IMG/VR virus record: IMGVR_UViG_3300040806_002670
Coordinates: 1 to 33,158 of that record
DNA from: a virus
Direction: 5' to 3' (one strand)
DNA: 33,158 bases
Shown: positions 1-33,158 of the stretch, in pieces
Numbering within the stretch: the stretch's first letter is position 1
Layout of the letters: every line of letters starts with the position of its first letter
Program-made: the position numbers and the translations under genes
The notes under the pieces: model-generated
What the model saw: the letters and a program-made list of their open reading frames with translations, nothing else
Database searches by the model: none
Told to the model about the DNA's origin: nothing

Positions 1-707
1 TCGAGGTCGGCGAGTGTGAACTCGGTGCGGGTCTCGAAGTCGACGATGATGAATCGACCGGCGCCGGGACCGTTCCGCATCGGCTCGAACGGAATCGCGA
101 CCAGCGAGTCGGCAGCGGCAAGGTCGCGACTGCTAATCAGCATGCGAGCCTCGGCCTCAGTCGGGCAGGAGACGGCGTGGTGCCGGTCGTGGTAGCCGCG
201 GAGGTCGGCGGCGACGGCGAGCATCAGACCGCAGATGTCCGGAACCTGAGCAGCGACCCGCTCGAAGGTCTCGCCGATCCGGTCACGGTCGAACACTTCG
301 AGCTCGTCCTCCCAATGCCGCGGGAAGTCGTGCGCCATTGCGTCGTCAGGGTTCAGGTCGAGCCCGAACGCAGCGAGCAGGTACAGCGTTCGGTACGGGT
401 TGCCGCCGGTCGCCGGGAGCATGGCGAAGAACGCCTGCAGCCGGTCGTGGATCGGCAGCCGCTCGACGGCGAGATCGCAGTAGGCGGCGGCAAGCGTGAA
501 GACGTCGCCGAGTGGCGATTCGTCGCCGCGGAATCGCCGAACGGAATCGCGGGCGGTGTCGATGCCGAACGTGGCGAGGCAGGCTTCGAGGTCGGCGATC
601 GCCGCGAGCACGGGATCGGAGGTGTCGGACTCGCCCGACCGAATCGCATCGGCGACGGATCGAAGGCGGGTCCAGAGGGTGGGCAGGTTGCGGGCGTTGC
701 TGGTCAT
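1..707 (-). CDS. Unknown early-region protein, runs off the left edge (partial)
   Basis: Reading the minus strand from the ATG at 707, the frame stays open for 235 codons to the window edge, so the C-terminus is missing. It starts MTSNARNLPTLWTRLRSVAD and later contains FFAMLPATGGNPYRTLYLLA, a mix typical of a soluble, mostly helical protein. I recognise no family. Codon third positions are strongly GC-rich, as in the neighbouring genes, which supports real coding. The start is favoured by a GGAG seven bases upstream, inside a leader (CCACCTACCAC...) that also precedes the two upstream genes. It lies 22 bases downstream of the stop of the 58-residue gene, so the three genes look like one operon. 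Position after the long non-coding stretch and in the same direction suggests an early phage gene, but this is inference. Confidence 0.75.
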   Translation of the reverse strand, partial: MTSNARNLPTLWTRLRSVADAIRSGESDTSDPVLAAIADLEACLATFGIDTARDSVRRFRGDESPLGDVFTLAAAYCDLAVERLPIHDRLQAFFAMLPATGGNPYRTLYLLAAFGLDLNPDDAMAHDFPRHWEDELEVFDRDRIGETFERVAAQVPDICGLMLAVAADLRGYHDRHHAVSCPTEAEARMLISSRDLAAADSLVAIPFEPMRNGPGAGRFIIVDFETRTEFTLADL

Positions 708-729
708 CGGTGGCTCCGGTGGTAGGTGG
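708..729 (-). promoter_or_regulatory. Repeated leader with ribosome site, copy A
   Basis: The minus strand between the TGA at 732-730 and the ATG at 707 reads CCACCTACCACCGGAGCC then ACCG. It contains a GGAG Shine-Dalgarno seven bases before the start. It is nearly identical to the leaders at 907-925 and 1418-1440, so the spacer appears to have been duplicated together with the gene starts or conserved as a translation signal. Confidence 0.7.
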
Positions 730-906
730 TCAGGCGGTCGGGGTGTCGGTGTGGACGGTGACGCCGTTGAATCGAGCCTCGCGGATGAGGCGGTCGTCGG
801 ACGCGGCGCGGAGTTCACGCCCATACTCGCGGGCGACTTGATGCTCACCCTCCGCGCGGTACGGGCGAAGAATGTCGGCGATGATGCGGTCGCGGTCGAT
901 GTTCAT
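730..906 (-). CDS. Small unknown protein, 58 residues
   Basis: A short charged protein beginning MNIDRDRIIADILRPYRAEG and ending TVHTDTPTA. It is predicted mostly helical, with alternating Arg/Glu/Asp, and has no membrane segment or cysteine. The ATG at 906 is chosen because a GGAG lies six bases upstream within the conserved leader and because it sits 19 bases after the stop of the 163-residue gene. A longer reading back to 1044 has no ribosome site and would overlap that gene. I do not recognise the family. Small acidic/basic helical proteins of this size are common early phage products that bind host proteins, but nothing in the sequence shows a target. Confidence 0.65.
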   Translation of the reverse strand: MNIDRDRIIADILRPYRAEGEHQVAREYGRELRAASDDRLIREARFNGVTVHTDTPTA

Positions 907-925
907 GGTGGACTCCGATAGGTGG
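907..925 (-). promoter_or_regulatory. Repeated leader with ribosome site, copy B
   Basis: On the minus strand this spacer reads CCACCTATCGGAGTCCACC directly after the TGA of the 163-residue gene and before the ATG at 906. It is a slightly shortened version of copies A and C: the CCACCTA start and the GGAG core are kept. Confidence 0.65.
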
Positions 926-1417
926 TCAGGCGTTCGGGTCGTCGTGGCGGATGACGTCGGTGCGGTCGAGCCAGCCGTGGCGGAGGGCCGCGGGCGTGTC
1001 GGCGGGTGCGTTCTGCCACCAGACGTAGAGGTACTCGCGACCATCGCGGGCCTTCGCCCACGTCTCAGTACCGCCGCACGCGGCGATCCAGCGGGCGTCG
1101 TTGACCACGCGGGTCTCGGCGTGGGCGTCGACCTCGCCGTCGGCAGTCATGACGTCGGCGAGCATGCCTTCCAATTGGGCGAGATCGTCCGACCGGAATT
1201 CGGCGTTGTCGATGATCAGCAGGAATCGACCCGCCGCACGCGGGAAGGACTCGCGAACCGCGGCGTCGCACGCGGGAACGTCGATGATCGAGTAGGCGTC
1301 GTCGACGTCGGCGGGCGTGCCGTCGGTGACCGGCGAGTAGAGGAAGGCGGCGACGCCGCGGGCGAACCCCGCAGACGACCACGCGAGGTCGGAGTAGTGG
1401 TGGCGGTCGGACGGCAT
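926..1417 (-). CDS. Unknown protein, 163 residues, first gene after the non-coding region
   Basis: The protein begins MPSDRHHYSDLAWSSAGFAR and is acidic, with a hydrophobic strand FLLIIDNAEF (about residues 65-74) and an aromatic stretch REYLYVWWQNAPAD near residue 130. It has no signal peptide or membrane segment. The ATG at 1417 has AGGAG at good spacing in the leader. The other minus-strand frames across here are Arg/Pro-rich shadows, while this frame has balanced composition and GC-rich third positions. No family recognised. It is the first of three consecutive minus-strand genes downstream of about 800 bases lacking genes, so its promoter should lie in that region. The role of an early gene is inferred from position only. 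Confidence 0.72.
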   Translation of the reverse strand: MPSDRHHYSDLAWSSAGFARGVAAFLYSPVTDGTPADVDDAYSIIDVPACDAAVRESFPRAAGRFLLIIDNAEFRSDDLAQLEGMLADVMTADGEVDAHAETRVVNDARWIAACGGTETWAKARDGREYLYVWWQNAPADTPAALRHGWLDRTDVIRHDDPNA

Positions 1418-1440
1418 CGGTCGGCTCCTGTGGTAGGTGG
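1418..1440 (-). promoter_or_regulatory. Repeated leader with ribosome site, copy C
   Basis: The minus strand reads CCACCTACCACAGGAGCC then GACCG before the ATG at 1417. Unlike copies A and B it is not preceded by a stop codon of an upstream gene. That marks the 163-residue gene as the first of the operon. Confidence 0.65.
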
Positions 1441-1828
1441 TCGCCGGGCGACGTGCCGCGGCTCGCTGATGGTACCGTCTCGATCGGTCGATGTCACGAC
1501 GTTCTGCAGAGTTTCCTGCAGATTGCGACCGCCGATCTCGAGCGACCTGGCCCTAAATCCTTTACGTTCCAGGCACTTACGGTCGTCTCGCGTGCCGTCG
1601 ATCGGCCGACAAAAAAGGCAGGGCCGCAGGACGGGGCGGCACGAGTTGTGGCACCGCCCGCCGTGCATCGGATGCGACGCGCACGCCCCGCAGCATCCGG
1701 CGACCCCGCCGCGGTCGACCCCTCCCCCCCCGGTCGTCGTGGTCCACAGAAGACCCCGCCGGTCGCCGCTGCTGGTGCCGCCGCGGGCGATTCGGTGGCG
1801 TCCTGTGGCGACGCTGTGGCGGATGGCG

Positions 1829-1843
1829 CCCGCCCGCCCGCCC
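1829..1843 (-). other. G-quadruplex-type motif on the minus strand
   Basis: The minus strand contains four GGG tracts separated by single C bases (G3-C-G3-C-G3-C-G3), with a further GGG a few bases away at 1849-1851. This matches the tightest class of predicted G-quadruplex (loops of one base). It lies in the gene-free region upstream of the early genes, on their coding strand, so it would also be present in a leader RNA if transcription starts further upstream. Confidence 0.6.
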
Positions 1844-1857
1844 GCGCGCCCGCACAC

Positions 1858-1882
1858 GGGGGGCGGGGGGGGCGACGCCGGG
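1858..1882 (+). other. G-tract block on the plus strand
   Basis: Directly beside the minus-strand motif, the plus strand has G6-C-G8 followed by CGACGCCGGGG. Runs this long are unusual even at this GC content. Together with the adjacent C-rich arm (CCCGCCCGCC...) they can also form a large hairpin with the ACAC near 1854-1857 in the loop. Confidence 0.5.
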
Positions 1883-1898
1883 GTCGCGTCACGATACT

Positions 1899-1920
1899 GC
1901 CGCTCAGAAATTTCTGCGGC
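1899..1920. repeat. Inverted repeat (operator-like palindrome)
   Basis: The plus strand reads GCCG CT CAGAAATTTCTG CGGC. The centre CAGAAATTTCTG is a perfect 12-base palindrome, flanked by complementary GCCG and CGGC arms with a two-base asymmetry. Perfect AT-centred dyads of this size in a GC-rich non-coding region are typical of dimeric repressor sites. No repressor is visible in the window, so the role is inference. Confidence 0.45.
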
Positions 1921-1931
1921 GCACATTTTGA

Positions 1932-1961
1932 ACCCGCGTTTTTCGTTCAAAAAAGCCGGGT
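1932..1961. repeat. Hairpin with AT inner stem
   Basis: ACCCG (1932-1936) pairs with CGGGT (1957-1961), and T5 (1939-1943) pairs with the A run at 1949-1954, with a loop CGTTC. It could form in RNA from either strand. No following U tract makes it a standard terminator. Confidence 0.4.
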
Positions 1962-2101
1962 GTCTAGATATCGGAGGGGTTAGGGGGCAGGGGTGGCAGC
2001 AGGGAGGACTCCACACGGTGCAGATTCCACGATGATTCACCGCAGAGAAGCGGCTGCCCGTCTTCTCTCCGCCAAGCCTCTTCCCAGCTACTAACCTCCC
2101 A

Positions 2102-2125
2102 ACTCCCGAAAGGGGGACCGGGAGT
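2102..2125. repeat. Hairpin ACTCCCG / CGGGAGT
   Basis: A perfect seven-base stem (2102-2108 with 2119-2125) encloses ten bases. On the plus strand an alternative CCC-GAAA-GGG tetraloop hairpin is possible inside it. It lies downstream of the large terminase in transcription order. There is no T tract, so terminator function is not established. Confidence 0.4.
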
Positions 2126-2170
2126 CGCCGCAAGGAAGACAGAACCGTTGGACGTGACCTGCGCAGTACG

Positions 2171-2223
2171 CGCGCGAAATTTTTTGAATTTGGGACGCGC
2201 GCAGAATTTTTTGAATTTGACGG
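2171..2223. repeat. Two AT-rich 27-base tandem repeats in a GC-rich setting
   Basis: The core AATTTTTTGAATTTG occurs twice (2178-2192 and 2205-2219), 27 bases apart. Each is preceded by a CGCGCG block. Outside the core the copies differ at a few bases, so they are diverged direct repeats. It is the most AT-rich point of the gene-free region, which suits a DNA-unwinding element, an origin or a promoter-upstream element. It could also lie within a terminal repeat. Function is inferred only. Confidence 0.6.
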
Positions 2224-2245
2224 CGCATTGTTTGGAATCTGCAGA

Positions 2246-2476
2246 ATGCACTCAAGATCTGATTCAAGGTACGACAACACCCGCCAGCGTTTGACGCGGC
2301 ACGCCGGCGACGCTGCTCGTTTCGGAACGCCGCTGGAGGCGGAGCACTGTGCCTCGTTCCTTCAGGCGTGGGGGGTGCTCAAGAACTGGCCGGTCGTCGA
2401 GCGGCTCGGCCCCGGATGGACTCTTCGATACTTGGTCGACAAGGAGAAGTTCTATGTCGCGGACCCGAATCAGTGA
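2246..2476 (+). CDS. Small unknown protein on the plus strand, convergent with the large terminase
   Basis: The only plus-strand frame I consider real. From the ATG at 2246 it encodes 76 residues, including RFGTPLEAEHCASFLQAWGV and then GWTLRYLVDKEKFYVADPNQ. The composition is protein-like (hydrophobic/charged alternation, several Trp) and third positions are GC-rich. The minus strand has no competing frame over most of it. A GGA triplet lies about nine bases before the ATG, a modest ribosome site; a TTG at 2228 is an alternative start. The end overlaps the last codons of the large terminase tail-to-tail by seven bases. No family recognised. Opposite orientation to everything else suggests a separate promoter, perhaps near the AT-rich repeats just upstream. 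Confidence 0.5.
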   Translation: MHSRSDSRYDNTRQRLTRHAGDAARFGTPLEAEHCASFLQAWGVLKNWPVVERLGPGWTLRYLVDKEKFYVADPNQ

Positions 2477-4143
2477 TGCTCGAACCAGCGGGGTTCTGAG
2501 CCGTAGCCCAGGCCCATCGCTTGGTAGTGCTCACGGAGTTGGTCCTCGAGCCGCTGCTGCCGGCGGCGTTGGGCAGCCTCGTCAGGGTTGTGCCCCACGG
2601 TCTCCTGCCAGAGGCGGACCGCCATCGCGAGGGATTCCAGCTCGTCGTCGTGCTTGAGGCAGTTCCGTTGCCTGGTGAGGCGGGTGAGTTGCCTCTGGAG
2701 GTCCTGATTCGCAGCCACGCCGGGCGAGATCACCAGACGGTGCTGGTTCATGATCGGCTCAAGGGCGCCGATGATCCGCAGTTCCTTCTGGCCCGAAACC
2801 CGCATGGAGTCGAGGGAGCAGCCCCAGTCCTCTGTGAAGTGGTCGTGGAGGACGGATCGGAACAACTCCACAAACATCCCCTGACCGAAGTTGTCCTCGA
2901 CCACGATTTCGCGGACCTTCAACTCCCTCGCCCGCTCGGCCAGTCGGCAAAGGGTGTCCGGGTCGTACCCTCCGACCAGGCCTCCGACGTCGAGACAGAA
3001 GAGTCGGCCGTTCAACTCAGCCACAATCGCATATCCGGTCTTGTCAGCACCGCGGCCCGACGGGTCGACCCACATCTTGACGCTGGAATAGTTCGACCAG
3101 TCCTGCGAGTACATGATCGGTCCATAGAACCCGTCAGACCCGAAGCCAAGACTCGCGATCTCCTCAAGGCGAGTGGTGCCGCCGCGGTCATTCGTTCTGC
3201 CCCACGCAATCGACATCGGGGCCTGGTCGACTTGCACTGGGAACACGATGAGGTCAGACAGCTTGAGGGGGTACTCAAGGCCGTCCGTGACCTTCGTGAG
3301 CAGCATGTACTGCATCGCAAACAGGGACCTGCCCTCAGAGGCCTCACGATCGCTCAGTTCCTCTTCGTCGAACCGATCCGGCCACACAGGCGTCCCAGGC
3401 TCCTCGCCGCTCTGGAGGCGTTCTACGAGCTCCTGAGCGAGATCGTCCGTGACCTCCTCTGGACGAGGCAGGCGAGCGGGCCAGCAGCGGAACGTGTAGC
3501 CGCTCTCCGCCATCTTGTCGTAGAGCGACTCTTGGTGGAACGGGGTGCCGAGGAAGATGACGTCGCCGCCAGGCACGATGATGTTGTCGAGTTCGGTGAC
3601 CTCGTTCCTCAGACGCTCCCGCATCTCAAGCGTCATTGAGTTCTGCATCGATTCGATGTCGTCGCCGATGATCAACGACGCACGCGACCCGGTGATCTGC
3701 CCGGTGATCGAGGCCGCGGTGAACGACGGCGTTCGGTCGTTGTCGGCAGGTCCGATATCGAACTTGGTCGCCGAGTCACGCTGCCCGCCCTTGCGGTCTG
3801 GGGCCATGTGCTGAAGCCATCGCACCTGGCCGATCCACTTCCGCACCATGTAGAGCGAGTCCTTCGAGTGCTTCTCCGACTTGGAGATGATCAGCACCCG
3901 CTCGTTCTTGTTCCGGAAAAGCCGCCAGACGGCGTACCCCAGGGTCACGAACGTCTTCGACGCACCACGGAACGCTCGGATCCCACGCCGGCGGGGGCCT
4001 GCCTGCAGCCAGCGGGCGATCTCACGCTGATGCTGGGCGATCGGGGGCAGGCCGATCTCGGCCCAGAGCTGCTCGAGAAAGAACTCAAAGTCGTCATGAA
4101 GCCGCTCGATGTAGGCGTACACCTCATCGTTCACGTCACTCAT
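2470..4143 (-). CDS. terL: Terminase large subunit (T7 gp19-like DNA packaging ATPase/nuclease)
   Basis: 557 residues; T7 gp19 is 586. It pumps phage DNA through the portal into the prohead and cuts the concatemer. The N-terminal ATPase shows a variant Walker A, RAFRGASKT (residues 56-64), and a Walker B, LIIGDDIE (157-164, with D162 and E164). A coupling-type motif LGTPFHQESLY follows at 198-208. The C-terminal RNase H-like nuclease has acidic residues in MWVDPSGRGADKTG (D360), VVEDNFGQG (E416/D417) and HDDELES (D499/D500). The ATG at 4143 is used because AGGG precedes it at good spacing and it overlaps the oxygenase gene by eight bases; an upstream extension has no ribosome site. It is the last gene of the late operon. 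Confidence 0.96.
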   Translation of the reverse strand: MSDVNDEVYAYIERLHDDFEFFLEQLWAEIGLPPIAQHQREIARWLQAGPRRRGIRAFRGASKTFVTLGYAVWRLFRNKNERVLIISKSEKHSKDSLYMVRKWIGQVRWLQHMAPDRKGGQRDSATKFDIGPADNDRTPSFTAASITGQITGSRASLIIGDDIESMQNSMTLEMRERLRNEVTELDNIIVPGGDVIFLGTPFHQESLYDKMAESGYTFRCWPARLPRPEEVTDDLAQELVERLQSGEEPGTPVWPDRFDEEELSDREASEGRSLFAMQYMLLTKVTDGLEYPLKLSDLIVFPVQVDQAPMSIAWGRTNDRGGTTRLEEIASLGFGSDGFYGPIMYSQDWSNYSSVKMWVDPSGRGADKTGYAIVAELNGRLFCLDVGGLVGGYDPDTLCRLAERARELKVREIVVEDNFGQGMFVELFRSVLHDHFTEDWGCSLDSMRVSGQKELRIIGALEPIMNQHRLVISPGVAANQDLQRQLTRLTRQRNCLKHDDELESLAMAVRLWQETVGHNPDEAAQRRRQQRLEDQLREHYQAMGLGYGSEPRWFEHH

Positions 4144-4615
4144 CGGTTCCCTCGAAGAACATGAGGAACATCCACCTTTCGCCGCCCTTGTGTGGTGTCG
4201 CTTGGTGCCACAGTGGGCTGTTGTCCGCGGCGCTGGAGTAGACGAAGATTGATCCGAACAATTCGTCCTTGATCTTCCCATGCTGATCGCCATCTTCCCA
4301 CATGAACTGCCCGCCCTCAAAGGTCCACGGAGCGGTCAGAAGCGTGACGGCGCTGTACCGACACCACGGCATGTGGTTCGGGGTCAGGTTCGACGTGCAG
4401 CCATCGAAGTGCCAGAGGTGGCCCTTGCTCCTGCTTTCCAGATTCCAGTAGGACTGGCCGCCGATGCGAACAGGGGCGTGCTGTTTGACGATCTCCGCGA
4501 TTTCAAGGGCCGCCCCTTCCCATGCGTCTCGAGCGGGCTGACCACGAGGGCCGTCTATCTTGAGCAATCGCTCTCGCAACCCCGGCGTCACAACGTTCTG
4601 AATGAGCGTTCTCAT
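4136..4615 (-). CDS. 2OG-Fe(II) oxygenase superfamily protein
   Basis: 159 residues from the ATG at 4615, which overlaps the previous stop as ATGA; a GTG at 4639 is a weaker alternative. The double-stranded beta-helix signature is complete: iron ligands H69 and D71 in HLWHFDG, a GG turn in FEGGQF (101-102), distal iron ligand H137 in SPLWHQAT, and the 2-oxoglutarate-binding R147 ten residues later in PHKGGERW. This spacing matches prolyl-4-hydroxylase-like enzymes, which hydroxylate protein side chains or other small targets using Fe(II), oxygen and 2-oxoglutarate. The substrate is not evident. Its place directly upstream of, and overlapping, the large terminase means late expression, so a virion or packaging protein, or a host protein late in infection, could be the target (inference). 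Confidence 0.82.
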   Translation of the reverse strand: MRTLIQNVVTPGLRERLLKIDGPRGQPARDAWEGAALEIAEIVKQHAPVRIGGQSYWNLESRSKGHLWHFDGCTSNLTPNHMPWCRYSAVTLLTAPWTFEGGQFMWEDGDQHGKIKDELFGSIFVYSSAADNSPLWHQATPHKGGERWMFLMFFEGTDE

Positions 4616-4878
4616 CCGCGACTCTTCGTTCCGCTGCACTTCCAGCGCTTCCTCGAAAGACGGAGAGGGCTGTTCGGATCCTTCGCCGCCTTCGGCGAGT
4701 CACGCATCTGACCGGCAGATCTTGCGCAGTAGGCGTCGCCCTTCGCGGTTCCTGGCTTCACCCGCGGCCCGCCACCCTTGGCCTTGCCCGCCTGCCCGTA
4801 GCTCACCTTCTTGGTGCGTCCGGTCTTGGGGTTCTTGACCACCTTGACCTTCGCCTTGCCTCGTGCTGGTGTTGCCAT
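4612..4878 (-). CDS. Conserved small basic phage protein (KNPKTGR / AYCARS type)
   Basis: 88 residues, very Lys/Arg-rich, starting MATPARGKAKVKVVKNPKTG. It contains KKVSYGQAGKAKGG, PGTAKGDAYCARSAG and DPNSPLRLSRKRWKCSG. I recognise this motif set as a small uncharacterised protein common in environmental phages, usually near packaging or structural genes; its function is unknown. The two cysteines in AYCARS and KWKCxG-type contexts could bind metal or form a disulfide. The start overlaps the previous stop (TGATG) with a G-rich ribosome site (GGGGGTG) just upstream. The end overlaps the oxygenase start by four bases. Confidence 0.85.
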   Translation of the reverse strand: MATPARGKAKVKVVKNPKTGRTKKVSYGQAGKAKGGGPRVKPGTAKGDAYCARSAGQMRDSPKAAKDPNSPLRLSRKRWKCSGTKSRG

Positions 4879-5330
4879 CAATACACCCCCATGTATTGAG
4901 TAGGAGCGGCGGCGACGATGGTGTTCACGACGGTCACTGCATTTGGGTAGGCAAACCAACTGAGGTTTTGCCCGTTGGCTGACACGGTTGCATCGTTGAC
5001 ATTGACAGTGAGCCACACGTTGTCCGGGTCGTGCGGCTGATCTTGCCAGTGAATGGCAGCGCCACGGTAGCGTTTTCTGAACTCGAGACAGCCATCTTCG
5101 GTCTGGAACGAGCATAACACGACTCCTACCGCATTGATCGTCAGGCTGTACCACTGATGACGATCCCTGAGATCGAGCTCTCGCGGCCTCGGGTACGTCC
5201 CGTAATTGAACTCGACACGCACAAGGGTCACAACGTTGTTAGCCAACCCGCTTCTTGTACCTCTTTGGCCGGCATCGTACCTCGGGATTCGAGACCGCTT
5301 CTGCTTCTTTCTTGCTCGTATTCCTGGCAT
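4878..5330 (-). CDS. Unknown protein, 150 residues
   Basis: The N-terminal 25 residues are highly basic (MPGIRARKKQKRSRIPRYDA). They are followed by a region rich in beta-type residues, including VVTLVRVEFNYGTYPRPREL and LTVNVNDATVSANGQNLSWF, and a hydrophobic C-terminus ending PTQYMGVY. The basic tail might contact nucleic acid or the head interior. I do not recognise the family. The start follows the previous stop by three bases. It is translationally coupled to the next small basic protein through a TGATG overlap. It belongs to the cluster of small genes between the two terminase subunits. Confidence 0.75.
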   Translation of the reverse strand: MPGIRARKKQKRSRIPRYDAGQRGTRSGLANNVVTLVRVEFNYGTYPRPRELDLRDRHQWYSLTINAVGVVLCSFQTEDGCLEFRKRYRGAAIHWQDQPHDPDNVWLTVNVNDATVSANGQNLSWFAYPNAVTVVNTIVAAAPTQYMGVY

Positions 5331-5333
5331 GGG

Positions 5334-5450
5334 TCAGCCCTTCTTTCGCTTTCGCATGACCGCGATGCGGTCCTGCTTCTTCTTGGCTTCCTCGGCAGCC
5401 TTCTTGCCGGCCTTGGTGTACGGGTACTTCTTGTTTCCAACCTTGGGCAT
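5334..5450 (-). CDS. Tiny Lys-rich phage protein (MPKVGxKKxPYTxxGKKAA type)
   Basis: 38 residues beginning MPKVGNKKYPYTKAGKKAAE and ending in a Lys/Arg cluster. The motif K(F/Y)PYTxxGKxAA is one I know from very small, conserved and uncharacterised phage proteins near tail or packaging genes. The ATG at 5450 has GAGG five bases upstream and starts seven bases after the phosphoesterase stop. The longer frame reading upstream overlaps the phosphoesterase and is a shadow. The protein is almost entirely charged helix, so a nucleic-acid or scaffold-binding peptide is possible, but its function is unknown. Confidence 0.8.
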   Translation of the reverse strand: MPKVGNKKYPYTKAGKKAAEEAKKKQDRIAVMRKRKKG

Positions 5451-5457
5451 CGTGTCC

Positions 5458-6318
5458 TCACTTTGCTCGGGTGATGTCGAATTTGACGCGGTCGCCGTCG
5501 CGAAAGAATCGGAGCCACTGGGCGCCGACCGGCTTTGGAGGAGCGCCACGCTCGATGTGCCAACCTTCGGCCCCATCGTGGTACTCATCCTTGTACGTTC
5601 CGCATCGCACATGCACCTGCTCATCGAGGTAGACATCGCCGGCGTTTGAGATGCGTTCTCGTGAGATCGGAACAAGCCACTGGTCGTGAGTGTGACCCGT
5701 CGCAATGATCTGTGCGTCCGGGAGGAAGACGGCCATGCGGTTGGTCTGGATCACACCCCTCGTGACAGGGCCGCCACCACCGGAGCCGTGAAAGTACTTC
5801 AGGCAGATACGGCGAACTCGAGTCGAGGTCATCTGGAAGTGGAATCTCACCCAGCCCCCGTATCCACCTGAATGAATTTCTGTCCCAGTGAGCTGCCGAA
5901 TCATCGCACACGTTCGATCAGTCAGATCGGTTTCGTGATACTTGCGGATGGCCGTCTCATGGTTTCCTCTGCCGATCACCACGAAGTTCTTGACGAATGG
6001 GCTGTAGAACTCACACGCAACCTCGACCAACCGATCAAGGTAGTTGCCCATCTGGTACTCCTCGCGGAGTTGCGATCGGTCGGCCCGGCGATCGTACTTG
6101 CCCTGCATCGCACAGTGCATGTCGCCGATGTCGATGATCCCGGCGTCTCGATCCTTGGCCTGGTTGAGGTGCTTCAGCTCAAGGGACCAGTCAGTGTGGA
6201 GGTTGTCGTGATGTCGATCGGATGAAAGCAGAAACCAGTGCTCGGCCTCTCCATCCATGTCCACCCGGACATCCATCACGTTCCGAGACCTGAGTTCGCA
6301 ACTCCATGGCAAGGTCAT
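5458..6318 (-). CDS. Calcineurin-like metallophosphoesterase
   Basis: 286 residues carrying the dimetal phosphoesterase motifs in order: LLSSDRHHDN (D34, H36), DIGDMH (G65-D66), GRGNHE (N119-H120-E121), a histidine in KYFHGSGG (H177) and ATGHTHDQW (G208-H209-T210-H211). These residues bind the two metal ions that hydrolyse phosphodiesters or phosphomonoesters in this superfamily. The substrate cannot be told from sequence; nucleases, cyclic-nucleotide phosphodiesterases and nucleotide phosphatases all share the fold. The ATG at 6318 overlaps the previous stop as ATGA and has GGAGG seven bases upstream. A phosphoesterase between the terminase genes is seen in some environmental podoviruses. 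A role in end processing or in countering host nucleotide signalling is possible but unproven. Confidence 0.88.
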   Translation of the reverse strand: MTLPWSCELRSRNVMDVRVDMDGEAEHWFLLSSDRHHDNLHTDWSLELKHLNQAKDRDAGIIDIGDMHCAMQGKYDRRADRSQLREEYQMGNYLDRLVEVACEFYSPFVKNFVVIGRGNHETAIRKYHETDLTDRTCAMIRQLTGTEIHSGGYGGWVRFHFQMTSTRVRRICLKYFHGSGGGGPVTRGVIQTNRMAVFLPDAQIIATGHTHDQWLVPISRERISNAGDVYLDEQVHVRCGTYKDEYHDGAEGWHIERGAPPKPVGAQWLRFFRDGDRVKFDITRAK

Positions 6319-6611
6319 TCGTCAACCTCCGTTTCCTCGTTGATCGTGAGGTATCGGATGGCGACGATTGAACACCTCGGAATCGCAATGACGTAGTCGT
6401 ATGTTTCGCACTCGGGCTTGAGTCCGCCAGCGACGCAAATGTGGTCCTCGTCGTCCTGCACAAGGAATCCTGCCTGGAAGATCCTTTGAGGCGTCGGCAA
6501 CTCGTAGGCGGTGATCTCTGCGTTTGGAACCGGCTCACACGAGTCGACCCAGTCGACAAAGACCACGGGATAACCCTCCCGCACAGAGGGCTGGCCGGAA
6601 GACTTGGGCAT
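6315..6611 (-). CDS. Small conserved phage protein of unknown function, 98 residues
   Basis: The protein contains VVFVDWVDSCEPVPNAEI, FQAGFLVQDDEDHICVAGGL and YDYVIAIPRCSIVAIRYL. It reads as a compact acidic beta-rich domain. I associate this pattern (V.W.DSC...QAGFLV.D..D.I.VA.G) with an uncharacterised protein found near terminase genes in environmental phages; no function is known. The ATG at 6611 has AGGAG seven bases upstream and starts nine bases beyond the small terminase stop. It overlaps the phosphoesterase start by four bases (ATGA), so the two are probably translationally coupled. Confidence 0.8.
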   Translation of the reverse strand: MPKSSGQPSVREGYPVVFVDWVDSCEPVPNAEITAYELPTPQRIFQAGFLVQDDEDHICVAGGLKPECETYDYVIAIPRCSIVAIRYLTINEETEVDE

Positions 6612-6620
6612 GGTTGGCTC

Positions 6621-6884
6621 CTAGCCGGTGGCGAAGTCAGAGTCGTCGTTCAGCTCAGGGAGTCGGCGCTTTGCCATCTCCGCGACGATGTTGGCAATCG
6701 GGCTGTCTTCCGTTGGCACCGACGTGATTCCGCAATCTTTGAGTCGCTGTCTGATCACGTTCAGATCTGCAGAAGTCGGCTGGACTCTGACGATATTCCC
6801 GTCTCGGTCCATTGTCTCCCGCCCCTCCTCGAGCATGTTGAGAAGCATCTCGTCGAATCTGTCTCCCATGTTCTCGAGGCTCAT
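6621..6884 (-). CDS. Terminase small subunit (T7 gp18-like)
   Basis: 87 residues, almost exactly the length of T7 gp18 (89). The N-terminal part is helical (FDEMLLNMLEEGRETM), and the motif PTSADLNVIRQRLKDCGIT (about residues 36-54) matches the P.AADLN.IRQFLKD..I pattern of small terminase / DNA maturase A proteins. These form a ring that recognises phage DNA and regulates the large subunit. The gene overlaps the giant virion protein stop by four bases (ATGA). Unlike in many phages, it is separated from the large terminase by six genes. Confidence rests on the motif, size and position. Confidence 0.8.
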   Translation of the reverse strand: MSLENMGDRFDEMLLNMLEEGRETMDRDGNIVRVQPTSADLNVIRQRLKDCGITSVPTEDSPIANIVAEMAKRRLPELNDDSDFATG

Positions 6885-9800
6885 TGGATGCCCTCCATAA
6901 TTTCCTGAAGTTGCTGTTGCCTGGCCTCGCCGCCCTCTGTTTCAGAGAACTCAATTTCCTCGATCAGAGCCTGCAGACCATCGCGGGCATCAATGGCGAA
7001 GTCGCTTTGCGGCCCAAAGGCATCTTCCTTGTTGGCGGCGTCCACGGTGGCACGGTCGACCGCGACCTGATTCATGCGCGCTCGCAGAGCCGGGTTGGAC
7101 GCGAGCGTCGCCTTCCACGCGATGCCCTTGTACATGTTGATGGCCTGGACGATTTGCCTCTGGTTGGAGGTCTTGTTGGACACGGGATCTGGCTGATCGG
7201 ACCGGCGAGCCTGATAGTTCGGGTCCTCGAACATCTGCGTCAGGTGCTCCCGCAGAGTCAGGCCCGTGCCGGGATGCTTGACCAGGGCCACATTCCGCTG
7301 CCACTCGACGAATGCGGAATGCACCCCATCGGACGCCGGGATGTCCCGCAAGTCCTGCCCATCCTTGGTCGGACTGATTCTGGCGGGGACCGCCCCAGAC
7401 CTGTAGACCTCAAGCATCACCGGGTCGTCTGTCTCTTGCGAAACCTTTGACACGTTGACCCGGTTCACCCAATTCCAAACCGGGGCCGTGCTTTCGGTTG
7501 CAGGTCGGACCTCTTCGCCAAGGAAGTTGTACCGGGGAGGCACGTTCTCGTTGTCTCCGAGGAACGTCCGGGCATTGAGGAACTCAAGCACACCACGGTG
7601 CTCGCGGACCACGGGATCGGCTGCCTGACTGAATTGCTGTTGGGCTGCAGAGAACGGAACAAACCCAAGGGCCAGGCTTTGAGTGAACCGCTCAAGACCC
7701 TTGTCTGATCGCCTTCTGTCCAGAAGATCCAAGAGCTGGGAGATTCCCTGAATGTAGGACTTCTCGCCCATCTGCGACGCGAAGGTCATGACCATCGCTT
7801 CGCCGAGACCGATTTGCTCCTCGTCGGTGTAGTAGCCGTCCTGAGCATTCATGAGCTGGTGAGTGTCTGCTGCCATGGCAAGGTACTGAGCGAGGGGGTC
7901 CCAGCCGACGTAACTGACGTAGGTTCCGTTTGGCGCCTTGAACGAGTAGGGCCGCCAGCCGGCGTCCATCCAGATCTTTCGCTCTTCCGGATTCAGCGGG
8001 CCAGCACCAGTGATCATGCCTTCCTCTGCAAGAGACATCACTGTTCCAGCAATGACGACGCCAGCAGCCTGCCGGCCACGAGCCTCGGCGACACGTCGAG
8101 GGTCTCCAGAAGCAAGGTCCTCGAGGTGCCGCCTGTGGAAAGCACCAAGGTTTGACGTGTCTGGAACACCGCGGCCCATGTCTGGAAGGTTGAACCCACG
8201 TCCGCGACTCATTTCCATTCCACGAGACATGAGTTCAGCCAAGATGTTGGTGGGCATCAGACTGAAGAACTTCTCTTGGATCTTCCACGGCGTTCGGAAG
8301 AACGGGACGACAAAGCGAAGGACTCCGCCGTACGAGTCAATTCCTCGCTGGATACCAGCGCCCAGACCTTCGAGTTCACCTTGGAATACCGCCCGCGTGG
8401 CGTAGTCCTTGGTGTAGGCGACATTTCTGGCGTGCGTCTGGGTCCACTGATCGTTGTAGTACTCGCGAACTGCCAACGCTCGAGCCAAATCGTCGTCAAT
8501 TGAAGCGATCTCTGGATCGGCCAACGCCTCACGGACAATCTCAGTCTGGTCGCGAATTCTTCCGTCACTGATTGTCTCGTCAACCCGCCGCATGACCTCA
8601 TCCCGCATGCGGTCCTTGTTCCGCGACAAGAACGCTTCAACCTGAATGGGGAGTGGCTCAGGAGGCAAGTCCCCGCTCCGAATCGCCGATTGCACAAATT
8701 CGTCTTCAATACGAGCCGAAAACTCACTGATCAAATGGACACGGCCGTTGAGCTGCCGGAAGAACTCGTCAAAGGTCATGATCATGCGGGAAGGTGAGCG
8801 AACGAAGGTTCCGGTCGAGTTGACGAGGTGCCGAACGATCGCGTTGTCTGACTCGCTCCGAATTGCGACGTGACCCTTTGGAGCGTCGTACAACTGTGTT
8901 CCAGGCATGAGAACGCCCTGTTCTTCCTTGAACGCACGCAGGGCGTATTCAAAGGCGACACCTGCTTGCAATACCATTTCTCGCAGGTTTTGTGCCTCGC
9001 GTCGAATCTGAGTGATGCCCCTGCGGTCGCCCATTGCTCGCATGACTGCGCCGCCAGCGAACTTCATCGACGAATCCAAGGTCATGTTCAGAATTGGCGA
9101 GAACAACGACAGCGTGAACCAGGTCTTCGGCCCCGAAAGAAGGTTGTTGACAAAGAACTCTTTGGCGATGTCGACCGACCGCTGGATCGCCCCGACCTGC
9201 TCAATCTCATTGCGAATGATCTTGCCAACGGCGAAGTAGTCGCGTGGGACCTCCACAAGCGCCAGTCCGTTCATCATGACTTCGCTGTCGGACACCAGTG
9301 TGCCTGGCTTCATTCCGATGCCGCGAAGGAACTCGTCTGCGACCTTCGGGTTCCTCAGCTCGTCTGGGTTGGGCAACTTGACGTTCTTCATGGCGTGACC
9401 TGCCCGGCCCCAGTTGGTACCCGAAGCCGACACTGACGCCTGCACAACCTGATACTCAAGCGCTGCTCTGTGCATCTGAGCGATGTCGAGCGGGTTCATG
9501 GTCGAACGTGCTGTCTTCGCCAAATTCACCAAGCGTTCAGCCTTCATGGTCAGCAGCATGTTGGCAGCCATGATTCTCTGATCAAGCGCGTTGCGACCAG
9601 TCTCTCGCATGTCGACGCCAGAGAGCAGTTCGCCCATGGTGTCGTCGATGTTCTCCATATCGCGACCCATCAGGCCGTTCACTCGCTCAAGAGCCTCACG
9701 AACCATGATGTCGCGGCTGCGGGGCCGCATCAACACATCCGCCTCAAGGAGTTCTCTGGTGAACGCATTGAAGTGAGCGATCAGCTTGAGGGCCTCTTCT

Positions 9801-12800
9801 GGCGTGCTTGCATCGAATCTTTGAGCCATTCGAGGATTGCCATCGACATCCAAGCGTGTCGTGCCGAGGATGTCCTCGGGTTGGATCACGCTCATGATGT
9901 CTTCGCCCTTCTCGTCAGCCTCGGCCATCTTTCGGATGACCGCGTCAAAGTCGGCAACACGAACATAGCGATAGGGGGCGTATCGAACGGGAAGACCAGT
10001 CACCTTGTTCAGGCGATCGAGCAGCGCTGACACCTCCGTGGTGATCGGTACGGTGCCAAGCCTCAGGTCTGTTGAGGCGTCGCGCATTGCGGCCCCAGCA
10101 AAGTCGAATGCCTCTCGGACGGTCGGCGAAAGCGTCGACGAACTCCGGGGGCCGCCTTCCAGCATGTAGGTCATGAACTCGTCGGCGAACCGCTCTTCTT
10201 GGAGCCGCGTCCACTGCCCGTCCCTGACCCCATACAGCATCTCGACCGCTTCGATCTGCTCAAGCGTAAGAACGCCCTGGCCGGCCTTTGCTCGCGGACC
10301 CATTTGCGTCACGCGAATCGCGTGACCCATTTCATGCACGGCCGTCGTCGGGTCCGCTGACCGGAAGAACTTGATCATTGCGATGCCTTCTTCTTGGTCA
10401 ACGACCGCGGCACCGCGTGCTGTCAGCTCTGTGCTTGGCCCTCGGGCGGATTGGTAGAGGGTGGTGTCTGGTCCGAGGTCAGCGCCTGCCTCAGGGGCTG
10501 GATTCGGACCTTCTGCGGCCGCTCGTCGAGTTGCGCCTGCCGCCCCTCCCGCGCCTTCATCTGCCTGTCGAGCGACACCTTCAGTGCTTTCATACCAGGG
10601 TCGTCCGGTCCATACTTCTGCAGCATTCGCTCGTACGCTTCCATTCGCATCGACGATCTCCTCGGGGCTGACCCCTCTTCTTCCGACGATCATGGTATCG
10701 ACCGCTTGGCCGTCGACATCCACGACTCCATCCATGATAGCGAGTTCACGTTGGAACTCGTCGAACTGATCGAACCTTGCCCGCATTCCCGCCGCCGGAT
10801 CGCCTGAGCCGCGTATTGCGGCGCCGGAAGGCGACAGTTCTGGGACGTCAATGAACCGAAGACCAGTGATCGTTTCTCGTTTGGTGGTGCGAGCGCCTGC
10901 CGTAGCGGTGGAGATCGCTTCGACGTGCAGATTGTTCTTCTGCGCGTAAGCCAAGAACTCGCCGATGTCATCGCTGCTTCGAGCGTTGTCGAAGAACACC
11001 TCGACCATTGGACGTGCGTTTGGGTTTCGCGCTAGCAGCTCATCGAGTGGGATATCAACCACGTTGCCCGCAGAGTCGAGCTTGTCAAGTGCGAGGTAAC
11101 GATGCACAAGCACGTCCTCGCCAGACTCTTGGCTTAGGCGTGCAGCCAAAGCCATGGGGGAAGCCATGGTCGGCTCGGCCTCAAGCGGATACTCGACCTG
11201 CTTTTTGCTGATGACCTCTTCTTTGGTCATCAGGTTGCCGTCATCGTCAACTCGTTGTTGGCCGGTCTCTGGATCAATGTCCGGCACTCTTCGCTTGCGT
11301 GGCAGCACTTCGCCGGTTTCTACGTCTCGCAGGGCGTCCTTGCTGCGGCCGACGTCAACACGCTCGAGTTCGCCACTGGTCAACCGATCAACATCTTCTG
11401 GGCGAGCCGGCCGCATCCGATCTTGCTTGCCAAACTGACGACCCAGCGTCATCTCGACATAGAACGGAGTGACACCGGGAAGGTTCCCAGTGTCAAGAGC
11501 CGAATAGCTCATGATGGTGCTATCTGCGCCCAACACCTGATCAGAAATTCGGGTCGCAGTTGTGACATCAATCATGGTCGGCGTCGAAACGCCAACACGG
11601 CCAGGCATGTCGGTGATCATGTCTGCAGCCATGTCGGTCTCAAAGTAGCCCATGCCCTGCACGGTCTGCCGATTTCCGAGGTACTTGTCGGTCTCGTAAT
11701 CGAATGACCCACCAGTGCCGGCCTCATTGGTCCAGTTGTTTCGAGACCATAGCTCTTTCTCTTTGAACCACACCAACGCCTGAAGGTCGTCGGGCCGCAT
11801 GTCGGCAAACGGATTGGCGTCGTATCCGAGCTCCTTGAACCTTTCCGCTGGCATTTCTCGCAACTCTTTCGCGGCGAGATCAAACACCTGCTGTCCCATG
11901 CCAAACGCTTGAGTCGTCGCTCCAGCGTCATCACGGATGTCTCCACCCATGCGGCCAACCTGCGGCAAGGTCATGAAGTTGCCGACGACCGCCTGCTCTG
12001 CAGGAGGCGGCAGGCGTCGAGAGCCAGCCAGCCGGTTGAGGGTCCTAGCGGCCCACACGTCGATCGTGGCAGCTCTGGTGTCTCCACTCAGGTTGGAGGC
12101 GAAGTTGAACGCCTTTGGCGATCCGCCGGCAACAGCTTCTTGATTGGCTCTGATCTGAAGAGTCTCGATTGCGTTCAGCAATCTGACATCGTCTTGCGAA
12201 AGATCAAGGCCCTGATCTCGGCGAATCCACGCCTCGCGAAGATTCACAAGCGCCTGCTGAAACTCTGGACTTTCCTTCTTCCCACCGAGTCCAAGGTCTG
12301 CCGGCGTAATCAGCCCGCGCTCACCATAGGAGACAATGTCCTCAGGATCGAGCACAGCACGGCTGTACCGTGCATTGAGCCAGTGACCGGCCAAGGTGTC
12401 CATGACCAGGCCGCCATTAGCACCAAACCGCTTGAACGCTTCACCAGAAGAATCAGCCGGGCCGATTACACCATTTTGGAAGATGATCGGGTTGTTCGAC
12501 GTCTTCCACTGATCAAACGTCCCGCCGGCGTCGCGGAACTGGATGTAGTCGTCAAGCAGCCTGTCGTAACTGCCGCGGCTGTAGTTCTGAATGATGTCGA
12601 CTGTGAATCGGAAGTTCTGCCCGACAGCGGTCTGTGGGCTAGTCGCGCCGAGCATTTCCGAAAACAACTTGTGCAGGTTGCCGAATTCGCGACGCAGCCT
12701 CCGCCGCATTGTCTCGTACCAGCCGCGGGCCGCCATGATGGTCTTGCCAGCCGAATCCGTTCGTAGGGACGTTTCAAGAACTTCGCCGACAAGCTTTCGA

Positions 12801-14713
12801 GCCAACGAGTTTGTCCGTCTGTTCCAGAGGGCCGGGTTCGCCTCACGGTCAATCACCGGAGAACTTGCGTCCTTCGGGTTTTCGCTTGCCCACGAATAGG
12901 TCCTGCTGCGGAACTTCAGGTCAACCTGCGGGTTCCCAGATTTGTCCCGCCGGAGCAGGCTGGTTCCAGCGATCCGCTCGCCCTTGCCATTCCTTTCGGC
13001 CGGAAAGATGAACTCGACGTCAAGCTTCTCCCAGTCCGAGAGTGGGAAGTCCTTGAGGGTTTCACGAATCCGGTTCTCAATGAAAGCAACGTCCTTCTTG
13101 CTCAGAGCGTGGCGTTCTTGCAAAGTTGCGATCTGAGACCGAATATCTGTGTTGAGTTTGCCCTCGCCTCGGACACGCTCGGTGGAGCGCTGGAATGCAG
13201 CACGATCGTCCTGAGGCCTGGTCGATTGGTACAAGACCATGTCGGCCTCGGCCGGAAGGTTGTCCGTGATCATGAAGGTCCGGTTCGGATCCGTGAAACG
13301 GACCATTGCCCGAACATCATCAAGGCTCACGCGGTTCTGAAGAGGCCCGGCCTGAATCGCTTCGTGAGTCGCTCGAGCAAACGCCTCAACAATTCGCTCG
13401 GTCTCGTTCTTGCCATCAACGACTGGGGGGAGTTCTTCGTCGACCTTGGCGACGATCTCGAGCACGGTCATCTCAGGATTATCGCGAGCAAGTGCTGTCG
13501 CTCTTGCGTTCCTAGCCATGAACCGCGCGGCTAACGAGTTGATTTCTTGATTCAACTCTCGTGACGCTGGCGCGTCAAACACCGCCCACGGAAGCGCGTT
13601 CGGATCTGAGGCGGTCTCACCAAGCGGCGACACTCGAGAAAGCACACCCTCTTTCTCAAGGAAGTTGATTCGCAATCCCTCTTGCAAACCCTCCATGATT
13701 TCCTTCGCACCACGGCCGTACATGCGGCCAGAATGCAACAGGCCACCGAGCATCATGAAGCTGCTCTTCAGACCTAAAGGTACGGCGACCTCGCCGATTG
13801 CGGCACCCTCGACCGCTTGCAAGAATCGAGCGTAGAGTTGATCCCCCGTTTCCTGGTACGCCGCACGAGAGTCCATCACCTTGAGGTACTCATCAACTGC
13901 GGAGTTCGGGAAGAACTCTCTGATTGCGGTGGCGATGTTCCCGTTTCGAGGATCAAATGTTGCCGCGTCTGCGAACGCTCCAGCCATCGTCGACGCGGCG
14001 ATTGTCCGTGATGCACCGCCAACACCAGCAATTCGCGTTGCAGGACCGCCTGCTAACAGGAACCCGGTCGTGAACTGCGAGATGCCCTCGGCAAACTGCC
14101 CGGCTATGGCGCTGTCGCCATAGTCGACGCGAGTGTCTTGGGGGTTCGGAAGTTCATCTAGGTCCCAGCCACCTAGGCTGGCAACCAGATTGATCATGTT
14201 GAGGTTTGCGTTTCTGACGCCCTGGCCAATGCCAGCCGGGATGTTCAAGTATGGGAGGTCGGCAACCGACTGCGCCCATGGAGTGCCGCTGCGGTAGAAC
14301 TCCGAGTAGTTGTACATCCAGCTCTTCAACCACTCGGTGGCTGGCTGCTCATAGATCTGCCGGATGATGCCGGACTCGCCGAGAGCCTTGTCTGCGAACT
14401 GCTCAACTTGCTGCTCGCGAATGAGTTCTCTTTGGTTGGCGAGGTCCTCTTCCATCGACACCCCGCCAATTGTCGGGCCGTCTTGCGGTTGGACCCCACC
14501 AATCTCTGGCGTGATGACGTCGGTCGGCATCCGTACACCAGCATCGTCGGCTCGGTCTTGTTCCTTGACGGCATTCTCAAGGTACTGCACTGCCTCTCGC
14601 CGGTCAGTCAACTTCTGCCCACGCATGGTCTCTTCAATGAGCGCGTCAGGAAACGGCGTCGCCGATGGGGGCAACAACTGCTGCTGACCTTGGTTGCTGG
14701 GGATCTGACTCAT
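6881..14713 (-). CDS. Giant internal virion protein (T7 gp16-like position) with putative zinc metallopeptidase domain
   Basis: 2610 residues, about twice T7 gp16 (1318), in the gp16 position. Residues about 110-320 have hydrophobic helices (NLNMINLVASLGGW, FTTGFLLAGGPATRIAG) and an FPNSAVDEYL region typical of ejected virion proteins. A middle region (about 660-1000) contains MLGATSPQTAVGQN and ATIDVWAARTLNRLAG, as seen in large polyvalent phage proteins. A gluzincin-like motif HEMGH lies at 1460-1464, with a downstream E in EERFADEF (1506-1513) as candidate third ligand. The C-terminal third (about 1840-2610) has NNLLSGPKTWFTLSLF and VPFFRTPWKI, a pattern common in phage ejection proteins. 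Two LYQS motifs (494-497, 1419-1422) sit in linkers. No lytic transglycosylase motif is seen. It probably enters the cell with DNA. Confidence 0.85.
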   Translation of the reverse strand: MSQIPSNQGQQQLLPPSATPFPDALIEETMRGQKLTDRREAVQYLENAVKEQDRADDAGVRMPTDVITPEIGGVQPQDGPTIGGVSMEEDLANQRELIREQQVEQFADKALGESGIIRQIYEQPATEWLKSWMYNYSEFYRSGTPWAQSVADLPYLNIPAGIGQGVRNANLNMINLVASLGGWDLDELPNPQDTRVDYGDSAIAGQFAEGISQFTTGFLLAGGPATRIAGVGGASRTIAASTMAGAFADAATFDPRNGNIATAIREFFPNSAVDEYLKVMDSRAAYQETGDQLYARFLQAVEGAAIGEVAVPLGLKSSFMMLGGLLHSGRMYGRGAKEIMEGLQEGLRINFLEKEGVLSRVSPLGETASDPNALPWAVFDAPASRELNQEINSLAARFMARNARATALARDNPEMTVLEIVAKVDEELPPVVDGKNETERIVEAFARATHEAIQAGPLQNRVSLDDVRAMVRFTDPNRTFMITDNLPAEADMVLYQSTRPQDDRAAFQRSTERVRGEGKLNTDIRSQIATLQERHALSKKDVAFIENRIRETLKDFPLSDWEKLDVEFIFPAERNGKGERIAGTSLLRRDKSGNPQVDLKFRSRTYSWASENPKDASSPVIDREANPALWNRRTNSLARKLVGEVLETSLRTDSAGKTIMAARGWYETMRRRLRREFGNLHKLFSEMLGATSPQTAVGQNFRFTVDIIQNYSRGSYDRLLDDYIQFRDAGGTFDQWKTSNNPIIFQNGVIGPADSSGEAFKRFGANGGLVMDTLAGHWLNARYSRAVLDPEDIVSYGERGLITPADLGLGGKKESPEFQQALVNLREAWIRRDQGLDLSQDDVRLLNAIETLQIRANQEAVAGGSPKAFNFASNLSGDTRAATIDVWAARTLNRLAGSRRLPPPAEQAVVGNFMTLPQVGRMGGDIRDDAGATTQAFGMGQQVFDLAAKELREMPAERFKELGYDANPFADMRPDDLQALVWFKEKELWSRNNWTNEAGTGGSFDYETDKYLGNRQTVQGMGYFETDMAADMITDMPGRVGVSTPTMIDVTTATRISDQVLGADSTIMSYSALDTGNLPGVTPFYVEMTLGRQFGKQDRMRPARPEDVDRLTSGELERVDVGRSKDALRDVETGEVLPRKRRVPDIDPETGQQRVDDDGNLMTKEEVISKKQVEYPLEAEPTMASPMALAARLSQESGEDVLVHRYLALDKLDSAGNVVDIPLDELLARNPNARPMVEVFFDNARSSDDIGEFLAYAQKNNLHVEAISTATAGARTTKRETITGLRFIDVPELSPSGAAIRGSGDPAAGMRARFDQFDEFQRELAIMDGVVDVDGQAVDTMIVGRRGVSPEEIVDANGSVRANAAEVWTGRPWYESTEGVARQADEGAGGAAGATRRAAAEGPNPAPEAGADLGPDTTLYQSARGPSTELTARGAAVVDQEEGIAMIKFFRSADPTTAVHEMGHAIRVTQMGPRAKAGQGVLTLEQIEAVEMLYGVRDGQWTRLQEERFADEFMTYMLEGGPRSSSTLSPTVREAFDFAGAAMRDASTDLRLGTVPITTEVSALLDRLNKVTGLPVRYAPYRYVRVADFDAVIRKMAEADEKGEDIMSVIQPEDILGTTRLDVDGNPRMAQRFDASTPEEALKLIAHFNAFTRELLEADVLMRPRSRDIMVREALERVNGLMGRDMENIDDTMGELLSGVDMRETGRNALDQRIMAANMLLTMKAERLVNLAKTARSTMNPLDIAQMHRAALEYQVVQASVSASGTNWGRAGHAMKNVKLPNPDELRNPKVADEFLRGIGMKPGTLVSDSEVMMNGLALVEVPRDYFAVGKIIRNEIEQVGAIQRSVDIAKEFFVNNLLSGPKTWFTLSLFSPILNMTLDSSMKFAGGAVMRAMGDRRGITQIRREAQNLREMVLQAGVAFEYALRAFKEEQGVLMPGTQLYDAPKGHVAIRSESDNAIVRHLVNSTGTFVRSPSRMIMTFDEFFRQLNGRVHLISEFSARIEDEFVQSAIRSGDLPPEPLPIQVEAFLSRNKDRMRDEVMRRVDETISDGRIRDQTEIVREALADPEIASIDDDLARALAVREYYNDQWTQTHARNVAYTKDYATRAVFQGELEGLGAGIQRGIDSYGGVLRFVVPFFRTPWKIQEKFFSLMPTNILAELMSRGMEMSRGRGFNLPDMGRGVPDTSNLGAFHRRHLEDLASGDPRRVAEARGRQAAGVVIAGTVMSLAEEGMITGAGPLNPEERKIWMDAGWRPYSFKAPNGTYVSYVGWDPLAQYLAMAADTHQLMNAQDGYYTDEEQIGLGEAMVMTFASQMGEKSYIQGISQLLDLLDRRRSDKGLERFTQSLALGFVPFSAAQQQFSQAADPVVREHRGVLEFLNARTFLGDNENVPPRYNFLGEEVRPATESTAPVWNWVNRVNVSKVSQETDDPVMLEVYRSGAVPARISPTKDGQDLRDIPASDGVHSAFVEWQRNVALVKHPGTGLTLREHLTQMFEDPNYQARRSDQPDPVSNKTSNQRQIVQAINMYKGIAWKATLASNPALRARMNQVAVDRATVDAANKEDAFGPQSDFAIDARDGLQALIEEIEFSETEGGEARQQQLQEIMEGIQ

Positions 14714-16659
14714 TGAGAGGTGCTCCTTGTTGGCCTCTGACGCCGCTTGTACTGATCTTCAGAGTAGAACTGACCGTCAGTGGTTGCTCTTTCCAGATAG
14801 TTTGCCGACTCCTCTGCGATCCACTGCTCCTGCGCCCCTCGGAAGGCTTGCGGGTCTTCCGTCCGCAACGAGAGGTTAGTGCCGAGCCATTTGGTGTAGT
14901 CCGCACGAAAGTCCATCAGCAGCGTGTTGAGACCTCTGACCCAATTTGGATCGACCTGCTTGTTGACTGGGACAACCTCAAGGTCCATGTCAAACCGCGG
15001 TTGAATCCCAAGGCCGGCACGGAATGCCTGCTCCAGCTTCGTTCTGGCTTCTCGGAAAACAGGGGCGTCGTACTCTGGCTGAACATCGTCAAGGATGCCA
15101 GCCTGTGCGATCAGCGACGTGTGCTGAGACAGCGTGATGTTGCCAGCCATAGCGGCTTGAGCAACATCTTCGCGAAGGTAGGCCCTCCGGGCGGCAACGG
15201 TCTCGATACTCCGAAGCGTCACAAGCAGATGGTTCGCGGCCTTGTTCTGGTCGACTTCCGCAACTTCCGTGCGGTACTGCTTGGAACCAGCGAGCTTCAG
15301 GAACTCATTATAGATCGAGTAGCCGTCCTCGCCGTATTTGCCGACGAAGAAGCGTCGAAGCTGTTGCTCATAGCCTGGGTCAGCTTTGGAAATAGTTGTC
15401 GGCTGCCCGTCAATTGTGACGTTGATTGCACCTTCTGACAGCAACCGAATGCCTGTGAGCATTCCCTGATAGTCGTTCTCTTGACGTCGCTGTTTGATGG
15501 TTTCCTCTGTTGCTTCCGCAAGTTCAATGCGCATGGCTCGCTCGCCGATCAGCGTAAACGCAGGCCCGAACGGATCGACCTGCTCCTGCATACTCTGCAG
15601 CCGCCGCAGAAGCCTGGCCGGATTGAACCGTGGATCCACCTCAAGTCCATTCAACGCCACCTCAAGACGATTGACCTGCCCGTCGGTCGGTTCGGTTCCT
15701 GGGCCGAACATGACCTGAAGAGGCCCTTCAGGAGCGAACACGTCACTTCGGATTTCTCTGGCAAGCACTCTTTCGGCCGAGTCTAGGAACGCTCGCTCGC
15801 CTTTGCCGAAGGTGTCATACCACTTGGCGTCGCGTTGATTCTCTGGGATTCCCCCAAGGATTCGGCGAGCGTGCTCATACCTTCCTGCAGCAACAGCAGT
15901 CTCGGCCGCCTCATACAGAACGCCGCGAGCCTGCGAACTGTTGAGTGGCTCGAAGCCCTGATCGTTTGCGGTGATGCCGATCAGTTCAGCGGGCGACGGC
16001 GGCGAAGCGTCTGAGGCCGCAATGTCGCTGGCGAGATCGCTGCGGAGCATCGTCTGCCTAGCCGCTTCCCGGCGGTTCAGCCACGCAAGCCCTGCCTGCA
16101 CAGTAGGCGTAAATGCTTCCTTGTAGTACGCCTGCCTTGCCTCATCGCTCTGCAATTGCAAGAGAGGACCTTGCAACTGGCTCGCCGTCCACGCGGTGAT
16201 GCCAGCAGGGCCATCGCCACCAGCCTCATCAATGAACTGCAGGATCTGTTCCTCGACCGTGAGCGGTGGCACGCCCTTGGTGGGGTCGCCGGCACGAGCA
16301 ATCGTAGTGTCGAGGGTGTCGTCATCGAAGCCAGACTTGAGCATCACAGCGTCAAACCGGCCGGCCTCAGTTCCAGCCCCCCGCTCTGCTCTGTCCAACG
16401 CCTCTCGAGTCTGTCGAGCCTCGCTTTCTGTGCGGCGGAGCCTCTGCTCCTCAAGGGCGGCCTGCCGCTGGCGGATCGTCCCGTACTGGTACATGGACGT
16501 GCCGATCAGGTTGAGTGATCGGGAGATGCTTTCAAGGTCTGCGACGTTGGGTCGGTAGACAACTGCTTGGAAATTCGGAACAGTGACGTTTGCCTGCGAA
16601 AGTTGAATCGCAAACGGATCCATAGGCTGGATCGGCTGGCCCATGTTTCTATTGGACAT
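14710..16659 (-). CDS. Internal virion protein (T7 gp15-like)
   Basis: 649 residues (T7 gp15 is 747), between the gp14-like and gp16-like genes as in T7. It is mostly helical, with long Glu/Arg/Gln-rich segments such as RQAALEEQRLRRTESEARQT (about residues 64-83) and repeated ALNGLEVDPRFNPARLLRRL-type helices. No enzyme motif is seen. T7 gp15 forms the tube through which DNA and gp16 pass during ejection; that role is assumed here from position and size. The ATG at 16659 is chosen because GGGGAG lies seven bases upstream. It overlaps the previous gene by 11 bases; a longer frame to 16737 has no ribosome site. It overlaps the giant gene by four bases. Confidence 0.8.
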   Translation of the reverse strand: MSNRNMGQPIQPMDPFAIQLSQANVTVPNFQAVVYRPNVADLESISRSLNLIGTSMYQYGTIRQRQAALEEQRLRRTESEARQTREALDRAERGAGTEAGRFDAVMLKSGFDDDTLDTTIARAGDPTKGVPPLTVEEQILQFIDEAGGDGPAGITAWTASQLQGPLLQLQSDEARQAYYKEAFTPTVQAGLAWLNRREAARQTMLRSDLASDIAASDASPPSPAELIGITANDQGFEPLNSSQARGVLYEAAETAVAAGRYEHARRILGGIPENQRDAKWYDTFGKGERAFLDSAERVLAREIRSDVFAPEGPLQVMFGPGTEPTDGQVNRLEVALNGLEVDPRFNPARLLRRLQSMQEQVDPFGPAFTLIGERAMRIELAEATEETIKQRRQENDYQGMLTGIRLLSEGAINVTIDGQPTTISKADPGYEQQLRRFFVGKYGEDGYSIYNEFLKLAGSKQYRTEVAEVDQNKAANHLLVTLRSIETVAARRAYLREDVAQAAMAGNITLSQHTSLIAQAGILDDVQPEYDAPVFREARTKLEQAFRAGLGIQPRFDMDLEVVPVNKQVDPNWVRGLNTLLMDFRADYTKWLGTNLSLRTEDPQAFRGAQEQWIAEESANYLERATTDGQFYSEDQYKRRQRPTRSTSQ

Positions 16660-17215
16660 CAGTCGGCTCCCCAGTTGTTGCCAGCCCTTGGGTTGCCCCG
16701 TAAACCGAGATCCCCGTCGAGAGACCGCCCATGGCACCAGCGAACACCGACAGGAACGGATTCCTTTGCATCGCGGCTGCTTGATCCAGAGTCGCCCTGA
16801 GAGAAGCCTGGTTGTCGATGAGACCTGATTCCGTCTGCGACTGAAGGGTCGTCATATCAGTGTTGAAGTTCTGGGCAATTGTCGCTTGGAGGGCGTCGCG
16901 ACGGCCTTCAAGATCAAGCAGGCTCCGCATCTCGGTCCCGGAGAAAGCTGTGGTGCCCTTGGCAGCAGACGCCGCGATTCGAGCGCCTCGCTCTATGACC
17001 GCCTGCCGGGCGACCTGCAACCGTTGCTGATCAGACTTGCGGGCGATCGACTGAGCAAGGACAGCCTGCCGTCGCTCGAGATACTCGCTTTTGCGTGTTG
17101 CCGTGATTTCTGCCGATTGCCTGGTGCGGCGTGCGGCTTGATTCTGCCGATTCGCTTGCTCTGCAGCCACCGCCGCTGAGGCGATCATGAAGACGGGGAT
17201 TGCTGCTGCTCCCAT
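16649..17215 (-). CDS. Internal virion protein (T7 gp14-like)
   Basis: 188 residues (T7 gp14 is 196). The N-terminus is hydrophobic and Ala-rich (AAAIPVFMIASAAVAAEQAN). A long Arg/Gln/Ala-rich amphipathic helix region follows (residues about 20-90), and the C-terminus is Gly/Ala-rich (FLSVFAGAMGGLSTGISVYG). This is the pattern of gp14-type proteins, which are released first and form the outer-membrane pore for DNA ejection. The ATG at 17215 lies two bases after the tubular B stop, with GGAG five bases upstream. Assignment rests on size, composition and position rather than on a catalytic motif. Confidence 0.8.
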   Translation of the reverse strand: MGAAAIPVFMIASAAVAAEQANRQNQAARRTRQSAEITATRKSEYLERRQAVLAQSIARKSDQQRLQVARQAVIERGARIAASAAKGTTAFSGTEMRSLLDLEGRRDALQATIAQNFNTDMTTLQSQTESGLIDNQASLRATLDQAAAMQRNPFLSVFAGAMGGLSTGISVYGATQGLATTGEPTDVQ

Positions 17216-17217
17216 GG

Positions 17218-19623
17218 CTACTCCAGATTCGTGCTGTGCTTCCCGTGATACTCGATACCCGTGATCGTCACTGGGTAGGAGTTCGAGGATTTGATGGTGA
17301 TGGTCAGATCTCTTGGCTGCCCGAAGATAGGCACAGAAAGCCTGCCAGTGTCGACCGACGTCGCGGCCTTGCTCACAGTCCTTGTCGGGACCGCCCCAGA
17401 ATGCGTCGCGTCGATCTCAACGTCGTACGGACCGGACGAGGTGTGGGTCACAATCATCTTCTGCAGCGATATCCGGCCACCCTCGATGGGTTGGTTCTGG
17501 GGCGACCGCATGAACACCTCGCCAAGCTCAAGGTCCATGTCCCACTTGCGGCCGAGCACAACCGCGGTTCCGACCTCGCCAGTGATCGTGACCTGAGTAC
17601 CGTCGCCATTCTGAGTCACCGCGTACTCATTCCCAGAACTGTCGACAGCAGTGTCTCGAGTCAGATCTGTTTCCTCAGCAGTGAGCGTGAACGTCGTCTC
17701 GCCGTCGCTCGCAGTGCCGGTTTTTTGAATCATATGGTCAAGATGAACCTCGCGATCAAACCCAACAAAGTCCGGGCTACGCGACCCGCCAAGGTTGAAA
17801 CGGTCGATCTTTAGTCGCGTCTCAGAGTCTGCAAGAGATGTCTGTCGTCTCATGAGAAACAGTGAGTCATCGATCGTAAACATGTCCATGAGAGCGTCGC
17901 CAGCGAACGTCCACTTTGACCACGCCGACTGAACTCGATCGCTTCCATTGAATCTTGTGCGGTAGATGTACAGCTCTGAAACGATGCCAGACGGATTCTC
18001 TGATGCTTGGAAACCAGGAGGCGTGTAGTACCCGTCGAAAGTCACGACATGTGTATCGGTAATGATGACATCGTCGTCCTCTGTCGGCGGATCGGCGTTC
18101 TCCCAGGTCGCCAACTCGACGTACTTGTCACTTCCGTCAAAGTCGCCAAAGGTGTCCAACACGGACACTTTCACAGCACCACCGATGATGTCGCCAGTGG
18201 TAGCCGGAAACACGATCACCTGCTCGTTTGTCGGGCAGGTGTCGATCCGCTTGATGTCAGGTGGAATCAGCGTGTCGACATGCTCGGAAATGATGCGGGC
18301 GGTGTTGGTCGCGAATGTCTCCTCGTAGTAGTACTCAAGGAATGAGCTGAACTTGTCGTTCGTCCCGGCCATGTACAGGCGGTTGCCGATCATCGCTGGC
18401 CTTGCGAGCTGGGTGTCGTAGGCAGTGCTCTGAGTAATCGCTGCCGTGTCAGAGCTGAACACGCCGTCCACGCGAAGCTCAAACTGCCTCCCGGCCTTGG
18501 TGAGAACGACAAGGGTGTTCCGGAACGGCGTGACGTTTTCAATGATGTTGACGTCGGTCGCGGATATTTGCAGCTCGATTGGGTCCGCCGCGGTCGGCGC
18601 GATCGGAGAAGTCAAATAGAACTGATAGACGTCATCACTGCGGGAGAACGCAAGGTACTCATCGCTGGCAAAGCACAGACGATTGCGAAAGAAAGTGATG
18701 TCTCGGATTGGGAGGTTGTTCCTGATGAACTGCGGTGCAGGATCTCGTTCGTTTGACCCACGCTCTACAGAATAGGTAGCGGCGTTCGGCTGCTGGCTGA
18801 TCGCGATCAACTCGTCGACTTCAAGGTCATTCGAGATGTTGATGTAGATGTCTCCCTCTGGCAGCGGCCCGCCTGTGCAAATGACCTTTCCATACGGGAA
18901 AGGGTCAAGTCCAAGATTGGTGGAACCACCATCACCCTGTAGAGCAACTTGCACTTCCTCAGCAGATGCGTTGTAGGGGATATTGTCGGTAGTGTAGTTT
19001 GTGCTGCCTGGGCTGTACCGAAGTCTGAAGCTTCCATTGATTCCAGAGTTGTCGCTTCCACGAAGGACCTGTTGGTAGAAACTCCGCTGCCCGAAAGGTG
19101 TCAGGTCAACAGTGAACTCAAGCGGCGATGTTCCGGTCCGTTGCATTTGGATCGGCATTGTCGTGGCATCGATCTGAGCACCGCTGGAGTTGGTGGCGGT
19201 GGGCTTTTTCGTGTTCACAATGAACGTGGTGTCTGCGACGGTCACAAACCTGAGGTCGTCCACAGTGGCGCCGTTCTCGCCAAGGTAGTCGGTCGCATCG
19301 TTCTGGACTACCACCGTTGCGGCGGACCCGTCACTTAGGTCGATGACCTCAAGAAAGAATCCGCCGGCCTTCGGGCCGTACACAACGGCGTACTCTTCAT
19401 CGTCGTCGCGCTCGATTCGGTGCATTCGGTAGGTGCTGTTGGATTGCACGCCAGCAATAGACGCGATGGTCCGCCCACCCGGCCGCTTGCGAGCGCCATC
19501 GACCACGGTGAAGTCGACATTTTCCGCATCAGCAACCTGAGCCGGGAATCGAAGAGAGGCCGCTTGCTTGCTGATCCCCTGATTCAGAGAATTCACCTTG
19601 AGGACAAGAGGCTGTGTCGTCAT
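17218..19623 (-). CDS. Tail tubular protein B (T7 gp12-like)
   Basis: 801 residues (T7 gp12 is 794), beta-rich throughout. The N-terminal LNQGISKQAASLRFPAQVAD resembles the opening of gp12-type nozzle proteins (xGGVSxQP...R.P.Q...). The central NLPIRDITFFRNRLCFASDE followed by YLAFSRSDDVYQFY is the family hallmark (P....FFQNRL.F...E.V..SR..D..NF). The protein forms the distal nozzle of the short tail, where fibres meet the tube. The ATG at 19623 overlaps the previous stop (ATGA). It stands directly after the two tubular A homologues and before the gp14-like gene, as in T7. Confidence 0.95.
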   Translation of the reverse strand: MTTQPLVLKVNSLNQGISKQAASLRFPAQVADAENVDFTVVDGARKRPGGRTIASIAGVQSNSTYRMHRIERDDDEEYAVVYGPKAGGFFLEVIDLSDGSAATVVVQNDATDYLGENGATVDDLRFVTVADTTFIVNTKKPTATNSSGAQIDATTMPIQMQRTGTSPLEFTVDLTPFGQRSFYQQVLRGSDNSGINGSFRLRYSPGSTNYTTDNIPYNASAEEVQVALQGDGGSTNLGLDPFPYGKVICTGGPLPEGDIYINISNDLEVDELIAISQQPNAATYSVERGSNERDPAPQFIRNNLPIRDITFFRNRLCFASDEYLAFSRSDDVYQFYLTSPIAPTAADPIELQISATDVNIIENVTPFRNTLVVLTKAGRQFELRVDGVFSSDTAAITQSTAYDTQLARPAMIGNRLYMAGTNDKFSSFLEYYYEETFATNTARIISEHVDTLIPPDIKRIDTCPTNEQVIVFPATTGDIIGGAVKVSVLDTFGDFDGSDKYVELATWENADPPTEDDDVIITDTHVVTFDGYYTPPGFQASENPSGIVSELYIYRTRFNGSDRVQSAWSKWTFAGDALMDMFTIDDSLFLMRRQTSLADSETRLKIDRFNLGGSRSPDFVGFDREVHLDHMIQKTGTASDGETTFTLTAEETDLTRDTAVDSSGNEYAVTQNGDGTQVTITGEVGTAVVLGRKWDMDLELGEVFMRSPQNQPIEGGRISLQKMIVTHTSSGPYDVEIDATHSGAVPTRTVSKAATSVDTGRLSVPIFGQPRDLTITIKSSNSYPVTITGIEYHGKHSTNLE

Positions 19624-20258
19624 TGCTGTGAAGTCCGCCGTGGGGCTGGAGGTTTTGGCGGTGTGCTGTTGAACGCACGCCTTGTCTCGAACGTGTTCCT
19701 AGTAGCCAGCATGTCTGCCTTCATCTCATCCACGCTGAGAACCGCGTCGAGATTCATGTTGCCTTGGAACATTCGCTGGAAGGACGCCTTGGCCTGCGTG
19801 AGAATGACTTCCTGCAGTTCCGGAGTCAGGTCCTCGAACGCAAGCAGTTCGACCTGATCGAGAAACACATCGTCTGTCGAACCAAGGTTGAACGAGTTGA
19901 GAATGGCGTCGAACACCTTTGGCGTGTCCGAGTCTGTGGTGTCAACCCGGAGGACAAGAGGCCGCCCCTCGCTTGTTCCGGCGGCCTGAATCTTCAAAAC
20001 TGTTTCGGCCAGCACGACCACGTTGTCGACGGCATTGACTGTGGCCGGCGTGTAACTCTTGGAGTACACGGTGTTTTCCGGCCACCCACGAGCCTGCACT
20101 CGTTTGTTGTGGCGGTCAATGTGCTTCTCGGCGAGGTAGTAGATCGATGCCGTGTCTCCTCCAGCGGAGGGTTTGGTCACGCCAGACATCGGGAACTCGC
20201 CGACAGTCTCGACAATCTCGTTGATGCCATCAATGAACGTGTAGCCAGGTCCTGCCAT
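19620..20258 (-). CDS. Second tail tubular protein A homologue
   Basis: 212 residues with tubular-A features: INEIVETVGEFPMSGV near the start (compare LEAVNDVLRRLNKMPVSALG in the adjacent gene), LAEKHIDRHNKRVQARGWPEN (compare the Q(S/R)RGWxFNT motif), and a C-terminal QAKASFQRMFQGNMNLDAVL segment as seen in marine podovirus tubular A proteins. It follows the first homologue with a one-base TGATG overlap, so the two are co-translated. One of them probably makes the ring under the portal. The other may form an additional ring or contribute alternate subunits. The C-terminal tail is Pro-rich (NSTPPKPPAPRR). Which is the functional equivalent of T7 gp11 cannot be told from sequence alone. Confidence 0.85.
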   Translation of the reverse strand: MAGPGYTFIDGINEIVETVGEFPMSGVTKPSAGGDTASIYYLAEKHIDRHNKRVQARGWPENTVYSKSYTPATVNAVDNVVVLAETVLKIQAAGTSEGRPLVLRVDTTDSDTPKVFDAILNSFNLGSTDDVFLDQVELLAFEDLTPELQEVILTQAKASFQRMFQGNMNLDAVLSVDEMKADMLATRNTFETRRAFNSTPPKPPAPRRTSQQ

Positions 20259-20854
20259 CAGTACACGCTCCTATCTGGCATCCGTCGGCGGCCGCGGATC
20301 TGCACCATTTCGTTGGTCTCAAGCACATTGACATCTGCTCGACGCATCTCGTCCCGTCGGGCAATGGCTTCCGCCCGGTTGAGTTCCATGCTCAAGAGCT
20401 GCAAGTCTGACCGCTCGGCGCCTTCGCTGGTTGCAATTCGGAAGGCCGTGCGAGCAATCGCCCAGTCTTGGTACGCCTCGGGGATCGACTCGAACGGCAA
20501 CTGGTACGAGTACAGCACCTTGATGTCACCTGTGAAGGTGTCAGTGTTCTCGTCAAGGTCGTAGAGAAAGTCGCCTTGCCTGACCAGATTCTTGTTGGAG
20601 TCGGTTCCGTAGGTGTCAACGCCGAAGACTGTGGTCGACTCGAGCGTGGTCACGTCGTACTTGTTGGACCCGTCGGGGCTAAGAGTCACGTCGTACTTGG
20701 TGTTGAAATGCCACCCCTGCCGCTGCATCGCGCGGTCTTCATCTTCAAGCACACGCTGGATTCTGGTCGCCACCGGGCCAAGGCCGAGCGCTGACACCGG
20801 CATCTTGTTGAGCCGGCGGAGCACGTCGTTGACTGCTTCAAGTGTGGTTTTCAT
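20258..20854 (-). CDS. Tail tubular protein A (T7 gp11-like)
   Basis: 198 residues (T7 gp11 is 196). The start TLEAVNDVLRRLNKMPVSAL and then QRQGWHFNTKYDVTLSPDGS are characteristic of this adaptor, which forms the ring joining portal and nozzle. The C-terminal half is helical (QDWAIARTAFRIATSEGAER). The ATG at 20854 is used: it gives the family length and lies two bases beyond the fibre stop, although its ribosome site (TGGG) is weak. A longer frame to 20962 adds a hydrophobic, Trp-rich stretch with no homologue pattern and overlaps the fibre gene. Confidence 0.92.
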   Translation of the reverse strand: MKTTLEAVNDVLRRLNKMPVSALGLGPVATRIQRVLEDEDRAMQRQGWHFNTKYDVTLSPDGSNKYDVTTLESTTVFGVDTYGTDSNKNLVRQGDFLYDLDENTDTFTGDIKVLYSYQLPFESIPEAYQDWAIARTAFRIATSEGAERSDLQLLSMELNRAEAIARRDEMRRADVNVLETNEMVQIRGRRRMPDRSVY

Positions 20855-20856
20855 GG

Positions 20857-21540
20857 TTACCCAAACATTGCAATTTGAATGTGTTTGACAGACGAGAAGC
20901 CAGTGAAGAAATACCACCCACCAAACAAGTCCACTCGCGCGTTGCTGCCGTGGTTGAACCACGGCTTGATAGGCAGGACGTTGCTGCTCGAGTCAAGATA
21001 GTTGACAAAGATGGGGAATCGCCTAGCGAGCAACTGTGGATTTAGGTTCACTCGGATTGTGGACTGGAACCCGGTGTCGCCGGTAATTGACACGGACGAG
21101 ATACCTACAGCGTTGGTCAATGTGAAACCAGGGTCGCCGGTAGTAAACCTGTATTGGTTTCCGGATGTTTGAATGTCTTTGGCCGTTCCAAGTGTGATCA
21201 AGGCGTGAAGCCTGACCCTTTGGTCATACGCCTCGCCGCCGATAGTCAACGAACCAACAGACGCGCCGCCGCTTACAGACAACGAACCCGAAGAAACAGA
21301 GCCAGACGAGCTGACGCCAGTGCAGTTCACTGTTCCAGCGTCGATGATATTGCCGCCGTTCAGATCAAGACTTTGACCAATCAAGCCGGATCCGGCCGTG
21401 ACGTTTCCAGTCGCAACGATGTTGCCTTGACCAGTCAACGTGCCAGTCGCCGTGAGAGTTCCGCTCACTACCGTGTCTTCAGCCAGGGTCACTGATGAAG
21501 CAGCGTTGGCTTCGATCGTGTCGACACGGAGCGTGCTCAT
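20857..21540 (-). CDS. Tail fibre protein, short form
   Basis: 227 residues. The start MSTLRVDTIEANAASSVTLA matches the N-terminus of the 505-residue fibre (MSTLKVDTIAANTTGTV), a common virion-attachment opening of phage fibres. Residues about 25-105 are a repetitive Gly/Ser/Thr shaft (GTLTATGTLTGQGNIVATGN, SSSGSVSSGSLSVSGG) typical of beta-helical or collagen-free triple fibres. The C-terminal 115 residues form a non-repetitive beta-rich head with several aromatics (PWFNHG, GGWYFFTGF), probably the receptor-binding or capping domain. The ATG overlaps the dockerin gene stop (ATGA), tying the two in translation. Confidence 0.82.
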   Translation of the reverse strand: MSTLRVDTIEANAASSVTLAEDTVVSGTLTATGTLTGQGNIVATGNVTAGSGLIGQSLDLNGGNIIDAGTVNCTGVSSSGSVSSGSLSVSGGASVGSLTIGGEAYDQRVRLHALITLGTAKDIQTSGNQYRFTTGDPGFTLTNAVGISSVSITGDTGFQSTIRVNLNPQLLARRFPIFVNYLDSSSNVLPIKPWFNHGSNARVDLFGGWYFFTGFSSVKHIQIAMFG

Positions 21541-22100
21541 GGCTCTTGATCTCCAGGATCAGGTGAAGGGGCAGTCCAGCCCCATTGCGTGTTCAGAATT
21601 CCAAGGTCGCTCCCGTCGACGGTTCCGTTCCAGTCGAGGTCGGATCGCTGGGCGTCAGTTCCCCAGTCGGCGAACAGGAGGCCGCGATCCTCGCCGTTGA
21701 CCTTGCCGTCCTCGTTGATGTCACCCACGGGATACAAGCTGATCGCCCAGTCGATCGGCACGACCTCCGTCTGGAGCGGCCCGACAGCAGTCTTCCACTG
21801 GGCGACGATCAGCTTCTGCGACCACTCCCAGCAGACCTCTCCGTCTGTCACCACTGGCTTCTTGCCGTCTGGAATCTTCCACCGCATCTGGAACGTGTGA
21901 AGCCGGTTCGAGGCCGTCTTGTTTTCGGTGGTGATCTCTCCTTCCATCTGCCACTCCCAGTCGGTGGTCTCGATGGTGTAGATCACGTCGGTCTTCTTGG
22001 TGGCATTATCGTCGTGGGCTTCTACCACCCAGATCCCGTCGAGAAAGAGTCGGGTGGACTGCATGGCGGTCAGGGCTACTGCGCAGATCGGGACTTGCAT
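21537..22100 (-). CDS. Dockerin-type I domain protein in the fibre block
   Basis: 187 residues. The C-terminus carries two calcium-loop/helix repeats of dockerin type: GDINEDGKVNGEDRG (126-140, Asp/Asn at 127, 129, 131, 135, 138) leading to LLFADWG, and DLDWNGTVDGSDLG (154-167) leading to ILNTQWG. The pair is 27 residues apart, the normal dockerin arrangement. The N-terminal 120 residues are beta-rich and aromatic (DWEWQMEGEI, VCWEWSQKLIV), with a weak hydrophobic start that might be a signal peptide. GGAG lies eight bases before the ATG. Dockerins bind cohesin modules in cellulosomes, and Planctomycetota encode very many such domains of unknown purpose. Location between fibre genes suggests a virion adhesin or a calcium-stabilised structural module (inference). 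Confidence 0.82.
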   Translation of the reverse strand: MQVPICAVALTAMQSTRLFLDGIWVVEAHDDNATKKTDVIYTIETTDWEWQMEGEITTENKTASNRLHTFQMRWKIPDGKKPVVTDGEVCWEWSQKLIVAQWKTAVGPLQTEVVPIDWAISLYPVGDINEDGKVNGEDRGLLFADWGTDAQRSDLDWNGTVDGSDLGILNTQWGWTAPSPDPGDQEP

Positions 22101-22116
22101 TCCTGATTCTCCACAC

Positions 22117-22132
22117 TTTCTCGAACGAGAAA
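22117..22132 (-). promoter_or_regulatory. Small hairpin just upstream of the dockerin gene
   Basis: The minus strand reads TTTCTC GTTC GAGAAA, a perfect six-base stem with a four-base loop, ending about ten bases before the GGAG of the dockerin gene. It follows directly after the larger hairpin at 22136-22166. It could affect translation initiation or mRNA processing. Confidence 0.5.
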
Positions 22133-22135
22133 CTA

Positions 22136-22166
22136 GGGCAATTCAAAGTCGGACTTTCAATCGCCC
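22136..22166 (-). promoter_or_regulatory. Large hairpin in the 110-base gap upstream of the dockerin gene
   Basis: In minus-strand RNA, GGGCGAUU pairs with AAUUGCCC (one G-U), followed after a G-G mismatch by AAAGU pairing with ACUUU around a three-base loop. The single imperfect pair is a G-U wobble on the minus-strand RNA but an A-C mismatch on the plus strand, which supports selection for structure in the transcribed direction. It is not followed by a clean U tract, so an RNA-processing or stability role, or a weak terminator, is more likely than a strong terminator. Confidence 0.55.
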
Positions 22167-22210
22167 TTGTGACAAACCGTTGTGCGGCAGGTCTTCTGAC
22201 CGTCGACTCA

Positions 22211-22438
22211 TCACGCGGGCGGGGCATCCTGATCAGGCTGCGGGTCGTACTGAACGGCCTTGAGCGCAGTCGCTGCCGCCTCCAAGGCACCGGCGGTCAC
22301 GATCAGTTCGTCGATGAGGCCGTCGTCAACTGCGGTCCGAGCCTGCGTCTGACTGAAGATATACGCCAGCCGGTTGACTCGCGTGTTGATCGTGTTGAGA
22401 GCGGACTCGATGGCCGCGAATTGCTGAAGTCTGTCCAT
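22211..22438 (-). CDS. Small helical protein, 75 residues
   Basis: Begins MDRLQQFAAIESALNTINTR and continues with hydrophobic residues at a and d-like spacing (INTRVNRLAYIF, LIDELIVTAGALEAAATALK), so an extended coiled coil is likely. The C-terminal tail is acidic and Pro-rich (DPQPDQDAPPA). No catalytic residues or membrane segment. It sits four bases beyond the 324-residue gene stop and is followed by a 110-base gap with hairpins. Possible roles are a fibre chaperone or trimerisation factor, judged from its place in the fibre block. The family is not recognised. Confidence 0.7.
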   Translation of the reverse strand: MDRLQQFAAIESALNTINTRVNRLAYIFSQTQARTAVDDGLIDELIVTAGALEAAATALKAVQYDPQPDQDAPPA

Positions 22439-22444
22439 GAGAGA

Positions 22445-23419
22445 TCACCATTCGAAGATGTGAAGTCGGACAACGTCGCCGACGTTCAGGGTCTGGCCTC
22501 CGCCAAGTTGTGTAGCGCAGTTGTTGTACGAAGGCTGCGATCCGCCGATGTAGAAGTACGGAACCGTGTAAGTGGATCCAACGATCTCTTGGAAGTATGC
22601 GTATCGCCGGAAGTACAACTGTGCTTCTGTTGAGGTAGGGAATTCCGCTTGGTTGGGATCTCCAAATGCGCCAGCGGTTGCACCGTAGTTGACCGCTTCC
22701 GTACCACAAACGATTCTTGGGCTGCCCGTACGCCAGAAACCTTGCGGGAAACTATTGCCACTCGCCACAATGTTCTTGGCAGCGTAGTTGTTCGTAATCG
22801 TGGCAGACCAAGTGCCCGTCGCAGGCTTTGCGGTGATCTCCCAGTCCTGCTCTTGAACCTTGGTCCACCCGTCAAAGTCTCGCCAGTTCGCAGCATTGCC
22901 GTCGTATTCGGTCAACCCTACTTTGACGATGCTCTTGGTTGCCCCAGCAAGTCCCTCATTCGGTCCATCAATGGAATAGATCACGTTGTATGTGATCGAA
23001 GCGGTGTCTCGTGTGTAGAGCGGATCCTCTCTTTGGAGGACAATCCAGCCGCGAGCAGTGTTGTTCCCTCCGAACTGCCGAAGGTCAGGGAACTCCTGCC
23101 AAACAGCGATGAATGGCGGGTAGTCGGCCTCGACTGCCGCAGGCGATGGGTTGTAGTTGGTGTCCATCGACTCGTCCCGGCTGAGAGTCGCCAAAGGATA
23201 CTGAGACGAGTAGGTGACCACACGGCTGCGGATCCACTGAGTCGGATCCCAGGTGACGCTGCCAGACTGAGCCACGATGATCTGCTGGTCTACGTTCTGT
23301 GGGAACGTGGTCGGCTCAGGGGCCCGCCCGGTATTGAAGCCCATGTCAAAGTAGATGCCGTCTGCAAACGTGTCCCAGTCGGATCCACCGGCTGATTGGA
23401 CCACGCTCACGAAGGTCAT
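22445..23419 (-). CDS. Unknown fibre-block protein, 324 residues
   Basis: A non-repetitive, aromatic-rich, predominantly beta protein. It contains DTFADGIYFDMGFNTGRAPE (about residues 16-35), ARGWIVLQREDPLYTRDTAS and a C-terminal VPYFYIGGSQPSYNNCATQL then GDVVRLHIFEW. It has no signal peptide and no membrane segment; two cysteines occur in the last third. The start overlaps the 505-residue fibre stop by four bases (ATGA), indicating coupled expression. The composition and place suggest a fibre-associated head or receptor-binding subunit. An enzyme active site is not visible. No family recognised. Confidence 0.75.
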   Translation of the reverse strand: MTFVSVVQSAGGSDWDTFADGIYFDMGFNTGRAPEPTTFPQNVDQQIIVAQSGSVTWDPTQWIRSRVVTYSSQYPLATLSRDESMDTNYNPSPAAVEADYPPFIAVWQEFPDLRQFGGNNTARGWIVLQREDPLYTRDTASITYNVIYSIDGPNEGLAGATKSIVKVGLTEYDGNAANWRDFDGWTKVQEQDWEITAKPATGTWSATITNNYAAKNIVASGNSFPQGFWRTGSPRIVCGTEAVNYGATAGAFGDPNQAEFPTSTEAQLYFRRYAYFQEIVGSTYTVPYFYIGGSQPSYNNCATQLGGGQTLNVGDVVRLHIFEW

Positions 23420-24933
23420 TGCGTGTATTCCACCGAGATCTCAAGGTCTTCTGCACTACTGGTGCTGCTGATAGCGACCGTCAGTCGATCGCCAGCAGAA
23501 ACAGATGCGTTGAAGATAGACGTGCTTGTCGCCTGGACACTGCTGACAGCAAGGATGGCCTGCGAGTTAGCACCATTGGCAAGCAGTAAGTTGCAGGTTC
23601 CAGCCGAGGTTTTTGCTGTGACTCTTGTCACCGTCCGAGCGGCAGGTGCATACGGTTCAACCGTGTAGGTCTTGTCGCTTGGGGTCTCAATGAACATCGC
23701 GTACGAGTCCGAGACCGCAGGCAAGTCGTTGTTGAACTCGGACAGGCCGATCGAGTCCCGATCCACGAGCCGGTATTCGATCGATCCGCCGCCGGGCTGG
23801 TGCTTGTACAGAAGCGCGCCGTTGCCGGGGCTGCCGGTCGTTGTCGACACGTCCCCCAAGTCGTTCAGGTCGATCGCGTCTGCGTGCTGGGTGACGCTCG
23901 ACTCGGAGATGCGAGCGTCGGCGAACGTGCCGCTGGTGATCTTGCTTGTCGACAGGTCGGGGATTCGCAGGATCGAGAAAATGCCGCTGGTGATGTCGCC
24001 GGCGTCGTGGGTGTGGCTCGAGGCCGCAAAGTTTCCGCGTGTGCCATCTGCCAGCGCATACTGGGTATGGTCGTCGTCTCCAAGACCCGCCAGCGTTCCG
24101 TGGTCACTCGTTGCACCAAGATCGTTGTTGAACTCCGACAGGTTCACCGACGACAAGTTGGTCAGTTGCGTGCCGTCGATCGACAGAGCAGACTCGTGCT
24201 GGGTCACGTTGGACTGGGCGATTCTTGCATTGTCGAATGTGCCAGACGCGATGTCCGTCGCGCTCAGTGAGACGTTTCGCCACTCGATCCCGTTGTAGTA
24301 CAGGATCTGCTTCGCTGTCGGGGTAGTGATGCTGACATCCGTCAGGTCGTCAAGCGCAACAACTGGCGGGGTTAGGGTGTCAATCAGCTCGTCGACAAGG
24401 ATGTCAAGAACGAGAAACGAGCATCCCGCAGATGGAACATTCTCAAGCGTGACGGAGGCCGCAGTCTGTGTGCTGACTTCGACTGTGTTGGTTGAGTCGT
24501 GTGTGCTGGCGATGACGACGTACTCGTTGTCGTCGACCGCCGTCGTGAACTCAAAGGTGAAACTTCCGCCACCGTTGTCGGTGTACGCCTCGACGTTCTT
24601 GGTCGAACTGAGGGCGGACCCGTCGAACTTTGCGAACGCAACGATGTGCGGCTGAATCTGCACGCCCTGAACGTACATCGTGTTCGCGTTGACAGCGCCG
24701 TCACACGTCAGCGTCCCGCAAGAGAGGTTCCCAGATACGTCCCCGTCGCCGTTGATGTCGAGCAGAACAGACTCAAGCTCTGAGGTCGACTCGATCTTGC
24801 CAAGAGCAGTGATTCCTCCGGTGCTGGTCGTAGACCCTGTGATCGAGGCGCCAGACTGCAGCCTGGCTTGATCAAGAATCTGGACCGTGCCGGTGGTGTT
24901 GGCCGCGATCGTATCGACCTTGAGGGTGCTCAC
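23416..24933 (-). CDS. Tail fibre protein, long form
   Basis: 505 residues from a GTG at 24933, with AAGGGGG seven bases upstream and a GTGA overlap with the preceding membrane-protein gene. The start MSTLKVDTIAANTTGTV is shared with the 227-residue fibre. Residues 58-68 (LDINGDGDVSG) look like a single calcium loop. Typical phage-fibre motifs follow: HGTLAGLGDDDHTQYALADG (278-297) and SSHTHDAGDITSG (305-317). A module is duplicated: SGTFDNARIAQSNVTQH (230-246) and SGTFADARISESSVTQH (334-350), each followed by an LSEFNND (265-271, 397-403). The C-terminus is a beta-rich domain. It is the probable host-binding fibre, although it lies after the capsid gene rather than after gp16 as in T7. Confidence 0.88.
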   Translation of the reverse strand: MSTLKVDTIAANTTGTVQILDQARLQSGASITGSTTSTGGITALGKIESTSELESVLLDINGDGDVSGNLSCGTLTCDGAVNANTMYVQGVQIQPHIVAFAKFDGSALSSTKNVEAYTDNGGGSFTFEFTTAVDDNEYVVIASTHDSTNTVEVSTQTAASVTLENVPSAGCSFLVLDILVDELIDTLTPPVVALDDLTDVSITTPTAKQILYYNGIEWRNVSLSATDIASGTFDNARIAQSNVTQHESALSIDGTQLTNLSSVNLSEFNNDLGATSDHGTLAGLGDDDHTQYALADGTRGNFAASSHTHDAGDITSGIFSILRIPDLSTSKITSGTFADARISESSVTQHADAIDLNDLGDVSTTTGSPGNGALLYKHQPGGGSIEYRLVDRDSIGLSEFNNDLPAVSDSYAMFIETPSDKTYTVEPYAPAARTVTRVTAKTSAGTCNLLLANGANSQAILAVSSVQATSTSIFNASVSAGDRLTVAISSTSSAEDLEISVEYTQ

Positions 24934-25403
24934 GCCGGCGCCCCCTTCGCCGCGTCCTCAACCGCCTTGGCGATGGCTTCTGCCTCACGCTTGCGATCTC
25001 CGGGCCGCTTGAGGAACAGCCCGGTCAGGAGCGACATGGCGCCGACCGCGATTGCCCCGCCGGGCAGGGTCGAGATCGGACCGCTTGCCGCGGCGATTCC
25101 AGTATCCACGATGCTCATCAGAACGGCGGCTCGCTCCCGACCGTTGGTGATCTCGGCCTGCAGACGATCCGTGTTCGTCTCCACGAAATGCTCCCAGTCA
25201 GTCCAGACCTGATCGGCCTTGCTGACTGGCACGGTCGCCTCAACAGCGATCGCACCCTGCACACCTTCGGGAGTGCTGAAGCGAACGAGGTCCTCAAGCT
25301 GGCAGCCAGCGGCTGTCGCCACGACCAGCACCACAATGATCAGACCTGCGACGCTGTAGGTCAGTCCGCGGTTGGTCTTTAGGCAGTCCAGAATTGCGTT
25401 CAC
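24930..25403 (-). CDS. Membrane protein, possible lipoprotein, 157 residues
   Basis: From a GTG at 25403 (GGAG six bases upstream, GTGA overlap with the previous gene). A hydrophobic segment TYSVAGLIIVVLVVATAAGC (residues 15-34) ends in a cysteine, followed by QLEDLVRFSTPEGVQ. The cysteine context AAGC is a loose match to a lipobox. A soluble helical region with KADQVWTDWEHFVETN follows. A second hydrophobic stretch (SGPISTLPGGAIAVGAMSLL, about 107-126) precedes a charged tail. Together with the adjacent 70-residue membrane protein it may form a lysis pair (holin or spanin-like) or membrane anchor. The family is not certain. Confidence 0.7.
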   Translation of the reverse strand: MNAILDCLKTNRGLTYSVAGLIIVVLVVATAAGCQLEDLVRFSTPEGVQGAIAVEATVPVSKADQVWTDWEHFVETNTDRLQAEITNGRERAAVLMSIVDTGIAAASGPISTLPGGAIAVGAMSLLTGLFLKRPGDRKREAEAIAKAVEDAAKGAPA

Positions 25404-25612
25404 GGTGATCTCCAGGTGTTGTCGACAAGATCCTCGACCTTGTTGAGACGCTCGAGAATGATGTCTTGCCGCGTGCCGATCTTGGTCAGCGCTCGATCGT
25501 GGTGCAAGTAGACGCCCATCAAGGCAACCAGCACCGTGGCAACGCTCGCGATGATCCCGAACCAATCACGGATCGAGAGGCTGACAGTGTCGCATGATCC
25601 GACCCGTGTCAT
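25400..25612 (-). CDS. Small single-span membrane protein, holin-like candidate
   Basis: 70 residues from the ATG at 25612, which has GGAG six bases upstream; a TTG four codons earlier is a poor alternative. One membrane helix, WFGIIASVATVLVALMGVYL (17-36), is followed by a charged amphipathic helix (IGTRQDIILERLNKVEDLV) likely to form a coiled coil. Size and layout resemble small phage holins and some DUF1515/hemolysin XhlA-type proteins. No family is certain. It is the first gene after the capsid terminator and overlaps the next membrane protein. Expression therefore depends on read-through or on a promoter hidden in the 70 bases upstream. Confidence 0.72.
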   Translation of the reverse strand: MTRVGSCDTVSLSIRDWFGIIASVATVLVALMGVYLHHDRALTKIGTRQDIILERLNKVEDLVDNTWRSP

Positions 25613-25620
25613 GTTTCGCT

Positions 25621-25664
25621 CCAAAACAAAGACCCCCCCCGCCTCACAAGTGAGGCGAGGGGGG
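25621..25664 (-). terminator. Strong intrinsic terminator after the capsid gene
   Basis: On the minus strand CCCCCC-TC-GCCTCA pairs with TGAGGC-GGGGGG around a short loop (CTTG), followed at once by TCTTTGTTTT. The stem is about 12-13 pairs. It starts 20 bases after the capsid stop, the same place as the T7 RNA polymerase terminator behind gene 10. It should raise the ratio of capsid mRNA to downstream tail mRNA. Confidence 0.88.
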
Positions 25665-25683
25665 CCGAACCAGTATCAGCGAA

Positions 25684-26889
25684 TCAGGACGAGCGCTGCA
25701 TCATGATGGCGCCAGAACACCAAGGCGCAAGGACGCCGTAGCCGACGTGCATCTGAGCCTTCATGAACTTGACGTTCCGACGCTCATCGTCCTCGATGTG
25801 CGTCCGAATGCCCTGCGCCTGAACCATGCCAACAGCAGCCGAACCCATCGACGCACCACACAGAGCGATGGCAGCCGGGCGGGCCGTGCCCGAACCAGAC
25901 GCCGACAGCGAACAGTTGAAGTCATACTTCGCGAAGTTGCTGTCGATGAGCGCGTACCGGCCGTCGGTCTTGGTCGTCCAGTAGCCGGGAAGGTTGTTGG
26001 AGGTAATGAGCTGGAAACCCTCAAGCACACCGATCGCTCGGCTGTTCAGGGTGCCAGCAAGCGACGCCTCGTTGAAGTCGCGGTTGAACACGTCAGTTTC
26101 GTGGCGGAGCAGCTTCCGAACTACCGGGGGGATGAACAGATAGCGGCCCTGCTCAGGAACATTGTCTTCGTCCATGAGCTTTGCGAGTTCCGCGACGTCG
26201 TCTCGGAAGGCGCCAGATCCGGTGGAGTTGTCCTGATACGCCTCGGTTGCAGCGAACGGGTTGGTGGCATCCGAAACGTCACGGGTGACACTGTTTCCTC
26301 CGGGGAAGACACCAGACACCCCACCCTCAAGCGCCGCAGAAAGAGCCACCGCCGCGATCTTCCGATCGTTGTCGGTCGCCAGGCTTCGAGCAAGCTTCTG
26401 GGCGTACGGCCCAAGCACGTCGAAGTGCGACAGGTTGAGATCGGCGAACGGCACGTCAATCGGCGCGACCAGAATGTCGTCGACGCGGATGACCCGCTCG
26501 GACATCTTGATCTTCTTGCCGGTGATGAATTCGCCGGGAGTGTGGTAGCCAGCGTTGAGTCCGCCCTCGGCGAGGGCCTCATCAAAGGTGCCGTCTGCCG
26601 GGCTGTCGGTGTCGTTGAGATCGGTGGCGTTGAAGAGATCGAGGTCGTCCCCGATCACCGGCCACTGCGCCTCATGCCCACCATCGAGCTGCTTCTGGGC
26701 GATGAACTCGCCGGCCCGATCGTAGAAGACGGTGTTGACGTAGAACTGCTCGAGGACAGTGCCCGAGAAGATCTTGAGCGCGAGCTCACGCTCGTTGGCG
26801 CCGAAATCCTTGGAGAGGGTACGGGTAGCACCGAAGGGGACCGCGGTAGGTCCACCACCAGCGCCGCTGGGAAGGTCGAGAGAAGCCAT
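25684..26889 (-). CDS. Major capsid protein (T7 gp10-like)
   Basis: 401 residues (T7 gp10A is 345). Family features include the N-terminal LALKIFSGTVLEQFYVNTVF (compare ALFLKVFGGEVLTAFARTSV in T7), the central VPFADLNLSHFDVLGPYAQK followed by LARSLATDNDRKIA, RYLFIPPVVRKLLRHETDVF, and a C-terminal VGYGVLAPWCSGAIMM. It builds the icosahedral head on the scaffold. A consensus AAGGAG lies seven bases before the ATG at 26889. It is the only late gene with both a structured leader upstream and a terminator downstream, which fits very high expression. Confidence 0.95.
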   Translation of the reverse strand: MASLDLPSGAGGGPTAVPFGATRTLSKDFGANERELALKIFSGTVLEQFYVNTVFYDRAGEFIAQKQLDGGHEAQWPVIGDDLDLFNATDLNDTDSPADGTFDEALAEGGLNAGYHTPGEFITGKKIKMSERVIRVDDILVAPIDVPFADLNLSHFDVLGPYAQKLARSLATDNDRKIAAVALSAALEGGVSGVFPGGNSVTRDVSDATNPFAATEAYQDNSTGSGAFRDDVAELAKLMDEDNVPEQGRYLFIPPVVRKLLRHETDVFNRDFNEASLAGTLNSRAIGVLEGFQLITSNNLPGYWTTKTDGRYALIDSNFAKYDFNCSLSASGSGTARPAAIALCGASMGSAAVGMVQAQGIRTHIEDDERRNVKFMKAQMHVGYGVLAPWCSGAIMMQRSS

Positions 26890-27003
26890 GTCTCTGCTCC
26901 TTGTTCAGGGGTTGGGTGAGAGAACGCGACCGAGGTGTCTCCGGTTTCAGCCGGCACGCCGAGGCGTGGTCTCCGGCCTGGCCCGAAGGCTCATAGCGTT
27001 GAG
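26890..27003 (-). promoter_or_regulatory. Structured leader of the capsid gene
   Basis: One of the few real gaps in the late operon. In minus-strand RNA it contains a GCC-UUCG-GGC mini-hairpin (26981-26990), whose C-UUCG-G loop is the exceptionally stable class. A longer hairpin at 26950-26977 follows (GCCGG pairs CCGGC; CACG pairs CGTG), and AAGGAG ends the leader. A diverged direct repeat, CCGAGG-n-TCTCCGG on the plus strand, is present at 26930-26944 and 26959-26976. This is the natural site for a late phage promoter or a processing site; no T7-consensus promoter is recognisable. Confidence 0.55.
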
Positions 27004-27381
27004 TTAGAACGTGCCGCTACTTACGGCATCGTCCTTTTGAGAATCTTTCTTACGCGAGCCATGCGAAGTCGCATTGTTCGTAGTCGATTTAGTCGCCAGT
27101 TCGGACTCGAGATCAGCGAGCCGTTGACGAAGATCCGCGTTGTCCGACTCAAGCTGCTCGGCCTTGGACTTGCGGGCGACAAACGTCTTGATTGCTGCAC
27201 GGAACGCATCCTCCTCGGTGCCGCCGACATCAGCGTGCTGAACCTCGCGGGTCTGAATGTCCTTGAACTCCGCTCGGATCATTCCGGATTCAGCAAGTGT
27301 GGTGAAGGCGACCCGCAGGCCGTGCTGCATTTCTAGGAGCGCCGCCTGATTCGTACACCATTTGTTGGTTCTGAACGTCAT
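27004..27381 (-). CDS. Unknown protein between scaffold and capsid, 125 residues
   Basis: Overlaps the scaffold stop by four bases (ATGA), with GAGG nine bases upstream. The N-terminal half is a mixed domain (MQHGLRVAFTTLAESGMIRA, EEDAFRAAIKTFVARK). Residues about 71-96 form a clear heptad coiled coil (KAEQLESDNADLRQRLADLE). The C-terminal 25 residues are a polar Ser/Thr/Lys/Asp tail. No family recognised. Position between scaffold and capsid, and the coiled coil, suggest an assembly factor or head component, but this is inference. Confidence 0.72.
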   Translation of the reverse strand: MTFRTNKWCTNQAALLEMQHGLRVAFTTLAESGMIRAEFKDIQTREVQHADVGGTEEDAFRAAIKTFVARKSKAEQLESDNADLRQRLADLESELATKSTTNNATSHGSRKKDSQKDDAVSSGTF

Positions 27382-28139
27382 CGGTCAATACCTCGAAGGA
27401 TGTGCTGTGGAGTGTTCGCGAGACGTCGTTGGAACGCCGCATCGAAACCATTCTTTCTCGCCTTGCCCATGGCCTCGATGAACTCATGCACACTCTCGAA
27501 TCCAGACGCCGCATTGGGCATTGCCTGGCCATTGACGAGCTGCGAGGTGAAACCCTGTCCGCTGACGTTCTTCCAGTCGAACATCATCTCCTTGACCGCT
27601 GCACCTATCTGGCCAGGGTCGTCCGCCATTGTCTGGAATCTCTCGAGTTGACTCTCGTCATAGTGGTTGTTTGCCCACGCGAAGAGATTCTCCAACTGCT
27701 GTCGGCCGCCAGCCAGTGAGGCCGCCGCTTCTACAGCTTGCTGCACCTGATAGTGGTTGTTCTTTGCCATGGCCTGCTGGCCGCGGAGAAAGGTGTCCAC
27801 CACCTCCTTGCCGAGACCAACCTTCCGCAACGCGGTGTACTGGTCTTCGGTCAGGGTGCCGTGCTCCTGCCAGTTGGTGGCAAGATCTCCGCCAGTCACG
27901 CCGGCGTGCTGGAGCAGGCTCTCCACATCCATCGATGCGAAGTCTGGTCTGGAGGACTGGCTCTTCTGAAGCTCCGTGTAGCCCCGCTCCAAATCCTCAA
28001 TGGATTTGTACTTGCCCGCGTACATCCGAGGCTGCGTCTCGGCGGCCTCAGACATAGACACATCGGCGGTCATGCCAGGGTCAGGGGGCGTTGTTCCTTG
28101 TTGTTGAATGGACTGGGTAGGTGACTCGCCTTCAGGCAT
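27378..28139 (-). CDS. Capsid assembly scaffold protein (T7 gp9-like)
   Basis: 253 residues (T7 gp9 is 307), acidic and helical. The motif YAGKYKSIEDLERGYTELQK (about 40-59) is a standard element of podovirus scaffolds (AGKYKS.EDLEKAY.E.Q). The middle is Gln/Ala-rich helix (QVQQAVEAAASLAGGRQQLE), and the C-terminus ends QHILRGIDR, likely the capsid-binding helix. The ATG at 28139 is chosen: GGAG stands seven bases upstream and the gene overlaps the portal stop by eight bases. A longer frame to 28178 adds an Arg/Cys-rich stretch that is a shadow of the portal gene. Confidence 0.9.
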   Translation of the reverse strand: MPEGESPTQSIQQQGTTPPDPGMTADVSMSEAAETQPRMYAGKYKSIEDLERGYTELQKSQSSRPDFASMDVESLLQHAGVTGGDLATNWQEHGTLTEDQYTALRKVGLGKEVVDTFLRGQQAMAKNNHYQVQQAVEAAASLAGGRQQLENLFAWANNHYDESQLERFQTMADDPGQIGAAVKEMMFDWKNVSGQGFTSQLVNGQAMPNAASGFESVHEFIEAMGKARKNGFDAAFQRRLANTPQHILRGIDR

Positions 28140-29721
28140 TCGGCATCTCCTGCATCGCGGCCTGCTGAATCGCAGCACCGCCCGCTTGAATTGCTTGCTC
28201 GGCGGCCATGCCAGCCATGGCCTGCTGCTGCATCGCAGCCTGCTCCTGCTGCACCTGCTCCTCGGTCTTCACAAGACCTGGTTCGTAGATGCCGCTGTGA
28301 CGTACGAGTACGTCGAGAAGCACGCCGCGATCGATGCGGCCAAGCATATCCGGTCCCATATTAGCAACGGTCTGCAGGAGTTGCAGCAGCTTCTGCTGAT
28401 CACCCTCGCGGGACAGAGCCGAGATGCCGGTGACAGCCTCGACCTCGACCGAGTCGTCGGGAAGCGACGGGAGTGACCCGTCGCGAGTGAGCTGGTACTG
28501 AAGTCTCTCGATCAGTGGGATCTGCAGGGAGTCCGCAATCGGAGCGTATACGCCGCCAAGGGCACCCTCAAGTTCCATCGCCACACGTTCGACATGCAGG
28601 CGGCTCGCTCGCTCGTAGGTCGGAAGCTGCTCGGCCTCCATCATCATGACCTTGGAAATGTCGCTCGCGATCTGGGACCGCACGGTCTGAACAACATTGA
28701 AGTCGCCCTGCTTGTCGTTCTTCAGCAGGGCTACATCTGACACCTGACCACCTTGCACTCTGCCCTGAATGACGGAGCCGGTGGGGAGGGCAAGGTCCTG
28801 AGGCCGGACCTGACTCGAGTAGTCCGTGACAAACATGAACTTCGAGGACATTGCCGCGAAGTCGAGCAGCCGCTCGGTCAGCTCGTTCAACGCCCGCACA
28901 TCGCCAAGGTTGTCTTCGATAATCCCACGCCCGTAGTGGGCGGTGGGCGGCAACTGGTACGGCACCGGGAAGTACGGGGTGAACTTCTCCTCACTCGTCA
29001 CAATGATTTTGCGGTTGATCTCCTGCTCGATGACCCAGGCCTTCGAGATGGGCTGCCACATGATTCGCGTGTACAGCTCCTCCATCCGATCGGTGGTTGG
29101 CTTCGCAGCCGCCTCCTCAGCGTTGATGCCGGCAAGCATCATTTGCTCCTCGGTCAACGTCAGCGGGTCGATGTGCTCACGGGTGATCATGAACCGGACG
29201 TCGCCGCCGGTGTCCCGGTTCACGACATAGTTGTCGCGGCGGTGTACCCGGATCTGGTACTCGTCCGTCATCTGAATCAAGACGTCGCCGGTCACAAGAA
29301 GCTGCGAGATTGCCGTCCGCATGCGGGATCGGAACCCGGCTCGGCGGGCGTTGGTTCCCCCCTTGGCCTCATCCCGCTCGAGGCGAGACATGATCACCAG
29401 CTCGTGAATCCGCAGCCGATCCTCGAATGCCTGCAACATTTCCGGATCGACGTCAGGGTCGTACTTGAATCGGGATGCCGCTCTCAATTTGAAGAACGGC
29501 ATCCCAGGAGGAAAGAGGGCGAGCAGAAGACGCCCCTCGAGGTTGGTGATCCCGCGAGTCGCCAACGCCGAGAAGGTCTGAGGCAGGAGCTCCCCGTCAT
29601 CCCACCCTTCAGGCGGCAGAATGTGGGGCTTGCTGAGGGCCGCACAGAGACGCGCCCGGTCGAGTGACTCCTGCCGGTCAGCGTCGTGCTGATCGAAGGT
29701 CGACCGGATACATCGCTCCAT
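28132..29721 (-). CDS. Head-tail connector (portal) protein, T7 gp8-like
   Basis: 529 residues (T7 gp8 is 536). Conserved blocks include ATRGITNLEGRLLLALFPPG near residue 55, VTGDVLIQMTDEYQIRVHRR around 147, and ALNELTERLLDFAAMSSKFM near 290. The C-terminus is a long Gln/Ala/Met-rich helix (EQVQQEQAAMQQQAMAGMAA) forming the barrel region. Twelve copies make the vertex through which DNA is packaged and ejected. GGAGG lies five bases before the ATG at 29721, one base after the preceding gene's stop. Confidence 0.95.
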   Translation of the reverse strand: MERCIRSTFDQHDADRQESLDRARLCAALSKPHILPPEGWDDGELLPQTFSALATRGITNLEGRLLLALFPPGMPFFKLRAASRFKYDPDVDPEMLQAFEDRLRIHELVIMSRLERDEAKGGTNARRAGFRSRMRTAISQLLVTGDVLIQMTDEYQIRVHRRDNYVVNRDTGGDVRFMITREHIDPLTLTEEQMMLAGINAEEAAAKPTTDRMEELYTRIMWQPISKAWVIEQEINRKIIVTSEEKFTPYFPVPYQLPPTAHYGRGIIEDNLGDVRALNELTERLLDFAAMSSKFMFVTDYSSQVRPQDLALPTGSVIQGRVQGGQVSDVALLKNDKQGDFNVVQTVRSQIASDISKVMMMEAEQLPTYERASRLHVERVAMELEGALGGVYAPIADSLQIPLIERLQYQLTRDGSLPSLPDDSVEVEAVTGISALSREGDQQKLLQLLQTVANMGPDMLGRIDRGVLLDVLVRHSGIYEPGLVKTEEQVQQEQAAMQQQAMAGMAAEQAIQAGGAAIQQAAMQEMPNA

Positions 29722-29722
29722 G

Positions 29723-29905
29723 TCAGCCTCCGTAGTTCATGCCGGATCCAGACCCGAAGGTAGGGATCCGAAGGCGGGCGCGGCCGGTGCTTCTTCGGCG
29801 GGCTTCGTCAAACCGAGCCTCTTCGATGAAGGGCTGCGGGTCATCGGGGACCTCAGGCGGCTCTGGGAGTTCCGGCGCAGGCGGAGGCGGGGGGGCGCTA
29901 CCCAT
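29723..29905 (-). CDS. Small Pro-rich phage protein upstream of the portal
   Basis: 60 residues from the ATG at 29905 (AAAGGAG eight bases upstream; eight-base overlap with the previous gene). It begins MGSAPPPPPAPELPEPPEVP and ends RIPTFGSGSGMNYGG; the middle has FIEEARFDEARRRSTGRARL. The plan of a Pro-rich start, a short Arg-rich helix and a Gly-rich end is one I know from small uncharacterised proteins next to podovirus portal genes. The longer frame to 30049 is a shadow. Possible structural or assembly role; function unknown. Confidence 0.8.
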   Translation of the reverse strand: MGSAPPPPPAPELPEPPEVPDDPQPFIEEARFDEARRRSTGRARLRIPTFGSGSGMNYGG

Positions 29906-30104
29906 TCTTCTGACTCCTTTCCTTGAGTCGGACAAGTTCATCCACAATAGACCGACGCCCGGCCTCGAACATGAGTTCTTGGATCCGGGCGTCAGGGAGC
30001 GGGGGGGCGTCAATGATGGCGATGGGGACCTGCTGGTCGAGCTGGTCAATCAGCTCGACGACAGTCCTCGGCAGGGAGAGCGGATAGCCGGGGGTGCCAG
30101 ACAT
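29898..30104 (-). CDS. Small conserved phage protein, 68 residues
   Basis: Starts at the ATG at 30104 (GGAG seven bases upstream). It contains LPRTVVELIDQLDQQVPIAI and ARIQELMFEAGRRSIVDELV, matching the common podovirus pattern (TV.ELI..LD..YP...........ED....AG.R.LV..L), a small helical protein of unknown function placed just before the portal. It overlaps the end of the 204-residue gene by 59 bases, the largest overlap in the window, and the Pro-rich gene by eight. Both readings look genuine in the overlap. Confidence 0.8.
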   Translation of the reverse strand: MSGTPGYPLSLPRTVVELIDQLDQQVPIAIIDAPPLPDARIQELMFEAGRRSIVDELVRLKERSQKNG

Positions 30105-30660
30105 GTCCGTTCTCCAGTAGGTATCGGCACAAGGCCGGGGGATTCCACGGTTCTTTCTCGAAGACTACGCCCACTCGAGCAAGGAACACAAGAGCCACGT
30201 CTACGCAGGTCTCAACCCGAAGGGGCCTCCATCTACCGCCTGTACAGAACATCGCTAGATGTGATACAAGAGCCTGAGTTGTTGTCGTCTCCTGCACGCA
30301 GGCTGATCCTGCAGTCCAGTCGGAAGCCCAAGACCAAGGAATGGGGTTGGCCGCGAATTCAAAGCAGCCGACGACACCCTTGTAGCCTCTGGCAAATGCC
30401 CGCACTGGGTAGATCGTGGTGTGTGTCCACCCGACGTCAAGCACGGTCCCGCCATGCTCAAGCAAGATGTGTCGGCAGCGAGTGTCAAACCAACGGCCGA
30501 CCAGCTCTGTCCCGCCAACCTGCGTGAGCCACTCTGGATGTTTCCGCCACCAGCCTGGTTTCAGGCGTGAGGTGACATGCGACAAACGCACACCCTCAGC
30601 GAACCAGACACGAAGTGTTCCATTGTCTGGAACGCTGGCATCAGGAGAAGAAGTACTCAC
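30046..30660 (-). CDS. Unknown protein, 204 residues; possible permuted papain-like fold
   Basis: A GTG at 30660 has AAAGGA nine bases upstream and overlaps the polymerase end by 20 bases; an ATG at 30693 without a ribosome site would give 215 residues. The protein contains VWFAEGVRLSHVTSRLKPGW early, several Trp-rich strands, and later RVETCVDVALVFLARVGVVF followed by PWNPPALCRYLLENG. A histidine (H28) before a cysteine at the start of a helix (C152) recalls circularly permuted NlpC/P60-like thiol proteins found near podovirus portals. The match is by pattern only and the catalytic third residue is not identified. Confidence 0.65.
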   Translation of the reverse strand: MSTSSPDASVPDNGTLRVWFAEGVRLSHVTSRLKPGWWRKHPEWLTQVGGTELVGRWFDTRCRHILLEHGGTVLDVGWTHTTIYPVRAFARGYKGVVGCFEFAANPIPWSWASDWTAGSACVQETTTTQALVSHLAMFCTGGRWRPLRVETCVDVALVFLARVGVVFEKEPWNPPALCRYLLENGHVWHPRLSALPAEDCRRAD

Positions 30661-33046
30661 TGTTGCGGATCCTTTCGAGGTCAAGGTTCCCATACTTAGG
30701 AGGCAATGGGATGTCGGCCGCCGGGTAGATGTCAGCCCACCTGGTGCAGATCCTTGAGATCTGGTCGGCGCCGTGCATTTGGATCATCGTCTCTGCCAGC
30801 ACCTGCTTCAATTCATCCGCGTGTTCCGCATGCGTCCACGCTGAATCATGCACGCCGGCAAACGCCCGCTGGCGTCGCCGCATCTCAATCGCAGTCATGC
30901 CGAGGTGTGCCCCATCCCAAGAGTGAACGATGTTCGGCGGCAAGCCTTGCTTCTGCTTGGCCTTGTAGACCGGGCAGTCTTCGGTGATCTCTAGAAGGTT
31001 GACCTCCTGCAATGCTGTCCGAACCTTGCCAGTCCTTCCTTTGCGGTACGGCTGCACTGCCGTGAACCCCAGCGGTGTGGGCCACTCAATCGCACGGTTT
31101 GGGTATGTCTCGTTGATTGCTTTGGCGGACGCCTCGATCCAACGCATCACCTGCTGCGGCCCGCTGAAGACATGATCAATGGCAGACCGAACATTCGCTG
31201 CCACATATGGCGCCACCAGCCTCGCATCGTCCTTTGCCACTCCTCGTGATCGGAGTTCGTCGCGGATCTGGTTGCGCATACCGACAAAGGTCACGTTGTA
31301 GTTCGAGGTCATCACTGGCTGCTTGACAAGCTTGCGGTCAAGGTGCGGCATTGCAAGCCTTGCCACTTCTTGTGTGTCCGCGGCCACGTTCTCAAGCACA
31401 GCGCGAAGAACTCTGGAGTAGGCGTCCATCGGCTCTGCGGTTGGGAGCAGGTTCACCCATTTCCCACCATCCTCGTCGCGGCTGGCCGCACAGTAGTGCT
31501 GCATGCCGTTGCAAGTTCCATCGAGCTGGACCGGCAAGCGTTCCCCGTACTCGTCATCGCACAAGGCGAAGCACGCCGCCAGGAACTGCCACGGCTCATC
31601 CGCCTTGCTCCACAGATCGATGGTCCGAATCGGGTCCTCATAGATCCGTCGAATGTCTGACCGCATCTCAATGATTCTGGCGTCCCGCGCATCAAGGCTC
31701 ATCTTGTCCAAGCCCCAGCAGTTCGCCGCATGGATGCGAAGCCACCGCCGGCCAGCCTCGGTCAGCGGAACCGGCTCGGCAAACAGCATGAGCGACCGAG
31801 GGACGTCGTGGCCGTGGTGGTTGAGATGCAACGGGATCGGGTAGAACCTCCCGCGGAAGTCGATCTGGTGCGGTAGATACCACTGCCCAAATCCCCGCAT
31901 TCGCTCGGCCACGCCAATCGTCTGCACGAACTCGGCTCTCCAGCCGGCGTTCTTCGAGTTCACAGTGTGGACCGCATGGGCCTCGGACTTCCACGCCTTG
32001 AGCACCTCTTCCGATTCGTCAATGCCATCAGGCCTAGGTGGCAGCGGCACCTTGTCGGCCGGAGGGATCTTGCCAACGCCCCCACCCATCTCAGACCAAA
32101 CGACCTGCATCACCTCGGCGACTCGGTCATTCACGGTCCACGCCGTCGCATTCATCGCGTTCATGGCCTCAAGCAGGCGGCCATGGTCCGACTCTCGAAC
32201 CTTGCGGGTTTGCTCCTTTGTTGGCTTCGCGATCAGAGGCGTGCGAACCTTGACGTACCCACCCTCGGCCTTGTCACTCCACGGGTAAGGCTCGACCACC
32301 ATGGGCAGAAACCTCGGTCGCAACTCAGACCGAAACGCATGCCCGTCTTCGATGACCTGATGGGCGGCGTCGGTCAGTTGAATGGCGCCGACTTTCTGAT
32401 TGTTATGCCAGATCTTGACATGCTGGAAAGCCCGCTCCCACTTCCTGTCGACCTCGAGCAGGCACGTCTCGATTGCAAGCCTCGCCATGCAGGAGCCTGT
32501 AGCAATGCAGCCTCGGCGATTCCAAACCGGCTCTTCGAGGACCTGCTTCGCGAACTGGTTCAGGCGGCGAGGCGTCATCCTCCGGTAGCGATTGGCGATG
32601 CGGTTCCAGTCGCATTCATCATGTCGCTGCAGTTGCTCGGCGTGGATCTCCGACACTACCGCATTGCCGATTGCGTAGAACCCACGCACAACCAGGTCCC
32701 CGTTCGGTTCCAGCAAGCATCGACCCAGCATGCTGTGCAATGTGATCACCGCAAGCTTGTCTGCCTTGAGCGACATGACGATCGGGCCGTGAAGACGGCG
32801 GCCTCTCGCCGATTGTCCCGCAAGGATCTGCCGCTGCTCCTCTCGGATTGCCTGCCGCAACGGCTCAAACCAGTAGACCAACAGCCGCTCGACCGGCTTG
32901 AGGCTGGCGGCGTCGCCACGCTCGGTCGCTTCACGAACCAGTTTTCGGTATCGCTTCACGCCAGCGGAGATCGCGTCGATCTCAAGTTCTACTTGCCGAC
33001 CAAGGTGTGAGCCGGCGACGATGTCGCCAATTTCAAGGGGTGCCAC
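30641..33046 (-). CDS. Single-subunit DNA-directed RNA polymerase (T7 gp1-like)
   Basis: 801 residues (T7: 883). Palm and finger residues are all present: motif A DGTCNGMQHYCA (D509, equal to T7 D537), O-helix R571, K575 and Y583 in KQPVMTSNYNV (T7 R627, K631, Y639), and motif C AGVHDSAW (H733-D734, T7 H811-D812). NIVHSWDGAHL is also conserved. The C-terminus LPPKYGNLDLERIRNSEYFF resembles the T7 foot. The polymerase transcribes the late genes from phage promoters. The GTG at 33046 has GGAG seven bases upstream and overlaps the preceding gene by 14 bases; a TTG at 33103 lacks a site. In place of T7 A638-Y639-G640 it has N-Y-N. Confidence 0.95.
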   Translation of the reverse strand: MAPLEIGDIVAGSHLGRQVELEIDAISAGVKRYRKLVREATERGDAASLKPVERLLVYWFEPLRQAIREEQRQILAGQSARGRRLHGPIVMSLKADKLAVITLHSMLGRCLLEPNGDLVVRGFYAIGNAVVSEIHAEQLQRHDECDWNRIANRYRRMTPRRLNQFAKQVLEEPVWNRRGCIATGSCMARLAIETCLLEVDRKWERAFQHVKIWHNNQKVGAIQLTDAAHQVIEDGHAFRSELRPRFLPMVVEPYPWSDKAEGGYVKVRTPLIAKPTKEQTRKVRESDHGRLLEAMNAMNATAWTVNDRVAEVMQVVWSEMGGGVGKIPPADKVPLPPRPDGIDESEEVLKAWKSEAHAVHTVNSKNAGWRAEFVQTIGVAERMRGFGQWYLPHQIDFRGRFYPIPLHLNHHGHDVPRSLMLFAEPVPLTEAGRRWLRIHAANCWGLDKMSLDARDARIIEMRSDIRRIYEDPIRTIDLWSKADEPWQFLAACFALCDDEYGERLPVQLDGTCNGMQHYCAASRDEDGGKWVNLLPTAEPMDAYSRVLRAVLENVAADTQEVARLAMPHLDRKLVKQPVMTSNYNVTFVGMRNQIRDELRSRGVAKDDARLVAPYVAANVRSAIDHVFSGPQQVMRWIEASAKAINETYPNRAIEWPTPLGFTAVQPYRKGRTGKVRTALQEVNLLEITEDCPVYKAKQKQGLPPNIVHSWDGAHLGMTAIEMRRRQRAFAGVHDSAWTHAEHADELKQVLAETMIQMHGADQISRICTRWADIYPAADIPLPPKYGNLDLERIRNSEYFFS

Positions 33047-33158
33047 GCACAATCTCCGTAGTGACGAATCGTGTCCCCTTCTTCTTGACGACGTGCAAGT
33101 CAAGCCTTGCGTACTTCACCCAGAGTTTCTTGTCCCGTTTGAACTTGGCCGTCTCGAC
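33033..33158 (-). CDS. C-terminal end of an unknown gene (partial)
   Basis: The minus strand is open from the right edge for 41 codons, ending TTEIVRGTP and a TGA at 33035-33033. The visible peptide is Lys/Arg/Val-rich (FKRDKKLWVKYARLDLHVVK). The polymerase GTG lies inside its last codons, so it is the gene immediately upstream in the same operon. Too short to assign. Confidence 0.6.
   Translation of the reverse strand, partial: VETAKFKRDKKLWVKYARLDLHVVKKKGTRFVTTEIVRGTP

Follow-up and report, generated by a model that had tools for sequence, protein, structure and literature searches.

Predicted gluzincin-like metallopeptidase and HhH-GPD-like domains in the cargo region of a T7 gp16-type ejection protein

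Background

Zincins are the commonest domain of phage polyvalent proteins, as described by Iyer et al. in 2017, who sort them into 12 clades (PMC5512222). The same authors linked the zincin of phage N4 to lethal factor and proposed that such domains serve either self-processing or host targeting (PMC5512222). Fates of the carrier proteins differ: DdrB of phage P1 is cleaved before packaging, whereas the virion RNA polymerase (vRNAP) of N4 is packaged unprocessed (PMC5512222).

The ejection protein gp16 of phage T7 is 1318 aa long, and the region between its two membrane segments is presumed to be cytoplasmic (PMC8954989). An N-terminal transglycosylase is present in T7 but absent from P22-type phages, a phage-specific feature (PMC8954989) that therefore does not define the wider gp16 family.

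Here we describe a 2610-aa phage protein, and our analysis supports its reading as a T7 gp16-type ejection protein carrying an embedded gluzincin-like metallopeptidase. The metallopeptidase represents a type already known; less expected is that a second domain in the same protein, DUF7178, can be read as HhH-GPD-like.

Results and discussion

Gene and genome setting

The window, i.e. the whole stretch of DNA analysed, is a 33,158-base IMG/VR virus record. It contains a T7-like (autographivirus) virion cassette, with the 2610-aa gene in the gp16 position; we call the phage autographivirus-like because a T7-type single-subunit RNA polymerase is present. The relevant genes are:

30641..33103, minus strand: T7-type single-subunit RNA polymerase (phrog_414, E 2e-178)
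17218..19623, minus strand: tail nozzle protein (PF25675, E 7.5e-92)
16649..17215, minus strand: T7 gp14-family internal virion protein (PF24072, E 4e-8)
14710..16737, minus strand: gp15-position protein, 675 aa (from its position and from homologues upstream of the gp16-like gene in records L117, L103 and L135)
6881..14713, minus strand: 2610-aa gp16-position ejection protein with cargo, ATG start (open reading frame, synteny, homologues)

All recognised virion and polymerase genes of the window lie on the minus strand. Besides those listed, they include the head-tail adaptor, scaffold, capsid and tail tube genes, and the exonuclease and large terminase genes have the same orientation. The 2610-aa gene is the last of the nozzle-gp14-gp15-gp16 cassette, and its start is overlapped by the end of the gp15-position gene. 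The order nozzle, gp14, gp15-like gene, 2610-aa gene, exonuclease is kept in L117 and L135; in L103, a shorter record, the order gp15-like gene, gp16-like gene, exonuclease is kept. The initial annotation had given the gene almost a quarter of the window and its product twice the length of T7 gp16, in good agreement with the measured values (7833 of 33158 bases or 23.6%, and 1.98 times).

gp16 scaffold with an inserted block

The name ejection-type protein, given to the product before any database search, is borne out by both its gp16 slot and its homologues. For the C-terminal part, the PHROG match is phrog_6651 "internal virion protein" (E 4e-34), and tblastn finds internal virion protein D of Roseobacter, Pelagibacter (HTVC) and cyanophage podoviruses, including P-SSP7 gp16. 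The alignment with Roseobacter phage CRP-114 gp40 (1334 aa) covers just residues 168-343 and 1638-2414; the ~1,290-1,300 aa in between (344-1637) correspond in position to 199 residues of gp40. The following parts are distinguished:

13685..14212, minus strand: N-terminal segment, residues 168-343, homologous to CRP-114 gp40 (alignment)
9803..13684, minus strand: cargo region, residues 344-1637, between two gp16-homologous parts (alignment with CRP-114 gp40)
10430..10573, minus strand: linker rich in Ala, Gly, Pro, Asp and Glu, residues 1381-1428, directly before the peptidase (composition)
7124..9802, minus strand: gp16 core, residues 1638-2530, common to Roseobacter, Pelagibacter and cyanophage internal virion proteins (homology)

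Hydrophobic stretches are located in the N-terminal segment (228-248 and 293-329) and in the gp16 core (2216-2236), flanking the cargo region on both sides. A profile of the gp16 core compared with PDB sequences gave apolipoprotein matches alone, which were judged spurious, and the membrane segments of T7 gp16 were hence not mapped residue by residue. No domain could be assigned to residues 1010-1380. Lytic transglycosylase, which the initial annotation had already described as not recognisable, has no Pfam match in the whole protein or in its pieces.

Metallopeptidase domain

The C-terminal part of the cargo region contains the putative peptidase:

9989..10426, minus strand: gluzincin-like metallopeptidase domain, residues 1430-1575 (family alignment, AF2 model)
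10322..10336, minus strand: HEMGH, residues 1460-1464 (both H and the E unchanged in all 83 aligned sequences)
10193..10195, minus strand: Glu1507, predicted third zinc ligand (invariant, 83 of 83)

HEMGH is the sole HExxH in the protein, with 0.015 expected by composition; its position and that of EERFADEF (residues 1506-1513) had been given correctly in the initial annotation. The peptidase family was opened with a profile of four sequences, consisting of the window domain and its nearest named relatives, Bbp10 of Bordetella phage BPP-1, gp32 of Cobetia phage Carin1 and vir555_00054 of Caudoviricetes sp., which align weakly around the motif and occupy the same cassette slot as the window gene. 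This profile retrieved 80 viral loci, almost all of which encode giant proteins. Recruitment of a locus required just one of two patterns, the HE motif or the Glu motif, so that each motif tests the other: HExxH is present in all 46 relatives that only the Glu motif had recruited, and the Glu in all 26 that came in through the HE motif alone. H1460, E1461, H1464 and E1507 do not vary across the 83 aligned sequences, which are otherwise divergent (~18-28% overall identity). They are also kept in three full-length homologues of the whole protein (L117, L103 and L135; 2557-2570 aa, 39-43% identical), which share its architecture and both motifs; a check for motif loss among close homologues thus finds none. 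Judged from these alignments, the combination of HExxH and Glu is not due to chance.

A third ligand had been suspected within EERFADEF, at either of two glutamates. E1512 is ruled out, with Gly at this position in 65 of the 83 sequences, and E1507 is retained for this reason. The predicted zinc ligands are H1460, H1464 and E1507, with E1461 as predicted general base.

When the peptidase domain was searched as a single sequence, Pfam, NCBIfam and PDB sequences gave no match, and viral_contigs gave the identical contig alone. The domain has no Pfam match at E up to 10, MPTase-PolyVal included, and no Pfam peptidase model matched well in the 69-member peptidase family; a match to MPTase-PolyVal is a library match and does not define the polyvalent zincin superfamily.

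The AF2 model of the domain has a core pLDDT of ~90-95 and carries the HEMGH motif on one helix (36-52, model numbering) and E1507 on a later one (84-99). Anthrax lethal factor and the PPEP enzymes, all HExxH zincins, head its VIA matches (Z 5.7 to 4.2), and the matches that follow include further HExxH peptidases; Foldseek finds no significant PDB match, and VIA Z stays below 8 for all matches of both this model and the DUF7178 model. In M34 peptidases, a catalytic Tyr is located seven residues before the Glu ligand. The corresponding position of the window peptidase is Gln1500, not Tyr. For the embedded metallopeptidase of the initial annotation, conservation gives good support and the modelled fold moderate support. 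The domain falls among the zincin peptidases known from injected polyvalent proteins of phages, a theme already in print. Both this earlier description of the peptidase type in injected phage proteins and the second cargo domain had escaped the initial annotation.

DUF7178 domain

The second domain lies upstream of the peptidase in the cargo region:

11684..12961, minus strand: DUF7178 domain, residues 585-1010, predicted HhH-GPD-like N-glycosylase fold (Pfam, AF2, VIA)
12059..12115, minus strand: Lys867 to Asp885 (KAFNFASNLSGDTRAATID), invariant Lys/Asp pair (register of E. coli endonuclease III K120/D138)

Matches to residues 545-1009 occur in many other giant proteins of phages, and 47 of 48 family members match Pfam DUF7178, whose function is given as unknown in Pfam. 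The AF2 model (pLDDT 84.7, pTM 0.78) has 14 best VIA matches, all of them N-glycosylases of the HhH-GPD superfamily, to which we take QNG1 to belong as well. Z values reach 7.9 over 225 residues for QNG1/DUF2419, 6.7 for OGG1, 6.2 for bacterial OGG and 5.9 for MUTYH; the fifteenth match is unrelated (Z 4.2), leaving a clear gap below 5.9. Viral structure matches of the model include proteins annotated as ART-PolyVal, inorganic pyrophosphatase and "large polyvalent protein associated", and Foldseek finds no significant PDB match.

Lys867 and Asp885 are invariant in the 48 sequences. In the model, Lys867 starts one helix and Asp885 stands just before the next. HhH-GPD DNA glycosylases have their catalytic Lys and Asp ~18-19 residues apart. 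Lys867 and Asp885 are 18 apart, exactly as far as K120 and D138, the catalytic residues of E. coli endonuclease III (Nth); L117 and L103 have an 11-residue insert between the two. The best hhalign placement against Nth sets K867 and D885 on K120 and D138, at a level that is not significant (p 0.22). Pfam HhH-GPD matches none of the 48 DUF7178 members, and PF00730 has no match in the record. Taken together, residues ~585-1010 look like a domain of HhH-GPD-like N-glycosylase fold, as the model suggests. We found no earlier report of DUF7178 as an HhH-GPD glycosylase and, in the open-access literature, no paper linking DNA glycosylases to polyvalent-protein cargo; DNA glycosylases are not mentioned by Iyer et al. 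(PMC5512222).

Pairing of the two domains is common, not obligatory, since six records carrying DUF7178 relatives lack a match to the peptidase profile. In a set of 27 complete, non-redundant DUF7178 proteins, this peptidase is present in 10, a different HExxH in 3 and neither in 14. Conversely, some giant proteins contain the peptidase but gave no DUF7178 match, and the role of the peptidase therefore need not concern the glycosylase. In L131 and L132, DUF7178 is encoded by a gene of its own that directly precedes a gp16-like gene, an arrangement expected if DUF7178 travels with ejection proteins.

Proposed mechanism and alternatives

Most likely, the cargo reaches the cytoplasm and the peptidase either frees it by self-cleavage or cuts a host protein; processing of the polyprotein and cutting of host regulators had both been raised by the initial annotation. 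We propose that the protein is a gp16-type ejection protein with inserted polyvalent cargo, glycosylase-like and gluzincin, whose peptidase frees the cargo in the cytoplasm, and we give this proposal an even chance. Packed in the virion, the 2610-aa protein would exit together with gp14 and the gp15-like protein and build a DNA tunnel. Both gp16-homologous parts of the protein contain a hydrophobic stretch and would cross the inner membrane, so that residues 344-1637 would come to lie in the cytoplasm, a topology suggested by analogy with the region between the membrane segments of T7 gp16. The peptidase, located between the flexible linker and the gp16 core, would then cut nearby and release the cargo enzymes from the membrane-anchored ejectosome, and the freed glycosylase-like domain could act on nucleic acid or nucleotides. 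By analogy with N4 vRNAP, which has a comparable peptidase domain and is packaged without processing, the peptidase may instead act elsewhere or not at all.

Somewhat improbable, yet the strongest of the alternatives, is that the peptidase itself is an effector, cutting a host protein in the cytoplasm (for example a defence or transcription factor), while the target of the glycosylase-like domain is nucleic acid or nucleotides of the host. Its structural neighbours, the M34-type zincins, are substrate-specific proteases, and host targeting is among the options listed by Iyer et al. (PMC5512222). Moreover, the gp16 proteins of related marine phages, CRP-114 gp40 and CRP-804 gp34, have no HExxH, as expected for an accessory host-specific function. 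However, the peptidase recurs in many giant proteins with differing partners and is C-terminal to DUF7178 in 26 of the 28 proteins that have both, which fits processing better than a single host target.

Cleavage could also take place earlier, during virion assembly, as proposed for P1 DdrB, so that fragments alone are packaged. We consider this unlikely: the cutting of DdrB before packaging (PMC5512222) is a precedent and the chain is of unusual length, about twice that of T7 gp16, but N4 vRNAP, with its 3500 aa, is packaged without being cut, and if cargo and gp16 core were severed before packaging, each fragment would have to be retained in the head by itself. Still less probable is a catalytically dead HExxH domain acting as a structural element of the ejection protein. 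The HExxH domain of N4 vRNAP is not known to us to have a demonstrated activity, and where the N4 vRNAP structure paper mentions the motif, it describes no protease function (PMC12633501); invariance of H, E, H and E in so divergent a set of sequences is nevertheless hard to explain without metal binding and catalysis. It is very improbable that the peptidase makes up for the absent lytic transglycosylase by opening the cell envelope, as raised by the initial annotation for a host with an unusual wall, because it is located in a part predicted to reach the cytoplasm, within the block inserted between two membrane-associated gp16 parts; neither the 2610-aa protein nor the neighbouring gp15-position protein contains a recognisable transglycosylase or lysozyme, but BPP-1 has the same peptidase type plus a separate annotated transglycosylase in Bbp11.

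Release of the cargo in the cytoplasm, the reading that we prefer, leads to a further and tentative proposal, which we regard as possible though doubtful. DUF7178 would be an injected HhH-GPD N-glycosylase that, within minutes of the start of infection, strips bases from DNA, RNA or nucleotide signals belonging to the host or to rivals, and T7-like phages would splice it into gp16 and free it with the embedded metallopeptidase. If true, this adds a new enzyme class to the phage injection arsenal. The 2610-aa protein may bring two enzymes into the host together with the phage DNA, and DUF7178, which recurs across many giant phage proteins and had no assigned function, gains an enzymatic hypothesis with two named candidate catalytic residues.

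Comparison with known systems

HhH-GPD N-glycosylases (endonuclease III, OGG1, MUTYH) and the queuine salvage enzyme QNG1/DUF2419 are closest to DUF7178 in modelled structure, with the Lys/Asp pair in the same register; DUF7178 differs from them by long insertions and by the lack of a significant sequence match. Similarly, the M34-type zincins anthrax lethal factor, PPEP-1 and PPEP-3, all HExxH, are the best structural matches of the modelled peptidase, whereas no sequence similarity to them was detected.

The C1 domain of N4 vRNAP shares HExxH, a zincin-like domain within an injected giant protein and local similarity around the motif with the window protein, but the cargo of N4 is an RNA polymerase, and the profile similarity is weak (hhalign p 0.02, single pair). 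Polyvalent-protein zincins, with Bbp10, Carin1 gp32 and vir555_00054 as the nearest named relatives, have HExxH and a Glu on a later helix; like the window peptidase, they form part of giant proteins with several domains that are encoded at the end of the ejection-protein cassette. Fusion to unrelated domains in one large protein is observed here, and homology to gp16 suggests delivery with the phage DNA. Bbp10 of BPP-1 also has LPD22 and PBECR1. The window peptidase is divergent, 23-25% identical over the domain to Bbp10, Carin1 gp32 and vir555_00054; no Pfam model matches it, and it sits within a T7-type gp16 core and not in a BPP-1-type protein.

With T7 gp16 and internal virion protein D (CRP-114 gp40, P-SSP7 gp16), the window protein has synteny, the C-terminal core and the N-terminal hydrophobic region in common. 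It differs from this type by the ~1,290 residues between the homologous parts (199 in CRP-114) and by having no recognisable transglycosylase. Polyvalent cargo is thus found within a T7-type gp16, whose position after ejection is worked out for T7, and where and when such cargo acts becomes testable.

Genomic context of the 2610-residue protein

A protein identical to the product of gene 6881-14713 is encoded by a second IMG/VR contig, 3300040960_002739 (19,844 bases), which apparently derives from the same phage or a near-identical one. No lysozyme or transglycosylase is recognisable in the gp15-position protein of the window (14710-16737, minus strand), and the entry muralytic enzyme of the phage is therefore not identified in this record. 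Another group of genes lies on the same strand:

20857-25565, minus strand, block of about five genes between the capsid and tail tube genes

Two of its products (23416-24933 and 20857-21540, both minus strand) have in common an N-terminal S-T-L-[KR]-V-D-T-I motif; the former also gives a weak bactofilin match, and the protein of 21537-22100 (minus strand) a weak dockerin match. These are probably fibre or decoration genes, oddly placed for a T7-like phage.

DUF7178 proteins of other viral sequences

Several giant DUF7178 proteins from other viral sequences (L127, L138, L157, L168 and L173) carry HExxH motifs, for example HEFFH, HEAWH and HEMWH, that fall outside the peptidase family of the window, which suggests that the same DUF7178 domain is paired with different peptidases. 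Two further viral sequences, L131 and L132, present another arrangement:

4828-11287, DUF7178-domain gene (1065 aa) and gp16-like gene (1030 aa)

Here the DUF7178 domain occupies its own gene, immediately ahead of the gp16-like one; the architecture is that of the 2610-residue protein, but split into two genes.
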